Below, one piece after another: positions 1 through 58,988 of a stretch of 58,988 bases of DNA (position 1 is its first letter; each line of letters starts with the position of its first letter). The stretch is from Roseburia sp. Its GTDB lineage: Bacteria; Bacillota; Clostridia; Lachnospirales; Lachnospiraceae. The position numbers and the translations under genes are program-made. The notes below the pieces were generated by a model that worked only from the letters and a program-made list of their open reading frames with translations, ran no database searches and was not told the origin of the DNA. The stretch covers positions 1 to 58,988 of the forward strand of contig JAFYVJ010000049.1 of the NCBI GenBank assembly GCA_017549185.1, given 5' to 3'.

Positions 1-317
1 GGATTTAATATCGAATTTGTCAAAGCCCCCTATTAGCGATTCTTAGGAAGCTGCAACCGGCACCTGTTCGTGCTATGCAGATAGTTCTCCCAAATTGTTC
101 AACGCGTTGGTGGACACAAAACGTTATTCCGGCATTCTGCGAAAAGAATTTCTAAACTTTGCGAAACCACAACTAAATTTACTGATTTAAAATATTCGCA
201 CTTTCTATAGTTTCTCGAACGAGATAATCCTGAGGTCGGTGCGTTTTTTTACTTAGCTCTACAAACGAAAGTTTAGTGTAGGAAATATTTCATTTTGCAA
301 TAGGATTTGGGTGTCAA
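1..317. other. Intergenic start of window, no gene seen
   Basis: No convincing reading frame is present. The right part holds a copy of a dispersed palindromic repeat (listed separately). The 12-mer GTTCGTGCTATG at 66-77 recurs at 37369-37380, beside the prfA-tail island. The stretch lies downstream of the minus-strand exonuclease gene, but I found no clear terminator in it. Confidence 0.5.
205..277. repeat. Dispersed palindromic repeat, family 2, copy 1
   Basis: Matches the element at 15069-15182 in the opposite orientation. Shared blocks are ACGAAAGTTTA (265-275), GGTGCG (near 238-243) and ACGAGATAATCCTG (219-232). The left arm is degraded compared with the second copy. It has no coding capacity. 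Confidence 0.55.
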
Positions 318-1073
318 TTAGTGTGTTGTCACAAGTTCTACAGGACAGTGGTCAGAACCCAAAATGTTTGTGTGGATTTTGGCATCAACTAATTTAGCGT
401 TTATGGAAGCTGAAGTAATAAAGTAGTCAATACGCCACCCTGAATTCTTTTCTCTGGCTTTAAAGCGGTAAGACCACCAAGAATAAATTTGTTCCATGTC
501 AGGGTAGAAATGACGGAATGTGTCGGTAAAACCGGCATTTAAAAGTTGGGTCATTTTACCACGTTCCTCATCAGTAAAACCAGCATTGTGATGGTTGGTC
601 TTAGGATTTTTCAAATCAATTTCTTTGTGAGCTACATTTAAGTCTCCACATAAGATGACAGGTTTTTTTGCATCTAATTGTTTTAGATAAGCAAGAAAAT
701 CATCTTCCCAGGTCATACGGTAAGGAAGTCTTGCTAATTCATTTTGAGAATTAGGTGTGTAGCAGGTTATCATATAGAAATCATTGTATTCTAAGGTGAT
801 GACACGTCCTTCTTTATCATGTTCTGCTATACCGATACCATAGTTAACGGAAAGAGGCTCATGTTTTGTGAAAATGGCGGTTCCTGAGTAGCCTTTTTTT
901 TCAGCATAGTTCCAATACTGGTGGTAGCCCGGTAAATCTAAATCAATCTGTCCTTCCTGTAATTTAGATTCTTGAATACAGAAAAAATCAGCATCTGCTT
1001 CATGAAAAAAATCTAAAAAACCTTTCTGTACACAAGCACGTAGTCCGTTTACATTCCAAGAAATAAATTTCAT
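318..1073 (-). CDS. xth: Exodeoxyribonuclease III (AP endonuclease family)
   Basis: A Mg2+-dependent 3'-5' exonuclease and abasic-site endonuclease of base excision repair, cytoplasmic. The protein (251 residues from the internal Met) has the whole EEP fold: SWNVNGLRA at the N-terminus, the metal-binding Glu in IQESK, YTPNSQ, the catalytic GDLNVAH block, the WRIDYF block and the terminal SDHCPV with the catalytic His. Length is typical of the bacterial ExoA/XthA family (about 250). I chose the Met followed by KFISWN, five codons inside the longest frame, because the family begins almost exactly there. The gene stands alone, divergent from the ferredoxin-ASKHA gene. Assignment is secure. Confidence 0.95.
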   Translation of the reverse strand: MKFISWNVNGLRACVQKGFLDFFHEADADFFCIQESKLQEGQIDLDLPGYHQYWNYAEKKGYSGTAIFTKHEPLSVNYGIGIAEHDKEGRVITLEYNDFYMITCYTPNSQNELARLPYRMTWEDDFLAYLKQLDAKKPVILCGDLNVAHKEIDLKNPKTNHHNAGFTDEERGKMTQLLNAGFTDTFRHFYPDMEQIYSWWSYRFKAREKNSGWRIDYFITSASINAKLVDAKIHTNILGSDHCPVELVTTH

Positions 1074-1123
1074 AAATAGAGTCTCCAATCAAAGTTAATC
1101 ATAAATAATATATAATAATGTGC

Positions 1124-1153
1124 TATAATGAACAATAGAAGTAATTGTTCATT
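1124..1153 (+). promoter_or_regulatory. -10 box overlapped by a perfect inverted repeat (operator-like)
   Basis: TATAAT lies at 1124-1129. It overlaps the left arm of the perfect inverted repeat AATGAACAAT (1127-1136), 7-base spacer, ATTGTTCATT (1144-1153). A 10-bp dyad placed at the expected transcription start is a typical repressor-operator arrangement. It sits between the divergent exonuclease and ASKHA genes, and the -10 is oriented towards the ASKHA gene. No regulator gene is adjacent, so the ligand and protein are unknown. Confidence 0.55.
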
Positions 1154-1212
1154 AGGTCGGAGCATTTACTGTGCAGAGCGTGAGAAAATGATCCAATAGC
1201 ATTACAATTATA

Positions 1213-2814
1213 GTGGAAAATAAAAAAAGAAACAAGTTGGATATAATGGAAATGGAAAAAAAGAACAGTAACCAGACAATTTTAGAATGGTATCAACAGA
1301 ATAATAGATTTATAGATGCACCATGTGCTGGAACAGGAGAGTGTGGCAGATGTAAAATTCGGTTTTTATCGGAAGCACCTATTCCAGAGGAGAAAGAAAA
1401 AAGATTACTGACAGAATCAGAAGTGAAAGCAGGAGTACGTCTTGCATGTGTAGCAAAAATGCAAAAAGATGCTCAGTTTGAAGCGGTGGGTGATCTTTTT
1501 GGAACGGAAAAAATAGTAGTGCCAATGGAAGAGACATATCAGGAGAAAGAGGAAATAGATGAGAATGAACTGCTAGGAATCGCCCTTGATATAGGAACGA
1601 CTACGCTGGCAATGAGTATGGTACGATTATCTTCAGGAAAATGTATAAAAACGGTAACATCCGTGAATCATCAGCGGAGTTATGGTGCAGATGTGATTTC
1701 ACGAATTCAGGCGGCAAATAATGGAAAAGGCTTGGAGTTGCAGATCTGTATTCTGAAAGATATTTGGAACATGTTGCTAGAGATGTTACAGGTAACAGGA
1801 ATAAAAGAAAAGCAGATGAAAAAGATTGCTATTGCAGGTAATACTACCATGTGCCATTTATTGTTAGGTTATTCTTGTGAGGGGATGGGAAATGCACCAT
1901 TTAGACCCACAAATTTATCTTTGATAAAGATTACTATAGCAGAATTATTTGAGAAAATTGCATTTTTGATAAAGACAAATGAAGTGTATCATAAGCTGAA
2001 TGCAGAAGTAGTGATTCTGCCTGGGATATCGGCATTTGTAGGAGCAGATATTGTAGCGGGCATGTATGCCTGCGATATGGATGTAAGCGAAAAAATGCAA
2101 ATGTTGTTAGATATCGGAACGAATGGAGAGATGGTAATTGGGAATAAGGATAGATTTTTGGTAACTGCAACAGCAGCCGGTCCTGTTTTTGAAGGTGGAA
2201 ACATATCTTGTGGTATGCCGGCGGTAAAAGGAGCTGTTTCACATGTACAATGCTTGCCGGAGATTAGCAAAGGTGGAGAGAAAGAATATATCTGGAATTA
2301 TGAGATGATCGGCATAAATCAGCAGAATGAGGAGATGCCAAAAGGGATTTGTGGAAGTGGACTCATTGATTTGGCGGCTGGACTTTGGAAGGAAAGTTTG
2401 ATAGATGAGAATGGAACATTGATAGAGAAATTTTTTAAAACCGGAGTATCGATAAAAAACTTAAAAATTACACAAGCGGATATCAGAGAATTACAAATGG
2501 GAAAAGCGGCAATTCGTGCAGGAATAGAGATTCTGTGTCAGAAAGCGGTACCTGAATGTATATTTTTAGCGGGTGGATTTGGAACAGAATTAAATATCGA
2601 TTCAGCAAGTGTTATAGGTTTATTTCCAAAAGGAATGGATAATTATGTGGTTTCAAAAGGAAATACTTCGCTATTGGGATTACAGAAATTTCTGACAGAT
2701 AAAAATGGCGAAATGCGGGTGAAGAATATTGTAAAGTTATCCGAAGAAATTGTGTTGGCAGAAGATGGAAATTTTGAAGAAAAATATATACTTTTTATGC
2801 AATTTTTGTTATGA
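1213..2814 (+). CDS. Ferredoxin-ASKHA protein (RACo-like / DUF4445 family)
   Basis: Residues 20-95 carry a plant-type 2Fe-2S domain (CAGTGECGRC with a later Cys in RLACVAK). After a short linker comes an ASKHA ATPase domain: phosphate-binding IALDIGTTTLA at about 122-132, AGNTTMCHLLLG, the LLDIGTNGEM block and ICGSGLID. This architecture is that of reductive activators of corrinoid proteins (RACo), which use ATP to drive an electron onto a Co(II) corrinoid. Within this window there is no corrinoid protein or methyltransferase, so the substrate is open. The start is GTG; a later ATG at 1246 is possible. At 533 residues it is somewhat shorter than characterised RACo proteins. Family confident, role uncertain. 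Confidence 0.8.
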   Translation: MENKKRNKLDIMEMEKKNSNQTILEWYQQNNRFIDAPCAGTGECGRCKIRFLSEAPIPEEKEKRLLTESEVKAGVRLACVAKMQKDAQFEAVGDLFGTEKIVVPMEETYQEKEEIDENELLGIALDIGTTTLAMSMVRLSSGKCIKTVTSVNHQRSYGADVISRIQAANNGKGLELQICILKDIWNMLLEMLQVTGIKEKQMKKIAIAGNTTMCHLLLGYSCEGMGNAPFRPTNLSLIKITIAELFEKIAFLIKTNEVYHKLNAEVVILPGISAFVGADIVAGMYACDMDVSEKMQMLLDIGTNGEMVIGNKDRFLVTATAAGPVFEGGNISCGMPAVKGAVSHVQCLPEISKGGEKEYIWNYEMIGINQQNEEMPKGICGSGLIDLAAGLWKESLIDENGTLIEKFFKTGVSIKNLKITQADIRELQMGKAAIRAGIEILCQKAVPECIFLAGGFGTELNIDSASVIGLFPKGMDNYVVSKGNTSLLGLQKFLTDKNGEMRVKNIVKLSEEIVLAEDGNFEEKYILFMQFLL

Positions 2815-2850
2815 TGTAAGTTAGGACAAAAGTGCGATATGGGAGTACGT

Positions 2851-5400
2851 ATGAAGAAAGAAAACACCGTATTAATAGTAGAAGATGAAAAAGTTAACAG
2901 ACTGAGTTTGGCTAAAATATTAGGGGATACCTACGAGATTATAGAAGCAGAGAATGGGCGGGAAGCTATTCAGATATTAGAAGAGGATCCTGAGAGAATT
3001 TCTGCGATTATACTGGACTTAGTGATGCCGGAATTTAATGGTTTTCAGTTTTTGGAAGTTTATGCAAAATCTAAGACCTTTGGCATGATACCGGTTGTAA
3101 TTGTCACTATAGAAGGTGATTTAGAGACAGAGAAAAAGTGTTTGCAATTAGGTGCATGGGATTTTGTGGGAAAACCATATGATGCCAGCATTATTCAGTT
3201 ACGTTTGAAAAATGTAATCGACCGTAGTGAAAATCAGGTTAGTAAAGAATTGCGCCGTCGTACTCAGTTTAGCGAATTAGGAAATATTTATAATATGTCT
3301 ATGTTTTACTATGTAACGCGTGAAATGTTAGACCGTCATCCAGATAAGAAGTTTGCACTTATTCATATGGATATTGAGAAGTTTCGTTTGATAAACGCTT
3401 TTTTTGGCAGAAAAGAGGGTAATGAGCTTTTAAAATATGTTGCAAAATATTTGAATAAACTGGACTATATGAATGAGGCAGTATCCTTTGGTCATATGAG
3501 TGCAGATGTATTCGGAGTGTGTCTCTCCTATGAAAAAATAGAAGATATTATCAACTTTATGCATGGAATGAATACATATATGGCAGAGTATCCATTAGAA
3601 TTCGACCTTTCAGTAGTATATGGTATTTATTTGATAGAAGATTCTACTTATCATGTGAGTGAGATGTATGAATATGCGAATCAGGCATCGAAGAGTTGTA
3701 AAGGAGAGTTTAATATTAAAAACTATGCTTTTTATGATTCGAAGATGGGAGATGACATTGTTAAAGAGCAGCGAATTGTAAATAATATGAGAAGTGCTTT
3801 GGCGGAAGAAGAATTTGTTATTTATTTACAGCCAAAGTACGAATTGCAGTCTGATACAATAGCAGGTGCAGAAGTTTTAGTACGTTGGATTGATCCAAAG
3901 GCTGGAATGATTTCGCCAGGTGATTTTATACCGATTTTTGAACGCAATGGCTTCATTATAAAGCTTGACTTATATGTTTGGGAAAAGTCCTGTCAGTTGC
4001 TCAGAAAATGGTTAGATGAAGGGCACAGAGTCTTACCGATTTCTGTGAATATTTCCAGAGTAAGCCTTTATAATCCTAGATTAGTAGAAGTGTTATGTGG
4101 TTTGATGGACAAATATAATATACCACCAGAATTGTTCCAACTTGAATTGACGGAAAGTGCCTATACTACAAACCAGAGTTCGATTCGTAGCATAATGACC
4201 AATCTTCAGGAAAAGGGATTTGTGGTTATGATGGATGATTTTGGAAGTGGTTATTCTTCTTTGAATATTTTGAAGGATATCAAAGTAGATGTACTAAAAA
4301 TAGACATGCGCTTTTTAAGTGATACGGAGGAGGATGCTCGAAGTGAGAATATTCTCGCTGCGGTAGTGAGAATGGCAAAATGGCTGAATCTCCCGGTTGT
4401 AGCGGAAGGTGTAGAGCGAAAAGAACAGGTATTATTTTTAAAAGGTATTGGTTGTGAATATGTACAGGGATATTATTTTGCAAGACCAATGCCAGTGGCG
4501 GAGTATGAGGACTTGGCGTTTAGCGAAACGACGGTTGAGCATTCCGGGATTGATGTACAGAAAAAAGAGAGCGAAGATATTTTGAATCAGAATTCACAGC
4601 TGGAATTACTGTTTTCTAATATGCAACAAGCAGTTGCAGTCTATGAATATGGAGATGGCAAGTTAGATTTACTTCGTGTAAACGATGCATATTTTGACTT
4701 GTTTAGTTTCGAAGATGTAAATGACATTCAAAGAAGCTTAGATGTTGATTTGGCAGATGATGCAAAAGCAATATTACGTGCTGCATTTGAGCAGGTTGTG
4801 GAGAACGAAGATGCCAGTGAATGTGAAGTGTTAAGAAAGACTACAAAGGGAGAAATCTGGATTTCTGTGAAGTTAAAATATATCAGTCCGGTAGGTAGCA
4901 GACATATTATTTATGGCTATATTAATGATATTACTGCCCGCAAGGAAATTGATGCAGAGTTACAGAAATACCGAAATGCCCTGACTATGGTTGAATCAAG
5001 GGAAGAGACGATTTTAATTGTAGATGATCAGGAAGTTAACAGAGTATCGTTACAGTGTATTTTTGGAGAAAAATATCGTATTTTAGAGGCAGAAAATGGC
5101 AGACAGGCATTGGATGTGCTTTCAGAAGAGGCAGGCAATGTTGACATTATTTTATTAGATTTACAAATGCCGGAGATGAGTGGTGCAGAATTTTTAGCTC
5201 ACAAGAAAACTACACCCGACTTGTCAGAGATTCCGGTGGTTATTATTACTGCGGATGATACAACGGAGCAGCAGATAGATACGATGAGAATGGGTGCAGA
5301 TGAGTATATTGTAAAACCATTCATTCCGGAAATTGTAACCAGACGAGTAGAAAACGTGCTGGATTCTTATCGTAGTATTCGAAGAATGTCAAAGAAATAG
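2851..5400 (+). CDS. REC-GGDEF(degenerate)-EAL-PAS-REC signalling protein, probable c-di-GMP phosphodiesterase
   Basis: Domains in order: receiver (about 1-120; acidic VEDEK, phospho-Asp in ILDLVMP, Thr in VIVTIEGD, KP), a GGDEF-fold domain whose signature is replaced by MSADVF and so is probably not a cyclase, an EAL domain with intact catalytic residues (E in AEVLVRW, SVNIS, ELTES, DDFGSGYSSL, LKID, AEGVE, QGYYFARP), a PAS-like domain, and a second receiver (IVDDQEVNR, LLDLQMPEMSG, ITADD, KPF). It is probably a soluble c-di-GMP phosphodiesterase controlled by phosphorylation. The start at 2851 has GGGAG five bases upstream; ATG 2839 is an in-frame alternative. An HPt gene follows at once, which implies a phosphorelay. 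Confidence 0.88.
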   Translation: MKKENTVLIVEDEKVNRLSLAKILGDTYEIIEAENGREAIQILEEDPERISAIILDLVMPEFNGFQFLEVYAKSKTFGMIPVVIVTIEGDLETEKKCLQLGAWDFVGKPYDASIIQLRLKNVIDRSENQVSKELRRRTQFSELGNIYNMSMFYYVTREMLDRHPDKKFALIHMDIEKFRLINAFFGRKEGNELLKYVAKYLNKLDYMNEAVSFGHMSADVFGVCLSYEKIEDIINFMHGMNTYMAEYPLEFDLSVVYGIYLIEDSTYHVSEMYEYANQASKSCKGEFNIKNYAFYDSKMGDDIVKEQRIVNNMRSALAEEEFVIYLQPKYELQSDTIAGAEVLVRWIDPKAGMISPGDFIPIFERNGFIIKLDLYVWEKSCQLLRKWLDEGHRVLPISVNISRVSLYNPRLVEVLCGLMDKYNIPPELFQLELTESAYTTNQSSIRSIMTNLQEKGFVVMMDDFGSGYSSLNILKDIKVDVLKIDMRFLSDTEEDARSENILAAVVRMAKWLNLPVVAEGVERKEQVLFLKGIGCEYVQGYYFARPMPVAEYEDLAFSETTVEHSGIDVQKKESEDILNQNSQLELLFSNMQQAVAVYEYGDGKLDLLRVNDAYFDLFSFEDVNDIQRSLDVDLADDAKAILRAAFEQVVENEDASECEVLRKTTKGEIWISVKLKYISPVGSRHIIYGYINDITARKEIDAELQKYRNALTMVESREETILIVDDQEVNRVSLQCIFGEKYRILEAENGRQALDVLSEEAGNVDIILLDLQMPEMSGAEFLAHKKTTPDLSEIPVVIITADDTTEQQIDTMRMGADEYIVKPFIPEIVTRRVENVLDSYRSIRRMSKK

Positions 5401-5425
5401 AAGACTATGACTAGAGGTTAAGTGA

Positions 5426-5779
5426 ATGGATATGGAAGAAGTTTTTAAAAAATTAGAAGAATGGGGCTGCGATGTAGAGGGAGCATTAGAGCGTTTTTTG
5501 GATGATAAAGATTTGTATATGACCTGCTTAGAGACTGTAATAACGGATCGGAACTTTGATAAGCTAGGTGTGGCGTTAGCGGAGAGGAATGTATTGGAAG
5601 CTTTCGATTCCGCTCACACTTTAAAAGGTGTATTTGCAAATCTGGGATTAACTCCGATGTTTTCTATCGTGGAGACTATAGTGGAGCCATTAAGAGGTGG
5701 TTTAGTATATAATCTGGATGAGAATTATAAAGAACTTCTGGCTTCGAATGAACAGTTAAAGGGTATTTTAGGAAAGTAG
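5426..5779 (+). CDS. Histidine phosphotransfer (HPt) domain protein
   Basis: A stand-alone four-helix HPt protein of 117 residues. The phosphorylatable His lies in SAHTLKGVFANLG (about residue 55), the canonical HxLKGxxxxLG motif. It starts 26 bases after the REC-EAL protein and ends 3 bases before the phosphopantetheinyl transferase, so it is probably in the same transcript. The likely role is shuttling phosphoryl groups between the two receiver domains of its neighbour, or from an unlinked kinase; no histidine kinase is present in the window. Confidence 0.88.
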   Translation: MDMEEVFKKLEEWGCDVEGALERFLDDKDLYMTCLETVITDRNFDKLGVALAERNVLEAFDSAHTLKGVFANLGLTPMFSIVETIVEPLRGGLVYNLDENYKELLASNEQLKGILGK

Positions 5780-5781
5780 CG

Positions 5782-6474
5782 TTGAAGATTTATTATGCAA
5801 AGATACCGGTATTTTCTGCGGAAGAAATGCAACAGTGTATGGAGATTCTTCCCAAAGAACGTGCCGAACGAATAGGGAAAATTAAGTTAGAAAAGTCTAG
5901 TATTCAAAGTGTGGCAGCGGGACTATTGCTTGAGCATGCACTAAGCGAGCATGGAATGCAGGGGAAGAACCTTACATTTTTAAAAAATACAGATGGAAAA
6001 CCATTTATCGCAGAGTATCCGGAATTTCATTATAATCTGAGTCATTCCAAGGAGTATGTGGTATTAGTGGTAGATGAGTGTCCGGTGGGGATTGATATAG
6101 AAGAACTACGGATGGGTTACCAGAAGTTGGCTACACGCTTTTTTTCATTAGAAGAAGTTGCGGTATTAAAAGAACATTGGAGTGATGACTTGTTTACAAA
6201 GTTATGGACCAGAAAAGAGAGTTATTTAAAGGCTACTGGATTTGGTATGAGAATGCCGATAGACGGATTTTCTATTTTGGAAGAACAGGTACGGGTAAAC
6301 GAGAAAATGCCACAGTCGATGATAGAAGCAGGTGTGATTTATTATTTGTCCAGCATGCCGGTTGGAACAGATAGCTGGTTGTCTGTATGTAGAAAAGGGA
6401 AAACGGTTCTTTTAGAACAAGATGATACACCGTTACAAGAGGTGGATTTAAAAGAGATTTTGAAAAAGGTATAA
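5782..6474 (+). CDS. 4'-phosphopantetheinyl transferase, Sfp type
   Basis: Transfers the phosphopantetheine arm of CoA to carrier-protein serines. The motifs are those of the Sfp/AcpT superfamily: NLSHSKEYVV, the Mg-binding PVGIDIEEL, FFSLEEV and KLWTRKESYLKATGFG. Its 230 residues match Sfp (about 225), longer than AcpS. The start is TTG, with GGAAAG six bases upstream and only two bases after the HPt stop. No polyketide or peptide synthetase lies in the window, so its carrier protein is not evident. Confidence 0.88.
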   Translation: MKIYYAKIPVFSAEEMQQCMEILPKERAERIGKIKLEKSSIQSVAAGLLLEHALSEHGMQGKNLTFLKNTDGKPFIAEYPEFHYNLSHSKEYVVLVVDECPVGIDIEELRMGYQKLATRFFSLEEVAVLKEHWSDDLFTKLWTRKESYLKATGFGMRMPIDGFSILEEQVRVNEKMPQSMIEAGVIYYLSSMPVGTDSWLSVCRKGKTVLLEQDDTPLQEVDLKEILKKV

Positions 6475-6479
6475 GGGAT

Positions 6480-6983
6480 ATGTTTGATGAATTAACGGCA
6501 GAAGATATTAAGAAAATGGAAGAAGAGATAGAATATCGTAAGCTGGTAGTGCGAAAAAATGCATTAGAAGCAGTAAAGGAAGCTAGGGCTCAAGGTGATT
6601 TGAGTGAAAATTTTGAATATTATGCTGCTAAAAAGGATAAGAATCAAAATGAAAGCAGGATTCGTTATTTAGAAAAAATGATTAAAACGGCCAAAATTAT
6701 TTCTACGGATTCAGCAGAAGATGAGGTTGGAATCAATAATACGGTGACAGTGTATTTTGAAGAAGATGATGAGGAAGAAGTATATCGTATTGTAACCACG
6801 GTGCGAAGCAATTCTCAGAAAAATCTTATCAGTAACGAGTCTCCATTAGGAAAAGCTTTATTAGGACATAAAGTAGGAGATAAAGTAGAAGTGAAAGTAA
6901 ATGAGAATTATTCTTATGTAGTAGAGATACGAAAAATTGAAAACACAGTAGACGAAGGTAATGATAAAATACGTAGTTTTTAA
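6480..6983 (+). CDS. greA: GreA/GreB-family transcription elongation factor
   Basis: Rescues backtracked RNA polymerase by stimulating transcript cleavage in the secondary channel. The N-terminal coiled coil (about 1-75) contains ARAQGDLSENFEYYAAK, the Gre signature with the acidic tip residues. The C-terminal FKBP-like domain carries ISNESPLGKALLGHKVGDKVEV. Length (167) is normal. It follows the phosphopantetheinyl transferase by 5 bases. Whether it is the main GreA or a paralogue cannot be told from the window. Confidence 0.9.
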   Translation: MFDELTAEDIKKMEEEIEYRKLVVRKNALEAVKEARAQGDLSENFEYYAAKKDKNQNESRIRYLEKMIKTAKIISTDSAEDEVGINNTVTVYFEEDDEEEVYRIVTTVRSNSQKNLISNESPLGKALLGHKVGDKVEVKVNENYSYVVEIRKIENTVDEGNDKIRSF

Positions 6984-6987
6984 GTAT

Positions 6988-7036
6988 CAGTTTGGCATAG
7001 ACAGTATAATGCGCGAATGTGGTGTGGGCTGAACTG
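6988..7036. repeat. Possible short copy of dispersed repeat family 1
   Basis: Imperfect terminal inverted repeat (CAGTTTGGC at 6988-6996, GGCTGAACTG at 7027-7036), with an internal GCGAATG near the right end as in the other family members. It lies just after the greA stop. The match is short, so this copy is the least certain. Confidence 0.35.
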
Positions 7037-7073
7037 TTGCATTTTTATGGTATGAGAAGAAAGGATTAGTAAG

Positions 7074-7526
7074 ATGAAAAAACCGGAAGAATTAAGCCGC
7101 CTTTTGACGGAGATGTATAAAGAGACAAAGGAAGGAAGAATCCGTTGGAGTCTGCAGGTGCAGACAACAGAACATAATAATCCATCTGAAAAACCTGTAG
7201 AGGTAGAAGATGGTGTATCATGGACAATTGATGAGTGTTATGTTTCTTATGTATGTAATTATAAAGGAAAAGATTTTTGTATGATTACTTACGAGATGAT
7301 TAAGACTGCAAATAACAAAGTACAGACTACCAATTTGGTATTTTTACCTCCGATGGGTATTAGAGCTTTTCATTTACAGACATTACTCCCATATGCAATA
7401 ACAACATCTAATGTTTTGGCAAACCAGATTCATAATCTTTGGGAATTGTTGTTAGTACAGTATAAGACTGATAAGGCAAGTGTTTATCTGGATGTTGTGC
7501 CTGGAACACTTGTTATTGAAGATTAG
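7074..7526 (+). CDS. Uncharacterised protein, 150 residues
   Basis: I do not recognise a family. The protein has no signal peptide or membrane segment. It has a charged N-terminal helix (EELSRLLTEMYKETKEGRI), a beta-rich middle and a hydrophobic segment FLPPMGIRAFHLQTLLPYA. It may be a small soluble alpha/beta protein. It ends 28 bases before the 2Fe-2S protein and may share its transcript. It follows a purine-rich Shine-Dalgarno (AAGAAAGGA). Confidence 0.6.
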   Translation: MKKPEELSRLLTEMYKETKEGRIRWSLQVQTTEHNNPSEKPVEVEDGVSWTIDECYVSYVCNYKGKDFCMITYEMIKTANNKVQTTNLVFLPPMGIRAFHLQTLLPYAITTSNVLANQIHNLWELLLVQYKTDKASVYLDVVPGTLVIED

Positions 7527-7554
7527 TATTATTAAAAAGCACAGGAGTAAAGAT

Positions 7555-7800
7555 ATGACAATTTGTGTTTGCATAGGTAGTTCCTGCCATTTAAAAGGAT
7601 CTTACGAAATTGTGGAATTATTACAAAAGGCTATAGCAGAATATCAGCTGGAGAATAAAGTTTCTCTTGCAGGTAGTTTTTGCCTTGGAAAATGTAGTCG
7701 TACCGGAGTGACGGTTCAGATAAATGACGAAGTTTATGTTGGTGTAACGAGAGAAGATTTTAAAGACTTTTTTCGTGAGAATGTATTAGAAAAATTGTAA
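7555..7800 (+). CDS. Thioredoxin-like [2Fe-2S] ferredoxin domain protein (NuoE C-terminal-like)
   Basis: A short (81-residue) protein with the four Cys of the thioredoxin-like 2Fe-2S fold: CIGSSCHLKG near the N-terminus and CLGKC about 35 residues later. This is the pattern of the C-terminal half of NuoE/HydC electron-transfer subunits. The start at ATG 7555 has AGGAG 7 bases upstream; a longer upstream frame overlaps the preceding gene and lacks similarity. The partner is unknown; free-standing forms occur in anaerobes. Confidence 0.82.
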   Translation: MTICVCIGSSCHLKGSYEIVELLQKAIAEYQLENKVSLAGSFCLGKCSRTGVTVQINDEVYVGVTREDFKDFFRENVLEKL

Positions 7801-7847
7801 CTATTCAGAGCAAAGACGGTTTTGCGAATGGTGTTCTGAATTGTTAC
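7797..7847. repeat. Dispersed MITE-like repeat family 1, short copy
   Basis: A 51-bp palindrome. The left end GTAACTATTCAGAGCA (7797-7812) is inverted at the right end as TGTTCTGAATTGTTAC (7832-7847), 14 of 16 matching. Inside is TTTTGCGAATG. The left end overlaps the stop codon of the 2Fe-2S gene. Related copies are at 29160, 50201 and 53949. Confidence 0.7.
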
Positions 7848-7886
7848 AGTAACATAGATACTTTAGAATGAGAATTTTAGAAAATT

Positions 7887-10283
7887 ATGAAACAGTATAT
7901 TAATGATAATTGGGGATTTACGGAAGAATTTAATGAAGATTTGATACAGAAAATTGGTGGGTCTTTTCAGATGCAGAAGGTACGTTTGCCGCATACTTGT
8001 AAAGAAACACCATTTCATTATTTTGATGAACATATTTATCAAATGATTTCAGGTTATCAGAGAATCATTTTTGCAGAAGAAAGCTGGCAGGGGAAAGTTG
8101 TATTGCTTACGTTTGATGCGGTAGGGCATGATTGTATCGTTTATTTAAATGGTGAGGAAGTCGGTAGTCATCATTGCGGTTATACAGCATTTACACTCGA
8201 TATTTCAGATAAATTGCATTATGGTGAAGAGAATCTGTTGACCGTACGTGTAAATAGCAGAGAGGATATTAATGTACCACCATTTGGTTTTGTGATAGAT
8301 TACATGACTTATGGTGGAATTTATCGTGATGTTTACCTCGATATAAAAGAACCGGTGTATATGCAAGATTTGTTTTTTCGCAGTCAAATCAGTTCTTTTA
8401 AAAAGCATACCGCCGAGCTGGTTACACAGATTAGTGTGAATAAGGAGAAGCTGGGGCTTTTTGTAAAACAGAGTATTAAGAATAGAAAAAGCGGTGAATG
8501 GGAAGTTTTGGGAGAATGCGGTATTGGCAGTCGGACACTTACATTAAGTTATGTGGTTTCAGAGGTAGAGTTTTGGGACACAGAGCATCCTGTTCTATAC
8601 GATATTAAGACAGAATTGATAAGTGACGGAAATGTAATAGAGACCAATTTCAGTAGATTCGGCTTTAGAAAGGCAGAATTTAAAGAAGATGGTTTTTATT
8701 TGAATGAGAAAAAAGTAAAACTTAGAGGTTTAAATCGTCATCAGAGTTACCCGTATGTAGGATATGCAATGCCGGAATCTATGCAGCGGTTAGATGCGGA
8801 TATTTTGAAAAAAGAACTAGGTTTGAATGCTGTGAGAACATCACATTATCCGCAGTCGCATTACTTTTTAGACCGATGTGACGAACTTGGGTTATTAGTA
8901 TTTACAGAGATACCGGGTTGGCAGCATATAGGTGATGACGAGTGGAAAGACCAGGCAGTAGAAAATGTACGTGATATGGTGCTACAGTATCGGAATCATA
9001 CGTCTATTATTTTATGGGGCGTGCGTATCAATGAGTCTGTAGACGATGACGAATTTTATTTTAGAACGAATGAAGTGGCTCATAAGCTGGATGATTCCAG
9101 ACAGACTGGTGGTGTTCGTTGTATCAAAAAGAGTCATTTATTAGAGGATGTGTATACATATAATGACTTTTTACATGATGGTAAGACTTATGGGTGTGAA
9201 GAAAAGTCTGCGGTGACTTCGGACAAGGAGAAGCCATACTTGATTAGTGAGTATAATGGGCATATGTATCCAACGAAGGCTTTTGACAGTGAAGAGCATC
9301 GTGTAGAACATGCATTACGTCATGTTAGAGTGTTAGATGCAGTAGCTGGAGAAGAGGACATTGCAGGAAGTTTCGGTTGGTGCATGTTTGATTATAATAC
9401 GCACAAGGATTTTGGTAGTGGAGATCGTATCTGTTATCATGGAGTGATGGATATGTTCCGTAATGCAAAGCTTGCAGCGGCAGCATATGCTTGTCAGCAG
9501 GAAAATATTCCGGTATTGGAGCTGAGTTCGACGATGGATATAGGAGAACACCCGGGCTGTAATCGTAAAGAGACGTATATTTTTACAAATGCACCGAAAG
9601 TTCGCGTGTACAAAAATGATTGTCTCATTAAGGAATATTCAAAAGAAGAATCACCATATAAGAATCTTGCTCATGGACCGTTGTTAATAGATGATTATCT
9701 GGGAGATGCGTTAAAACAGGAAGGGTTAAAGCCCAAGCAGGAAGCTTATTTAAAACAGTTGTTTAATGATTATGCGAGATATGGCATGGCTGGTTTGCCA
9801 AAGAAAACATTATTAAAAGCGGCATGGTTGATTTTACGTTATCATATGAGTTTCGCATCGGTAATGCCTTTATATACGAAGTATGTAGGAGATTGGGGCG
9901 GTAGTGCTACTACCTATCGTTTTGAGGCAATAGATACGGATGGTTCAACTATTCATAAAACGATTTGGAAAAAGCCAATGACAGAGGTAGTGTTAAAGGC
10001 AGAGGCTGATCATACGAAGCTTGCGGAGAAGAATAGTTATGATGTGGCATTAATTCGTATTCAGGCAAAGGATGAATGCGGCAACGTGCTTCCGGTATAT
10101 AACGATCCGGTTTCCTTTGAAGTGAAGGGAAGCCTTGCATTGATAGGACCATCTGTAATTTCTCTTCAGGGAGGTATGGGCGGAACATATGTAAAGACTG
10201 TAGGAGAAGCAGGAGAAGGAACATTAATCATTCGCTATGGTGTCGGTCAGGAAATTAGTATTGATTTTGAGATAGAGGCGTAA
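7887..10283 (+). CDS. Glycoside hydrolase family 2 protein (beta-galactosidase-like)
   Basis: A retaining beta-glycosidase with the GH2 order: sugar-binding jelly roll (about 1-150, including GGIYRDVYL), immunoglobulin-like domain, and a TIM barrel beginning near KLRGLNRHQ. The general acid/base is E383 in GVRINES and the nucleophile E455 in SEYNGH. There is no signal peptide, so it acts inside the cell on imported oligosaccharides. The C-terminal 200 residues form further beta domains. A GH36 alpha-galactosidase follows 77 bases later. Beta-galactosidase is most likely, but GH2 specificity (beta-glucuronidase, beta-mannosidase) cannot be settled from sequence alone. Confidence 0.87.
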   Translation: MKQYINDNWGFTEEFNEDLIQKIGGSFQMQKVRLPHTCKETPFHYFDEHIYQMISGYQRIIFAEESWQGKVVLLTFDAVGHDCIVYLNGEEVGSHHCGYTAFTLDISDKLHYGEENLLTVRVNSREDINVPPFGFVIDYMTYGGIYRDVYLDIKEPVYMQDLFFRSQISSFKKHTAELVTQISVNKEKLGLFVKQSIKNRKSGEWEVLGECGIGSRTLTLSYVVSEVEFWDTEHPVLYDIKTELISDGNVIETNFSRFGFRKAEFKEDGFYLNEKKVKLRGLNRHQSYPYVGYAMPESMQRLDADILKKELGLNAVRTSHYPQSHYFLDRCDELGLLVFTEIPGWQHIGDDEWKDQAVENVRDMVLQYRNHTSIILWGVRINESVDDDEFYFRTNEVAHKLDDSRQTGGVRCIKKSHLLEDVYTYNDFLHDGKTYGCEEKSAVTSDKEKPYLISEYNGHMYPTKAFDSEEHRVEHALRHVRVLDAVAGEEDIAGSFGWCMFDYNTHKDFGSGDRICYHGVMDMFRNAKLAAAAYACQQENIPVLELSSTMDIGEHPGCNRKETYIFTNAPKVRVYKNDCLIKEYSKEESPYKNLAHGPLLIDDYLGDALKQEGLKPKQEAYLKQLFNDYARYGMAGLPKKTLLKAAWLILRYHMSFASVMPLYTKYVGDWGGSATTYRFEAIDTDGSTIHKTIWKKPMTEVVLKAEADHTKLAEKNSYDVALIRIQAKDECGNVLPVYNDPVSFEVKGSLALIGPSVISLQGGMGGTYVKTVGEAGEGTLIIRYGVGQEISIDFEIEA

Positions 10284-10359
10284 CAAGAATTAAAAGGTAC
10301 TTCGTATTTTTGTTGCAATGAGAATGGAATATACTGTGCGGGAAAAAGGGGATAAGAAA

Positions 10360-12813
10360 ATGATTTTACAGAATAATCAGATTTTTATATTGCAGACAGT
10401 TCATACGACATATGCTTTTCATGTATTACCATCCGGGCATTTGGAGCATTTATATTATGGAAGAAAAATCAGAGTGAAAGAACCACTTGAGATAGACAGT
10501 ATTGTGGCATTGGTAGAGAAGCATGCTTTTACTCCCGGAAGTTCTAACAGTTATAGTAAAGAGCATATGAATTTTTCATTGGAAGATATGCGGCTTGAAA
10601 TATCAGGATATGGAAAAGGCGATATCAGAGAACCTTTTATCGAAGTGATTCATGCAGATGGAAGCTATACTTGTGACTTTGTATACGACAGTTTTTCTAT
10701 AGAAGTAGGGAAGGATGCATATGAGACATTACCTGGCTCATATGATGAAAAAAATGAAGTAGAGCACTTGTGTATTACTATGAAGGATAGAAATGCAAAG
10801 CTGGCTTTAGAATTGCATTATTATGTATATGAAGACTGTGATGTGATTACTAGAAGTGCACGTTTCTTAAATGATAGCGAGGATCGCGTGAAATTAACAC
10901 GTCTTATGAGTACACAGCTTGATTTTGAGACCGCAGATTATGTGATTTCGACTTTTAATGGAGCATGGGCTAGAGAAATGCGCCGTGTGGATACACCAGT
11001 TTATATTGGGAAACATGTGAACAGTTCTTATGCAGGGATTTCTTCAAATAGAGCGAATCCATTTGTGATGTTAAGTCACGAGCACACAACGGAGGATACA
11101 GGAGATTGTTATGGCTGTAATCTGATTTATAGCGGTAATCATTATGAGGCGGTGGAAGTGAACTGTCATAATAAGACTCGTTTTGTGGCGGGTATCAATC
11201 CGCAGTCTTTTTGTTTTGAAATTGCACCGGGTACTTATTTTGAGGCACCGGAAGCAGTGATGACTTACTCACATGAAGGTTACAATGGGATGAGTCAGCA
11301 TATGCATCAGTTTGTAAACGAGCATATTGTGAGAGGTTATTGGAAAAAGAAAGAACGTCCTCTTTTGTTAAATAGCTGGGAAGCGGCTTATTTTGATATT
11401 AATGAGAGAAAATTGTTAAATCTTGCAAAGGCAGGAAAAGAAGCTGGCATAGAGTTGTTTGTTATGGATGACGGCTGGTTTGGAAATCGTAATAATGATA
11501 CCTGTTCATTGGGTGATTGGTATGTAAATACGAAAAAACTGCCGGGTGGCGTAAAACGTTTATGTGAAAAGGTCAATGCACTTGGACTTGATTTTGGTAT
11601 TTGGGTAGAACCGGAAATGGTAAACGTGGATAGCGACTTGTATCGTGCACATCCAGACTGGGCAATGGACATTCCGGGAAAAGGTCATTCAGAGGGACGT
11701 AATCAGCGTATATTAGATTTTGGAAGAGAAGATGTCCAAAATTATATGATAGATGTTATGAGTGAGTTATTTGGTTCTTGCAATATCGCGTATGTGAAAT
11801 GGGATATGAATCGAATCGTTTCAGATTATTATTCAAAGGAACTTTCACCAGAGCGTCAGGGCGAAGTAGCACACCGATATGTGTTGGGACTTTATCGTGT
11901 TATGAGGATTTTAACGGAGAGATTCCCTAAGATTTTATTTGAAGGATGTTCTTCTGGTGGTAATCGTTTTGATTTGGGGATTTTGTGTTATTTTCCACAG
12001 ATATGGGCAAGTGATGATACGGATGCGATGTGTCGTGCGGAGATTCAGACCGGATATAGTTATGGTTATCCAATGTCTACGGTGACAGCTCATGTGTCTG
12101 CTTGTCCGAATCATCAGACCTTGCGTAATACACCGATTGAGACCAGATTCAATGTGGCTGCATTTGGAGTATTAGGATATGAATGCAATTTTGGTGAAAT
12201 GAGCAAAGAAGATATGGAGGCAATCAAAGCTCAGATTGTTTTATATAAAAAATGGAGAGGCGTATTGCAGTACGGAAACTTTTACCGTGGCAGAACGATG
12301 TGTGATGCACTAAAAGTAAGTGGTAGTCGTGGAAGTGCGAGCGTGCTGACTAGCGGAGCAGGCAATCTGACAGAGTGGACATGTGTATCTGAGGATCGGA
12401 AGCAGGCAGTAGGGCTTCTGATGCAGAAACTGGTTGCACCAAATACACAGTTTGATTATTATAAGGCAAAAGGTTTAGATGAAGAAGTAGAGTATCGTTT
12501 TACCAACCGTTCTTTAAAATACAATATCAAGGAATTCGGAAGCCTTGTGAATATGGTGGCTCCGGTACATATCAAGCAGGATTCGGTTGCACATAATCTG
12601 ATTTCAAAATTCGTAAAGTTAGATGGTGAAAAAGAAGATTGTACAGCATATGGTGACGCGTTGATGTATGGTGGTGTGCATTTGAAACAGGCTTTTGCAG
12701 GTACCGGTTACAATAATGAGATTAGACCATTCCAGGATTTTGCATCGAGGATTTATTTTATGGAAGAGAATGTACTAGGTACAAACGATACACACAAAAA
12801 ATCAGGAGTATAA
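10360..12813 (+). CDS. Alpha-galactosidase, glycoside hydrolase family 36
   Basis: Hydrolyses alpha-1,6-galactosides such as melibiose and raffinose. The N-terminal beta-supersandwich is followed by a TIM barrel with FVMDDGWFG, the nucleophile D482 in VKWDMNR, CSSGGNRFD, and the acid/base D552 in ASDDTD; the 70-residue spacing is that of characterised GH36 enzymes. The 817-residue length suits the tetrameric bacterial group. ATG 10360 was preferred to 10318 because it has AAAGGGG 8 bases upstream and starts at the conserved region. No signal peptide. With the GH2 gene upstream it forms a small galactoside-use pair; no transporter is adjacent. Confidence 0.92.
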   Translation: MILQNNQIFILQTVHTTYAFHVLPSGHLEHLYYGRKIRVKEPLEIDSIVALVEKHAFTPGSSNSYSKEHMNFSLEDMRLEISGYGKGDIREPFIEVIHADGSYTCDFVYDSFSIEVGKDAYETLPGSYDEKNEVEHLCITMKDRNAKLALELHYYVYEDCDVITRSARFLNDSEDRVKLTRLMSTQLDFETADYVISTFNGAWAREMRRVDTPVYIGKHVNSSYAGISSNRANPFVMLSHEHTTEDTGDCYGCNLIYSGNHYEAVEVNCHNKTRFVAGINPQSFCFEIAPGTYFEAPEAVMTYSHEGYNGMSQHMHQFVNEHIVRGYWKKKERPLLLNSWEAAYFDINERKLLNLAKAGKEAGIELFVMDDGWFGNRNNDTCSLGDWYVNTKKLPGGVKRLCEKVNALGLDFGIWVEPEMVNVDSDLYRAHPDWAMDIPGKGHSEGRNQRILDFGREDVQNYMIDVMSELFGSCNIAYVKWDMNRIVSDYYSKELSPERQGEVAHRYVLGLYRVMRILTERFPKILFEGCSSGGNRFDLGILCYFPQIWASDDTDAMCRAEIQTGYSYGYPMSTVTAHVSACPNHQTLRNTPIETRFNVAAFGVLGYECNFGEMSKEDMEAIKAQIVLYKKWRGVLQYGNFYRGRTMCDALKVSGSRGSASVLTSGAGNLTEWTCVSEDRKQAVGLLMQKLVAPNTQFDYYKAKGLDEEVEYRFTNRSLKYNIKEFGSLVNMVAPVHIKQDSVAHNLISKFVKLDGEKEDCTAYGDALMYGGVHLKQAFAGTGYNNEIRPFQDFASRIYFMEENVLGTNDTHKKSGV

Positions 12814-12842
12814 TGTTGCTAATGCGACGCTTTTGTGGCACG

Positions 12843-12862
12843 AGAATGTGTAAGCACATTCT
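12843..12862 (+). other. Small perfect hairpin after the alpha-galactosidase gene
   Basis: AGAATGTG, 4-base loop, CACATTCT. No U-run follows, so it is a poor intrinsic terminator. It may stabilise the 3' end of the GH36 message. Confidence 0.4.
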
Positions 12863-12906
12863 TGAGGTTGAAAGAATAGTAATAGATTAAGGAAAGAGGA
12901 TTTTAT

Positions 12907-13944
12907 ATGATTAGATTTAACAGTGACTATACAGAAGGATGTCATCCGGTGATTTTAGAACGTTTGGCAGAGACAAATATGGAACAGACACCGGGATATG
13001 GTGTGGACGAGCATTGTAAACATGCGGCTGAGTTAATTAAGGCTGCTTGTGACGCACCTGAAGCGGATGTTCACTTTTTAGTGGGGGGTACACAGACGAA
13101 TGTGACAGTGATTTCTTCCGCACTTAAGCACTATCAGGGCGTGATTACTGCGAATACTGGACATATTAATGTGCACGAAACAGGGGCATTAGAAGCTTGT
13201 GGTCATAAATGTTTGGTGATTGATACACCGGATGGAAAACTGACAGCAGAGATGATTGATCGTTATACCAAGGCACATTTTGCAGATGATAGTTTTGAAC
13301 ATATTGTACAGCCTAAGATGGTATACATATCTAACCCGACAGAGGTAGGAACGATTTATAAAAAGGCAGAGTTACAGGCGATTTCTAACGCTTGTAAAGA
13401 GAATAATCTGTATCTTTTTATGGATGGTGCAAGACTCGGATATGGCTTGGCTTCTAGGGAAAATGATTTGACACTTGCAGATATTGCAGAACTGACAGAT
13501 GTGTTTTATATTGGCGGAACAAAAGTAGGTGCGTTGTTTGGAGAAGCTGTGGTAATCACCAACGATGAATTAAAAACAGACTTCCGTTATAATATCAAAC
13601 AGCGGGGAGGTATGCTTGCAAAGGGACGTTTGCTAGGTATTCAGTTTGAGGTTTTGTTTGAAGAAGATCGTTATATGGAAATTTCCCGTCATGCAGCCCG
13701 CTTGGCAGAGAAGTTAAAGGATGAATTAGCAGCAGTAGGTGTATCATTCATGGTAGATTCACCTTCCAATCAGCAGTTTCCTATTTTACCGGATTCGGTA
13801 TTGGATGAATTACGTAAAAAATATTCTTTTGAGTTCAACGGAAAGACAGATGATACCCATAGTGCAGTACGTTTTTGTACGTGCTGGGCGACGAAGGAAG
13901 AAAATGTAGACGCATTATTAGCAGATATTAAGGGTTTGCTGTAA
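12907..13944 (+). CDS. ltaE: Low-specificity threonine aldolase (PLP, beta-eliminating lyase fold)
   Basis: Cleaves L-threonine or allo-threonine to glycine and acetaldehyde. This fold-type I PLP enzyme shows FNSDYTEGCHP at the N-terminus, PGYGVDEH, HFLVGGTQTN, HINVHETGALE, the cofactor Asp and Arg in MDGARLGYGL, and the Schiff-base Lys in YIGGTKVGAL. Its 345 residues are typical. RBS AAAGAGGA is 6-7 bases upstream. It is followed by asparaginase, so the pair may serve amino-acid use. A related serine or aromatic lyase is less likely. Confidence 0.88.
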   Translation: MIRFNSDYTEGCHPVILERLAETNMEQTPGYGVDEHCKHAAELIKAACDAPEADVHFLVGGTQTNVTVISSALKHYQGVITANTGHINVHETGALEACGHKCLVIDTPDGKLTAEMIDRYTKAHFADDSFEHIVQPKMVYISNPTEVGTIYKKAELQAISNACKENNLYLFMDGARLGYGLASRENDLTLADIAELTDVFYIGGTKVGALFGEAVVITNDELKTDFRYNIKQRGGMLAKGRLLGIQFEVLFEEDRYMEISRHAARLAEKLKDELAAVGVSFMVDSPSNQQFPILPDSVLDELRKKYSFEFNGKTDDTHSAVRFCTCWATKEENVDALLADIKGLL

Positions 13945-14032
13945 GATACATGTATATAATGACAGCTTGTAGCACGATAAAAGTTTAGAAAAATGTGTGC
14001 TATATTGAAATAGGCAGAAAGAGAGAAAAATA

Positions 14033-15058
14033 ATGTCAGAGAAAAAGAGAGTTCTTCTGATTGCAACCGGTGGAACGATTGCTTCAAAGCGTTCTCACAG
14101 TGGATTGAAACCACAGATTACGCCGGAAGAACTGATAAGTTTTATTCCGCAGGTGAAGGATTTTTGCGAGATAGAGACGTTGCAGTTATTGAATTTAGAT
14201 AGTACCAATGTAGAACCGGCACATTGGAAGCTGATGGCACAGACGATTCGTAAATTTTACGATGCATTTGATGGATTTGTCATTGCACATGGTACAGACA
14301 CGATGGCATATACGGCAGCGGCACTGTCTTATCTGATTCAGAATTCAAAAAAACCGATTGTCATTACCGGTTCACAGAAACCGATAGATTTGGAGATTAC
14401 AGATGCCAAAACAAATCTTTTAGATAGTTTTGTCTACGCCAGTGACGATGCTTCACAGGGTGTTCAGATTGTGTTTGATGGGAAGGTGATTGCAGGTACC
14501 AGAGCAAAAAAGGTGCGTTCAAAAAGTTACAATGCATTTTCTAGTATCGATTATCCATTTTTAGCGGTGATTCAGGAAATGAATATCATGCGTTATATTC
14601 CGATGCTTCCGTATGAAGAAGACGTGAAGTTTTATGAGGATATGAACGATAATGTATATTTGATGAAAATGATACCAGGAATCAAGGCGAAAGTATTGGA
14701 AAGTATTTTTGAAGAGTATGACAGTATCGTAGTAGAAAGCTTTGGCGTAGGCGGTATTCCAAAGTCTATTTCAGATGATTTCTTCCGGTTGTGTCAGAAA
14801 CATCCGGAAAAGCTGATTGTGATGGCAACACAGGTAGCACATGAAGGAAGTGATATGACAGTCTATGAGGTGGGGCGTGATATCAAGGCAGAATGCCGTA
14901 TTTTAGAGTCCTATGATATGACATTGGAATCGGTTATTGCTAAAATTATGTGGATTCTTGGCAATCGCGATTGCTTAGAAGGTGATGTGGAGGATCTTTT
15001 CTATAAGGGAATCAATTATGATTTGATTTTTGGGAAGAATCGGAAGTGTGGTTCGTGA
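14033..15058 (+). CDS. ansA: Type I L-asparaginase
   Basis: Hydrolyses asparagine to aspartate and ammonia. Two active-site threonine motifs are present: LLIATGGTIASK near the N-terminus and AHGTDTMAYTAAAL at about residue 85. TGSQKPIDLEITDA and GVGGIP are also conserved. There is no signal peptide, so this is the cytoplasmic type I form of 341 residues. The aspartate produced could feed oxaloacetate and fumarate pools used by the cluster at 42.7-55.5 kb, although the genes are unlinked. Confidence 0.9.
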   Translation: MSEKKRVLLIATGGTIASKRSHSGLKPQITPEELISFIPQVKDFCEIETLQLLNLDSTNVEPAHWKLMAQTIRKFYDAFDGFVIAHGTDTMAYTAAALSYLIQNSKKPIVITGSQKPIDLEITDAKTNLLDSFVYASDDASQGVQIVFDGKVIAGTRAKKVRSKSYNAFSSIDYPFLAVIQEMNIMRYIPMLPYEEDVKFYEDMNDNVYLMKMIPGIKAKVLESIFEEYDSIVVESFGVGGIPKSISDDFFRLCQKHPEKLIVMATQVAHEGSDMTVYEVGRDIKAECRILESYDMTLESVIAKIMWILGNRDCLEGDVEDLFYKGINYDLIFGKNRKCGS

Positions 15059-15068
15059 GAGCAAGTCA

Positions 15069-15182
15069 GATTAAACTTTCGTTTAGCGACATAATTAGAG
15101 TTCGCACCAACCACAGGATTATCTCGTTTATAATCTTGCGATTGGTGCGTATTCTAAGACCTTGTCAGACGAAAGTTTATTG
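15069..15182. repeat. Dispersed palindromic repeat, family 2, full copy
   Basis: A nested palindrome with outer arms TAAACTTTCGT (15072-15082) and ACGAAAGTTTA (15169-15179), and inner arms CGCACCAA (15103-15110) and TTGGTGCG (15142-15149). The centre contains CAGGATTATCTCGTT, shared in inverted orientation with the copy at 205-277. It lies directly after the asparaginase stop and could fold in the message. Confidence 0.65.
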
Positions 15183-15232
15183 GATCAAATGGTTGATTTG
15201 GCAAGAACTCTTTGGTTTTTATGTGATTTTAA

Positions 15233-15421
15233 TTATTCCATCTCGATAATAGTAACATCCGTAGAAGCTTCGATAAACATCTCAGTAGAGAAGTTTCCGG
15301 AATTTTCAATCACCATATCTTCAGAAAAGTTATCAGATTGTTCCGTATTAGCAGAACTGCCGCATGCACAAGGGCTGGTAAGTAAAAGAGCAAGAGCAGT
15401 TACATAATAGATTCGTTTCAT
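15233..15421 (-). CDS. Small predicted lipoprotein
   Basis: 62 residues. The N-terminus is a signal peptide (MKRIYYVTALALLL) followed by a Cys-containing TSPCACGSS segment that resembles a lipobox, then a short acidic, Ser/Thr-rich tail without recognisable domains. The start has a good AGGAG about 11 bases upstream. It lies after the ABC exporter operon, separated by a hairpin. Function unknown; it may be a small surface-exposed lipoprotein. Confidence 0.6.
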   Translation of the reverse strand: MKRIYYVTALALLLTSPCACGSSANTEQSDNFSEDMVIENSGNFSTEMFIEASTDVTIIEME

Positions 15422-15445
15422 TTTTATATATCTCCTGTAAATGTT

Positions 15446-15486
15446 TTAAAGGTTGTCCTGCTTTTAAAAACAGAACAACCTTTTAT
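15446..15486 (-). terminator. Hairpin between the ABC operon and the lipoprotein gene
   Basis: AAAGGTTGT (15448-15456) pairs with ACAACCTTT (15475-15483), with a short CTG/CAG extension inside. It lies 9 bases after the stop of the 668-residue ABC protein. The U-run is weak on both strands, so termination may be partial and let some transcripts continue into the lipoprotein gene. Confidence 0.55.
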
Positions 15487-15494
15487 AGTATACA

Positions 15495-17501
15495 CTAAGC
15501 TTCTACAAGTTGCAAATCGTATAATTTTTTATACAGTCCATTTTGCTTTAATAATTCCTGATGTGAACCTGATTCTCTGATTTTACCATGGTGCATAACG
15601 ATGATTTTATCGGCATGCTGGATGGTGGAGAGACGGTGGGCTACCATGATAGTGGTTCTGCCATCCATGAGTTTTTCCAAAGCATTGGTAATTAAAGATT
15701 CTGTTTCTGTATCAATATTAGCAGTAGCTTCGTCCAATACCAGAATGGATGGGTTATAAGCTAGCGTTCTGGCAAAGGAAAGTAACTGTCTTTGACCAGC
15801 CGATAACGTACTTCCACGCTCGGTAACGGGAGAATCATAGCCTTCTGGCATCTTTTGGATAAATGGGTCTGCATTTACGATAGTAGCAGCCCGTTTGATT
15901 TCTTCTAAACGGATGTTCTCATTGTTGAGAGAAATATTGCTCTTGATGTCACCGGTAAAAATGAATACATCCTGTTGTACCTGACCGATTGCACCACGAA
16001 GCACATCAGTATCAATATCTAAGATGTTTACTCCATCGATTAAAATTTCACCTTTTTGGATATCAAAATAACGTCCAATCAGATTTAAAATTGTTGATTT
16101 CCCAGCACCGGTAGCACCGACGAAAGCAACCTTTTGTCCTGGTTCAATCACAAAGCTGACATCTTTAAGAATGTAGTGCCAGTTCTCGGGATTATCGCCT
16201 TCTTTTTCATAAGCAAACCATACATTTTTGAACTCAATACGTCCCTGGATCGTAACGTCAGTTGGATTAGCAGGACTAACGATTTCAGGCTGTTCGTCTA
16301 ATATCGAGAAAATTTTTTCGGCAGAAGCGAGAGAGGACTGTAGTGTACCAAATTGTTCTGCGAGTTCCTGTATCGGTTCGAAGAAGGAACTGATATAACT
16401 GATGAAAATGAATAATGTACCCAATGATAATGTATCATTTAATACAGAGTGGCTTCCGGTTCCGATTACAATAATCATTGCTACTACAGACAATAAGTAG
16501 ATGGAAGGACGGAAGATAGCAAATGTCATTGTTTCACGCCAGTTTGCACGGAATAATTCGTGTGATTTTGTTTCAAATTCCTGATATTTTTCTTTCTCTC
16601 TTGCAAAAATCTGAATCAGTTTCATGCCAGAAATATGTTCCGACAGGAAGGTATTTAACTCCGTAATCTTATTTCTAGTAATTTGATATGCCTTTCTAGA
16701 CATATAGCGGAAGTAGAAGGTCAATACACCAACTGCGGGCAACAGTAGGAACGAAACGCCTGCCATTCGCTTGTCGATAGAAAGCATTACAATGGCATAA
16801 CCGATGATTTTGACGACGTTTTTAAAAAGACGTACCAAAATCGTGGTAAAAAGTTCGTTGACAGCTTCCGTATCATTAGAGACACGAGTAACTAGTTTAC
16901 CAACCGGAGTATTATTAAAAAAGTTTAAGGACAGGCTATGAATATGTGTGAAAACTTCTTCACGCATTTCATAGATAATATTTTGTCCCATTTTTTGTAA
17001 CATCCAAGTATCTGCGGCATTTAAAATAAAGCCCAGTAACATCATAAAAAGGTAAAGTCCTGCAGCAGCAAGGATACCTCTAAAATCATAATAGCGTAAT
17101 TCTTTTAGCTGGTCGCGTTCGAGTAAAACAGCACCATCAGCTACGTGCTTTTCTAAAAGTGCACTGTCTGCCTCAACTAAGGCGAGAGATTCTTCTAAGG
17201 ATAATGCCTCTGCCATGTAATACTGATTTTCATAAAGCAAAATCTGATAGTAGGTGGTGTCAGAAGCAACTGTTTCTGCATCAAAATCTCTGGTAAGATA
17301 AAAATCATTATAAGAAACGGCACCTTCCGCATTCACGTCACATACCACATACGGAGAGTAGTAGCCATTAATGTAATCGTCGATGGCATCACCGATGATG
17401 ATTGGGCGGTAAAGTTCGACTACAATAATGAAAAGGACTAAGATGGTAGCAGCAGTCATGACCCATTTATGAGGTTTTAAGTATTTTAGTAATCGTTTCA
17501 T
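15495..17501 (-). CDS. ABC exporter half-transporter, catalytic-site subunit (BmrD/YheH-like)
   Basis: A type IV ABC half-transporter: six predicted membrane helices, then a nucleotide-binding domain with Walker A GATGAGKST, a changed signature LSAGQRQ, Walker B ILVLDEATANID with the catalytic Glu, and the switch His in VAHRLS. Between TM1 and TM2 there is an extra hydrophilic block of about 100 residues (roughly 40-140), as in BmrD. It overlaps the partner gene by 4 bases (translational coupling). With the partner it should form a heterodimer that exports drugs or lipids; the substrate is not visible. Confidence 0.88.
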   Translation of the reverse strand: MKRLLKYLKPHKWVMTAATILVLFIIVVELYRPIIIGDAIDDYINGYYSPYVVCDVNAEGAVSYNDFYLTRDFDAETVASDTTYYQILLYENQYYMAEALSLEESLALVEADSALLEKHVADGAVLLERDQLKELRYYDFRGILAAAGLYLFMMLLGFILNAADTWMLQKMGQNIIYEMREEVFTHIHSLSLNFFNNTPVGKLVTRVSNDTEAVNELFTTILVRLFKNVVKIIGYAIVMLSIDKRMAGVSFLLLPAVGVLTFYFRYMSRKAYQITRNKITELNTFLSEHISGMKLIQIFAREKEKYQEFETKSHELFRANWRETMTFAIFRPSIYLLSVVAMIIVIGTGSHSVLNDTLSLGTLFIFISYISSFFEPIQELAEQFGTLQSSLASAEKIFSILDEQPEIVSPANPTDVTIQGRIEFKNVWFAYEKEGDNPENWHYILKDVSFVIEPGQKVAFVGATGAGKSTILNLIGRYFDIQKGEILIDGVNILDIDTDVLRGAIGQVQQDVFIFTGDIKSNISLNNENIRLEEIKRAATIVNADPFIQKMPEGYDSPVTERGSTLSAGQRQLLSFARTLAYNPSILVLDEATANIDTETESLITNALEKLMDGRTTIMVAHRLSTIQHADKIIVMHHGKIRESGSHQELLKQNGLYKKLYDLQLVEA

Positions 17502-19351
17502 GCCTGTGCACCTCCTGTTTTTTCATTTTTGGTTTTGGAAGAATCAATATTTGTCGATTCACTATACAGCAAGTCATTGTTTAATTCTTGCTCAAAGTTA
17601 GCACGTTTTTCTCCAACGGCAGCCTCTAACTGCTGTTTTTCAAACATATCCCGATAAATGCCATTTAACTGCATTAACTCTTCGTGATTGCCGATTTCCT
17701 GTGCTTTTCCGTCTTCTAAAACCATGATGATATCTGCATTCTGAATGGTAGAAATACGGTGAGCAATCAAAATCGTGGTTTTACCTGCACGGTTTTCCTT
17801 TAAGTTCTTTAAAATCTGTTCTTCCGTATCGGTATCCACAGCAGAAAGGGAATCGTCTAAAATCAGAATCGGTGCGTCTTTCATAAGAGCTCTAGCAATG
17901 GAGCTACGCTGTTTCTGACCACCGGAAAGAGTCACACCACGTTCCCCTACGATAGTTTCATAACCATCTGGGAAGGCTACGATATTTTCATGTATACATG
18001 CAGCTTCGGTCGCTTTCGTAATAGCTTCCATGTCGTCGCTTTCGACACCAAAAGCAATATTATGTCTTAACGTATCAGAGAAAAGGAAGTTATCCTGCGG
18101 TACATAAGCGATGTTTTCGCGTAAGGTTTTCAGTTCAATCGTATTAATGTCTCTGCCGTCGATTAATAACATGCCAGGCTTCGTATTATATAAATGAAGC
18201 AGGAGATTGACTAAGGTAGATTTACCGTTTCCTGTACGACCGATAATGGCAAGGGTAGTGCCCGCAGGTACATGAAGATTGATATCTTCCAATGTCGGTT
18301 CACTGTGTCCTCTGTGGATGAAGGTAAGGTGAGAGAAGGTGATATCGCCTTTGATAGGGGCGATAGGAGTTACCTCCTCGTGGTCAAATACCTCTGGTTT
18401 TTCATTAAAAATATTTTGAATACGCTGGATAGAAGCGGAACCTTGAGAGAACATATTAATTGCGTCTCCGCAGGCAAGCATCGGCCATACAAGCATATTG
18501 ATGTACTGATTAAATGCGACAAAACGACCAAGCGTGATATCGCCGATTAATGCCAAATAACCGCCGTAAATCAAAGTAATCAAAACAGAAAGTCCGATGA
18601 TGACATCTAAAAGTGGCATTACCACGGACTGCATTTTAGCAATGTTTAAATTCTTTTCCTGTGTGTTAGCGTTCGCCTTGGCAAAAGCACGTAATTCTGC
18701 ACGTTCTCTTACGAATGCTTTGATAACACGGACACCGGAAATACTTTCCTGTACAAAATCAGTCAGATTAGAAACCGCTTCCTGACGGGCTTTGTAGCGA
18801 GCATGAATGATTTTACCGTAATAGATTTCGCCAAATAAAATGAAAAGCATAGGAATGATTGCGATTAAAGTCAGCTTCGCATCCACATAAACCATCATCT
18901 GAGCAACGACCATAACCGTCATAACAGTAGCATCGAAAACGCAGATAACCGCAGGACCGATGGACATACGGACTGCATTTAGGTCACTGGTAAAGTGTGT
19001 CATAAGGTCGCCCGTTTTATGCTCGTTATAATATTCCACGTCCATCTTTTCTAAGTGGGCGAACATATCATTTCTAAGTTCCTGCTCGATTTTACGGGCA
19101 GAGCCAAAGAGAAAGAAACGCCATAGAAAACGTCCGATGGTAAGGGTTAAACCGAAAATACCGATGTAGATTAAGTTCTGTACCACGCCGTTCCAGTCAA
19201 TTGCACGGGCGGTAAGTCCATCTGTGATTGTACCTGTGAATTTGGGAATGTAGATATTTGCAAAGTCTACGATAAAAAGTGTGATAATACCTGCAGAGTA
19301 CGCAAAACGATGTTTCTTTACGTACTGGAAAATAAATTGAAATGTGTTCAT
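17498..19351 (-). CDS. ABC exporter half-transporter, degenerate-site subunit (BmrC/YheI-like)
   Basis: First gene of the exporter pair. Six membrane helices precede the nucleotide-binding domain: Walker A GRTGNGKST, canonical signature LSGGQKQR, but Walker B ends LILDDSLSAVD, so the catalytic Glu is Asp. This is the hallmark of asymmetric heterodimers such as BmrCD and TM287/288, with one impaired ATP site. The 617 residues include a charged C-terminal extension of about 45 residues. In Bacillus the bmrCD pair is controlled by leader attenuation; here a long hairpin lies about 165 bases upstream, but I see no leader peptide to support that. Confidence 0.88.
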   Translation of the reverse strand: MNTFQFIFQYVKKHRFAYSAGIITLFIVDFANIYIPKFTGTITDGLTARAIDWNGVVQNLIYIGIFGLTLTIGRFLWRFFLFGSARKIEQELRNDMFAHLEKMDVEYYNEHKTGDLMTHFTSDLNAVRMSIGPAVICVFDATVMTVMVVAQMMVYVDAKLTLIAIIPMLFILFGEIYYGKIIHARYKARQEAVSNLTDFVQESISGVRVIKAFVRERAELRAFAKANANTQEKNLNIAKMQSVVMPLLDVIIGLSVLITLIYGGYLALIGDITLGRFVAFNQYINMLVWPMLACGDAINMFSQGSASIQRIQNIFNEKPEVFDHEEVTPIAPIKGDITFSHLTFIHRGHSEPTLEDINLHVPAGTTLAIIGRTGNGKSTLVNLLLHLYNTKPGMLLIDGRDINTIELKTLRENIAYVPQDNFLFSDTLRHNIAFGVESDDMEAITKATEAACIHENIVAFPDGYETIVGERGVTLSGGQKQRSSIARALMKDAPILILDDSLSAVDTDTEEQILKNLKENRAGKTTILIAHRISTIQNADIIMVLEDGKAQEIGNHEELMQLNGIYRDMFEKQQLEAAVGEKRANFEQELNNDLLYSESTNIDSSKTKNEKTGGAQA

Positions 19352-19515
19352 AATAAATGCCTTCTTTTTCGTTGGATTGTATCCAATTTTGTGTATTAGT
19401 CTATTTTATCACAATAGGGAAAATGCACAAGGGAATAATGAACATTTTTTAATAATATTGCGACAAAATAGGGCAGAGTGAATTTCATATATTTGATTTT
19501 ACATAGCGTAAATAT

Positions 19516-19597
19516 AAACATAAGAAAAGACTGTATAGGATGTTTCTTTTACGTTCTTAGCACAAAGAAACTCCTTATACAGTCTTTTCTTATGTTT
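19516..19597 (-). terminator. Very long perfect inverted repeat, htpG terminator
   Basis: A 22-bp perfect stem (19516-19537 with 19576-19597) plus an inner 8-bp stem GTTTCTTT (19542-19549) and AAAGAAAC (19564-19571). It is 40 bases after the htpG stop and upstream of the ABC operon. Stem ends rich in U on either strand allow bidirectional termination. The stem is longer than an ordinary terminator needs and may be a mobile palindrome used as one. Confidence 0.65.
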
Positions 19598-19636
19598 CAA
19601 TACACTTGTTTGAAATTAAATCATAAAATGAACAAT

Positions 19637-21718
19637 TTATTTTGTCAGCAACATCATAATTTTATTACTGCGCTCTACAAATTTTGTCATCGCATCCACA
19701 GATAACTGCTGGTTTGCAAGTACAGCAAGATCATAAAGCTGTTCACAGAACATTGGTACATGTTCAGAATCTTTGTTTTCAAAGATATATTTAACGAGTG
19801 CATTATTGGCATTTAATGTAAGTGTCTGGTCAGCAGCGAACATGCTCATGTCCATCGCACCCATGCCGTTCATAGCGTACATTTTCATCATATCCTGCAT
19901 ACGTCTTCCTTCTTCGGAAAGCGTGATGATAGAAGAGATGTTCTCGTTTTTTAATTTCTCTACTTTTACAGTGAGTTTGTCATTATTTAAAGCATTTTTA
20001 AATACTTCTGTCAAAGTATCAGTTTCTGCTTTTAATTCATCAGCAGAAGTTTCTGTTTTTAAAGCTTCTGTTAAGTCGGCATCAATACGCATGAATTTGT
20101 AGTGTTCATTGCGCTGTTCTAACTGAGTGATGAAAGAAGTATCGATGTTGTGATCTAAGATGACAGCCTGCATGTTCTGCTCTTTGAAGAGTTTGATGTA
20201 CTGTCCCTGCAACACTTTATCTGTTACATAGTATACCACTTTACGTTCATCTTTTTCTTCAGCAGCATCTGAATTGTCTGTATCTACCACTTCAGCGTCT
20301 ACCGGATTACCATCAGCATCAACGGCTTTAGCTTCTTCTTCCTTAACGAGTAATTCTGGAAGTGTGAGATATTCATCTTCTAAGTTCTTGAAGAGGATAT
20401 AATCGTTCATCTTGTCGCAGAACTTGCCATCTTTTAAGCAACCGTATTTGATGAATGGGCTGATATCATCCCAGTATTTTTCATAGTTTTCTTTCTCTGT
20501 CTTGCACATACCTGTGAGCTTGTCAGCTACTTTTTTCGTAATGTATTCAGAGATTTTCTTTACGAAACCATCGTTCTGTAATGCAGAACGGGAAACGTTA
20601 AGAGGTAAATCAGGACAGTCAATCACACCTTTTAAGAGCATTAAAAACTCTGGAATAACTTCCTTGATGTTATCAGCGATGAATACCTGATTGTTGTAAA
20701 GTTTGATGGTTCCTTCGATAGAATCATATTCTGTATTAATCTTAGGGAAGTAGAGGATACCCTTTAAGTTGAATGGGTAGTCCATATTTAAGTGAATCCA
20801 GAATAATGGTTCTTTATAATCTAAGAATACTTTGCGGTAGAATGCTTTGTATTCTTCGTCTGTACAATCTTTTGGATTCTTTGCCCAAAGTGGGTTTGTA
20901 TCGTTTAATGGAACCGGACGCTTCTCAATTTTTAATTTTTCTTTTGCTGGAGAAACTTCAACGATTTCTTTTTCGCCGTTTTCATTTTCTTTTTCTTCTG
21001 TCTTAGCAGGTTCGTGGATTTCTTCTACAACTACGTCTGTATCTAACTTGTCGGCAGCGTCGATTGTTTCGTACTGAGTCTCTGCGTTTGCTTTTGATAA
21101 GAAAATTGGTGTTGGCATGAAAGAACAGTATTTTTCGATGACTTCTCTTGCACGGTATTCGTTAGCAAACTGTACACTTTCTTCATTCAAGTATAAAGTG
21201 ATTTCTGTACCAACGCTTTCTTTGATGCCATCTGTCATAGTAAATTCTGTACCGCCATCACAGCTCCAGTGAACCGCTGTGGCACCATTCTGGTAAGAGA
21301 GTGTGTCGATTGTAACCTGGTCAGCTACCATGAATGCAGAGTAGAAACCTAAACCGAAGTGACCGATAATCTGATCATCGTTTGCTTTGTCTTTGTATTT
21401 TTCGATAAAGTCTGTTGCTCCGGAAAAAGCAATCTGGTTGATATATTCTTCTACCTCGTCAGCAGTCATACCAAGACCGTTGTCGATGAATTTTAATGTT
21501 TTTTCTTCTGGATTTACAATAATCTGAATCTGTGGTTTGTAATCAGCTGGAAGCTGGAACTCGCCCATCATGTCTAATTTTTTAAGTTTAGTGATTGCAT
21601 CGCAACCGTTACTGATTAATTCACGATAGAAGATATCGTGGTCAGAATATAACCACTTTTTAATAATAGGAAAGAGGTTATCGCTATTAATTGAAAGATT
21701 TCCATGTTTTTCTGCCAT
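19637..21718 (-). CDS. htpG: Molecular chaperone HtpG (Hsp90)
   Basis: Cytosolic ATP-dependent chaperone. The N-terminal GHKL ATPase shows SDHDIFYRELISNGCDA, FIDNGLGM and GHFGLGFYSAFMV. The middle domain has NVSRSALQND (the conserved NVSRE-like catalytic loop with Ser in place of Glu), and the C-terminal dimerisation domain follows. Two acidic linkers rich in Glu (about residues 210-240 and 440-470) enlarge the 693-residue protein beyond E. coli HtpG (624). A perfect CIRCE element lies 135 bases upstream, so HrcA control is likely. Confidence 0.95.
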   Translation of the reverse strand: MAEKHGNLSINSDNLFPIIKKWLYSDHDIFYRELISNGCDAITKLKKLDMMGEFQLPADYKPQIQIIVNPEEKTLKFIDNGLGMTADEVEEYINQIAFSGATDFIEKYKDKANDDQIIGHFGLGFYSAFMVADQVTIDTLSYQNGATAVHWSCDGGTEFTMTDGIKESVGTEITLYLNEESVQFANEYRAREVIEKYCSFMPTPIFLSKANAETQYETIDAADKLDTDVVVEEIHEPAKTEEKENENGEKEIVEVSPAKEKLKIEKRPVPLNDTNPLWAKNPKDCTDEEYKAFYRKVFLDYKEPLFWIHLNMDYPFNLKGILYFPKINTEYDSIEGTIKLYNNQVFIADNIKEVIPEFLMLLKGVIDCPDLPLNVSRSALQNDGFVKKISEYITKKVADKLTGMCKTEKENYEKYWDDISPFIKYGCLKDGKFCDKMNDYILFKNLEDEYLTLPELLVKEEEAKAVDADGNPVDAEVVDTDNSDAAEEKDERKVVYYVTDKVLQGQYIKLFKEQNMQAVILDHNIDTSFITQLEQRNEHYKFMRIDADLTEALKTETSADELKAETDTLTEVFKNALNNDKLTVKVEKLKNENISSIITLSEEGRRMQDMMKMYAMNGMGAMDMSMFAADQTLTLNANNALVKYIFENKDSEHVPMFCEQLYDLAVLANQQLSVDAMTKFVERSNKIMMLLTK

Positions 21719-21852
21719 AATAAAATACTCCTTTTACTACATATATTTTCGGTGTGCATGATTGCATGGCACGCAAAAAGCACAAAACATTTCATAAGAT
21801 TTCTCCCATAGATATGATAATAAAACTTCAAAACACAAATGTCAATAGATAA

Positions 21853-21879
21853 TTAGCACTCAAAAGCAAAGAGTGCTAA
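21853..21879. promoter_or_regulatory. CIRCE element (HrcA operator)
   Basis: TTAGCACTC, 9-base spacer, GAGTGCTAA: an exact match to the CIRCE consensus. It lies between the divergent htpG (start 21718) and the 940-residue zinc-ribbon gene (start 22032), so it could repress either or both through HrcA. Confidence 0.93.
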
Positions 21880-22031
21880 CAAAGAGTGGGGATGTAATTT
21901 GCGAAAACCTTTATAAATTTGAGAATTAAGTGGAAAAAACAGACTATAAGTACTATACTAATAAATATGATTATCTCTAACTGTCTGCAAGAAAGACGAA
22001 GACAGAGGGAGTTATTTTATAGGAGAGATCT

Positions 22032-24854
22032 ATGATTGTTTTAAATGCTACTCCGGAATTGAGATTAACTTTTGAGAAACTGATTCAGACCATGGAAGTA
22101 CCCGTAAAGTGGAATGGTCTTTTTGTGGTGATTGATAATACGCTGATTTTACAGGGGGATGTACGTTCTTTGTTTTTCCATTTTGATAGTAGAAAAGTAA
22201 TGACGAATATCATTGATTTGGATATCAAAGTACAGCAAATCACACCAGTAGAGAATAATCCTTATATAAAAAATGTAATCAATATGCTATTGTATGCTTT
22301 TGGGAAATGGGGCAATATCAAGGGTTTGACAGTGGAAAAGGATTATGCACAACTCGGAAAATTGTTCGCAAATATTTTAGGTGAAATGGATATCGAGCCA
22401 GAGTATACGAAGGAGCATTTTTGGTTTTTTCAAAAAGGTGTTCGGATTGTGTATGAAGAGGTGGTGGAGTGTGCTCTTTCTTATAAGGAAAAGAATCCGG
22501 AGATCCCAAATGAAGAGAGTAAAGGACTTTGGCATAAATTGGTTTGGAAGCAGACGTTTGAAGAATTTCCGGTACATGAGACAACGGCAAGAGAACGTAA
22601 TCGTAATCGTCTAGGAAACAATTTTTATCTGAGTAGTTATGCGTGTCCAGATTGTAAAAATAAAATGCATGGTGTGGTGTATCAAGTTGGTGGAGAGTTT
22701 ACGATTGATACTAACGAAGGAAGAGTTAAGATAGCCCGTGCTTATACTTGTGGAACATGTTGTACGTTTTATACACCGAGACCTCGCCGTCTGTTGATAG
22801 ACGGGGATTGTTATCTTATGGATTTTGCCGGTGATAAAGTAGCATATCAGGATTATCAAGAACTGCTAGGAAAAAATGGAGGAAAGTTCTGTAATCCGAA
22901 CTATAACACATATGTAGACAAAGAGGGCGTAGGTGGTATGCCATTGTCCAGTGGACAGATTGCCGGTAATAAGAATGTGGCAAAAACACTAGGGCAGTCT
23001 GGTGGATTATCCAATCAGAGTGAATCAGACGAATGGCTTTTGGCAGAATTTCGAGAGCTGTTAGAGGAAATTGATGACTTGCCAAAACGTGAATTTGAAC
23101 AGTTTTTTGCGAAAGTGACAGAAGGATTTTTCCCAGAAAAAATGATTGAACCCGTGGAAAAAGAGTTGTGGAAAAAACACGATGCAAGAAAGCGTGGAAA
23201 AAAGACCAGTGGCGGCATAAAAGGTTTAGAGAAGTTACCGGTCGTAAGAAAGTCAAATAATAAGACGGATAATAATCGTCTGGAATCAAGACAAGAAAAA
23301 GTGCTTCAGTCACAAAAGGACACGGATACGAACCAGACGACAAATAGGAAATCTACGGATGATTTTATAGAAGATAAAGTAACACAGGAAAAAGTCGAGC
23401 GTTATAAAACGCGATTAAATTTGTTTTCAAGGTTATCGGAACGTCAGCGTAATGAACTTGTGAAACAGATATCTATGGATGCATCAATTCCAAGTGATAT
23501 CAAAAATGAATTATTAGATACTGCAAAAGCACGAAAGAAACAGGATAATTTTGATAAATTAAAAGAAAAAGTAGCCGGAGCAAAAAATAAGAATCGCCTT
23601 ATGATGTTTCGAGTATATGAAGAAATTGATGAGGCTGATTTAGAGGAAGTGGAGCGGAAAAAACTATTCGAATTGACTGGACTAAGTACAAAGGAATATC
23701 ATGAGTATTTGAAAGAAAAAGAAGATACGTTTGATTTACGTGAAGCAAAGAGCGATGAGGAGATAGAGTTAGGACAAAGAAATGATTCGAATAGTAGTGT
23801 AAAGGGACATAAAGATGTAGGAGCGAGTCATGGCAGTATGGCAGACAAGATCGGGAAAGTAGTAAAACGAAATTCTGTTCATAACAAAAAACAGGAAGTA
23901 GAGAACAGTACCAAAAAGCCGGGTATAAATCGCTCTGCAATAAATAAAGCGTCAGATATTCGTGAAATTGAATCCATGATTCGAGAAACTCGATCTACAA
24001 GTCGCGAGGATTTAAAACAACTGTTAGATAATCTTTTGTCACAGGATTTTGATGAGGAAGTATTAGAGCCTTATGTAGAACATGTGAGGTCTCAGATAAA
24101 ACGGTTGGATGAGGAATATCTAGATAGTCTTTTAGGCGATGTGCTAAAACTCTCTTCGGATGAAGGAACTAAGGTTTACGAAGAGATATTATCAGCAGAT
24201 ATTTTACCGGAATTAAAAGCAAATGCCTTAAATCAGTTAGAATTACGTTTGTCTAAAATAAAGACGGATGAGTGTGAGTTATTGGTACAAAAGCTTCGAA
24301 AAGAAATGGAAGAAGCAGGAGTGAAAGAGTCGGACAGACATTATTACTATCCGGCGAAACGGGTATTAGAAAAGGAAGCAGCCGAAGAGGAAGTGGCAGT
24401 AATAGATTACGCAAAGGCTTCATACGGTGCGGGAATGGGACTTTTTGAGTATCCAATCTGGGCGGTAGATACAACATTAAGTCGTTCCGGTGAGAAGGGA
24501 ATGTTTTTAACTCCAGAAAAGATATATTACAGTAATCTCACTACTTCTTATCGTATTTCGGTATTTGCAATTGATCATATAAGTGCGTCTACCGGGTTAC
24601 TAAACCGGGGGCTTTATGTGCATCAGAAAAATGGTGGGAAGATAAAACTTCCTTATGCGGTAGAGACTACAGAACTTCCAAAGCTAGCAGAGGTACTAGA
24701 TGCGTTTGTAAAGTATCTGCAAGAGAAGCCATTCTCTCGTAAAGAAGTTTATTTAGCCCAAGAAAATCATGAGGAAATTTGCTGTTTTAGATGTGGATAT
24801 GTATACCGGTGGGCAGACACTTGTCCAAAGTGTGGATACAAAGCAAATCAATAG
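22032..24854 (+). CDS. Large unknown zinc-ribbon protein (940 residues) next to CIRCE
   Basis: I do not recognise a named family. An N-terminal globular part (about 1-290) holds a four-Cys zinc knuckle (C205, C208, C240, C243). Residues about 310-720 are highly charged, Lys/Glu-rich and predicted helical or disordered, with repeated helical pairs. Residues about 790-900 resemble a PH-like beta domain (FEYPIWAVDTTLS to LPKLAEVLDAF). The C-terminus is a zinc ribbon (C918, C921, C931, C934). No signal peptide or membrane segment. RBS AGGAGAG is 6 bases upstream. The neighbouring CIRCE box suggests possible heat-shock control. Confidence 0.7.
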   Translation: MIVLNATPELRLTFEKLIQTMEVPVKWNGLFVVIDNTLILQGDVRSLFFHFDSRKVMTNIIDLDIKVQQITPVENNPYIKNVINMLLYAFGKWGNIKGLTVEKDYAQLGKLFANILGEMDIEPEYTKEHFWFFQKGVRIVYEEVVECALSYKEKNPEIPNEESKGLWHKLVWKQTFEEFPVHETTARERNRNRLGNNFYLSSYACPDCKNKMHGVVYQVGGEFTIDTNEGRVKIARAYTCGTCCTFYTPRPRRLLIDGDCYLMDFAGDKVAYQDYQELLGKNGGKFCNPNYNTYVDKEGVGGMPLSSGQIAGNKNVAKTLGQSGGLSNQSESDEWLLAEFRELLEEIDDLPKREFEQFFAKVTEGFFPEKMIEPVEKELWKKHDARKRGKKTSGGIKGLEKLPVVRKSNNKTDNNRLESRQEKVLQSQKDTDTNQTTNRKSTDDFIEDKVTQEKVERYKTRLNLFSRLSERQRNELVKQISMDASIPSDIKNELLDTAKARKKQDNFDKLKEKVAGAKNKNRLMMFRVYEEIDEADLEEVERKKLFELTGLSTKEYHEYLKEKEDTFDLREAKSDEEIELGQRNDSNSSVKGHKDVGASHGSMADKIGKVVKRNSVHNKKQEVENSTKKPGINRSAINKASDIREIESMIRETRSTSREDLKQLLDNLLSQDFDEEVLEPYVEHVRSQIKRLDEEYLDSLLGDVLKLSSDEGTKVYEEILSADILPELKANALNQLELRLSKIKTDECELLVQKLRKEMEEAGVKESDRHYYYPAKRVLEKEAAEEEVAVIDYAKASYGAGMGLFEYPIWAVDTTLSRSGEKGMFLTPEKIYYSNLTTSYRISVFAIDHISASTGLLNRGLYVHQKNGGKIKLPYAVETTELPKLAEVLDAFVKYLQEKPFSRKEVYLAQENHEEICCFRCGYVYRWADTCPKCGYKANQ

Positions 24855-24884
24855 TATTTATTTGCTAAAAAGGTAAAATAGCTA

Positions 24885-24912
24885 TTGCAATTTTAAGACA
24901 AAGTGGTAAAAT
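24885..24912 (+). promoter_or_regulatory. Promoter for the iron alcohol dehydrogenase
   Basis: TTGCAA (24885-24890), 16-base spacer, TAAAAT (24907-24912). It lies about 65 bases before the start codon; a strong AGGAGGAGA ribosome site follows. Consistent with a highly expressed gene. Confidence 0.6.
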
Positions 24913-24975
24913 ATCCGTATGTTTGTTAAAAAAATAACAACTAGTATATTTGGTATATTTTAGGAGGAGATAGTA

Positions 24976-26193
24976 ATGGCTAGATTTACATTACCAAGAG
25001 ACTTATATCATGGAAAAGGTTCCATCGAAGTCTTAAAAACATTAAAAGGTAAAAAAGCAATGGTGTGCGTAGGCGGGGGTTCTATGAAACGTTTCGGTTT
25101 CTTGGATCGCATCGTAGCTTATTTGGAAGAAGCAGGTATGGAAGTTGCTTTAATTGAAGGTATCGAACCGGATCCATCTGTAGATACAGTTATGGCAGGT
25201 GCTGCTAAAATGTTAGAATTTGAACCTGATTGGATTGTAGCAGTAGGTGGTGGTTCACCAATTGATGCTGCAAAAGCTATGTGGGTTAAATACGAATATC
25301 CAGAAATCACATTTGAAGAAATGTGTGTAGTTTTCGGTATGCCAGAACTTCGTAAAAAAGCTCGTTTCGTAGCAATTCCTTCTACATCAGGTACTGCTAC
25401 AGAAGTAACCGCTTTCTCTGTAATTACAGATTATACAAAAGGTATCAAATATCCATTAGCAGACTTTGAAATCACACCTGACGTAGCAATCGTTGATCCT
25501 GATTTAGCCGAGACAATGCCTCAGAAATTAGTTGCACATACAGGTATGGATGCTATGACACATGCAGTTGAAGCATATGTTTCTACAGCAAACTGTGATT
25601 TCACAGATCCATTAGCATTACATGCAATCAAAATGGTGAAAAATGACTTAGTAGAGTCTTACAATGGAGATATGTCTAAGAGAGCATCTATGCACAATGC
25701 ACAGTGTCTTGCAGGTATGGCATTCTCTAACGCATTACTTGGTATTGTTCACTCAATGGCTCACAAGACAGGTGCAGCATTCGAAGAATTCGGTGCACAC
25801 ATCATCCATGGTGCAGCAAACGCTATGTACTTACCAAAAGTAATCACATTCAATGCAAAAGATGAGACAGCTAAGAAACGTTACGGCGAAATCGCAGATT
25901 TCATCGGTCTTGGCGGTGCTAACGATGACGAAAAAGTTGCATTATTAATCAAATACTTACGTCAGATGAACGATGATTTAAGAATTCCGCAGTGTATCAA
26001 GAACTATGGTGTAGACAGCTACTACGCAGAACAGGGCTTCGTTCCGGAAGAAGTATTCTTAGAGAGACTTCCAGAAATTGCTAAGAATGCAGTAGCAGAT
26101 GCTTGTACAGGTTCTAACCCACGTCAGCCAAGCGTTGAAGAGATGGAAAAATTATTGAAATGTTGCTACTATGATACAGAAGTAGATTTCTAA
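24976..26193 (+). CDS. Iron-containing alcohol dehydrogenase
   Basis: NAD(P)H-dependent reduction of aldehydes to alcohols (ethanol/butanol type) in fermentation. The group III ADH fold shows the nucleotide loop AVGGGSPIDAAKA, the STSGTATEVT block, and metal ligands in GMDAMTHAVEAYVS, GIVHSMAHKTG and HIIHGAANA. 405 residues is normal and similar to the C-terminal half of AdhE. Codon use is strongly biased compared with neighbours, which suggests high expression. It has its own promoter and terminator. Substrate (ethanol, butanol, 1,3-propanediol) is not resolved. Confidence 0.93.
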   Translation: MARFTLPRDLYHGKGSIEVLKTLKGKKAMVCVGGGSMKRFGFLDRIVAYLEEAGMEVALIEGIEPDPSVDTVMAGAAKMLEFEPDWIVAVGGGSPIDAAKAMWVKYEYPEITFEEMCVVFGMPELRKKARFVAIPSTSGTATEVTAFSVITDYTKGIKYPLADFEITPDVAIVDPDLAETMPQKLVAHTGMDAMTHAVEAYVSTANCDFTDPLALHAIKMVKNDLVESYNGDMSKRASMHNAQCLAGMAFSNALLGIVHSMAHKTGAAFEEFGAHIIHGAANAMYLPKVITFNAKDETAKKRYGEIADFIGLGGANDDEKVALLIKYLRQMNDDLRIPQCIKNYGVDSYYAEQGFVPEEVFLERLPEIAKNAVADACTGSNPRQPSVEEMEKLLKCCYYDTEVDF

Positions 26194-26214
26194 AATTACA
26201 TAAATGGTAAAATG

Positions 26215-26247
26215 ACCGCGTCAGGAGTGTATCTTGACGCGGTTTTC
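26215..26247 (+). terminator. Rho-independent terminator of the alcohol dehydrogenase
   Basis: ACCGCGTCA (26215-26223) pairs perfectly with TGACGCGGT (26235-26243), followed by TTTC. Confidence 0.85.
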
Positions 26248-26307
26248 AGTTGTCTTACTGAATACTCTGTGAAATCGGCACATATATTTTTATGAGAATG
26301 AGAATTA

Positions 26308-27192
26308 GTGAGTATATTAGTGAAAACAATTCATGTGAGACAGCAGATAAAAGGCAGTATTCAGAAAATAAAAGGTATGAAGTATACAAAATATATAGGA
26401 ATATATGCGGTATTTCTGCTCATGTTTTTCATGGGAAGGTATACTGCCAGTTTTGTGCAGGAATATACGGAAACAATGAATGTCGTAATGCAGACGGAAA
26501 ACTGGGGATTGGGATTTGGTGGTGTTGCAGAGGGTGGTCAGCCGACAGGAAATGCTACACCGGAAGCATTGAAGCAATATGATGCCTATTATGTAGGAAA
26601 AACGGATAAAAAAGTGATTTATCTGACCTTTGATTGTGGTTATGAAAACGGTAACACAAGTGCCATTTTAGATGCACTTAAGAAACATAACGCACTCGCA
26701 ACTTTTTTTGTGGTTGGTCATTATGTGGAGTCTGCACCGGATATGGTAAAGCGGATGATAGAAGAGGGACACACAGTAGGTAATCACACCTATCATCATC
26801 CGGATATGAGTGCAATTTCTAATTTGGCTGCTTTTCAGAAGGAAATGGATGATGTAGCAAATGCGTTTAAAGAAGTTACAGGAACGGACATGTCCATGTA
26901 TTACAGACCACCCCAAGGTAAGTATAGTACGAATAATCTACAGATGGCTCAGCAATTAGGTTATGCTACTTTTTTCTGGAGTTTGGCTTATGTAGACTGG
27001 AATGTAGATAAACAGCCAAGTCATGAGGAGGCATTAAGCAAGCTGACCGGACGTGTGCATCCGGGTGCTGTGGTGCTATTACACAATACGTCAAAGACCA
27101 ATGGTGAGATTTTAGATGAGCTGCTGACAAAGTGGGAGGAGATGGGATATGCGTTTGGAACACTGGAAGAACTAAAGTCAGCTATGCAATAG
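26308..27192 (+). CDS. Polysaccharide deacetylase, PdaA-like
   Basis: A membrane-anchored NodB-fold deacetylase. An N-terminal hydrophobic segment (YIGIYAVFLLMFFMG) anchors or exports the protein. The NodB motifs are TFDCGYENGNT with the catalytic Asp, NHTYHHPDM with the metal His pair, RPPQGKYS and VVLLHNTS. The TFDxGYENG form is characteristic of PdaA, which removes acetyl groups from N-acetylmuramic acid during muramic-delta-lactam (spore cortex) synthesis. The start is uncertain: GTG 26308, GTG 26320 or ATG 26377 (just before the membrane segment). Confidence 0.87.
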   Translation: MSILVKTIHVRQQIKGSIQKIKGMKYTKYIGIYAVFLLMFFMGRYTASFVQEYTETMNVVMQTENWGLGFGGVAEGGQPTGNATPEALKQYDAYYVGKTDKKVIYLTFDCGYENGNTSAILDALKKHNALATFFVVGHYVESAPDMVKRMIEEGHTVGNHTYHHPDMSAISNLAAFQKEMDDVANAFKEVTGTDMSMYYRPPQGKYSTNNLQMAQQLGYATFFWSLAYVDWNVDKQPSHEEALSKLTGRVHPGAVVLLHNTSKTNGEILDELLTKWEEMGYAFGTLEELKSAMQ

Positions 27193-27266
27193 GCCGATAT
27201 ATCATATAACGAGAAAAAGGATTTTCAAAATTGATTCAGGGATGATTTTGAAAGGAAGAAGTTAGT

Positions 27267-27992
27267 ATGGTAAGTTCAGTAGGTTCTGTTCAAAATCAGG
27301 CGATTGATTTATTACAGCAACGCAGGTCGCAGATTTTAGAAAAACTGAAAAATGGTGATGCCGAAGAGGCGATTGTAACCGGTGGCAATGCCTTTACAGA
27401 AAGTGTCTGGAAGAAGATGCTTGAGGGTTTGGATGATTATTTGGACGAAGTAAAAGAGGAACAGAAAATTCGTTTTGAGAAGATGGACGAAGAACAGCAG
27501 GAAAAAGAACTCCTGCAAAAACGTCTGATGCAAAAGGAAATGATGACAGAGGCGAATATCAAAGAGGTGTTGGTGGCACGAACAGGAGGTACACTTGATG
27601 TGCCATATGGTTATCTGGCAAAAAACGGAGTTATTGAGTATAACGGTGTGATTTTCGTGTGTGATGAAATACACAATGCGATTTGTCTTGGTGATATGAC
27701 GGATGAGTCTAAGGTCCTTAATATTCCACTCTCAGAAGGAGGCTGCTTAAAAGTAAACCGTGACAATCTTAATGATTTGGCAAAAGCAATCAGTATGTTT
27801 TCACCGGAGGATATCAAACGGATTATGGAAGCGATTGCAACAGATGCGAAATGTCAGCAGATGCAGCAGGAGATGGATGAGACACTGAATAGTATTTCAG
27901 GAAGTACGACGATTGTTTCTAAAAATCAGGAGCAGAATGGTGATATGGTAACTGCGGAACAGATTGCGGAACTGTTTCGGGATAAAGAATAA
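27267..27992 (+). CDS. Uncharacterised coiled-coil protein, 241 residues
   Basis: No family recognised. Residues about 50-100 are a strongly charged coiled coil (Glu/Lys/Gln-rich, EEQKIRFEKMDEEQQEKELL). A compact middle part (about 105-160) contains LDVPYGYLAKNGVIEYNGVIFVCDE and the C-terminal part is helical. No signal peptide. RBS AAAGGAAG is about 9 bases upstream. It stands between the deacetylase and a shared terminator, possibly co-transcribed with the deacetylase. Confidence 0.65.
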   Translation: MVSSVGSVQNQAIDLLQQRRSQILEKLKNGDAEEAIVTGGNAFTESVWKKMLEGLDDYLDEVKEEQKIRFEKMDEEQQEKELLQKRLMQKEMMTEANIKEVLVARTGGTLDVPYGYLAKNGVIEYNGVIFVCDEIHNAICLGDMTDESKVLNIPLSEGGCLKVNRDNLNDLAKAISMFSPEDIKRIMEAIATDAKCQQMQQEMDETLNSISGSTTIVSKNQEQNGDMVTAEQIAELFRDKE

Positions 27993-27998
27993 AAAATA

Positions 27999-28041
27999 GG
28001 GAATGTTGCAAAGGAATTATTTTGCAACATTCCCGTTTTTT
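27999..28041 (+). terminator. Bidirectional rho-independent terminator
   Basis: GGGAATGTTGCAAA (27999-28012) pairs with TTTGCAACATTCCC (28021-28034), followed by GTTTTTT. It sits between convergent genes and its right edge touches the stop codon of the flavin reductase gene. Confidence 0.85.
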
Positions 28042-28603
28042 ACTTCTTTTTTACGCTATATCCGAAACTGCCAAGTTTTTCTCCCAATAAGAAGTATTCT
28101 CCATGAGAGTAAGTCACAAGTCCGGTATCGTTAAGGTTAAATTTGCCTTTTTCATTCATGTAAGCATCATCAATAGATACACCTACCACGTCTGCAATGA
28201 ACATATGATGGCTGCCGAGTTCTTTGATTTCGCGAACCTTGCATTCAATATTCACAGGACTTTCAGCGATGCCGGGAGCACTGATGTGCTGGGAAGGTTG
28301 AGGAGTTAAATGCATTTCCTTGAATTTGTCCACGTCTTTTCCGGAACGTACGCCACAGTAATCGGTGGCAAAGACTAAGTCTTTGGTCGTGAGGTTAATT
28401 ACAAATTCTCCGGATTCTTTTATCATATGATAAGAGTAGCGTTCCGGACGGACAGAGATAGAAACCATCGGTGGATTGGTACAGATAGTTCCTGCCCAAG
28501 CTACTGTAATAATATTTGGTTTTTCATTTTCACTCTGGCAGCTAACCATTACAGCTGGCAGAGGATATAGCATATTTCCTGCTTTCCAATGTTGTTTTGC
28601 CAT
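28040..28603 (-). CDS. Flavin reductase family protein (flavoredoxin-like)
   Basis: An FMN-binding split-barrel protein of 187 residues. Motifs include PLPAVMVSCQ, NIITVAWAGTICTNPPMVSISVRPERYS (the flavin-binding strand region) and the GVRSGKDVDKF block. It resembles flavoredoxins of anaerobes that pass electrons through bound FMN. AGGAG lies 7-8 bases upstream. The DUF4364 gene precedes it by 10 bases on the same strand, so the two are probably co-transcribed. Its partner is unknown. Confidence 0.87.
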   Translation of the reverse strand: MAKQHWKAGNMLYPLPAVMVSCQSENEKPNIITVAWAGTICTNPPMVSISVRPERYSYHMIKESGEFVINLTTKDLVFATDYCGVRSGKDVDKFKEMHLTPQPSQHISAPGIAESPVNIECKVREIKELGSHHMFIADVVGVSIDDAYMNEKGKFNLNDTGLVTYSHGEYFLLGEKLGSFGYSVKKK

Positions 28604-28613
28604 GAGAATCTCC

Positions 28614-29129
28614 TTATTTCATTAAAATGTCCATCAGATACATGTAGACATCTTCGTTTTGTTTTTTCCAATTGTTACAAATAGCTTCAGCCTGTTCCTT
28701 GGTTGGCACAGACAGTGTTAAATCAATCAGGTTTGTATCTTTCTGACGATATTGGCAACGTACAGCAAAATCCCGGTTAGGTGTGCGGTAGTAGTCAGCG
28801 ATAATGGAATTATCGTTACGAAGTTCTAATTTATTTTGGGCAAAATAATTATTAATATCTAATTCAATAGCGTCGGAAATTTTATCTTTAAGTAAATTTA
28901 AAGTTTCTTTTCCAGCAGCGGTAATGTAATAGTGGGTGTTATTATGAGTTGATTCGGTACGAATCAATTCAGCATCTAATAAGTCACTAATAACTTGCTG
29001 CACACGGAAATAATCTGTATATTCCTGTTCTAAGAAAAAATTAGTAAGCTGAGTATTGGAGAGTGGAAAATCCACTTTGTCTAACATATTTAAAATCGTT
29101 AATTTGTATATGGTAAATGGTTCTGCCAT
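28614..29129 (-). CDS. DUF4364 family protein (winged-helix-like)
   Basis: 171 residues matching the DUF4364 pattern: AEPFTIYKLTILNMLDKVDFPLSN followed by a winged-helix-like segment (TNFFLEQEYTDYFRVQQVISDLLDAELI) and a C-terminal alpha/beta part. The family is common in Clostridia, and the N-terminal fold suggests DNA binding, but no function is established to my knowledge. Probably co-transcribed with the flavin reductase. Confidence 0.8.
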   Translation of the reverse strand: MAEPFTIYKLTILNMLDKVDFPLSNTQLTNFFLEQEYTDYFRVQQVISDLLDAELIRTESTHNNTHYYITAAGKETLNLLKDKISDAIELDINNYFAQNKLELRNDNSIIADYYRTPNRDFAVRCQYRQKDTNLIDLTLSVPTKEQAEAICNNWKKQNEDVYMYLMDILMK

Positions 29130-29159
29130 AATGAGTTCCTTTCTAAATTATATATTTAT

Positions 29160-29248
29160 GTAACTATTCAGAGCACCATTCGCAAAACTGCCTTTTCAAG
29201 GCTTCCGTTTTGCGAATGTTGGCTTCTCGCCAAAGAAATTTTCAAAAA
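29160..29248. repeat. Dispersed MITE-like repeat family 1, one-ended copy
   Basis: Begins with GTAACTATTCAGAGCA (29160-29175), identical to the end of the copy at 7797. The inside forms a cruciform from ATTCGCAAAAC and GTTTTGCGAAT around GCCTT/AAGGC. The segment GAAAATTTCTTTGGCGAGAAG (minus strand) also occurs in the copy at 53949. The distal inverted end is missing, so the element is truncated against the 3' end of the radical SAM gene. Confidence 0.7.
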
Positions 29249-29253
29249 TACAT

Positions 29254-30261
29254 TCATTTCAGCAAGCTGAATGCCTGTATTTTATAAAAATTGCCTTGGC
29301 TCTGAATAGTTACCATATTATAATATTTTCCCTGCCAGGTATCGCGTTCTATTAATCGTTTGGTGATTGTATTTAGTACGCGTTTTTTGTCGGTGCTCCA
29401 AAGGGGAGCAATTAAGAGCTTTCTCGGACCATCTCCGGTGATTCGGTGAAGTACGATGTCAGGTGGAAGCAGCTCGATGCAGTCTACGATGAAATCACAG
29501 TATTCTTCTAATGAAAAAGTCCAAAACGGATTGCTTTCGTAATAAGCTGCCAAATCAGTACCTTTTAATATATGAAGTAATTGCAGTTTTAAACCGGAAA
29601 TTGGTAATTTTGCCACATAGGATAAAGAGGCGAGCATATCATCTTTGCTTTCACCCGGAAGTCCTAAAATCAAGTGTGTGATGACTGAAATACCATGTTC
29701 ATGTAAATTGGCAACCGCTGTGTCGAATTGATTTAAAGTAAATCCACTTCGAATGAATGCTAATGTTTTTGCATGAATAGTCTGTAAGCCAAGTTCTACC
29801 CATACCGGCTTTATACAGTTCAATTCTTTTAACAGATATAATACATCTTCTGGCAGACAATCACATCGGGTAGCGATGGAAAGAGCCACAATATCAGGAT
29901 GATGAATTGCTTCTAAAAAAATTTTTCGTAAATAGTTTACCGGAGCATAGGTGTTTGTATACGCCTGAAAATAGGCAATAAATTTGGTGCAGTTAGTTTT
30001 ACCGGATATTCGAGACTTGGCTTCTTCAATCTGATCCGTTATCGAGAGCGTAGGAGAAGCAGCAAAATCACCGGAACCGCCTGCACTGCAAAAAATACAG
30101 CCACCGGTACTAATGTGCCCGTCACGATTCGGACAACTCATGCCACCATTTAATGAAAGACGATAAATTTTTTCGCCGAATATAGTTTTAAAATGATAAT
30201 CTAATGAGTGATAACGTTTCTCACCCCATGTTGATTTTGGCTGGTTGTGATGAAAATCCAT
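29254..30261 (-). CDS. Radical SAM protein, TIGR01212 (YhcC-like)
   Basis: 335 residues with the radical SAM Cys cluster in CPNRDGHISTGGCIFCSAGG, the expanded spacing seen in the YhcC/TIGR01212 group. Later conserved blocks are VELGLQTIH, THLILGLPGES and LHRITGDGP. It probably modifies RNA or protein, but the substrate of this group is not firmly known to me. It stands alone on the minus strand, diverging from rho. Length is typical. Confidence 0.88.
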   Translation of the reverse strand: MDFHHNQPKSTWGEKRYHSLDYHFKTIFGEKIYRLSLNGGMSCPNRDGHISTGGCIFCSAGGSGDFAASPTLSITDQIEEAKSRISGKTNCTKFIAYFQAYTNTYAPVNYLRKIFLEAIHHPDIVALSIATRCDCLPEDVLYLLKELNCIKPVWVELGLQTIHAKTLAFIRSGFTLNQFDTAVANLHEHGISVITHLILGLPGESKDDMLASLSYVAKLPISGLKLQLLHILKGTDLAAYYESNPFWTFSLEEYCDFIVDCIELLPPDIVLHRITGDGPRKLLIAPLWSTDKKRVLNTITKRLIERDTWQGKYYNMVTIQSQGNFYKIQAFSLLK

Positions 30262-30336
30262 AGGGGGGTAAACTCCTCTCTGAATAGTAAATCCATGATA
30301 GCATTTTGCATTTCATTAATCAAGAAAAAATGGGGC

Positions 30337-30365
30337 TTTCTATTTCAGAAAAAATACGTTATAAT
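30337..30365 (+). promoter_or_regulatory. Promoter of rho
   Basis: TATAAT at 30360-30365 with a weak TTTCTA -35 region at 30337-30342 (17-base spacer). The start codon is about 90 bases downstream, leaving a leader of that size; rho is autoregulated in other bacteria, but I see no specific signal here. Confidence 0.5.
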
Positions 30366-30457
30366 AGATACATCGAAGATGTTTCAACGTCGATTCAGAC
30401 AGGAATCCCAAGGATACAATTGATAAATAGATAGATAGAAATAAAGGAGAACTTTAT

Positions 30458-31816
30458 ATGAGAGAAAAGTATGAAAGTCTTTCTGTAGCGGTATTACGTG
30501 ATTTGGCAAAGTCTCGTGGCATCGAAGGAATCTCTGCAATGAAGAAAGCAGATTTAGTAGAAGCGATGCTTACATTAGATGAAAAAGAAAAAAGTGAAAA
30601 GCCGGCGGAGCAACAGAACGAGAAAACAGAAGAGAAACCGGCGGAAAAAGTAGAGAAAAATAATCCGGAAGATACTTTAAGCAGTTTAGACAGTGGTGTT
30701 ACAGCAAATGGTATTTTAGAGGTTATGGCAGATGGTTATGGTTTTATTCGTTGTGCCAATTATTTGCCTGGTGAAAACGATGTGTATGTATCTCCATCTC
30801 AGATTCGTAAATTTAATTTGAAAACAGGTGATATTGTTTGTGGCAATACTAGAATAAAGACACAACAAGAGAAGTTTTCTGCATTATTATATGTATCCAG
30901 TGTGAATGGTTTTCACCCAAGTGTGGCACAGGCGAGAAAGAACTTTAACGATTTAACACCGATTTTTCCGGATGAGCGTATTCGTTTAGAATACCCAGGA
31001 TGCAGTGTGGCAATGCGTATCGTGGATTTGGTATCTCCAATCGGTAAAGGTCAGCGAGGTATGATTGTATCTCAGCCAAAAGCAGGTAAGACTACATTAT
31101 TAAAAGAAGTAGCACAGACAGTTACCAGAAGTAATCCGGACATGCATTTAATCGTATTGTTAATTGATGAGCGTCCAGAAGAAGTAACCGATATCAAAGA
31201 AGCCATTGAAGGTAAAAACGTAGAAGTTATTTATTCTACATTCGATGAACTTCCAGAGAATCATAAACGTGTATCAGAAATGGTTATTGAGCGTGCAAAA
31301 CGCCTTGTAGAGCATAAAAAAGATGTTATGATTTTATTAGATAGTATCACACGTTTAGCAAGAGCTTACAACCTGACTGTTGCACCAAGTGGACGTACCT
31401 TATCCGGTGGTCTTGATCCGGCAGCACTTCATATGCCAAAGAGATTTTTTGGTGCAGCCAGAAATATGCGAGAGGGAGGAAGCCTTACGATTTTAGCGAC
31501 TGCATTAGTTGATACAGGAAGCCGTATGGATGACGTTGTATTCGAGGAATTCAAGGGAACCGGTAACATGGAGCTTGTATTAGATCGTAAACTTTCAGAA
31601 AAGCGTGTATTCCCGGCTATCGACATTGTAAAATCTGGTACCAGACGTGACGATTTGTTGCTTGATAGTGAAGAGCAGGAAGCAATGGATATCATGCGAA
31701 AAGCCTTTAATGGAATGCGTGCAGATGAGGCGGTTGAAAATATTCTGAATATGTTTGCACGTACGAAGAATAATAAGGAATATATCGCAACTGTGAAGAA
31801 AAACCGTATTTTGTAA
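30458..31816 (+). CDS. rho: Transcription termination factor Rho
   Basis: Hexameric RNA-dependent ATPase. Order: N-terminal helix-extended-loop-helix (SVAVLRDLAKSRGI), a charged Lys/Glu/Pro insertion (about 48-80), the cold-shock RNA-binding domain (GILEVMADGYGFIRC), then the RecA-like motor with Walker A PKAGKTTLL, Walker B VMILLDSITRLARAYN and the Q-loop area. Length 452. Strong RBS AAAGGAGA 6-9 bases upstream. It starts the conserved rho-rpmE-DUF1385-prmC-prfA block typical of Clostridia. Confidence 0.96.
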   Translation: MREKYESLSVAVLRDLAKSRGIEGISAMKKADLVEAMLTLDEKEKSEKPAEQQNEKTEEKPAEKVEKNNPEDTLSSLDSGVTANGILEVMADGYGFIRCANYLPGENDVYVSPSQIRKFNLKTGDIVCGNTRIKTQQEKFSALLYVSSVNGFHPSVAQARKNFNDLTPIFPDERIRLEYPGCSVAMRIVDLVSPIGKGQRGMIVSQPKAGKTTLLKEVAQTVTRSNPDMHLIVLLIDERPEEVTDIKEAIEGKNVEVIYSTFDELPENHKRVSEMVIERAKRLVEHKKDVMILLDSITRLARAYNLTVAPSGRTLSGGLDPAALHMPKRFFGAARNMREGGSLTILATALVDTGSRMDDVVFEEFKGTGNMELVLDRKLSEKRVFPAIDIVKSGTRRDDLLLDSEEQEAMDIMRKAFNGMRADEAVENILNMFARTKNNKEYIATVKKNRIL

Positions 31817-31920
31817 TATTTTAGAGCCACGGAAAATCAAAGAATTTTTGCGATTGACTCTGAAGTGTATTTGAAAAAACGTAAGCGTTATAAAAAGATT
31901 GAAAAGATAATAAAAATGAC

Positions 31921-31949
31921 TTGCATTTCATGTGATTATATGGTATATT
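31921..31949 (+). promoter_or_regulatory. Promoter of rpmE
   Basis: TTGCAT (31921-31926), 17-base spacer, TATATT (31944-31949), about 105 bases after the rho stop. It would start a leader of roughly 230 bases before rpmE. Confidence 0.6.
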
Positions 31950-31955
31950 AATAAA

Positions 31956-32183
31956 GCTGTTTGTCGGGATAGAAGTCTGTGTATAGACTTCAAGCAGTGG
32001 ACAACACTTCATATGAAGTGTGAATCGTGTATATTCTCTGCATAAGTATCATATGCGGATCGGGCATACGGGTACAGCGATGCATCGGTGCATAGAGCAC
32101 TAGACATCGTCAGATGTATTAGCATCCCGGAGAATAAGAACATGCGAAACTATAAAACGATAAGATTAAAAGAGGTGAAAATA
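31956..32183 (+). promoter_or_regulatory. Structured 5' leader of rpmE (possible L31 autoregulatory leader)
   Basis: About 230 bases with several hairpins: GAAGTCT/AGACTTC (31972-31991), the perfect palindrome at 32004-32021 (ACACTTCAT/ATGAAGTGT), and further pairing around 32040-32130. The open frame through it lacks a plausible start or similarity, so I treat it as untranslated. Leaders of ribosomal protein genes often bind the encoded protein. Whether this is a known L31 leader class needs a covariance search. Confidence 0.45.
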
Positions 32184-32384
32184 ATGAGAGAAGGAATCCA
32201 TCCAGATTATCATCAGGCAACCGTTACATGTAACTGTGGTAACACATTTGTTACAGGTTCTACAAAAGAATCAATCCACGTAGAAATCTGTTCAAAATGT
32301 CATCCATTCTACACAGGACAGCAGAAATCTGCTAGAACTGACGGACGTATTGATAAGTTCAACAGAAAATACGGTATTAAATAA
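32184..32384 (+). CDS. rpmE: 50S ribosomal protein L31
   Basis: A 66-residue ribosomal protein beginning [16 protein letters not shown]. The Cys residues CNC and CSKCH make this the zinc-containing (C+) form, which can act as a zinc store when a Cys-free paralogue exists elsewhere. ATG 32184 fits the family start exactly and has AGAGGTG upstream; the longer frame from 32088 is leader. Terminator follows at 32404. Confidence 0.96.
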
Positions 32385-32403
32385 GATAGAATGTAAGAAT
32401 GAG

Positions 32404-32437
32404 AAGGTTGAGGTTAATTTAATCTCAACCTTTTTTC
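32404..32437 (+). terminator. Rho-independent terminator of rpmE
   Basis: AAGGTTGAG (32404-32412) pairs with CTCAACCTT (32424-32432), followed by TTTT. Confidence 0.85.
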
Positions 32438-32558
32438 AGATTAAATCTGAAAAGTGATATACATGGAGTAGTGCGTAGTGTGAAAAATAAATTTTTCACA
32501 TGCAAATTTGTGCCTGCGGTCCAAAGTTTGCAGGTATTGGAAGGGTATGGTTATTAAC

Positions 32559-33515
32559 ATGAGATACTCCGGAATTGGCGGACAGGCTGTTATGGAAGGC
32601 GTTATGATGAAGAATCAGGATAAATACGCCGTCGCAGTCAGAAAGCCGGATAAAGAAATAGAAGTAATGGTTTCTGAATACACAGGAATCGTGAAGAATC
32701 AGAAATTAAAAAATATGCCAATTATTCGTGGTGTGTTGAATTTTATAGATTCCATGGTGTTAGGAATGCGGACATTGACTTATTCAGCATCTTTTTTTGA
32801 AGAGGAAGAAGATGTGAAAAAGGTTACTAAGATGGCTCAGATGACACCAGAGGAACGAGCAGAACAAGAAATTAAGGATAAAAAGAAGGAAGATGCAGCG
32901 ATGGGTGGTACTGTGGTACTGTCAATTTTGTTTGCAGTTGGAATCTTCATGATGCTGCCGTACTTTATTTCTTCTTTTTTTCAGAAATATATTGAATCAC
33001 GTCTTTTATTAGGATTGTTAGAAGGTGTCATTCGTTTGACGATATTCATATCTTATGTGGGATTGATTTCGTTAATGGAAGATATTAAGCGTGTATACAT
33101 GTATCATGGTGCAGAGCATAAATGTATTAATTGTATCGAAAGCGGTATGGATTTATCGGTTGAGAATGTGCGTAAAAGTTCGAGATTGCATAAGCGTTGT
33201 GGTACCAGCTTTTTGTTAATCGTCATGTTTATCAGTATTTTATTTTTTATGATGATTCGTGTAGATTCTGCAATCTTAAAGGTTGTGTTGCGTTTGTTGC
33301 TGATACCGGTAATTGCCGGTGTGTCTTATGAATTTATTCGTTTGGCAGGTAGAAGTGAAAATTGTTTTGTCAACATGTTGAGTAAGCCGGGGCTGTGGTT
33401 ACAAAAAATCACCACAAGAGAGCCGGATGATGACATGATTGAAGTAGCAATTAAGTCGGTAGAAGCAGTATTCGACTGGAAGAAATACGTGGATGAAATT
33501 CGTAAAGAGGTTTAA
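32559..33515 (+). CDS. DUF1385 family membrane protein
   Basis: A membrane protein of unknown function common in Firmicutes. It begins MRYSGIGGQAVMEGVMM, the family signature. Three to four predicted membrane helices follow (about 125-145, 155-180, 230-270), with the conserved YHGAEHKCINCIE and RLHKRCGTSFLL blocks, whose His and Cys could bind a metal. The family start suggests ATG 32559; ATG 32547 lies closer to GGAAGGG. Together with prmC and prfA it probably forms one transcript, as in other Clostridia. Confidence 0.85.
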   Translation: MRYSGIGGQAVMEGVMMKNQDKYAVAVRKPDKEIEVMVSEYTGIVKNQKLKNMPIIRGVLNFIDSMVLGMRTLTYSASFFEEEEDVKKVTKMAQMTPEERAEQEIKDKKKEDAAMGGTVVLSILFAVGIFMMLPYFISSFFQKYIESRLLLGLLEGVIRLTIFISYVGLISLMEDIKRVYMYHGAEHKCINCIESGMDLSVENVRKSSRLHKRCGTSFLLIVMFISILFFMMIRVDSAILKVVLRLLLIPVIAGVSYEFIRLAGRSENCFVNMLSKPGLWLQKITTREPDDDMIEVAIKSVEAVFDWKKYVDEIRKEV

Positions 33516-33572
33516 AAACTGTTATTAAAAATTTTATGAGGATGCCAGAAAATGGCAGAGTGAGAGGATATC

Positions 33573-34406
33573 ATGACATATCGGGAAGCAATTGGTCTGG
33601 GAGAGAAAATATTAACCACGGCAGGTATTGCAGATGTAAAGACGGATGCATGGATGTTATTAGAAATGGCAGCGAAAATTGACCGTAATTTTTACTACAT
33701 GCATATGAATGATGAGATAACAGGGGAACAGTTAGCAGAATATGAGAGTGTGTTAAAAAAACGTGCAGAACATATTCCATTGCAGTATATCATAGGTGAG
33801 ACCGAGTTTATGGGATTGCCGTTTAAGGTGAATTCTAGTGTACTGATTCCGCGTCAGGACACGGAGACTTTGGTAGAGGAAGCATTAAAAGTAGCTAAAC
33901 CGGGCATGAAGGTGTTTGACATGTGTACCGGTTCCGGTTGTATTATCATCAGTATTTTACATCATGGCAAAGAGTTAGAAGGATATGCCTCAGACATTTC
34001 CAGACATGCCATCAATGTGGCAAAAGAAAATGCAAAATTGAATCACGTAGCGGTTTCTTTTGAAACAGGTGATTTATTTGACCATATCAAAGGAAAATAT
34101 GATATCATAGTATCGAACCCGCCATACATTCGCACGGAAGAGATTGCAAAGCTCATGCCGGAAGTGCAGAATTTTGAACCATTTGATGCATTAGATGGGA
34201 AAGAAGATGGTTTGTTTTTTTACCGCAGAATTGTGGAACAGGCAGGAGGTTATCTGAATCCGGGTGGATATCTTTTATTTGAAATTGGACATGACCAGGG
34301 TGAGGATGTGTCTGAATTGATGAAGCAGGCAGGATTTAATGATGTGAGTGTGATTAAGGATTTGGTAGGTAATGATCGTGTAGTTACTGGTGTTTTACAT
34401 CAATAA
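33573..34406 (+). CDS. prmC: Release factor glutamine methyltransferase PrmC (HemK)
   Basis: Methylates the Gln of the GGQ motif of peptide release factors. N-terminal helical bundle (about 1-80), then a Rossmann methyltransferase with VFDMCTGSGCIIIS (SAM loop) and the catalytic VSNPPYI. 277 residues is typical. It lies 19 bases before prfA, its substrate's gene. RBS GAGAGGA about 6 bases upstream. Confidence 0.95.
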   Translation: MTYREAIGLGEKILTTAGIADVKTDAWMLLEMAAKIDRNFYYMHMNDEITGEQLAEYESVLKKRAEHIPLQYIIGETEFMGLPFKVNSSVLIPRQDTETLVEEALKVAKPGMKVFDMCTGSGCIIISILHHGKELEGYASDISRHAINVAKENAKLNHVAVSFETGDLFDHIKGKYDIIVSNPPYIRTEEIAKLMPEVQNFEPFDALDGKEDGLFFYRRIVEQAGGYLNPGGYLLFEIGHDQGEDVSELMKQAGFNDVSVIKDLVGNDRVVTGVLHQ

Positions 34407-34425
34407 ATATAGAGAGGTATAGAAC

Positions 34426-35499
34426 ATGTTTGATAGATTAGAAGATTTGTTAATCAGATTTGAAGAATTAATGAGCGAGTTAAGTATGCCGGATGTAGCA
34501 AACAATCCGGAGCGTTTCCGTAAGCTTATGAAAGAACAGAGTGATTTGACTCCAATTGTTGAGGCTTATAAGGAATACAAGCAGTGCAAACAGAGCATCG
34601 AAGATTCTCTAATGATGTTAGAGGAAGAATCTGACGAAGAAATGCGTGAACTTGCAAAAGAAGAATTGAATGATTCCAAAGCCCGCGTAGAAGAATTAGA
34701 AAATGAATTAAAGATTTTACTTCTTCCAAAGGACCCTAACGATGACAAGAACGTTATCGTAGAAATTCGTGCAGGTGCAGGTGGTGACGAAGCAGCACTT
34801 TTCGCAGCAGAAATTTACCGTATGTATCAGCATTATGCAGAATCAAAACGCTGGAAAACAGAGATGATGGAAGTAGATGATACCGGTATCGGCGGTATGA
34901 AGAGTGTATCCTTCATGATTAATGGACAGGGTGCATACTCTGTAATGAAATACGAGTCAGGCGTACATCGTGTACAGCGTGTACCAGAAACAGAATCCGG
35001 CGGACGTATCCATACATCTACTATTTCAGTAGCAGTAATGCCGGAAGCAGAAGATGTAGAAGTAGAAATCGATGAAAAAGATATCCGTATCGACGTAATG
35101 AGAGCGTCAGGTAACGGTGGTCAGTGTGTCAACACAACTGACTCAGCTGTACGTTTAACTCACTACCCATCCGGTATCGTAGTATATAGCCAGACAGAAA
35201 AATCACAGCTTCAGAACAAAGCGAAAGCGTTTGCTTTATTACGAGCAAAACTTTACGACATCGAATGCCAGAAAGCACACGATGCAGAAGCAGAGCTTCG
35301 TAAGAGCCAGATTGGTACGGGTGACCGTTCTGAAAAGATTAGAACATACAACTTCCCACAGGGACGTGTAACAGACCACAGAATTAACCTTACACTTTAC
35401 AAGTTAGATAAGATTATGAATGGTGATATTCAGGAGATTATTGATGCTTGTATCGCAGCCGACCAGACAGCTAAGTTGGCGAAGATGAACGAGAACTAG
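34426..35499 (+). CDS. prfA: Peptide chain release factor 1
   Basis: Recognises UAA and UAG and triggers peptidyl-tRNA hydrolysis. Length 357 is normal. The catalytic GGQ is in [20 protein letters not shown] (Cys where His is commoner), and [14 protein letters not shown] precedes it. The gene is intact and ends [12 protein letters not shown]. Its last 11-12 codons are copied twice downstream at 37215 and 40882, so its 3' end is the insertion or recombination point of the island that follows. Confidence 0.96.
35461..35499 (+). repeat. prfA-tail repeat, copy 1 (the real gene end)
   Basis: Codes for [12 protein letters not shown]-stop. Copies 2 and 3 match over the first 32 bases. Differences from copy 2 are all synonymous (GAC/GAT, ACA/ACT, GCT/GCA, GAG/GAA), so the copies diverged while still part of a translated prfA gene. 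Confidence 0.85.
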
Positions 35500-35562
35500 G
35501 GAAGATAGTGTTGATTTGGGTTGAAATTAGATTTTAACAAGAGAATATTTTAGAAAAAGATA

Positions 35563-35604
35563 TAGGCGATGATGTACTTTTGAGGTATGTCATCGCCTGT
35601 TTTT
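35563..35604 (+). terminator. Terminator after prfA
   Basis: AGGCGATGA pairs with TCATCGCCT (ends near 35598), followed by GTTTTTG. It lies about 65 bases after the prfA stop codon. Confidence 0.8.
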
Positions 35605-36052
35605 GTATTTTATGTTTTGTTGGATGTACTGTACTTGTAGATGAAATATAATTGGATGTTAGGCTATTTTGAGACATGTTTAAGATGAACACCTTTTTTT
35701 GTACAATATAGAACAGTTTAGTTGTTAAAATCAAATATTTGTTTGTTGAAATTTAAAATAGGTGTGATTGGGGTAAGAAATAATGAAGACTGCATGAAGA
35801 AAGATTTTGATTGATAAAATATTATTGTAAATCAAAAATAATATGGTTGAAAATATCAATAAAACAGAACAAGTGTTCTTGACTTAAAGTGCTAATTGTG
35901 GTATAGTAAATATGGAACAAATGTATGGATAAGGGGATGTGAATAAGTTAGTAGTGGTCAGCAAAAATACAGATAAAATTTAATAATAAAGCTACTATTC
36001 AAGCTTTAATACATCATGTTATATTATAGTTGAGAGAGGGGAGGATGGAAAA
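35605..36052 (+). promoter_or_regulatory. Gene-free AT-rich stretch with promoter for the Panacea cassette
   Basis: No gene is supported in this 450-base stretch. A good promoter lies at 35879-35907: TTGACT, 17-base spacer, TATAGT. It points at the Panacea gene about 145 bases on and leaves an untranslated leader. RBS GAGAGGGGAGG precedes the start codon. Base composition is more AT-rich than the genes on either side, consistent with imported DNA. Confidence 0.6.
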
Positions 36053-36484
36053 ATGGCAAATGTATTTGATACTGCAAAATATATTCTTGAACAGAGTGGA
36101 ACGATGTCAACAATGAAACTTCAGAAGTTATGCTATTATTCGCAGGCATGGTCTCTTGTTTGGGATGATGCTCCTTTATTTAATGAGGATTTTCAAGCAT
36201 GGGCAAATGGTCCTGTTTGTCCTGAATTATTTTATGTGACGCGGGGAAAGTATTCTGTAAGTGCAAGCGATGAAACGGGTGGAGAGAATAATTTATCTGA
36301 TAATCAGAAAGATACAATTGAGCGTGTACTTGAACATTATGGAAGTCATGATGCACAGTGGTTAAGTCAGTTGACACATATGGAACATCCATGGATTCAG
36401 GCAAGAGAAGGTATACCATCAGGACTAGGTTGTAATAATGTGATAACAAAAGAAAGCATGGCGTTGTATTATGGCGGGCTCTAA
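36053..36484 (+). CDS. Panacea-domain antitoxin (DUF4065/SocA-like)
   Basis: 143 residues matching the Panacea domain: FDTAKYILEQSGTMSTMKLQKLCYYSQAW at the N-terminus, then FNEDFQAWANGPVCPELF and a helical C-terminal part ending HPWIQAREG. Panacea proteins are promiscuous antitoxins that neutralise many unrelated toxins encoded beside them. The next gene overlaps by 14 bases, the usual tight pairing. It is the only coding content of the first prfA-tail cassette. Confidence 0.85.
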   Translation: MANVFDTAKYILEQSGTMSTMKLQKLCYYSQAWSLVWDDAPLFNEDFQAWANGPVCPELFYVTRGKYSVSASDETGGENNLSDNQKDTIERVLEHYGSHDAQWLSQLTHMEHPWIQAREGIPSGLGCNNVITKESMALYYGGL

Positions 36485-36938
36485 GAAGAATAAACAAATT
36501 AAACAAAAAGAGATTCCAAAAGGAAAGTGTATTGCTCAAGGTGGAAATCCTGAGCAATACTATATAGAAAATCCAGCATGGAGTTTTGCAAGTGCTGATC
36601 CGGATAAGTGGTCTTTTACACAGGAGCATATTGGAGAATTGGTTTGGACGGAAATTTTTCCAAGATTAAGAGCACTAGAAAGTCAGACATGGGGAGAAAT
36701 TCTTGTTAAAGATAAGAAACAAAATCACTCAATAAATGTTGAAGATTTAAATAAGATAGCACAGGATAGATTAGCAACTAAATATATAGAAGCTGAATCA
36801 TTAATTTCGTTACGTATAACGGGGAATCATAGACTTTATGGTTATATGACAGGAAGGGTTTTTAATATACTATGGTATGATGATGATCATGGGGATAATA
36901 AAACATGTGTCTGTAGATCCTATCTGAAACATACATAA
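36471..36938 (+). CDS. Probable toxin partner of the Panacea antitoxin
   Basis: 155 residues, overlapping the Panacea gene by 14 bases. The basic N-terminus (GSKKNKQIKQKEIPKGK) leads into WTEIFPRLRALESQTWGEI and a C-terminal beta-rich segment SLRITGNHRLYGYMTGRVFNILWYDDDHGDN, which recalls small RelE/HigB-like or other RNA-targeting toxins, but I cannot name a family with certainty. The toxin role rests mainly on the pairing. The segment ends with TCVCRSYLKHT. Confidence 0.6.
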   Translation: MAGSKKNKQIKQKEIPKGKCIAQGGNPEQYYIENPAWSFASADPDKWSFTQEHIGELVWTEIFPRLRALESQTWGEILVKDKKQNHSINVEDLNKIAQDRLATKYIEAESLISLRITGNHRLYGYMTGRVFNILWYDDDHGDNKTCVCRSYLKHT

Positions 36939-37107
36939 AGAAATTTAATAAGGGTATATATCATTGGAGATGTCAAAGTATGTATTTTGTAACAACAGCA
37001 AATGATTTCTCTAAGCCTGCATAGGATGTGGCAAGAAAGGTAGTGGAGAAAAAATATATTAGATAGTTATGGTATTGATTGTATTGGTTTGGAGTAGCAA
37101 AGGATGC
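36939..37107. other. Gene-free stretch after the toxin gene
   Basis: No supported gene. A short frame begins at 36979 (MYFVTTANDFSKPA) and stops after 14 codons; this could be a gene remnant but is too short to call. Confidence 0.35.
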
Positions 37108-37250
37108 TTTTGTTTTGTTCTTGTTTCGATAGAGGCATATGTTCTGAACAGGTATGTGGCATAGCGGTAACTGTTCCGAGCCTATATATTAGGAGGTCTT
37201 TGCTCCGCACAAGTGATCAGACTGCAAAGTTGGCGAAGATGAACGAATAG
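37108..37250 (+). repeat. Cassette right end plus prfA-tail repeat, copy 2
   Basis: The last 36 bases (37215-37250) code for [11 protein letters not shown]-stop. The 107 bases before them match 40776-40881 in register (for example GGTAACTGTTC, GAGCCTATATATT, GGAGGTCTTTG). Inside each block a unit of about 38 bases is repeated (a TTC...GAGG...GTTCTG pattern). This looks like a mobile-element end that carries the attachment site with it. Confidence 0.75.
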
Positions 37251-37267
37251 CACGAACGTGATAGATG

Positions 37268-37311
37268 TAAAAAGAGAGGATGCAAGTTTACTTGTAATCC
37301 TCTCTTTTTTG
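37268..37311 (+). terminator. Terminator after prfA-tail copy 2
   Basis: AGAGAGGAT (37273-37281) pairs with ATCCTCTCT (37297-37305), flanked by an A-run and followed by TTTTT. It lies 18 bases after the copy 2 stop codon, as if it had ended a complete prfA gene elsewhere. Confidence 0.82.
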
Positions 37312-37649
37312 CAGATGGCATGTGAGTCAAACGAACACCGAGGAAATGCGGAGCATTTTCGAGGTGATGTTCGTGCTATGAGTGGAATGAGAACTAGGTT
37401 AGTACGATTTATAGGTGGAGTTAAAAGGTAAGATGGGGTAAGGCTATAAAGGTATTACAAAATTGTTGTGGAAATATTAGGAGTATTTTATAATGAATTA
37501 TATGAATCTCGTAAGTTAAATAATGTTGATGATAAAATGATAATGCACATTGTGTTGAGTAAATGCTTAACTTGGAATATAGAGTAGGGTATTTTTGTGG
37601 ATGATAAACTAGCTTATAGTATTATGAAAAAGAAAGTGAGGCTGATATT
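37312..37649. other. Gene-free stretch with hairpins before the nuclease gene
   Basis: A hairpin at 37332-37375 is formed by CGAACA/TGTTCG and AAATGC/GCATTT. ATAGCACGAAC (37247-37257) and GTTCGTGCTAT (37369-37379) are an 11-bp inverted repeat enclosing the terminator and this hairpin. No gene is supported. The last part is AT-rich and holds the GTGAGG ribosome site of the next gene. Confidence 0.45.
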
Positions 37650-39131
37650 TTGGATATTGAAAATGCAAAACAATTGTCATATGAAAATATGAGGAAAATA
37701 TATAAGGCTCATCTGCGAGGTCAAGGCTTGGGAACAAATACTGTGAATACAGTAGGTGGAGATACTTTTTATCTTTGGAATAATGTTGGACACGATGAAT
37801 TTTGGCGTGTGGTAACTTCGGATGATTTTGATACTGTGGCACGAGAAGCACTTTTCAAAGCTTTATCTGAAAATTCAAGTGGAAATGTTGCATCCTTAGT
37901 TAATGGTTATGTATCAACACTTAGACGCTTTAGGAATTATGTGTATTCGGATGAATCGTATTTAGTGGAAGAACCGGATGGCACGAAAGCATTGAAAGAT
38001 TTCTTGTTGGACATCGAGTGTTTGGATCCATTAGCAGAATGGACAAGCAAGTTTAATCTGTTTGATATCCTTAAAATTACAAAGACGGAAATACGACACA
38101 GCAATATGCTTTCTTGGCTTTTAAATCCGAATGAAAATCATGGATTGAATGATAGTATTATACGAGGGTTTATCCAATATGTAGCGACTACTTTTCCAGA
38201 GGATATGGATGTGTTTGATACGCTATTAATGGATTGTCACGATTTTATCTTACAGCGCGAATGGCATAATATTGATATTCTAGCAGTATCATCAAATGAA
38301 AAATTCGTTCTTTGTATCGAAAATAAAATATATTCCAGAGAGCACGATAATCAGTTGGATAGATATAGAAAAATCATAGAAGATACATACTCGGATTACG
38401 AGAAGATGTATATATTTTTATCGCCGGAGGGAATTGAAGCAAGTGACCCGGATTATTGGTGTTCTATGTCATATCAAGACGTGCTTACTATCATTGATAA
38501 TGCAAGAAAGAAAGTGAAACTTTTACCGGATGTGGAATTATTGATTAACAATTATGTTGAAGCGATTAGGAGGGATATCGTGGGAGATGAGAGATTAGTA
38601 CAGATTTGTACTGAAATATATGCAAAACATAAAAAGGCATTAGATTTAATTTTTGAAAATCGACCAGATAGAGCGTTGGAGGTTGCTAATATACTTAAAG
38701 CATGGGCAATTGAAAGAACGGAAACCGGTGAAATTGAAGTTGTCTTGGATAAGTGTAGCAAGACTTATATAAGTTTTAAAACAAAGACAATGTCGGATAT
38801 TCTTCCGGATTCGGAAGAAGAAAATAGTGGTTGGAACACAAAGAATCATTATTTTTATGTGATTAGGAACAATGAGGGTATGGGTTTTTTATTATCCCTT
38901 ACGCTTAGTTCTAAAAATTTAACAGATGAGCAAAGAAGTATCTGTGATAAAATAAATGAATATTTTCCGTCAAAGCAGCAAAAAGCAAACTGGCAATGGA
39001 GAACTCCATTTGCAACAAAGCAGGTGAAATTAGAGGAAGAACTGTCTGAAGAAAAGATTTTTGAACAATTGGATAAAAAACTTGAGGAACTTAAAGCTTT
39101 TGAAGAAAAATTATGTAAAGTAATGATGTAG
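37650..39131 (+). CDS. PD-(D/E)XK nuclease-like protein, putative defence gene
   Basis: 493 residues. An N-terminal domain of about 120 residues (LSYENMRKIYKAHLRGQGLG onward) has no match I can name. It is followed by a PD-(D/E)XK nuclease core of the PDDEXK_4 kind: HSNMLSWLLNPNENHG, REWHNIDIL with D209, then CIENKI with E224 and K226, and the QLDRYRK motif. The C-terminal 150 residues form a further domain ending in a Lys/Glu coiled coil. Start is TTG with GTGAGG 7 bases upstream; ATG 37689 is an alternative. Lying in a mobile cassette beside an unknown gene and a toxin locus, it is a good defence candidate. Confidence 0.72.
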   Translation: MDIENAKQLSYENMRKIYKAHLRGQGLGTNTVNTVGGDTFYLWNNVGHDEFWRVVTSDDFDTVAREALFKALSENSSGNVASLVNGYVSTLRRFRNYVYSDESYLVEEPDGTKALKDFLLDIECLDPLAEWTSKFNLFDILKITKTEIRHSNMLSWLLNPNENHGLNDSIIRGFIQYVATTFPEDMDVFDTLLMDCHDFILQREWHNIDILAVSSNEKFVLCIENKIYSREHDNQLDRYRKIIEDTYSDYEKMYIFLSPEGIEASDPDYWCSMSYQDVLTIIDNARKKVKLLPDVELLINNYVEAIRRDIVGDERLVQICTEIYAKHKKALDLIFENRPDRALEVANILKAWAIERTETGEIEVVLDKCSKTYISFKTKTMSDILPDSEEENSGWNTKNHYFYVIRNNEGMGFLLSLTLSSKNLTDEQRSICDKINEYFPSKQQKANWQWRTPFATKQVKLEEELSEEKIFEQLDKKLEELKAFEEKLCKVMM

Positions 39132-39182
39132 AAATTTATGAAAGAATGAATTTTACAGATTAAATGAGAGAAGAGGTTATTA

Positions 39183-40334
39183 ATGAATACAAATAATATG
39201 GATCAAGTAATTGCAAAATATATCGATAATTTTGCTATGATTAATGATGACGAACATTATGAGTATTATAAATGGCAAATATGTTATGATTTTCCTCGAT
39301 TAATGGACTTCGCATTAAATTCACCAGACGAATCATTTCCTAAAGCGTTATATGAAGTCAAGAAAAGAACTGAAAATATTATTGATAGTTTTACTCAGCC
39401 ATTTTATGGATTGGTGAGGCTTGCAGAAGAAGAACCAGCAACAGTACGACAGATGTTTTTAGATTTATATGAACCAGATAATGGGGATTTACAAATACAG
39501 ATGAAAAGAATCGAAAACTTTATTAATAAGAGTAATGAGTTGTTGGAAAAATACCATCCAGATAGTTTCTTGTATAAGCAAAATGCTCACGCGGTTTCAT
39601 CCTATTTGTTTTTATACGATCCAGAACATCATTATTTATATAAGGCAACCGAATGTAACACAATGGCTAATTGTATTGAGTTTTATGATTCATGGGGAAC
39701 AGGGGATAATATTAAACTAGATGTATTTTATCGTATGTGTGATGAAATGATAGAGTATATTCAAAAATGTCCAGCACTATTGAAAACAAATGCAAGTAGA
39801 TATGATGGTTCGTTATCTTTGAGTCAAAAAGGAGAACTTCACCCTGATGTGAATAAACATATTTTATTATTTGATATGATTTACTGTTCAAGAGTTTATA
39901 GTTTGTTTGATGCAATTTCTTTTAATAAGCCGAATAATAAAGAGAAAAAATTGTTGTTAGAATATAAAAATAAAGCAAAACAATTAAAGGAAGAATATGA
40001 TATTGCAACTGAAAGAAATCGTATTCTTAGTGAAGCTATTGATTTTTTTTCATGTGCAGTTGAAGTCGGAGATTGTGTAAAACATAAGAAATATGGCGAA
40101 GGTATTATCAAGGCAATTAATGGAAAGTATATACATATTAAATTTTCAAATACAGGAGAAGAGAAGCAGTTTGGTTTACCAATTTCGATTGCGAATGGAA
40201 TAGTAGAATATGACATTCCTAATTTTAAGGAAAGTGTCTCAAGATATAAAGAGGTTTTGATAAAGGCAGAGAGTATTTCAAGGATGATGGATTATGCGGC
40301 GAAAGCTTTACAGCAATATCAAGAATATTTATAA
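39183..40334 (+). CDS. Unknown protein with C-terminal Tudor-like (UvrD/PcrA-tail type) domain
   Basis: 383 residues. The first 280 are helical and unlike families I know. Residues about 294-345 read VGDCVKHKKYGEGII, then IKFSNTGEEKQFGLP, the pattern of the small SH3/Tudor-like domain found at the C-terminus of PcrA/UvrD helicases and in some restriction-linked proteins; it suggests binding to nucleic acid or polymerase. RBS GAGAAGAGG is 8 bases upstream, and the gap to the nuclease gene is 51 bases, so the two probably form an operon. Function unknown. Confidence 0.65.
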   Translation: MNTNNMDQVIAKYIDNFAMINDDEHYEYYKWQICYDFPRLMDFALNSPDESFPKALYEVKKRTENIIDSFTQPFYGLVRLAEEEPATVRQMFLDLYEPDNGDLQIQMKRIENFINKSNELLEKYHPDSFLYKQNAHAVSSYLFLYDPEHHYLYKATECNTMANCIEFYDSWGTGDNIKLDVFYRMCDEMIEYIQKCPALLKTNASRYDGSLSLSQKGELHPDVNKHILLFDMIYCSRVYSLFDAISFNKPNNKEKKLLLEYKNKAKQLKEEYDIATERNRILSEAIDFFSCAVEVGDCVKHKKYGEGIIKAINGKYIHIKFSNTGEEKQFGLPISIANGIVEYDIPNFKESVSRYKEVLIKAESISRMMDYAAKALQQYQEYL

Positions 40335-40360
40335 AGATATGAAGAATAGAAAATTTTCAG

Positions 40361-40388
40361 TTGTAAATCAAAAATAATTTGCTATAAT
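40361..40388 (+). promoter_or_regulatory. Promoter for the small antisense RNA
   Basis: TTGTAA (40361-40366), 16-base spacer, TATAAT (40383-40388). It faces the toxin gene and would start an RNA near 40395. Confidence 0.65.
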
Positions 40389-40394
40389 ATAATT

Positions 40395-40477
40395 AGAAAA
40401 GACAATCGCCACAGAGTGGTTGACCTAGTGGAAAAAAGAAAACCCTTCCCTGACAGGCCAAAGTACAGGGAAGGGTT
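40395..40477 (+). ncRNA. Predicted antitoxin RNA of a type I toxin-antitoxin locus
   Basis: Predicted RNA of about 80 bases from the promoter at 40361-40388 to the shared hairpin at 40441-40477. It converges on the toxin mRNA and overlaps its 3' end, as in Fst-type and holin-like toxin loci, so pairing through the terminator stem-loops is likely. Its 5' part (40403-40425) is nearly the same sequence as the 5' part of the toxin mRNA (minus strand of 40601-40627), an inverted duplication on the DNA. Confidence 0.55.
40441..40477. terminator. Shared bidirectional terminator of the type I locus
   Basis: AACCCTTCCCTG (40441-40452) pairs perfectly with CAGGGAAGGGTT (40466-40477), loop of 13. On the minus strand the stem is followed by TTTTCTTTTTTCC, a strong terminator for the toxin mRNA; the plus-strand U-run is weaker. 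Confidence 0.85.
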
Positions 40478-40483
40478 GTTACG

Positions 40484-40570
40484 TTAGTGACAAATCAAAT
40501 AAATGAATGTCAGTAGTGCTAAGAGGAACATACCGAAAGACATTAAGTCTTTAAAGTCAAAATTCTTCAT
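40484..40570 (-). CDS. Small hydrophobic holin-like toxin, type I system (28 residues)
   Basis: MKNFDFKDLMSFGMFLLALL is followed by TFIYLICH: one membrane helix with the FGxFLLALLTFI pattern of the putative holin-like toxin (Hol-Tox/TxpA-like) family. The start has GGAGGTGATG directly upstream, stronger than most genes in the window; the longer upstream frame is leader. It has its own promoter and terminator. Over-production would depolarise the membrane if it acts like its relatives. It lies at the right end of the second prfA-tail cassette and would penalise loss of the cassette. Confidence 0.78.
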   Translation of the reverse strand: MKNFDFKDLMSFGMFLLALLTFIYLICH

Positions 40571-40651
40571 AAGCATCACCTCCATTCTATGTAGAATGAA
40601 GGCCAACCACCCTGTATCACGATTGCCAGTAGTAAAAATACTACTAAAAAT

Positions 40652-40680
40652 ATTATACCACGATGCAATACAGAACACAA
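40652..40680 (-). promoter_or_regulatory. Promoter of the holin-like toxin mRNA
   Basis: On the minus strand: TTGTGT (40675-40680), 17-base spacer, TATAAT (40652-40657). The leader of about 75 bases starts with a hairpin (AGTAGT/ACTACT at 40629-40646) and then the segment shared with the antitoxin RNA, which may hide or expose the strong ribosome site. Confidence 0.7.
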
Positions 40681-40775
40681 GTTCTAGGTATAATATTTGA
40701 AATATATTTGTATAGTATAATTAAGAGAAGATATACTTTACAAAATCGGTGTTAGGGTGGTGTAATATAAGAGTC

Positions 40776-40917
40776 ATTTGCTCCGAGCTTGTTTCTTGGA
40801 GGCACTTGTTCTGTACCTATTTATGGTATAGAGGTAACTGTTCTGAGCCTATATATTTGGAGGTCTTTGTTCTGCACAAGTGACCAGACATCTAAGTTGG
40901 CGAAGATGAACGAATAG
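40776..40917 (+). repeat. Cassette right end plus prfA-tail repeat, copy 3
   Basis: Positions 40882-40917 code for DQTSKLAKMNE-stop (one Ala to Ser change from prfA). The preceding 106 bases match the block at 37108-37214. Both copies continue identically for about 12 more bases after the stop (CACGAACGTGA) before diverging. Confidence 0.75.
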
Positions 40918-40936
40918 CACGAACGTGAAATATAAC

Positions 40937-40976
40937 AAAGAGCACATGGACTGTTTGCAGGGCCATGTGCTCTTTT
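40937..40976 (+). terminator. Terminator after prfA-tail copy 3
   Basis: AAAGAGCACATGG (40937-40949) pairs perfectly with CCATGTGCTCTTT (40963-40975). It lies 19 bases after the copy 3 stop and is directly fused to the nitroreductase remnant. Confidence 0.85.
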
Positions 40977-41311
40977 GTAAAATTGGTGGTTGGAGTGAAG
41001 GATTTGACCCTTTTTATGGAGCACCAGTTATTTTAATTGTATTAGCTGATAAAGCAGTTCCTACATATCGGTACGATGGTTCGCTAGTACTTGGTAATCT
41101 TATGAATGCGGCAGAAAGTCTTGGGGTTTCCAGTGTCTGGATTCATAGAGCCAAGGAAGAATTTGAGGTTGAATTTGGGAAGAAGATTTTGGCGGGGCTT
41201 GGAATTGAGGGAGATTATGAAGGCATTGGACACTGTGCTCTTGGATATGCAGAAGAACCAGCGAAAATACCGGTAGCAAGAAAAGAAAACTATGTTTATT
41301 ACATAAGATAG
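40977..41311 (+). pseudogene. Nitroreductase, 5'-truncated remnant
   Basis: Codes for the C-terminal two thirds of an FMN-dependent nitroreductase: FDPFYGAPVILIVLADK, YDGSLVLGNLMNAAESLGVSSVWI, FGKKILAGLGIEGDYEGIGHCALGY. The N-terminal 60-70 residues with the SxR FMN-binding motif are absent; instead the reading frame runs back into a terminator hairpin and the prfA-tail repeat. An in-frame ATG at 40925 exists, but it lies inside the hairpin region and gives no normal N-terminus. The truncation probably arose when the island was inserted or deleted. Confidence 0.78.
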
Positions 41312-41356
41312 AATAAAAGAAAACAGTGGATGTTGTGAAAATAGGAGAGAATCAAG

Positions 41357-42535
41357 ATGCAGTATCGTGAAGATAAATACGGTAATAAGATATCTGTGCT
41401 AGGTTACGGATGTATGCGTTTTTCGCAAAAAGGTGGAAAAATTGACTTGAAGAAAACAGAACAAGAAATTATGGCTGCCTATGAAGAAGGGGTAAATTAT
41501 TATGATACTGCCTATATATATCCGGGTAGTGAGGCTACGCTCGGAGCCATATTAGAAAAGAACCATATCCGTGACAAAGTATATATTGCCACGAAGCTAC
41601 CACACTATATCATTAAATCAAGAGATGATGCAGAAAAATATTTTCAAGAAGAATTAAAACGTCTTAGAACTAGTTATGTAGATTATTATTTGATGCATAT
41701 GCTGACAGATATAAAGACATGGAAACGTCTAAAAGAGCTTGGAATTGATAAGTGGTTGAAAGAAAAGCAAGAAAGTGGAGCAATTCGACAGGTTGGATTT
41801 TCATATCATGGAAATACAGATATGTTTTGTCAGTTAATAGATGCAAATGATTGGGATTTTTGCCAGATACAATATAATTATTTAGATGAACATTCGCAGG
41901 CAGGAAGGACTGGGCTTCAATATGCAGCATCTAAAGGGATTCCAGTTGTGATTATGGAACCTTTGAGGGGAGGCAGATTGGTAAATAATTTGCCAGAAAA
42001 AGCAAAAAAACTATTTGCAAACTACCCTATCAAGAGAACTCCGGCAGAGTGGGCATTTCGCTGGCTTTGGAATCAGCCGGAAGTTACCTGCGTTCTTTCT
42101 GGCATGAATTCACTTGAGATGGTGCGAGAAAATGTGAAGAATGCAGCTACCTCACAGATTGGAGAGTTTACAGAGAAAGAAGAAAAATTATTAAAGAATG
42201 TTGTGCAGGCACTGAATGAGCAAATGAAGGTGGGATGTACGGGATGTAGTTATTGTATGCCATGCCCTAAAAATGTAGACATTCCTGGTACATTTGCAGC
42301 ATATAATAAACGTTATGTAGACGGGAAATCGAGTGCGTTATTCGAATATATGCTGTGTACGATTGTTCGTAAAGATGCAACTTCTGCATCAAATTGCGTA
42401 GGATGTGGAAAATGCGAACAACACTGTCCGCAGAATATTGCGATACGCAAAGAATTGGAAAATGCAAGAAAAGAACTGGAAGGACCTGTCTATAAACTGG
42501 CACAGAAGGTTGTACCAATGTTTATGAAATTGTAG
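41357..42535 (+). CDS. Aldo/keto reductase with C-terminal 4Fe-4S domain
   Basis: Residues 1-280 form an aldo/keto reductase barrel: VLGYGCMRFS, NYYDTAYIYPGSE with the catalytic Asp and Tyr, YIATKLP with the Lys, YYLMHML with the His, GFSYHG and the NADPH-end VLSGMNS. Residues about 295-365 carry two ferredoxin-like clusters, CTGCSYCMPCP and CVGCGKCEQHCP. The fusion is common in anaerobes and suggests transfer of electrons between ferredoxin and a carbonyl or other substrate; the substrate is unknown. Own terminator at 42585. Confidence 0.88.
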   Translation: MQYREDKYGNKISVLGYGCMRFSQKGGKIDLKKTEQEIMAAYEEGVNYYDTAYIYPGSEATLGAILEKNHIRDKVYIATKLPHYIIKSRDDAEKYFQEELKRLRTSYVDYYLMHMLTDIKTWKRLKELGIDKWLKEKQESGAIRQVGFSYHGNTDMFCQLIDANDWDFCQIQYNYLDEHSQAGRTGLQYAASKGIPVVIMEPLRGGRLVNNLPEKAKKLFANYPIKRTPAEWAFRWLWNQPEVTCVLSGMNSLEMVRENVKNAATSQIGEFTEKEEKLLKNVVQALNEQMKVGCTGCSYCMPCPKNVDIPGTFAAYNKRYVDGKSSALFEYMLCTIVRKDATSASNCVGCGKCEQHCPQNIAIRKELENARKELEGPVYKLAQKVVPMFMKL

Positions 42536-42584
42536 AAAAGAGGAAAAGCGAAAAGTAGAGATGTAAATCTATATAATTATACAA

Positions 42585-42611
42585 AAAACGACAAGAGATT
42601 GTCGTTTTTTT
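42585..42611 (+). terminator. Terminator after the aldo/keto reductase
   Basis: AAAACGACAA, 4-base loop GAGA, TTGTCGTTTT, then TTT. It separates this gene from the succinate cluster. Confidence 0.88.
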
Positions 42612-42739
42612 GAACAAATTTAACAATATCTTTTTGGGGTAAAATATGATATGATATCATAGATTAGAGAAGTATGTTCTCTTTTTTTAATTCTAGTTTG
42701 TTAAAAAATAAACAATCTAAAAATGAAAGGAGCAAACAA

Positions 42740-43687
42740 ATGGCTAGAAAAATTACTATTATTGGAGCTGGTAGTGTAGGAGCAACAATTGCATATAACC
42801 TCTCTCAGGATGATGTAGCATCCGAAATCGTATTAATTGATGTAAATAAGGATAAGGCTGAAGGTGAAGTATTAGATATCATCCAGGGTACATGTTTTAG
42901 AGATCCTATCTCAGTTACATCTGGTGGTTATGAAGAGGCAAAAGATTCAGATATCGTAATTATCACATCTGGTGTTGCACGTAAACCAGGTCAGTCTAGA
43001 CTTGAACTTACACAGACAAATGTTAATATCATCAAAGATATTGCACCACAGATCGTAGCAGTAGCACCAAATGCAAAATATATTATCGTAAGTAACCCAG
43101 TAGATATCATTACATATGTATTTACAAAAATATCTGGTCTTCCAGAAAATCAGATTATTGGTTCTGGTACAATGCTTGATACAGCAAGACTTCGTTGCGG
43201 TATCGCAGAACACTTTAATATCGCACAGAAAAACGTACATGCTTACGTATTTGGTGAACATGGCGATACATCCTTTGTTCCATGGAGCAAAACATGTATT
43301 TCAGCTGTTCCAATCGCTGAATATGCAGATACTATGAAAAAAAGTGGCGTAGATATGGAACCAATCGATAAAGAAGAAATGATTACATATGTACGTAAAT
43401 CAGGTGGAAAGATTATTGCAAACAAAGGTGCTACATTCTATGCAGTAGCAACATCAGTTTGTAAACTCTGTAAGATCTTAACATCTTCTACAGATTCTAT
43501 CAGTACTGTATCTACTATGATGCATGGTGAATATGGTATCGAAGATGTATGTTTAAGTGTTTTATCACTTGTTGGACCAAATGGTTGTCAGGGTAAGGTT
43601 GAAGTTAAGTTGACAGATGAAGAAGTAGAATTGCTTCATAAGAGTGCAAATACTTTAAAAGAAGTAATTGCTCAGATCGAAATTTAA
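42740..43687 (+). CDS. LDH/MDH-family dehydrogenase, probably malate dehydrogenase
   Basis: 315 residues from ATG 42740 (AAAGGAG about 8 bases upstream). NAD-binding GAGSVGATIAY with Asp34 (IDVNK), catalytic His in GEHGDTSF and substrate Arg in ARKPGQSR. At the position that separates LDH (Gln102) from MDH (Arg102), this protein has Arg81 (SGVARKPG), and at LDH position 246 (Thr) it has Cys. Both argue against a normal L-lactate dehydrogenase. Its place at the head of a fumarase and fumarate reductase cluster supports oxaloacetate to malate conversion with NADH. Automatic annotation would probably say L-lactate dehydrogenase. Confidence 0.75.
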   Translation: MARKITIIGAGSVGATIAYNLSQDDVASEIVLIDVNKDKAEGEVLDIIQGTCFRDPISVTSGGYEEAKDSDIVIITSGVARKPGQSRLELTQTNVNIIKDIAPQIVAVAPNAKYIIVSNPVDIITYVFTKISGLPENQIIGSGTMLDTARLRCGIAEHFNIAQKNVHAYVFGEHGDTSFVPWSKTCISAVPIAEYADTMKKSGVDMEPIDKEEMITYVRKSGGKIIANKGATFYAVATSVCKLCKILTSSTDSISTVSTMMHGEYGIEDVCLSVLSLVGPNGCQGKVEVKLTDEEVELLHKSANTLKEVIAQIEI

Positions 43688-43729
43688 TATTCCAATAAAC
43701 CTAATATTTAGAAGGAGAATGGTTGAGTT

Positions 43730-44521
43730 ATGAAGTATACATATTATCCAGGATGTACTTTGAAAACAAAGGCAACAGACCTAGACGCTTATGCCAGAGC
43801 TTCTGCAAAAGCATTAGGCTTTGAGTTAGAAGAAGTTGAAAATTGGCAGTGTTGCGGTGGTGTATATCCTTTGGGTACAGACGAAATCGCATCCAAACTT
43901 TCTTCTGTTCGTGCATTAAATGAAGCAAAAGAAAAAGGACAGGATTTGGTAACTCTTTGCTCAGCATGTCATCATGTTATCAAACGTGTAAATAATGACA
44001 TGAAGAACAACGCAGATATTCGTACTAGAGCGAATAACTATATGCAGTTAGAAGAAGCTTATGCTGGCGAAACCAATGTATTACACTTCTTAGAAGTACT
44101 TCGTGATAAGGTTGGTTTTGATACATTAAAAGAAAAAGTAGTAAATCCTTTAACAGGAAAGAAGATTGGTGCATATTATGGATGTCTCTTACTTCGTCCT
44201 GGTAAGGTACTTGGATTTGATAATCCGGAAAATCCTACTATTATAGAAGATTTTATTCGTGCGATTGGTGCAGAACCAGTGATTTATCCATATCGTAATG
44301 AATGTTGCGGCGGATATATTTCTCTCCGTGAAAAAGAAATGGCAAAGAATATGTGTGATAAGATAAAGGAAAGTGCAGCTGGTTTTGGTGCAGAAATGTT
44401 AATCACAGCATGTCCTCTTTGCATGTATAATTTAAATAAGAGTGACGAAGCAGCACTTCCTGTTTATTATTTCACAGAATTACTTGCAGAAGCACTTGGA
44501 GTAAAAGAGGAGGTAGTGTAA
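43730..44521 (+). CDS. hdrB: Heterodisulfide reductase subunit B-like protein (HdrB)
   Basis: 263 residues with two CCG domains: CTLKTKATD...WQCCGGVY...CSACHHV and YYGCLLLRPG...NECCGGY...ACPLCMYN. In methanogen HdrB these bind the noncubane 4Fe-4S clusters at which the disulfide is reduced. Without coenzyme M in this organism, the terminal acceptor must differ; here the fumarate reductase genes downstream are the candidate. It overlaps hdrC by one base (TAATG). First of seven tightly spaced genes. Confidence 0.9.
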   Translation: MKYTYYPGCTLKTKATDLDAYARASAKALGFELEEVENWQCCGGVYPLGTDEIASKLSSVRALNEAKEKGQDLVTLCSACHHVIKRVNNDMKNNADIRTRANNYMQLEEAYAGETNVLHFLEVLRDKVGFDTLKEKVVNPLTGKKIGAYYGCLLLRPGKVLGFDNPENPTIIEDFIRAIGAEPVIYPYRNECCGGYISLREKEMAKNMCDKIKESAAGFGAEMLITACPLCMYNLNKSDEAALPVYYFTELLAEALGVKEEVV

Positions 44522-44910
44522 TGAGCCACGCAAATAATCAAGCTGAAAAAATCAAAGCAATCAGCGGCGTAAACCCATTAAAATGTATGAAATGCGGCAA
44601 ATGTTCTGCTACCTGTCCTGCTTTTAATGAAATGGACATTAAGCCACACCAGTTTGTATCATATGTACAGAATGGTGATATTGAAGCTTTGGCGAATTCA
44701 AAGTCACTTTGGAAATGTCTTTCTTGCTTCGCTTGTGTAGAGCGTTGTCCAAGAGATGTACAGCCGGGAAGATTAATTGATGCTGCCAGACAGATTGTGG
44801 TTCGTACCAAAGGTCAGACAGGACTTGCACCAGAAGAGATTCCAGAACTTTTAGATTCAGAAGTTCCACAGCAGCTTTTAGTAAGTGCATTTAGAAGATA
44901 CAGGAGGTAA
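44521..44910 (+). CDS. hdrC: Heterodisulfide reductase subunit C-like protein (HdrC)
   Basis: 129 residues, soluble, with two 4Fe-4S clusters: CMKCGKCSATCP and CLSCFACVERCPRD. It links HdrA to HdrB in the known HdrABC complexes. No membrane segment, so this is the cytoplasmic HdrABC type, not HdrDE. It lies one base into hdrB and 6 bases before hdrA. Confidence 0.9.
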   Translation: MSHANNQAEKIKAISGVNPLKCMKCGKCSATCPAFNEMDIKPHQFVSYVQNGDIEALANSKSLWKCLSCFACVERCPRDVQPGRLIDAARQIVVRTKGQTGLAPEEIPELLDSEVPQQLLVSAFRRYRR

Positions 44911-44916
44911 GTCGCA

Positions 44917-46905
44917 ATGCAGAGAATAGGTGTTTTCGTTTGCCACTGCGGTAGTAATATTGCGGCTACGGTAGACGTAAAGAAAGTAGTAGAAATGGTT
45001 CAGATGGAGCCAGGTGTTGTTCATGCAGAAGATTATCAGTATATGTGTTCTGAAGCTGGACAGGCAAAGATTGCAGCAGCAATCCATGAAAAGAATTTAA
45101 CAGGTATTGTTGTGTGTTCTTGTTCCCCACGTATGCACGAGACTACATTCCGTACAGCAGCGGAAAGAGCAGGTCTTAATCCATACATGGTAGAAATCGC
45201 AAACCTCCGTGAGCATTGTTCATGGATTCACAAGGATATGGAAGAAGCTACAAAGAAAGCTGTTATCCTTGCAAGAGCAGCGATTGCAAAAGTAAACTTA
45301 AATACACCATTAAAACCAGGTGAAAGTCTTGTTACAAAACGTGCACTTGTAATTGGTGGTGGTATTGCAGGTATTCAGACTGCAATTGATATTGCTGATG
45401 CCGGATATGAAGTAGATATCGTTGAAAAAACACCAAGTATCGGTGGAAGAATGTCTCAGTTAGACAAAACATTCCCTACACTTGACTGTTCAGCTTGTAT
45501 TCTTACTCCAAAGATGGTAGAAGCAGCATCACATGAAAAGATTACAATCTATACATATAGTGAAGTAGATAAAGTATCCGGTTTCGTAGGTGATTTCACA
45601 GTAGATATCCGTAAAAAAGCAAGAAGTGTTGATGCAACAAAATGTACAGGTTGTGGCGTTTGTCAGGAAAAATGTCCTTCTAAGAAGGCTCCAAGCGAAT
45701 TCAACCGTGGCTTAAATACTAGAAGTGCAATTTACACACCATTTGCACAGGCAATTCCAAATGTACCTGTAATTGATCGTGATGCATGTATGAAATTCCA
45801 GACTGGAAAATGTGGTGTTTGTGAAAAAGTATGTCAGGCAGGTGCGATTGATTATACACAGAAAGATGAAATCGTTACTCAGAAATATGGTGCAATCGTA
45901 GTAGCAACAGGTTTTGATACGATCAAGTTAGATAACTACGATGAATATGCATATAGCCAGAGTAAAGATGTTATCACATCATTAGAATTAGAGCGTATCA
46001 TGAATGCAGCAGGTCCTACAAAAGGACATTTAGAACGTCTTTCTGACGGAAAGCATCCTCATGAAATCGTATTCATTCAGTGTGTAGGTAGCCGTTGTTC
46101 AGACGATAGAGGAAAGAGCTATTGTTCTAAGATTTGTTGTATGTACACAGCAAAACATGCAATGCTTATCCGTGATAAATATCCGGATGTAAACGTTACA
46201 GTATTCTACATTGATGTTCGTACTCCAGGTAAGAACTTTGATGAATTCTACAGAAGAGCCGTAGAAGAATACGGTGTAAATTATATCAAAGGTCAGGTTG
46301 GAAAAGTTATTCCACAGCCAGACGGCAAACTCTTAGTACAGGGTTCTGACTTACTTGATAACAAACAGATTTTAAAAGAAGCTGATATGGTTGTACTTGC
46401 TACAGCAATTGAACCAGAAGCATCTGTTCGTAAGATTGCAACAATGCTTACAGCAAGTATTGATACAAATAATTTCCTGACAGAAGCACATCCAAAGCTT
46501 CGTCCGGTAGAATCTCCAACAGCAGGTGTATTCTTATCCGGTGTATGTCAGGGACCAAAGGATATTCCTGAAACAGTAGCTCAGGCTGGTGCTGCAGCGG
46601 TAAAAGCAATCGGTTTACTTGCAAAAGATAAACTTATGACAAACCCATGTACAGCAAAAGCTGATGAACTTATGTGTAATGGATGTTCTACATGTGCCAA
46701 TGTATGTCCTTATGGTGCAATTTCTTATGAAGAAAAAGAAATTAATGACCATGGTATCCGTGAAGTACGCCGTGTAGCAGTAGTAAACAATGCATTATGT
46801 CAGGGATGTGGTGCTTGTACTGTAGCATGTCCATCCGGTTCTATGGATTTACAGGGCTTCTCAAATAGACAGATTATAGCGGAGGTAGATGCAATATGTC
46901 GATAA
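44917..46905 (+). CDS. hdrA: Heterodisulfide reductase subunit A-like flavoprotein (HdrA)
   Basis: 662 residues. The N-terminal part has VFVCHCGSNI, then the FAD-binding VIGGGIAGIQTAIDIADAGYEVDIVE-like loop (about 145-170), the HdrA signature CSACILTPKMVEAA, ferredoxin-like clusters CTGCGVCQEKCP and CGVCEKVCQAGA, and C-terminal 4Fe-4S pairs CNGCSTCANVCP and CQGCGACTVACP. In HdrA the FAD is the bifurcating centre: it splits electron pairs to a high-potential branch (HdrC/B) and to ferredoxin. Overlaps the next gene by 10 bases. Confidence 0.93.
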   Translation: MQRIGVFVCHCGSNIAATVDVKKVVEMVQMEPGVVHAEDYQYMCSEAGQAKIAAAIHEKNLTGIVVCSCSPRMHETTFRTAAERAGLNPYMVEIANLREHCSWIHKDMEEATKKAVILARAAIAKVNLNTPLKPGESLVTKRALVIGGGIAGIQTAIDIADAGYEVDIVEKTPSIGGRMSQLDKTFPTLDCSACILTPKMVEAASHEKITIYTYSEVDKVSGFVGDFTVDIRKKARSVDATKCTGCGVCQEKCPSKKAPSEFNRGLNTRSAIYTPFAQAIPNVPVIDRDACMKFQTGKCGVCEKVCQAGAIDYTQKDEIVTQKYGAIVVATGFDTIKLDNYDEYAYSQSKDVITSLELERIMNAAGPTKGHLERLSDGKHPHEIVFIQCVGSRCSDDRGKSYCSKICCMYTAKHAMLIRDKYPDVNVTVFYIDVRTPGKNFDEFYRRAVEEYGVNYIKGQVGKVIPQPDGKLLVQGSDLLDNKQILKEADMVVLATAIEPEASVRKIATMLTASIDTNNFLTEAHPKLRPVESPTAGVFLSGVCQGPKDIPETVAQAGAAAVKAIGLLAKDKLMTNPCTAKADELMCNGCSTCANVCPYGAISYEEKEINDHGIREVRRVAVVNNALCQGCGACTVACPSGSMDLQGFSNRQIIAEVDAICR

Positions 46906-47336
46906 AAAATGAAGAATTCAGACCTAAGATTGTAGCGTTCTGCTGTAACTGGTGTAGTTATGCAGGTGCTGACCTTGCAGGTAGTAGCCGTTTAGCATAT
47001 CCAGCAGATGTAAAAATTATTCGTGTACCATGTTCTTGTCGTGTAAACCCAATGTTTATCTTAAGAGCATTTGAAAAAGGTGCAGATGGTGTTATTCTTT
47101 GTGGATGTCACCCGGGAGATTGTCACTACAGCACAGGTAACTATTATGCAAGAAGACGTATGACACTTTTATTCTCTATGCTTGATTACATCGGTGTAGA
47201 AAATGGTCGTACTCGTGTTGAATGGGTATCAGCAGCAGAAGGTGTAAAATTCTCACAGACAATGAACGAATTTGTAGAAAAAATCCGTTCACTTGGTGAA
47301 AATGTAAGATTGGGGGATTTAAGATGCAAGAATTAA
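46896..47336 (+). CDS. MvhD/FlxD-like iron-sulfur electron carrier
   Basis: 146 residues with the MvhD pattern: FCCNWCSYAGADLAG, VPCSCRVNP, CGCHPGDCHY and GNYYARRR, a 2Fe-2S protein that passes electrons into HdrA. In hydrogen-using complexes it links to MvhAG; here the genes after it are Flx subunits, so the donor is more likely NADH. Overlaps hdrA by 10 and the next gene by 13 bases. Confidence 0.9.
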   Translation: MSIKNEEFRPKIVAFCCNWCSYAGADLAGSSRLAYPADVKIIRVPCSCRVNPMFILRAFEKGADGVILCGCHPGDCHYSTGNYYARRRMTLLFSMLDYIGVENGRTRVEWVSAAEGVKFSQTMNEFVEKIRSLGENVRLGDLRCKN

Positions 47337-48295
47337 TTACTCGTGCAAAAGAACTTTTAGAAAATGGTACAGTGGCACGTGTTCTTGGCTGGAAAGCAGG
47401 CGATCTTCCATACAATCCAGAACCAGCTTATTTTACCAATGCAGAAGAATTAAAAGATTTTGTATATAATGGTTTTTGTGGTGCAAACCTTAGCAAATAT
47501 ATGATTGAAGCTTCTAAATTAGAAGGAAAGACACTTGTTTGCTTAAAACCATGTGATACTTACAGCTTTAACCAGCTTTTGAAAGAGCATCGCGTAGACC
47601 GCGAAAAAGCATATATTGTTGGTGTTGGCTGTAAAGGAAAATTAAACATTGAAAAAGTAAAGAGCTTTGGTATTAAAGGTATCGAAAGTGTATTTGGTGC
47701 AGAAATGACAGATAATGCAGATACTTTAACTTTCCAGACAATTTATGGTGAAAAGACCTGCTCTTATGCAGAAGCAATGTTAGAACGCTGCCATGTATGT
47801 AAAGGCAAAGAGCATGTAATATACGATGAACTTATCGGTGAATCAAAAGATACAAAAGATGCAGAGCGTTTTGCAGAAGTTGAAAAAATCGAAGCAATGT
47901 CTCCAGAAGAAAAATTTGCATTCTTCCAGAAAGAGCTTAGCAAATGTATCCGTTGTAATGCTTGCCGTAACGTATGTCCGGCATGTAGCTGTCGTAAATG
48001 TGTATTTGACAGTACTAAGTTTGACAGTGCTCAGAAAGCAAATGTGGATTCCTTTGAAGAAAAGATGTTCCACATCATTCGTGCTTTCCACGTAGCTGGT
48101 AGATGTACAGACTGTGGTGAATGTAGCAGAGTATGTCCACAGGGCATTCCACTTCATTTATTTAACCGCAAGTTTATCAAAGATATTAATGAATTATATG
48201 GTGAATTCCAGGCTGGTGCTGATGCAGAAACAAAAGGACCACTTACGAATTTCACATTTGACGATGCAGAACCAAGCATCGTGGCAAATCGATAA
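47324..48295 (+). CDS. Flx-type 4Fe-4S subunit with FrhB-like N-terminal half (FlxC-like)
   Basis: 323 residues. Residues 1-150 resemble the Cys-containing part of the FrhB/FdhB family (LVCLKPCDTYSFNQLLKEH, YIVGVGCKGKLN, CHVCKG). Residues about 200-280 hold two 4Fe-4S clusters, CIRCNACRNVCPACSCRKC and CTDCGECSRVCPQG. In Flx-Hdr complexes a subunit of this kind joins FlxB and FlxD. The FrhB-like half may add a flavin or cluster site. 15 bases before the next gene. Confidence 0.78.
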   Translation: MQELITRAKELLENGTVARVLGWKAGDLPYNPEPAYFTNAEELKDFVYNGFCGANLSKYMIEASKLEGKTLVCLKPCDTYSFNQLLKEHRVDREKAYIVGVGCKGKLNIEKVKSFGIKGIESVFGAEMTDNADTLTFQTIYGEKTCSYAEAMLERCHVCKGKEHVIYDELIGESKDTKDAERFAEVEKIEAMSPEEKFAFFQKELSKCIRCNACRNVCPACSCRKCVFDSTKFDSAQKANVDSFEEKMFHIIRAFHVAGRCTDCGECSRVCPQGIPLHLFNRKFIKDINELYGEFQAGADAETKGPLTNFTFDDAEPSIVANR

Positions 48296-48310
48296 TAGGA
48301 GGAGTAATGT

Positions 48311-49342
48311 ATGTATAAGATAGCCAAAGAAAATCTTCCGGCATTATTCCAGTTGATTGCCGAAGATAAAGAATTATATGTGCCGGTAAATAACGGCGGA
48401 CAGGTGAATTTCGCAAATTGGACAGAAAGTTCACAGGTAGATTTAGATACATTAAAGTCAGTAAAATCACCTAAAGATGCATTTTTTCCACAGAGTGAAA
48501 ACCTTTATACCTGTTATAAAGATGGCAAAAAAATTCAGATTGAGCCAGAAGAATTACAGAACCAGAATTTCGTTGTATTTGGTATGAAAGCATGTGATGT
48601 AAAAGGTGTAGAAGTACTTGATAAAGTATTTTTAGTAGAACCGGTAGATACATTCTATGCAGCTAGACGTGCACATGGTACAATCGTTGCTATGGCATGT
48701 CATGAACCAGAAGAAACATGTTTCTGTAAAGTGTTTGGTATTGATTGTGCAAATCCGGTAGCTGACGTAGCTACTTGGATGGTAGAAGGCGAGCTTTACT
48801 GGAAAGCCCTTACAGAAAAGGGTGAAGCTCTTACAGCAGCAGTAGCTTCACTTCTTACAGATGCAGATGAAGCAAAAGTAGAAGAAGAAAAGAACGCAAT
48901 TCATGCAATCGTAGAGAAACTTCCATATACAAACCTTTCATTAGAAGGTTGGAATGGAGATGTTCTTTCTGAAAAATTCGATTCTCCTGTATGGGAAGAA
49001 TTGTATAAACCATGTTTGGCATGTGGTACATGTACATTCGTATGTCCAACTTGCCAGTGCTACGATATCAAGGATTATGATACAGGACATGGTATCAAAC
49101 GTTATCGTTGTTGGGATTCTTGTATGTATTCTGACTTTACTATGATGGCACACGGAAACAACCGTACTAGCCAGTTGCAGAGATTCCGTCAGAGATTCAT
49201 GCATAAATTAGTATATTTCCCAGCAAACAATGATGGTATGTATTCTTGTGTGGGTTGTGGACGTTGTGTAGAAAAATGTCCATCATCTTTAAATATCGTA
49301 AAAGTAATTAAGGCATTTGAGAAACAGGGAGGTGACCAGTAA
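48311..49342 (+). CDS. FlxB-like (AsrA-like) 4Fe-4S protein
   Basis: 343 residues resembling anaerobic sulfite reductase subunit A: FGMKACDVKGVEVLDKVFL, then ACHEPEETCFCKVFG, and two 4Fe-4S clusters, CLACGTCTFVCPTCQC and CVGCGRCVEKCPSS. In Flx modules this subunit takes electrons from the flavin subunit FlxA. The stop overlaps the next start by one base. AGGAGGAG is a strong ribosome site. Confidence 0.82.
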   Translation: MYKIAKENLPALFQLIAEDKELYVPVNNGGQVNFANWTESSQVDLDTLKSVKSPKDAFFPQSENLYTCYKDGKKIQIEPEELQNQNFVVFGMKACDVKGVEVLDKVFLVEPVDTFYAARRAHGTIVAMACHEPEETCFCKVFGIDCANPVADVATWMVEGELYWKALTEKGEALTAAVASLLTDADEAKVEEEKNAIHAIVEKLPYTNLSLEGWNGDVLSEKFDSPVWEELYKPCLACGTCTFVCPTCQCYDIKDYDTGHGIKRYRCWDSCMYSDFTMMAHGNNRTSQLQRFRQRFMHKLVYFPANNDGMYSCVGCGRCVEKCPSSLNIVKVIKAFEKQGGDQ

Positions 49343-50199
49343 TGTGCGATTGTAATTGTCATGAAAATTACACATTAGATACCTTAATTCCAAAGGTTGG
49401 TGTTATCACCGATATCCGTCAGGAGACTCCTGATGTAAAAACCTTCCGTGTGAATGCACCAGAAGGTGGTAAATTATTTGAACATATGCCAGGTCAGTGT
49501 GCTATGGTTTGTGCACCTGGTATTAGTGAAGGTATGTTCTCGATTACATCTTCACCTACAAATAAAGAGTACCAGGAATTTAGTATTAAAAAATGCGGTA
49601 TGCTTACCGAATATTTACATAGCTTAGAAGTAGGTGATGAAATCACCGTTCGTGGACCTTATGGTAATAATTTCCCGGTTGAAACAGAATTAAAGGGAAA
49701 AGATTTATTGTTTATCGCAGGTGGTATCGGACTTGCACCACTTCGTTCTGTTATCAATTATGTTATCGATAACAGAGAGAATTATGGTAAAGTAGATATT
49801 CTCTATGGTTCACGTTCCGCAGATGATTTGGTTCAGTTGAAAGAAATTCAGGAAGTTTGGATGAACACACCTGGTATCAATGTACATCTGACCATTGACC
49901 GTCCACAGGAAGGTTGGAATGGTAACGTAGGTTTTGTTCCTACATACTTAAAAGAATTAAACTTCGAATCCGCAGGAAAAGTTGCTTTGGTTTGTGGACC
50001 ACCAATTATGATTAAATTCGTATTGGCAGCATTAAAAGAGATGGGATTCTCAGATGAGCAGGTATATACAACATTAGAGCTTCGTATGAAGTGTGGTGTT
50101 GGTAAATGCGGACGTTGTAATATCGGTTCTAAGTATGTGTGCAAGGATGGTCCGGTATTCCGATTTGACGAAATCGACGAACTTCCAAACGAGTATTAA
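49342..50199 (+). CDS. FlxA-like FAD/NAD(P)-binding oxidoreductase subunit (AsrB/PyrK type)
   Basis: 285 residues. The N-terminal barrel binds FAD (FSITSSPTNKEY is the RxYS-type variant), the middle is an NAD(P)-binding domain (FIAGGIGLAPLRSVI, LYGSRSADDL, LVCGPPIMI), and a C-terminal 2Fe-2S site is formed by MKCGVGKCGRCNIG and YVCKDGP. This is the dihydroorotate dehydrogenase electron-transfer/AsrB family. In Flx-Hdr complexes it oxidises NADH and passes electrons towards HdrA. Last gene before a palindromic repeat and the fumarate reductase pair. Confidence 0.88.
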   Translation: MCDCNCHENYTLDTLIPKVGVITDIRQETPDVKTFRVNAPEGGKLFEHMPGQCAMVCAPGISEGMFSITSSPTNKEYQEFSIKKCGMLTEYLHSLEVGDEITVRGPYGNNFPVETELKGKDLLFIAGGIGLAPLRSVINYVIDNRENYGKVDILYGSRSADDLVQLKEIQEVWMNTPGINVHLTIDRPQEGWNGNVGFVPTYLKELNFESAGKVALVCGPPIMIKFVLAALKEMGFSDEQVYTTLELRMKCGVGKCGRCNIGSKYVCKDGPVFRFDEIDELPNEY

Positions 50200-50200
50200 A

Positions 50201-50366
50201 ATAACAGTTCAGCCATGAATATCATCGCAGGTGAATCATGCTTGCAGGAATGAACATGAGATGGTATTCATGAGCGGAGCACCAAAATAATGAGCATAGT
50301 TAGCTGCGAAGCAGCGAGAAAGCACCGTAGATGCGACTTTGCGAATGTTTTGGGATGAGCTGTTAT
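50201..50366. repeat. Dispersed MITE-like repeat family 1, long copy
   Basis: A 166-bp element with inverted ends ATAACAGTTCA (50201-50211) and TGAGCTGTTAT (50356-50366), one mismatch. It shares ATGCTTGCA...AATGAA with the copy at 53949 and TTTGCGAATG with all copies. It starts two bases after the flxA-like stop, inside the putative succinate operon, and could affect expression of the fumarate reductase genes by folding or termination. Confidence 0.65.
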
Positions 50367-50389
50367 ATATTAATTAAGGAGAAAAGAAA

Positions 50390-51064
50390 ATGGCAGATAT
50401 GATTAACATTTACTTATATGGTAAAAAGTATGAAGTGCCAGCAAATTTAACCATTATGGAAGCGTTTGAATATGCTGGTTATCAGTTAGTACGTGGCTGT
50501 GGATGCCGTAATGGATTCTGTGGTGCATGTGCAACAATTTATAGAATTAAAGGAAAGAATGATTTAGTAGGATGTCTTGCTTGTTCTACAAAAGTTGAAA
50601 ATGATATGTGTGTAGCAACATTACCATTCTTCCCATTAGAGAAAAAAGTATATGATATTACAGAGATTAAACCAGATGCACAGGTAATGATGCAGTTATA
50701 TCCAGAAATTTATGCATGTATCGGATGTAACGCATGTACAAAAGCATGTAGTCAGGACCTTGATGTTATGCAGTATATTGCACACGCACAGAGAGGCGAA
50801 TTTGAGAAATGTGCAGAACTTTCTTTTGACTGTGTAATGTGTGGAGTATGTTCTTCACGTTGTCCAGCTGGTATTTCTCATCCACAGGTAGCTCTTTTAG
50901 CAAGAAGACTTACTGGTAAGTACATCAGACCAGAAGCAGAACATTTAACTAAGAGAGTAAAAGAAATCGAAGATGGTGAATGTAGAGCTCTTATTGAAGC
51001 TATCATGGCAAAACCATTAGAAGAAATCAAAGAATTATATAACAATAGAGATATTGAGAAGTAG
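50390..51064 (+). CDS. frdB: Soluble fumarate reductase iron-sulfur subunit (FrdB/TfrB-like)
   Basis: 224 residues. A plant-type 2Fe-2S domain (C39, C44, C47, C62 in GCRNGFCGAC and GCLAC) is followed by two full 4Fe-4S motifs (C110-C113-C116-C120 and C148-C151-C154-C158). Classical FrdB/SdhB has one 2Fe-2S, one 4Fe-4S and one 3Fe-4S; the double HdrC-like arrangement here recalls the thiol:fumarate reductase of methanogens. Overlapping reading with frdA is avoided by the frdA start at 51078. No membrane-anchor gene is near. Confidence 0.85.
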   Translation: MADMINIYLYGKKYEVPANLTIMEAFEYAGYQLVRGCGCRNGFCGACATIYRIKGKNDLVGCLACSTKVENDMCVATLPFFPLEKKVYDITEIKPDAQVMMQLYPEIYACIGCNACTKACSQDLDVMQYIAHAQRGEFEKCAELSFDCVMCGVCSSRCPAGISHPQVALLARRLTGKYIRPEAEHLTKRVKEIEDGECRALIEAIMAKPLEEIKELYNNRDIEK

Positions 51065-51077
51065 GAGGAGGCCAAGC

Positions 51078-52694
51078 ATGAGTTTAATTTATACCGATGA
51101 AATGATGGAATCCATTAAGAAGGTAGAAGCTGGTAGAGCTGCTCGTATTGGTTTTGAACCAAAACGTATGACAGCAGATGAGAAAACAGCACTTTTAGAA
51201 GCTTTCCATCCAGACTACAATCTCGACAGCTTTGAAGAAATCAAAGTTGGTCCAAACAAAGGCGAGAAAGCACCTAAGGAATTAGTAGAAATTCTTCAGG
51301 GCGAAAGCAGAATCAAAGGCATGGACCTTGATCTTACAAAAGTAGATTATGATGTAGATGTACTCGTAATCGGTGGTGGCGGTGCTGGTGCATCTGCAGC
51401 TATCGAAGCAAACGAAGCTGGTGCAAACGTTATGATCGTTACAAAACTTCGTATCGGTGATGCTAACACTATGATGGCAGAAGGTGGTATTCAGGCAGCA
51501 GATAAAGAAAATGACTCTCCTGCACAGCACTACCTTGATGTTATGGGTGGCGGACACTATGCAAACGTGCCAGAATTAGTAGAAAAACTTGTTTGTGACG
51601 GACCACTTGCAATTAACTGGTTAGACAAATTAGGTGTATTATTTGATAAAGATGAAAATGGTAATATGATTACAACACACGGTGGTGGTACATCACGTAA
51701 ACGTATGCATGCAGCAGCAGACTATTCTGGTGCGGAAATCATGCGTGTACTTCGTGACGAAGTAATCAACCGTAAAATCCCGGTAGTAGACTATACTGCA
51801 GCGATTGAACTTATCAAAGATACAGACGGAAAAGCAGCTGGTGCGGTTCTTATGAACATGGAAACAAACGAAATCCTTATCGCAAGAGCAAAAACAGTTG
51901 TTATTGCTACAGGTGGTGCAGGACGTATGCACTATCAGGGATTCCCAACATCTAACCACTATGGTGCAACAGCAGATGGTCTTGTTATGGCTTATCGTGC
52001 AGGTGCAGCACTTTTATACCAGGATACATTACAGTATCATCCAACAGGTGTAGCTTTCCCAGCACAGATTTACGGTGCACTCGTAACAGAAAAAGTTCGT
52101 TCTATGGGTGCAATGTTCGTAAACAAAGATGGTGAAGTATTCATGCATCCATTGGAAACACGTGACGTAGCAGCTTCTGGTATCATTCGTGAATGTAAAG
52201 AAAGAGGCAAAGGTGTTCAGACACCTGTTGCAGAAGGTATCTGGTTAGATACTCCAATGATTGACATGATTCACGGAGAAGGTACTTTAGAGAAGAGACT
52301 TCCAGGTATGCTCCGTATGTACTTACGTTGTGGTATCGATATGAGAAAGGTACCTATCGTAATTTATCCTACACTTCACTACCAGAATGGTGGTATTAAG
52401 ATTACTGCAAATGGTATGTCAGATATTGAAAACCTTTATGTTGCAGGTGAGGCAGTTGGTGGTATCCACGGAAGAAACCGTCTCATGGGTAACTCTTTAT
52501 TAGATATCATTGTATTTGGACGTAATGCTGGTAAAGAAGCTGGTGCAAAATGCAAAGAAGTAGAAGTAAAAGAGCTTACATTATCACATGTGGATGAATA
52601 CTCAAAGATGCTTGCAGATGCAAACATTGAACCAACAGTAGTATCTCCAAAATTATTGCCTGATTACAGAAAACAGGATGTAACCAGACTGTAA
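51078..52694 (+). CDS. frdA: Fumarate reductase flavoprotein subunit, soluble type
   Basis: 538 residues from ATG 51078 (AGGAGGAGG 7 bases upstream). FAD loop VLVIGGGGAGASAAIEANEAG at about 95-115, and the catalytic set of the FrdA/SdhA family: QYHPTGV, TRDVAASGI, LHYQNGGI and GGIHGRNRLMGNSLLD. Two odd points: the His that binds FAD covalently in FrdA/SdhA is replaced by Asn130 (GDANTMMAEGG), so FAD is probably not covalent; and there is an extra N-terminal stretch of about 90 residues rich in charge, possibly a docking arm. L-aspartate oxidase is an alternative, but no nadA/nadC is near. Confidence 0.87.
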   Translation: MSLIYTDEMMESIKKVEAGRAARIGFEPKRMTADEKTALLEAFHPDYNLDSFEEIKVGPNKGEKAPKELVEILQGESRIKGMDLDLTKVDYDVDVLVIGGGGAGASAAIEANEAGANVMIVTKLRIGDANTMMAEGGIQAADKENDSPAQHYLDVMGGGHYANVPELVEKLVCDGPLAINWLDKLGVLFDKDENGNMITTHGGGTSRKRMHAAADYSGAEIMRVLRDEVINRKIPVVDYTAAIELIKDTDGKAAGAVLMNMETNEILIARAKTVVIATGGAGRMHYQGFPTSNHYGATADGLVMAYRAGAALLYQDTLQYHPTGVAFPAQIYGALVTEKVRSMGAMFVNKDGEVFMHPLETRDVAASGIIRECKERGKGVQTPVAEGIWLDTPMIDMIHGEGTLEKRLPGMLRMYLRCGIDMRKVPIVIYPTLHYQNGGIKITANGMSDIENLYVAGEAVGGIHGRNRLMGNSLLDIIVFGRNAGKEAGAKCKEVEVKELTLSHVDEYSKMLADANIEPTVVSPKLLPDYRKQDVTRL

Positions 52695-52717
52695 ATCAAA
52701 AGTAGATTGTTAAGAGT

Positions 52718-52773
52718 ACAATGTAACGATAACGGCAGACACTTTATAGTGTCTGCTGGGGTCGTTACATTGT
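52718..52773. other. Strong cruciform between frdA and the transporter gene
   Basis: ACAATGTAACGA (52718-52729) pairs perfectly with TCGTTACATTGT (52762-52773), and an inner GCAGACAC/GTGTCTGC stem lies within. No U-run follows, so it is not a normal terminator; it may limit read-through, protect the mRNA 3' end or be a protein-binding site. Confidence 0.6.
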
Positions 52774-52798
52774 GTATGTGTGAAAAGAGGTAATAAAA

Positions 52799-53950
52799 AT
52801 GAATATTTTTACATGGTTTATGGAGAGTGTATGGACCAATAACCTGATGTTGATGTTTTCGATTTTGGTTCTTGGTTATGCATTGGGGAGAGTAAAAGTC
52901 TGTGGTCTTGATTTAGGAACAGCAGGCGTCCTTTTAGTAGCATTGATATTTGGACACTTTGGGGTAGTGATACCGGATATCGTTGGAGATTTGGGTCTGA
53001 TTTGTTTTGTAACAGCAGTTGGCTACATTGCGGGACCGAAGTTTTTCCGAAACCTGAAAGCAAATGCGACTTCTTACATTTTGATGGGAGTTGTGACAAT
53101 TTTAGCAGGGGCTTTGGTTTGTGTTGCTTTAATCAAACTATGTAATATTCCTACTGACATTGGTGTTGGATTGATGTCTGGTGCATTGACTAGTACGCCT
53201 GGTCTTGCGGCAGCAAAAGAGGCAGCCGGTGTTAATGCAGCAGTTGGATATGGTATAGCATATCCATTTGGTGTTGTTGGTGTAGTTTTATTTGTACAGT
53301 TACTGCCTCGAATTTTAAAAACAGACATGGCTGCAGAACGTGCAAAATTTCAAGCAGCAGCAACTGTGCAGGTAGAGCAGAAAGAAGCGAAAAAGAGAAT
53401 CGCAATTGATGACATGGGATATTTTGGATTTGGTCTTGCAATTGTACTTGGTGTTATTTTAGCAAAGATTACAATTCCATTACCAGGTGGCGGACAGTTT
53501 GCACTTGGTACATCAGGTGGTCCGTTATTAGCCGGCTTGATATTGTCTCACTTTGGTCATGTTGGACCAATTGATATAAGAGCAGAAAAACGTATGCTTG
53601 AATGTATAAGAGAATTCGGACTTGCTTTATTCTTGATGGGTGCCGGTTTGGAAGGTGGAGCAGGATTTGTGGAAGTATTAAAAGAACAGGGTGCAATGCT
53701 TTTCGTATATGGTGCACTTATGACAATAGTTCCAATGTTTGTATCATATTTCTTTGCATCAAAAGTATTAAAGCTTAGTGTGTTTAATTCTCTTGGTTCT
53801 ATTTGCGGTGGTATGACAAGTACACCGGCACTTGGAACTTTAATCCGTGTAGCACAGACAGATGATGTGGCAGCCGCTTATGCAGCTACTTATCCAATGG
53901 CATTGATTCTAGTAGTACTTTGCTGTCAGTTTATCGGAATTTTATGTTAA
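52799..53950 (+). CDS. AspT/SucE-family transporter lacking the TrkA-C domains; candidate succinate exporter
   Basis: 383 residues and about ten membrane helices in two repeated halves, each with the family signature: GLMSGALTSTPGLAAAKE and GSICGGMTSTPALGTL. Known members are the aspartate:alanine exchanger AspT and the succinate exporter SucE1, about 540 residues with two TrkA-C domains in the central loop; here that loop is only about 40 residues and charged. Placed between fumarate reductase and fumarase, it most plausibly exports succinate or exchanges C4-dicarboxylates. Substrate inferred from context. Confidence 0.8.
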   Translation: MNIFTWFMESVWTNNLMLMFSILVLGYALGRVKVCGLDLGTAGVLLVALIFGHFGVVIPDIVGDLGLICFVTAVGYIAGPKFFRNLKANATSYILMGVVTILAGALVCVALIKLCNIPTDIGVGLMSGALTSTPGLAAAKEAAGVNAAVGYGIAYPFGVVGVVLFVQLLPRILKTDMAAERAKFQAAATVQVEQKEAKKRIAIDDMGYFGFGLAIVLGVILAKITIPLPGGGQFALGTSGGPLLAGLILSHFGHVGPIDIRAEKRMLECIREFGLALFLMGAGLEGGAGFVEVLKEQGAMLFVYGALMTIVPMFVSYFFASKVLKLSVFNSLGSICGGMTSTPALGTLIRVAQTDDVAAAYAATYPMALILVVLCCQFIGILC

Positions 53951-54096
53951 TTCAGAGCTGGGATAATTTTCATAAAAAGCATGAATTATGCTTGCATAAA
54001 TGAAAGCTTTTTTTGAAAATTTCTTTGGCGAGAAGCCCGAAATGAGCAAAATGAAAGCCTTGAAAAGGCAATTTTGCGAATGAGGCTCTGAATAAA
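53949..54096. repeat. Dispersed MITE-like repeat family 1, full copy
   Basis: Ends TTCAGAGC (53951-53958) and GCTCTGAA (54085-54092) are perfect inverted repeats. The right half (from GAAAATTTCTTTGGCGAGAAG through GCCTTGAAAAGGCA and TTTTGCGAATG) matches the minus strand of 29160-29248 with few changes. It lies between the transporter stop and the fumarase alpha gene. Confidence 0.75.
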
Positions 54097-54130
54097 TATG
54101 TATAATTACTTAGGTATGGAGGGAAAAACA

Positions 54131-54973
54131 ATGCGTGAGATTAACGTAAGCCAAATTACAGATGTGGTTGAAAAGCTTTGTATTGAAGCGAACCAGTATC
54201 TTCCAGAAGACGTTCAGTGTGCGATTAAAAAATGTCGAGCTTGTGAAGATTGGGATATTGCACAGGGCGTATTAGATAAAATTATTACAAATTTTGAAAT
54301 TGCAGAGCAGGAAAATGTACCAATCTGTCAGGATACAGGTATGGCATGTGTATTTCTTGAAATCGGTCAGGATGTTCACCTTGTAGGTGGCAACTTGGCA
54401 GAAGCAGTAGATGAAGGTGTTCGTCGTGGTTACGACAAAGGATACCTCCGTAAATCAGTTGTAAAAGATCCAGTTCGTCGTGGTAACACAGGTGATAATA
54501 CACCAGCGATGCTTTATACAGAAATCGTTCCAGGTGAACAGGTTAAGATTACAGTAGGTCCAAAAGGATTTGGTAGTGAAAATATGAGTGCAATTCGTAT
54601 GTTCAAACCATCTGCAGGTCTTCAGGGTATCAAAGATTTTATCATTGAAACAGTAGAAACAGCAGGTCCTAATCCATGTCCTCCAATGGTAGTGGGTGTA
54701 GGTATCGGTGGAACATTTGATAAAGCAGCTCTTCTTGCAAAGAAAGCACTTATGAGACCGGTTGATTCTGTGAATCCGGACCCATTCTACGCTGATTTAG
54801 AAGTAGAAATGCTTGAAAAAATCAACGAACTTGGTATTGGACCACAGGGCTTTGGTGGAAAGACCACAGCGATTGGTTTAAACATTGAAACATTACCAAC
54901 TCACATTGCAGGTATGCCATGTGCAATCAATATTAACTGCCATGTAACACGCCACAAATCGGAGGTAATCTAA
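54131..54973 (+). CDS. fumA: Fumarate hydratase, class I, alpha subunit
   Basis: Oxygen-sensitive 4Fe-4S fumarase; catalyses malate to fumarate together with the beta subunit. 280 residues. Motifs: [15 protein letters not shown] with a cluster Cys, [29 protein letters not shown] and [22 protein letters not shown] 54131 has GGAGGG 7 bases upstream; ATG 54098 falls in the repeat. One base separates it from the beta subunit. L(+)-tartrate dehydratase is a close relative, but the setting beside MDH and FrdAB favours fumarase. Confidence 0.9.
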
Positions 54974-54974
54974 T

Positions 54975-55532
54975 ATGGAAAAGAAAATTACATTACCATT
55001 AACAGAAGAACTTGCAAAAACATTAAAAGCTGGAGATTCTGTATATGTAACAGGAACCATCTATACTTCTCGTGATGCTGGACATAAACGTATGTGTGAA
55101 GCGTTAGCAAGAGGTGAAGAACTTCCATTTGATCCAACAGATGCAACGATTTATTATGTAGGACCTACGCCAGCAAAACCAGGTCAGGTAATCGGTTCAG
55201 CAGGACCTACAACAAGTGGTCGTATGGATGCTTATGCACCAACTATGATGAGTGTAGGTGCAAGAGGTATGATCGGTAAAGGTGCTCGTCTTCCAGAAGT
55301 AGTAGATGCAATGAAGAAATACTCAGGAGTATATTTTGGTGCAATTGGTGGTGCGGGTGCATTACTTGCAAAATGTATCAAGAGTGCAGAACTTATCGCT
55401 TATGAAGATTTAGGAGCAGAAGCACTTCGTAAATTATACGTAGAAGATATGCCATTAGTTGTTATTATCGATAGCGAAGGTAATAACTTATATGAAGATG
55501 GAAAAGCTGCTTATTTAGCTTCTAAGAAGTAA
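54975..55532 (+). CDS. fumB: Fumarate hydratase, class I, beta subunit
   Basis: 185 residues equivalent to the C-terminal domain of single-chain class I fumarases. Motifs: GDSVYVTGTIYTSRDAGHKRM, YVGPTPAKPGQVIGSAGPTTSGRMD and GKGAR, followed by YFGAIGGAGAL. It completes the active site with the alpha subunit. Last gene of the cluster; a terminator follows 38 bases later. Confidence 0.92.
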   Translation: MEKKITLPLTEELAKTLKAGDSVYVTGTIYTSRDAGHKRMCEALARGEELPFDPTDATIYYVGPTPAKPGQVIGSAGPTTSGRMDAYAPTMMSVGARGMIGKGARLPEVVDAMKKYSGVYFGAIGGAGALLAKCIKSAELIAYEDLGAEALRKLYVEDMPLVVIIDSEGNNLYEDGKAAYLASKK

Positions 55533-55569
55533 TTTGTAGCAACAAAACAGATATTGTTTTTGAAGTTTG

Positions 55570-55612
55570 GAGAGGTTATGTAACAGCATAGTGTTACATG
55601 CCTCTCTTTTCT
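55570..55612 (+). terminator. Terminator of the fumarase / succinate cluster
   Basis: GAGAGG...ATGTAACA pairs with TGTTACAT...CCTCTC (55570-55606), followed by TTTTCT. Confidence 0.85.
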
Positions 55613-55635
55613 AATTCACAGGAAGAAGGCAGAAA

Positions 55636-56574
55636 ATGATACTAAGCGTAAGTCGTAGAACAGATATTCCAAACTATTATTCAGAATGGTTTTTTAATAG
55701 AATAAAAGAAAAATTTGTCTATGTACGTAATCCTATGAACCCATATCAGGTAAGCAAAATTGACCTGTCACCGGAAGTGGTGGACTGTATTGTTTTTTGG
55801 ACGAAAAATCCAAAGCCGATGATGGAGAGGCTAGATGAACTGAGTAGGTATAAATATTATTTTCAGTTTACACTGACTGGATATGGGAAAGATGTTGAAC
55901 GAAATGTGCCACACAAAAAGGATATAGTCATTCCGACGTTTCAGGAGCTTTCACAAAAAATAGGAAAAGAAAAAGTTATATGGAGATATGACCCAATTTT
56001 ATTTACAGAAAAGTATACGCCGGAATATCACCTAAAAGCGTTTGAACAGATTGCAGGTGCATTAAATGGTTTCACAAAGAAGTGTGTTATAAGTTTTGTG
56101 GATACCTATGCAAAGAATAAGAAAAATATGGTAGAATTAGGTGTGAGGGAACTTGACAAAATGCAGTTGCAGGATTTTGCAAGTCAGCTTAGCCGAATTA
56201 CTGCAAAGAACGGCATGGAAATTGCCAGCTGTGCGGAGGAGATAGATTTAGAAGTATGTGGAATCAGGCATAACTCCTGTATAGAACGTGAACTGATAGA
56301 GCGGATTATCGGCTGCAAACTCAATGTAAGTAAGGATAAAAATCAGCGTGAAGAATGTGGATGTATCGAGAGTATCGAGATTGGCACTTATAATACCTGT
56401 AAAAATGGTTGCAGATACTGCTATGCAAACGAGACGGATACAAGTGTATTAAGTAATTGCAAGTGTTATCATCCGGAGGCACCTATTTTGTGTGGGAATC
56501 TTGGAGAAAATGACAAGATTCATATCCGGAAAATGAAATTACTAAAAGAAGAACAGTTAAATCTTTTTGAATAA
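55636..56574 (+). CDS. DUF1848 family protein
   Basis: 312 residues. Begins MILSVSRRTDIPNYYSEWFFNR, the DUF1848 signature, with VDCIVFWTKNPKPM and QFTLTGYG. Near the C-terminus are Cys motifs (CIERELIERIIGCKLN and NTCKNGCRYCYAN), the last resembling a radical SAM or Fe-S site at an unusual position. Function not established; the family often occurs near DNA-repair or photolyase-like genes, which I do not see here. Confidence 0.85.
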   Translation: MILSVSRRTDIPNYYSEWFFNRIKEKFVYVRNPMNPYQVSKIDLSPEVVDCIVFWTKNPKPMMERLDELSRYKYYFQFTLTGYGKDVERNVPHKKDIVIPTFQELSQKIGKEKVIWRYDPILFTEKYTPEYHLKAFEQIAGALNGFTKKCVISFVDTYAKNKKNMVELGVRELDKMQLQDFASQLSRITAKNGMEIASCAEEIDLEVCGIRHNSCIERELIERIIGCKLNVSKDKNQREECGCIESIEIGTYNTCKNGCRYCYANETDTSVLSNCKCYHPEAPILCGNLGENDKIHIRKMKLLKEEQLNLFE

Positions 56575-56630
56575 GAAAATCACATTTAAAGTACGAAATC
56601 ATTTCATGTAAACAAGAGGAGATTTTAGTT

Positions 56631-56813
56631 ATGGCAAAGATAGAAGACAGATTCGAAAAAGTATATTCACAGGGGACATTGAATGTCACAGAGATTTGGG
56701 TAGACAGGGAGACAGGCGTAAACTACGTATTTCATGCAAGTGGTTATGCAGGCGGTTTGACACCATTACTAGATAGAGATGGAAAACCGGTAGTTTCGTC
56801 AATTATGGGGTAA
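56631..56813 (+). CDS. DUF6440 family small protein
   Basis: 60 residues: RFEKVYSQGTLNVTEIWVDR and GVNYVFHASGYAGGLTPLLD, the whole of a small all-beta family with GYAGGLTPLLDRDGKPV. RBS AAGAGGAG 10 bases upstream. No known function; many homologues are strand-swapped or solitary small proteins. It ends 4 bases before the MATE gene and may be co-transcribed. Confidence 0.8.
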   Translation: MAKIEDRFEKVYSQGTLNVTEIWVDRETGVNYVFHASGYAGGLTPLLDRDGKPVVSSIMG

Positions 56814-56817
56814 TGAG

Positions 56818-58314
56818 ATGAAGATTTATGATATTTCGCAAGAAGTATTCAGTTGTGAGGTGAGAAATAATTCAAAAAGCAGAAACTGCAAACAAGGTAG
56901 CTGCCAAACTTATTTTGATGAAGACAAGAGACTAGAAGGTGAGAAAGTGACAGAAAAAACAAAGACACAAAAAACAGATTTTTCAAAAGGTCCGGTATGG
57001 AAATGTATTGTGGCACAGGCAGTTCCACTAACAATAGCCCAGCTTGTGCAGCTTCTTTACAACGTGGTGGATAGAATATACATAGGACATATGGGTGATG
57101 GTGGAAGTTTGGCATTGACCGGTATTGGTTTGACATTTCCTCTTGTGACGCTTATCATGGCATTTACGGCTTTATTTGGTGTGGGTGGCGTACCACTTTT
57201 TTCTATGGAGCGTGGTGCAGGTGATGAAGAAAAGGCTGGGAAGATATTAGGCAATTCCTTTGCACTGCTAATGTTAAGTGCTATGGTGTTAATGTTTGTA
57301 TGTTTTGTATTTCGTAGACCAATTTTGTTTGCATTTGGTGCGAGTGAGGAGTCTTATTTCTATGCAGATGCTTATTTGAAAATATACTTGTTTGGTACAT
57401 TTTTTTCTATGACTACAACGGGATTAAATGGATATATTAATGCACAAGGATTTCCGAAGATTGGTATGCTGTCGACGATTATAGGAGCTGTGTCCAATAT
57501 TATTTTAGATCCGATTTTTATTTTTGTATTTAGAATGGGGATTTCCGGAGCTGCACTTGCTACAATTATCAGTCAGGGAATTTCAGCAGTTTGGGTAGTA
57601 CGTTTTCTTACTGGGAAAAAGGCAATTGTTCCACTAAAAATGAAAAATGTGAGAATAAACAAAGCCATTACAAAGGACATTTTTCGCTTGGGTATGTCTA
57701 ATTTTATCATGCAGGGAACAAACTGTCTGGTACAGGTAGTATGTAATTCTACATTACAAAGTTATGGTGGAGACGTGTATGTGGGTATCATGACGGTGGC
57801 AAATTCAGTTAGAGAAATTTTTATGTTACCGGTTAGTGGTATCATAAGTGGAGCACAGCCGGTAATTAGTTTTAATTATGGAGCTAAGGCATATAGTAGA
57901 GTGAAAGATGGAATTAGATTTAATACTTTAATCGGATGCGTCTACACGATGTTTGCGTGGCTTTTAGTCATCATTTTTCCGGCATTTTGGTTTCGGGTAT
58001 TTTCCGATGATGTACAGATGTTAGAACCTGGAATTATGGCACTAAAGATATATTTCTTTGGTTTTGTATTTATGGCACTCCAATTTGCAGGACAGTCTAC
58101 GTTTCAGGCTTTAGGTGATGCAAAACATGCGATTTTTTTCTCATTATTAAGAAAAGCGATTATTGTAGCACCACTTACGGTATTACTCCCTATGTGGGGA
58201 TTTGGTGTAAATGGCGTATTTTTAGCAGAACCGATATCCAATATTATCGGAGGAACGGCCTCTTATGTAACGATGCGGCTGACTATCTACAAAGAACTGG
58301 AGCGAATGGGTTAG
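56818..58314 (+). CDS. MATE-family efflux transporter
   Basis: A 12-helix Na+- or H+-driven exporter with two six-helix halves: VPLTIAQLVQLLYNVVDRIYIGHMG in the first (NorM-like), AALATIISQGISAVWVVRFL, and PVSGIISGAQPVISFNYGAK in the second. The long hydrophilic N-terminus is unusual; GTG 56947 (with AAGGTGAG just upstream) gives a normal start of about 455 residues and may be the true one. Substrate (drugs or metabolites) is unknown. Confidence 0.88.
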   Translation: MKIYDISQEVFSCEVRNNSKSRNCKQGSCQTYFDEDKRLEGEKVTEKTKTQKTDFSKGPVWKCIVAQAVPLTIAQLVQLLYNVVDRIYIGHMGDGGSLALTGIGLTFPLVTLIMAFTALFGVGGVPLFSMERGAGDEEKAGKILGNSFALLMLSAMVLMFVCFVFRRPILFAFGASEESYFYADAYLKIYLFGTFFSMTTTGLNGYINAQGFPKIGMLSTIIGAVSNIILDPIFIFVFRMGISGAALATIISQGISAVWVVRFLTGKKAIVPLKMKNVRINKAITKDIFRLGMSNFIMQGTNCLVQVVCNSTLQSYGGDVYVGIMTVANSVREIFMLPVSGIISGAQPVISFNYGAKAYSRVKDGIRFNTLIGCVYTMFAWLLVIIFPAFWFRVFSDDVQMLEPGIMALKIYFFGFVFMALQFAGQSTFQALGDAKHAIFFSLLRKAIIVAPLTVLLPMWGFGVNGVFLAEPISNIIGGTASYVTMRLTIYKELERMG

Positions 58315-58472
58315 GATAGAAAATGGTATTTAGTTGTTGCTGTTTACGAGGTACGAGTGAACAGTACATTTAGTTTAGATGAAATGGAATTGAGTAATAA
58401 TAGCCTCTTTCTTGCTAAGAAAGTTTATGTTAAAATAGAAGCATAGAGAACGGTATATTAAGGAGGGGGCTT

Positions 58473-58913
58473 ATGGGGAAAGATACACATTTATTGAATA
58501 TATATCTTAAAATACATAATAAACGCCCGCTGACTATGCTTGATTTGAAGTATTTGGCGAAGTATGATCCGGAGTGCTTTGAAAAAACATGTAAAAATGT
58601 AGTATACAATGTTCCGGAAGCAAAGGCTGTCATGGAACCACTCATGAAACCTACAAGTGCTGAGAATACGAATAAAGTAGTAAAAGTTGAAGAACTAAAA
58701 CAAAAGAGTATTCAACAGATATTGGATAATATTAAAAGTCTGGAAATTAGTCAATTGCCGATGGCAGATGTTGATGCTGATAAAGTCAAGGCTTTGCTAG
58801 GAAGTTTGTACATGGAAATGTTATTCCCGCATAATGATAAAGAGACTTTGATATTGTCAATATTGGTTTACACTTTTTTCTCAAGGATGTTTGACCTATG
58901 CTGCATCCTGTAA
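58473..58913 (+). CDS. Uncharacterised protein, possibly frame-altered at the 3' end
   Basis: 146 residues, RBS AAGGAGGGGG about 6 bases upstream. N-terminal MGKDTHLLNIYLKIHNKRPLTM... is basic and helical, the middle is Lys/Glu-rich and the end LILSILVYTFFSRMFDLCC is suddenly hydrophobic. In a shifted frame the same DNA reads FDIVNIGLHFFLKDV, which fits the preceding composition better, so a frameshift near 58850 is possible. No family recognised. Confidence 0.55.
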   Translation: MGKDTHLLNIYLKIHNKRPLTMLDLKYLAKYDPECFEKTCKNVVYNVPEAKAVMEPLMKPTSAENTNKVVKVEELKQKSIQQILDNIKSLEISQLPMADVDADKVKALLGSLYMEMLFPHNDKETLILSILVYTFFSRMFDLCCIL

Positions 58914-58988
58914 TGAATCATAGTATCGTTGTCGCTTAACCATTGGTGGTAAACCACCATTAGCAGAACAGATCCTCCTGTTATTCCA
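58914..58988. other. Window end, no gene
   Basis: 75 bases. A small hairpin TGGTGG/CCACCA lies near 58945-58958. Nothing else is supported. Confidence 0.4.

Follow-up and report, generated by a model that had tools for sequence, protein, structure and literature searches.

The window analysed here is a 58,988-nt stretch of a Roseburia sp. contig (JAFYVJ010000049.1), whose host is probably a gut-dwelling anaerobe. Between positions 42740 and 55532 it carries thirteen open genes, all on the + strand and each named by profile searches. The block opens with a gene of the LDH/MDH family, probably a malate dehydrogenase (mdh, 42740..43687; Pfam Ldh_1_N/Ldh_1_C and Arg81), followed by an hdrB-like gene with two CCG domains (43730..44521; PF02754 twice), an hdrC-like gene with two CxxCxxCxxxC motifs (44521..44910; profiles and motif inspection) and the gene of an hdrA-like flavoprotein (44917..46905; alignment to HdrA of 5odc, HdrA2 model). 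Next come an mvhD/flxD-like gene (46896..47336; PF02662 FlpD, 185.6 bits), a flxC-like dicluster ferredoxin gene (47324..48295; Fer4 models and a constant position in the block, named from the adjoining flxD), a flxB-like gene of the AsrA/sulfhydrogenase beta type (48311..49342; NCBIfam ShyB and AsrA, named from the adjoining flxA) and a flxA-like gene for an NAD(P)H-binding flavoprotein of the AsrB/HydG type (49342..50199; PF00175, PF10418, PF00970). A dispersed repeat, inserted over about 190 nt (50200..50389), separates flxA from frdB (50390..51064), whose product shows, by profiles and motif inspection, a [2Fe-2S]-type motif and two of [4Fe-4S] type, and from frdA (51078..52694), of the FrdA/SdhA/TfrA family with an N-terminal extension of about 90 residues. 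The last three genes encode a short-form AspT/YidE/YbjL-family transporter (52799..53950; TIGR01625 in two stretches, 188.4 bits), a possible dicarboxylate transporter, and the alpha (54098..54973; PRK06246 above cut-off) and beta (54975..55532; PRK06842 above cut-off) parts of a class I fumarase. From mdh to fumarase beta the intergenic spacings are 42, -1, 6, -10, -13, 15, -1, 190, 13, 104, 147 and 1 nt, with overlaps of 1, 10, 13 and 1 bases at four junctions. Open reading frames and profile identification bear out the sequence-only reading in gene content, order and single strand. A promoter scan gave 35 sites against 44.8 expected, and terminator-like sites numbered 14 against 7.9 expected, 12 of the 14 lying on the minus strand. 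Within 41000-56900 no Rfam family reached threshold.

The first gene scores over the NCBIfam cut-off with L-LDH models but also with the MDH model PRK06223. Arg81 lies where LDH has its specificity Gln and is found in 67 of 69 aligned relatives from Flx loci (a gap in the other two); because of this Arg the gene is probably a malate dehydrogenase, as had been proposed, despite its L-LDH scores. All but the ends of HdrA (residues 3-660 of 662) can be aligned with its counterpart in the methanogen structure 5odc (683.5 bits), and the protein scores 793.7 bits against the HdrA2 model (cut-off 1100); among 108 rows, the Cys of its ferredoxin domains are kept wherever a row has a residue at that place. 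HdrB, which reaches 145 bits against the SdhE model (cut-off 500), keeps its ten ligand-type Cys and both CCG motifs in 103/103 Flx-locus relatives. The flxB-like protein matches NCBIfam ShyB (196.5 bits) and AsrA (147.7 bits), both under cut-off. All seven FlxABCD-HdrABC subunit kinds are thus encoded together, the same seven as in Desulfovibrio vulgaris as far as the available text describes them (Ramos et al. 2015; PMC10920352). That text also places FlxB (39.4 kDa) next to FlxA (31.0 kDa), with FlxC fused to FlxD, an arrangement that the order flxD, flxC, flxB, flxA matches, as the sequence-only reading had assumed. The D. vulgaris set, however, is described there as tied to ethanol metabolism and DsrC, whereas the set in the window has separate flxC and flxD and lies beside frdBA, mdh and fumarase.

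FrdA is of the fumarate reductase family: E. coli FrdA (1kf6) ranks first in a Foldseek search with its AlphaFold model. When active-site positions were placed by alignment to known fumarate reductase, H321, E338, R362, H434 and R468 proved invariant among the relatives, and T337 invariant but for one Ser; we take H321, T337/E338, R362, H434 and R468 to have the active-site roles known from such enzymes. The protein thus shares the fold and active-site residues of E. coli FrdABCD but differs in that the block holds no membrane anchor genes, FrdA has no profile match for a C-terminal domain, and the His that binds FAD covalently is replaced by Asn130, in all 40 rows of alignment A1 and all rows of the residue survey. 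FrdB keeps 12 Cys in 112/112 Flx-locus relatives and has four Cys in both [4Fe-4S] motifs, where the quinol-type FrdB of E. coli is expected to carry a [3Fe-4S] motif; its predicted structure is poor (pLDDT 72.4, pTM 0.41). Among NCBIfam models, FrdA is most like TfrA of the methanogen thiol:fumarate reductase TfrAB (340 bits, cut-off 718). TfrB carries a CCG part, whereas FrdB in the window has no match to a CCG domain among Pfam profiles and HdrC and HdrB are separate proteins. FrdB, HdrC and HdrB each match part of the TfrB model, one after another along its length, and this in-line coverage provides a fused precedent for contact among the three.

We propose, and consider likely, that these genes together specify a cytoplasmic fumarate reductase driven by NADH, in which HdrA splits electrons to ferredoxin and, via HdrC/HdrB, to FrdBA. 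FlxA would take hydride from NADH, and FlxB, FlxC and FlxD (MvhD) would relay its electrons to the HdrA FAD. From there a low-potential branch would reach ferredoxin through the HdrA ferredoxin domains, while a high-potential branch would run through HdrC and HdrB to the FrdB clusters and the FrdA FAD, reducing fumarate to succinate. Oxaloacetate would be turned into fumarate by malate dehydrogenase and fumarase, and succinate may leave the cell through the AspT-type protein. The net reaction would be 2 NADH + fumarate + 2 oxidised ferredoxin -> succinate + 2 reduced ferredoxin + 2 NAD+; with the potentials of +33 and -320 mV given in the accessible part of the source, and ferredoxin at about -450 to -500 mV, our own arithmetic yields about -33 to -43 kJ per mol fumarate. 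We infer from the gene set the bifurcation itself, the reduction of ferredoxin, electron transfer from HdrC/HdrB into FrdB, the existence of a stable complex, the export of succinate and the direction of the reaction.

Quinone wiring was considered for the window and rejected: there is no FAD-binding His, no anchor gene in the block and, in the host genome (70% complete), no MenG over cut-off. With MenG as the single menaquinone marker gene, 1/60 genomes with adjacent Flx-Hdr scored over cut-off versus 4/4 of those at whose loci FrdBA lies beside HdrBC only. The earlier claim of an FrdAB tied to a complete HdrABC-Flx and free of block anchor genes is supported, in genomes of which nearly all lack the marker. 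HdrB scores against SdhE of the 8-methylmenaquinol:fumarate reductase SdhABE, yet 59/60 Flx-adjacent genomes lack MenG over cut-off. Two other expectations of the sequence-only reading fared less well. The N-terminal extension of FrdA is no co-marker of hdrABC-flx and was dropped as a mark of Hdr wiring, being present also in members with HdrBC only and in genomes without an HdrA match. Neither RnfD nor RnfE was matched in the host genome (70% complete), and an RnfD/RnfE/NQR2 family match occurs in 36/51 genomes searched.

The linkage of hdr, flx and frd genes is far beyond chance. When genomes were drawn evenly from the class to which the window belongs, 54/391 had this FrdA, and at least 14 of those in the host's own family lacked it. 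Among the 52 other class-draw loci fetched, seven are cut; all 45 judgeable loci have hdrA, flxB and flxA adjacent, 41 showing all seven subunits and four ending before hdrB. At the named loci the nine hdr-flx-frd genes stand in the window's order in 62/80, the other 18 being cut by the contig start and none breaking the order. In stretches reaching more than 4.5 kb past FrdA, all Flx subunits are seen at L129, L131, L139, L143 and L200, and at eleven loci HdrA is present with FlxA or FlxB not seen in the fetched stretch. HdrA (E<=1e-180) occurs in 34/39 genomes with FrdA versus 92/359 without. By eye, FrdBA at one locus (L123) adjoins multihaem-cytochrome-like genes, and wider relatives adjoin genes resembling 2-oxoacid:ferredoxin oxidoreductase and succinyl-CoA synthetase.

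The association is not universal. Ten of 14 genomes without an hdr gene near FrdBA carry Flx-Hdr elsewhere, a point in favour of the proposed wiring, and four (G430, G346, G121 and G117, listed as 99% complete) have no HdrA at E<=1e-40, though their FrdBA loci (L114, L115, L116 and L120) sit inside the main Flx-wired FrdA clade. Because of these four genomes, FrdBA can apparently work with another donor. They, and the cytochrome-like neighbours at L123, fit an explanation to which we give very little weight, that the neighbours are just co-regulated and FrdBA draws on ferredoxin, flavodoxin, free flavin or a cytochrome, or is an aspartate oxidase; against it, the linkage recurs in three gene orders and survives cassette exchange. 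Identity of FrdA with the L-aspartate oxidase NadB, the partner of NadA in making NAD, was rejected, NadA being unmatched in the host genome (70% complete); 36/51 genomes, that one included, lack a NadA match and 15/51 have one.

In the FrdA tree the three gene orders split into two clades and one single row, and an AU test on 42 hand-chosen rows, which omits truncated loci, the majority of near-copies and also L114, L115, L116 and L120, rejects holding the orders together (p 7e-45 when L147 is included, 1.1e-4 when it is not). Along the lineage that led to the window, hdr-flx was retained and frdBA was replaced at the same site; the retention speaks for the proposed wiring, the replacement against tight co-evolution with Hdr. 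The gap of about 190 nt between flxA and frdB looked like a candidate recombination junction and was rejected as one: it is missing in L004, L005, L006 and L034, and because such close relatives have the same swapped frdBA without it, the stretch is a later insertion. Five more partial copies (67-80%) lie in the host genome.

Flx-Hdr apart from frdBA in ten genomes, together with HdrA in 92/359 genomes without this FrdA, implies that Flx-Hdr has other partners. It might act on a disulfide, small or protein-borne, with the dithiol, or NADH by another path, feeding FrdBA without a complex; we consider this unlikely. Since both CCG motifs of HdrB are kept, a disulfide could be its substrate, and DsrC reportedly binds FlxABCD-HdrABC in D. 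vulgaris. On the other side, FrdB lacks a match to the CCG domain, the part through which TfrB would receive its electrons from thiols, and no gene for a small redox protein was seen in the block. For D. vulgaris, the accessible text names DsrC as the likely second acceptor (PMC10920352).

The bifurcating fumarate reductase that we favour might also run backwards, reduced ferredoxin driving succinate to fumarate and making NADH (confurcation). Electron bifurcation is reversible in principle, and the 2-oxoacid:ferredoxin oxidoreductase-like and succinyl-CoA synthetase-like neighbours of wider relatives would suit this direction. We nevertheless judge it improbable: the window's neighbours are of fermentation type (mdh, fumarase, transporter), and Asn130 replaces a His whose bond to FAD, when lost in E. 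coli, costs succinate oxidation and spares fumarate reduction. Moreover, Pseudoclostridium thermosuccinogenes, with a comparable operon, produces succinate, according to the available text (PMC7282089).

This operon type and the idea of a bifurcating fumarate reductase are prior art from that organism. Its 'succinate operon', as described in the available text of PMC7282089 (preprint version 10.20944/preprints201912.0288.v1), combines genes for fumarase, for Flx-Hdr and for fumarate reductase with a hypothetical gene whose product was proposed to transport succinate; we liken its gene content to the window's from this description, and locus tags place its fumarase at one end beside Flx-Hdr, whereas in the window mdh opens the block and fumarase closes it. 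Those authors already linked fumarate reduction to ferredoxin reduction and, in the same available text, report the operon up about 4-fold at low CO2 and succinate nearly abolished by H2, a result they find fitting, while Na2S acted in the opposite way, an effect they call confusing (PMC7282089). In gammaproteobacterial rTCA clusters, tfrAB is interspersed with flxABCD-hdrABC, and the accessible text suggests direct delivery of electrons from Flx-Hdr to fumarate reductase (PMC6315080); these clusters differ in being of TfrAB type, with korABCD present, and in belonging to autotrophic sulfur oxidisers. We found no published enzyme test of the NADH-fumarate-ferredoxin bifurcation idea. New here are the spread through the class, the menaquinone contrast, the in-place exchange of frdBA and the four FrdBA genomes without an HdrA match.

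It is tempting to speculate, though we hold this only tentatively, that FrdBA of this clade is a plug-in cassette docking, when wired, on HdrC/HdrB: with HdrA and Flx it would be bifurcating and quinone-free, with HdrBC alone menaquinol-linked; the bifurcating form would be a main energy-conserving succinate route in quinone-less gut Clostridia, and the cassette would move between operons by exchange. Because the genes are common in the class and present in named strains, for example Blautia glucerasea (L038) and also Eubacterium coprostanoligenes (L080), the biochemical question is directly testable. If the proposal is true, succinate formation would conserve energy in many quinone-less fermenters, reduced ferredoxin would be gained with every fumarate consumed and could serve H2 formation, Rnf or biosynthesis, and the yield and redox accounting of gut and rumen succinate and propionate would change.

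The thirteen genes that the sequence-only reading had placed on one strand (mdh, hdrB, hdrC, hdrA, flxD, flxC, flxB, flxA, frdB, frdA, an AspT-type transporter gene and the genes for fumarase alpha and beta) are indeed all open and identically oriented, and profile searches bear out their identities. The block is a real, widespread fumarate reductase operon and, judged from sequence, it is probably bifurcating. This kind of operon is not new, having already been proposed in the literature as far as it was available: direct electron delivery from Flx-Hdr (FlxABCD and HdrABC) to TfrAB was suggested for gammaproteobacteria (PMC6315080, partial text), and a comparable operon, with fumarate reduction proposed to be coupled to ferredoxin reduction, was described for P. 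thermosuccinogenes, whose succinate formation is nearly abolished by H2, which fits ferredoxin coupling, the effect of Na2S being opposite (PMC7282089, partial text). None of the titles and abstract openings surveyed, a coverage outside which most subscription papers fall, reported a purified Flx-Hdr-FrdAB complex.

The same gene order, which the sequence-only reading proposed to look for in other genomes, recurs there: in the best 80 named loci of at least 587 FrdA relatives (i.e. the closest relatives only), the nine-gene hdr-flx-frd block is complete and on one strand in 62, the remaining 18 being cut by a contig start and none having a broken order. The nearest named relative is a Lachnospiraceae MAG (locus L004; FrdA 95% identical, among the matches listed, from which records of the own genome were possibly excluded). 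The Clostridia operon also occurs in MAGs titled Planctomycetaceae and Bacteroidaceae (L023, L082 and L069), whose titles or bins are doubtful. In the class draw, FrdA of this type was found in 54 of 391 genomes, the window's included, and 52 of the 53 other loci were analysed, omitting G629, where the gene is split over two contigs. HdrA, FlxB and FlxA adjoin the reductase pair FrdBA at 45 of 45 assessable loci, Flx-Hdr lying before FrdBA in 44 and after it in one (L200); all seven Flx-Hdr subunits are visible in 41, the contig stopping before hdrB in the other four. The seven cut loci show part of the block (six) or FrdA only (one). FrdA is patchy in the window's own family, since this draw holds a single further carrier (G728) and 14 genomes without it.

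In the phylum draw, FrdA was present in 39 of 398 genomes (every E-value < 1e-214, limit 1e-90). Besides the window, 38 genomes gave 39 loci, since one genome has two copies; these loci were classed on stretches from 9.5 kb before to 4.5 kb after FrdA, shorter at contig ends: Flx-Hdr was adjacent in 5, HdrA occurred without FlxA/FlxB in 11 and HdrBC only in 4, no hdr gene was near in 15 and 4 were cut. Because the locus sets overlap (L043 and L161 are on equally long contigs, as are L053 and L162), counts from different sets cannot be summed as independent. HdrA (E <= 1e-180) was found in 34 of the 39 FrdA genomes versus 92 of the 359 without FrdA (Fisher p 4.6e-14, kinship ignored); of the five FrdA genomes without a match, G304 has an HdrA truncated where its contig stops (L141). 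One in-frame TGA, as expected for selenocysteine, is present in many of the HdrA genes from other genomes.

The first gene (42740-43687) scores above the NCBIfam cut-off for lactate dehydrogenase. It carries Arg81 where its two best PDB matches carry Gln, and this Arg, which we take to specify malate, is kept in 67 of 69 relatives, with a gap in the remaining 2; the third PDB match, 1y6j, deposited as an L-lactate dehydrogenase, has Arg at the aligned site. NCBIfam names the gene L-lactate dehydrogenase despite the Arg, and automatic annotation of this group may mislabel malate dehydrogenase. Immediately 5' of the block lies an aldo/keto reductase-like gene (41357-42535) with a C-terminal ferredoxin-like part (weak matches). 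An insertion of about 190 nt (50200-50389), absent from four close relatives, separates flxA from frdB; its ends resemble an inverted repeat by eye, and five more partial copies (67-80%) occur in the own genome (2.31 Mb, 78 contigs, 70% complete, the window being its contig C45).

HdrA aligns with methanogen HdrA (5odc) over residues 3-660 of 662 (683.5 bits), the ten CCG cysteines of HdrB are present in 103 of 103 relatives, and FlxA is by its profiles an NAD(P)H-flavin type protein. The Flx subunits were named after the D. vulgaris arrangement, where FlxC is fused to FlxD and FlxB adjoins FlxA (PMC10920352, partial text). On the reductase side, FrdA begins with a 90-residue N-terminal extension; its alignment to TfrA starts at residue 91, and those to SdhA, FrdA and NadB start near the same point. 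A profile search gave no match to the C-terminal SdhA-type domain. His321, Glu338, Arg362, His434 and Arg468 are invariant in the relatives' alignments, as is Thr337 except for one Ser; they line up with the corresponding E. coli SdhA motifs, from which we presume their roles. Asn130 replaces the covalent-FAD histidine of SdhA in all rows examined, and the AlphaFold model (pLDDT 78.1) has E. coli FrdA as its best structural match. FrdB bears a single [2Fe-2S]-type motif and a pair of [4Fe-4S]-type motifs, both complete; its twelve Cys are conserved in 112 of 112 Flx-locus relatives, and a profile search gave no CCG match.

Electrons from NADH would enter at FlxA and pass through FlxB, FlxC and FlxD to HdrA, where one branch would lead to ferredoxin and the other through HdrC, HdrB and FrdB to FrdA; such a path to both acceptors via HdrA is likely. 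The HdrBC-only loci and the analogy with TfrB, whose model spans FrdB-, HdrC- and HdrB-like stretches in line, point to a contact between HdrC/HdrB and FrdB. With E0' values of +33 and -320 mV (PMC5861303) and ferredoxin at -450 to -500 mV (PMC10734219, PMC9304861; all partial texts), the computed release is about 33 to 43 kJ per mol fumarate. Ferredoxin could be reoxidized by [FeFe] hydrogenase (PF02906; one match in the own genome, 42 of 51 genomes) or Rnf (PF03116; 36 of 51). The Rnf genes that the sequence-only reading suggested seeking elsewhere did not turn up, PF03116 having no match in the 70% complete own genome.

Menaquinone was traced by MenG/UbiE (TIGR01934, above its cut-off), a marker that demethylmenaquinone would escape. 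Of the 60 genomes in which Flx-Hdr is adjacent, MenG occurs in one (G043, whose MAG title is Bacteroidaceae); G002, counted among the 60, has lost its hdr genes to truncation. MenG occurs in none of two genomes with HdrABC, in 4 of 10 with Flx-Hdr elsewhere, in one of the four where HdrA was not found, and in 4 of 4 with HdrBC-only loci, which also carry HdrA elsewhere; as these four loci form one clade, this is a single contrast.

HdrA was searched in 17 genomes (14 whose FrdBA has no hdr neighbour, three with cut loci) and found in 13. Flx-Hdr genes were present in each of the twelve HdrA stretches inspected; FlxA is lost to a contig end in one case, and one case yielded no HdrB. Four genomes with a listed completeness of 99% (G430, G346, G121 and G117) gave no HdrA match at E <= 1e-40. 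In the first three of these (loci L114, L115 and L116), FrdBA lies directly 3' of a pyruvate carboxylase-like gene (by eye). Eleven loci (L117, at 4468-15196, with L118, L121, L125, L127, L134, L136, L137, L140, L141 and L145) have FrdBA adjoining hdrA, mvhD and a weakly FlxC-like gene, hdrA being a long fused form in L117 (1071 aa) and L140 (1495 aa); hdrB and hdrC are present in nine, the other two being cut, and FlxA and FlxB were not seen in stretches that extended at most 9.5 kb upstream and 4.5 kb downstream of FrdA. By eye, 2-oxoacid:ferredoxin oxidoreductase-like genes follow in 10 and a succinyl-CoA synthetase-like gene occurs in 8. At L123 (6901-9464), FrdBA is preceded by genes resembling those of multihaem cytochromes and by one for an HdrC-like protein whose C-terminal part has a hydrophobic stretch (by eye), and the genome (G089) has MenG; this is a further kind of wiring, perhaps with quinol as partner.

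The evolutionary history of the operon involves more than one gene order. In an FrdA tree of 42 selected rows, the 19 rows with the window's hdr-flx-first order, the five with frdBA first and the single row L147 (hdrC before hdrB) fall in three places; grouping the first two was rejected (AU p 1.1e-4), as was grouping all three (7e-45), the groups having been named only after earlier trees were seen. Three separate gains are not thereby proved, and rearrangement and loss could contribute. In a wider tree of 120 rows, the main Flx-wired clade also takes in L114, L115, L116 and L120, four loci whose surroundings lack hdr genes. In 25-row trees, the window, L004 and L034 group by FrdA+FrdB with L008, L010, L011, L013 and L014 (100/100), and by HdrA+FlxB+FlxA they belong to a 13-member set that includes L037, L055 and L079 (100/100). 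The reverse grouping was rejected in both cases, with p-values (9e-8 and 4e-35) that are generous because the groupings were tested after a first look. Comparing eight loci of the HdrA+FlxB+FlxA set with five of the FrdA+FrdB set, the window's HdrB to FlxA are 69-96% versus 53-84% identical, its FrdA 71-74% versus 78-86% and its FrdB 69-73% versus 75-81%; its FumA is 86-94% identical to the seven loci of the former set that show FumA. Tree conflict and identities therefore indicate that frdBA was replaced in place and the linkage retained. Such an exchange supports a functional tie between FrdBA and Flx-Hdr, and argues against a finely co-evolved FrdBA/Hdr interface. What this study adds to the earlier proposals is the exceptions without HdrA found, the menaquinone-marker contrast, the breadth of distribution and the exchange of the frdBA cassette.
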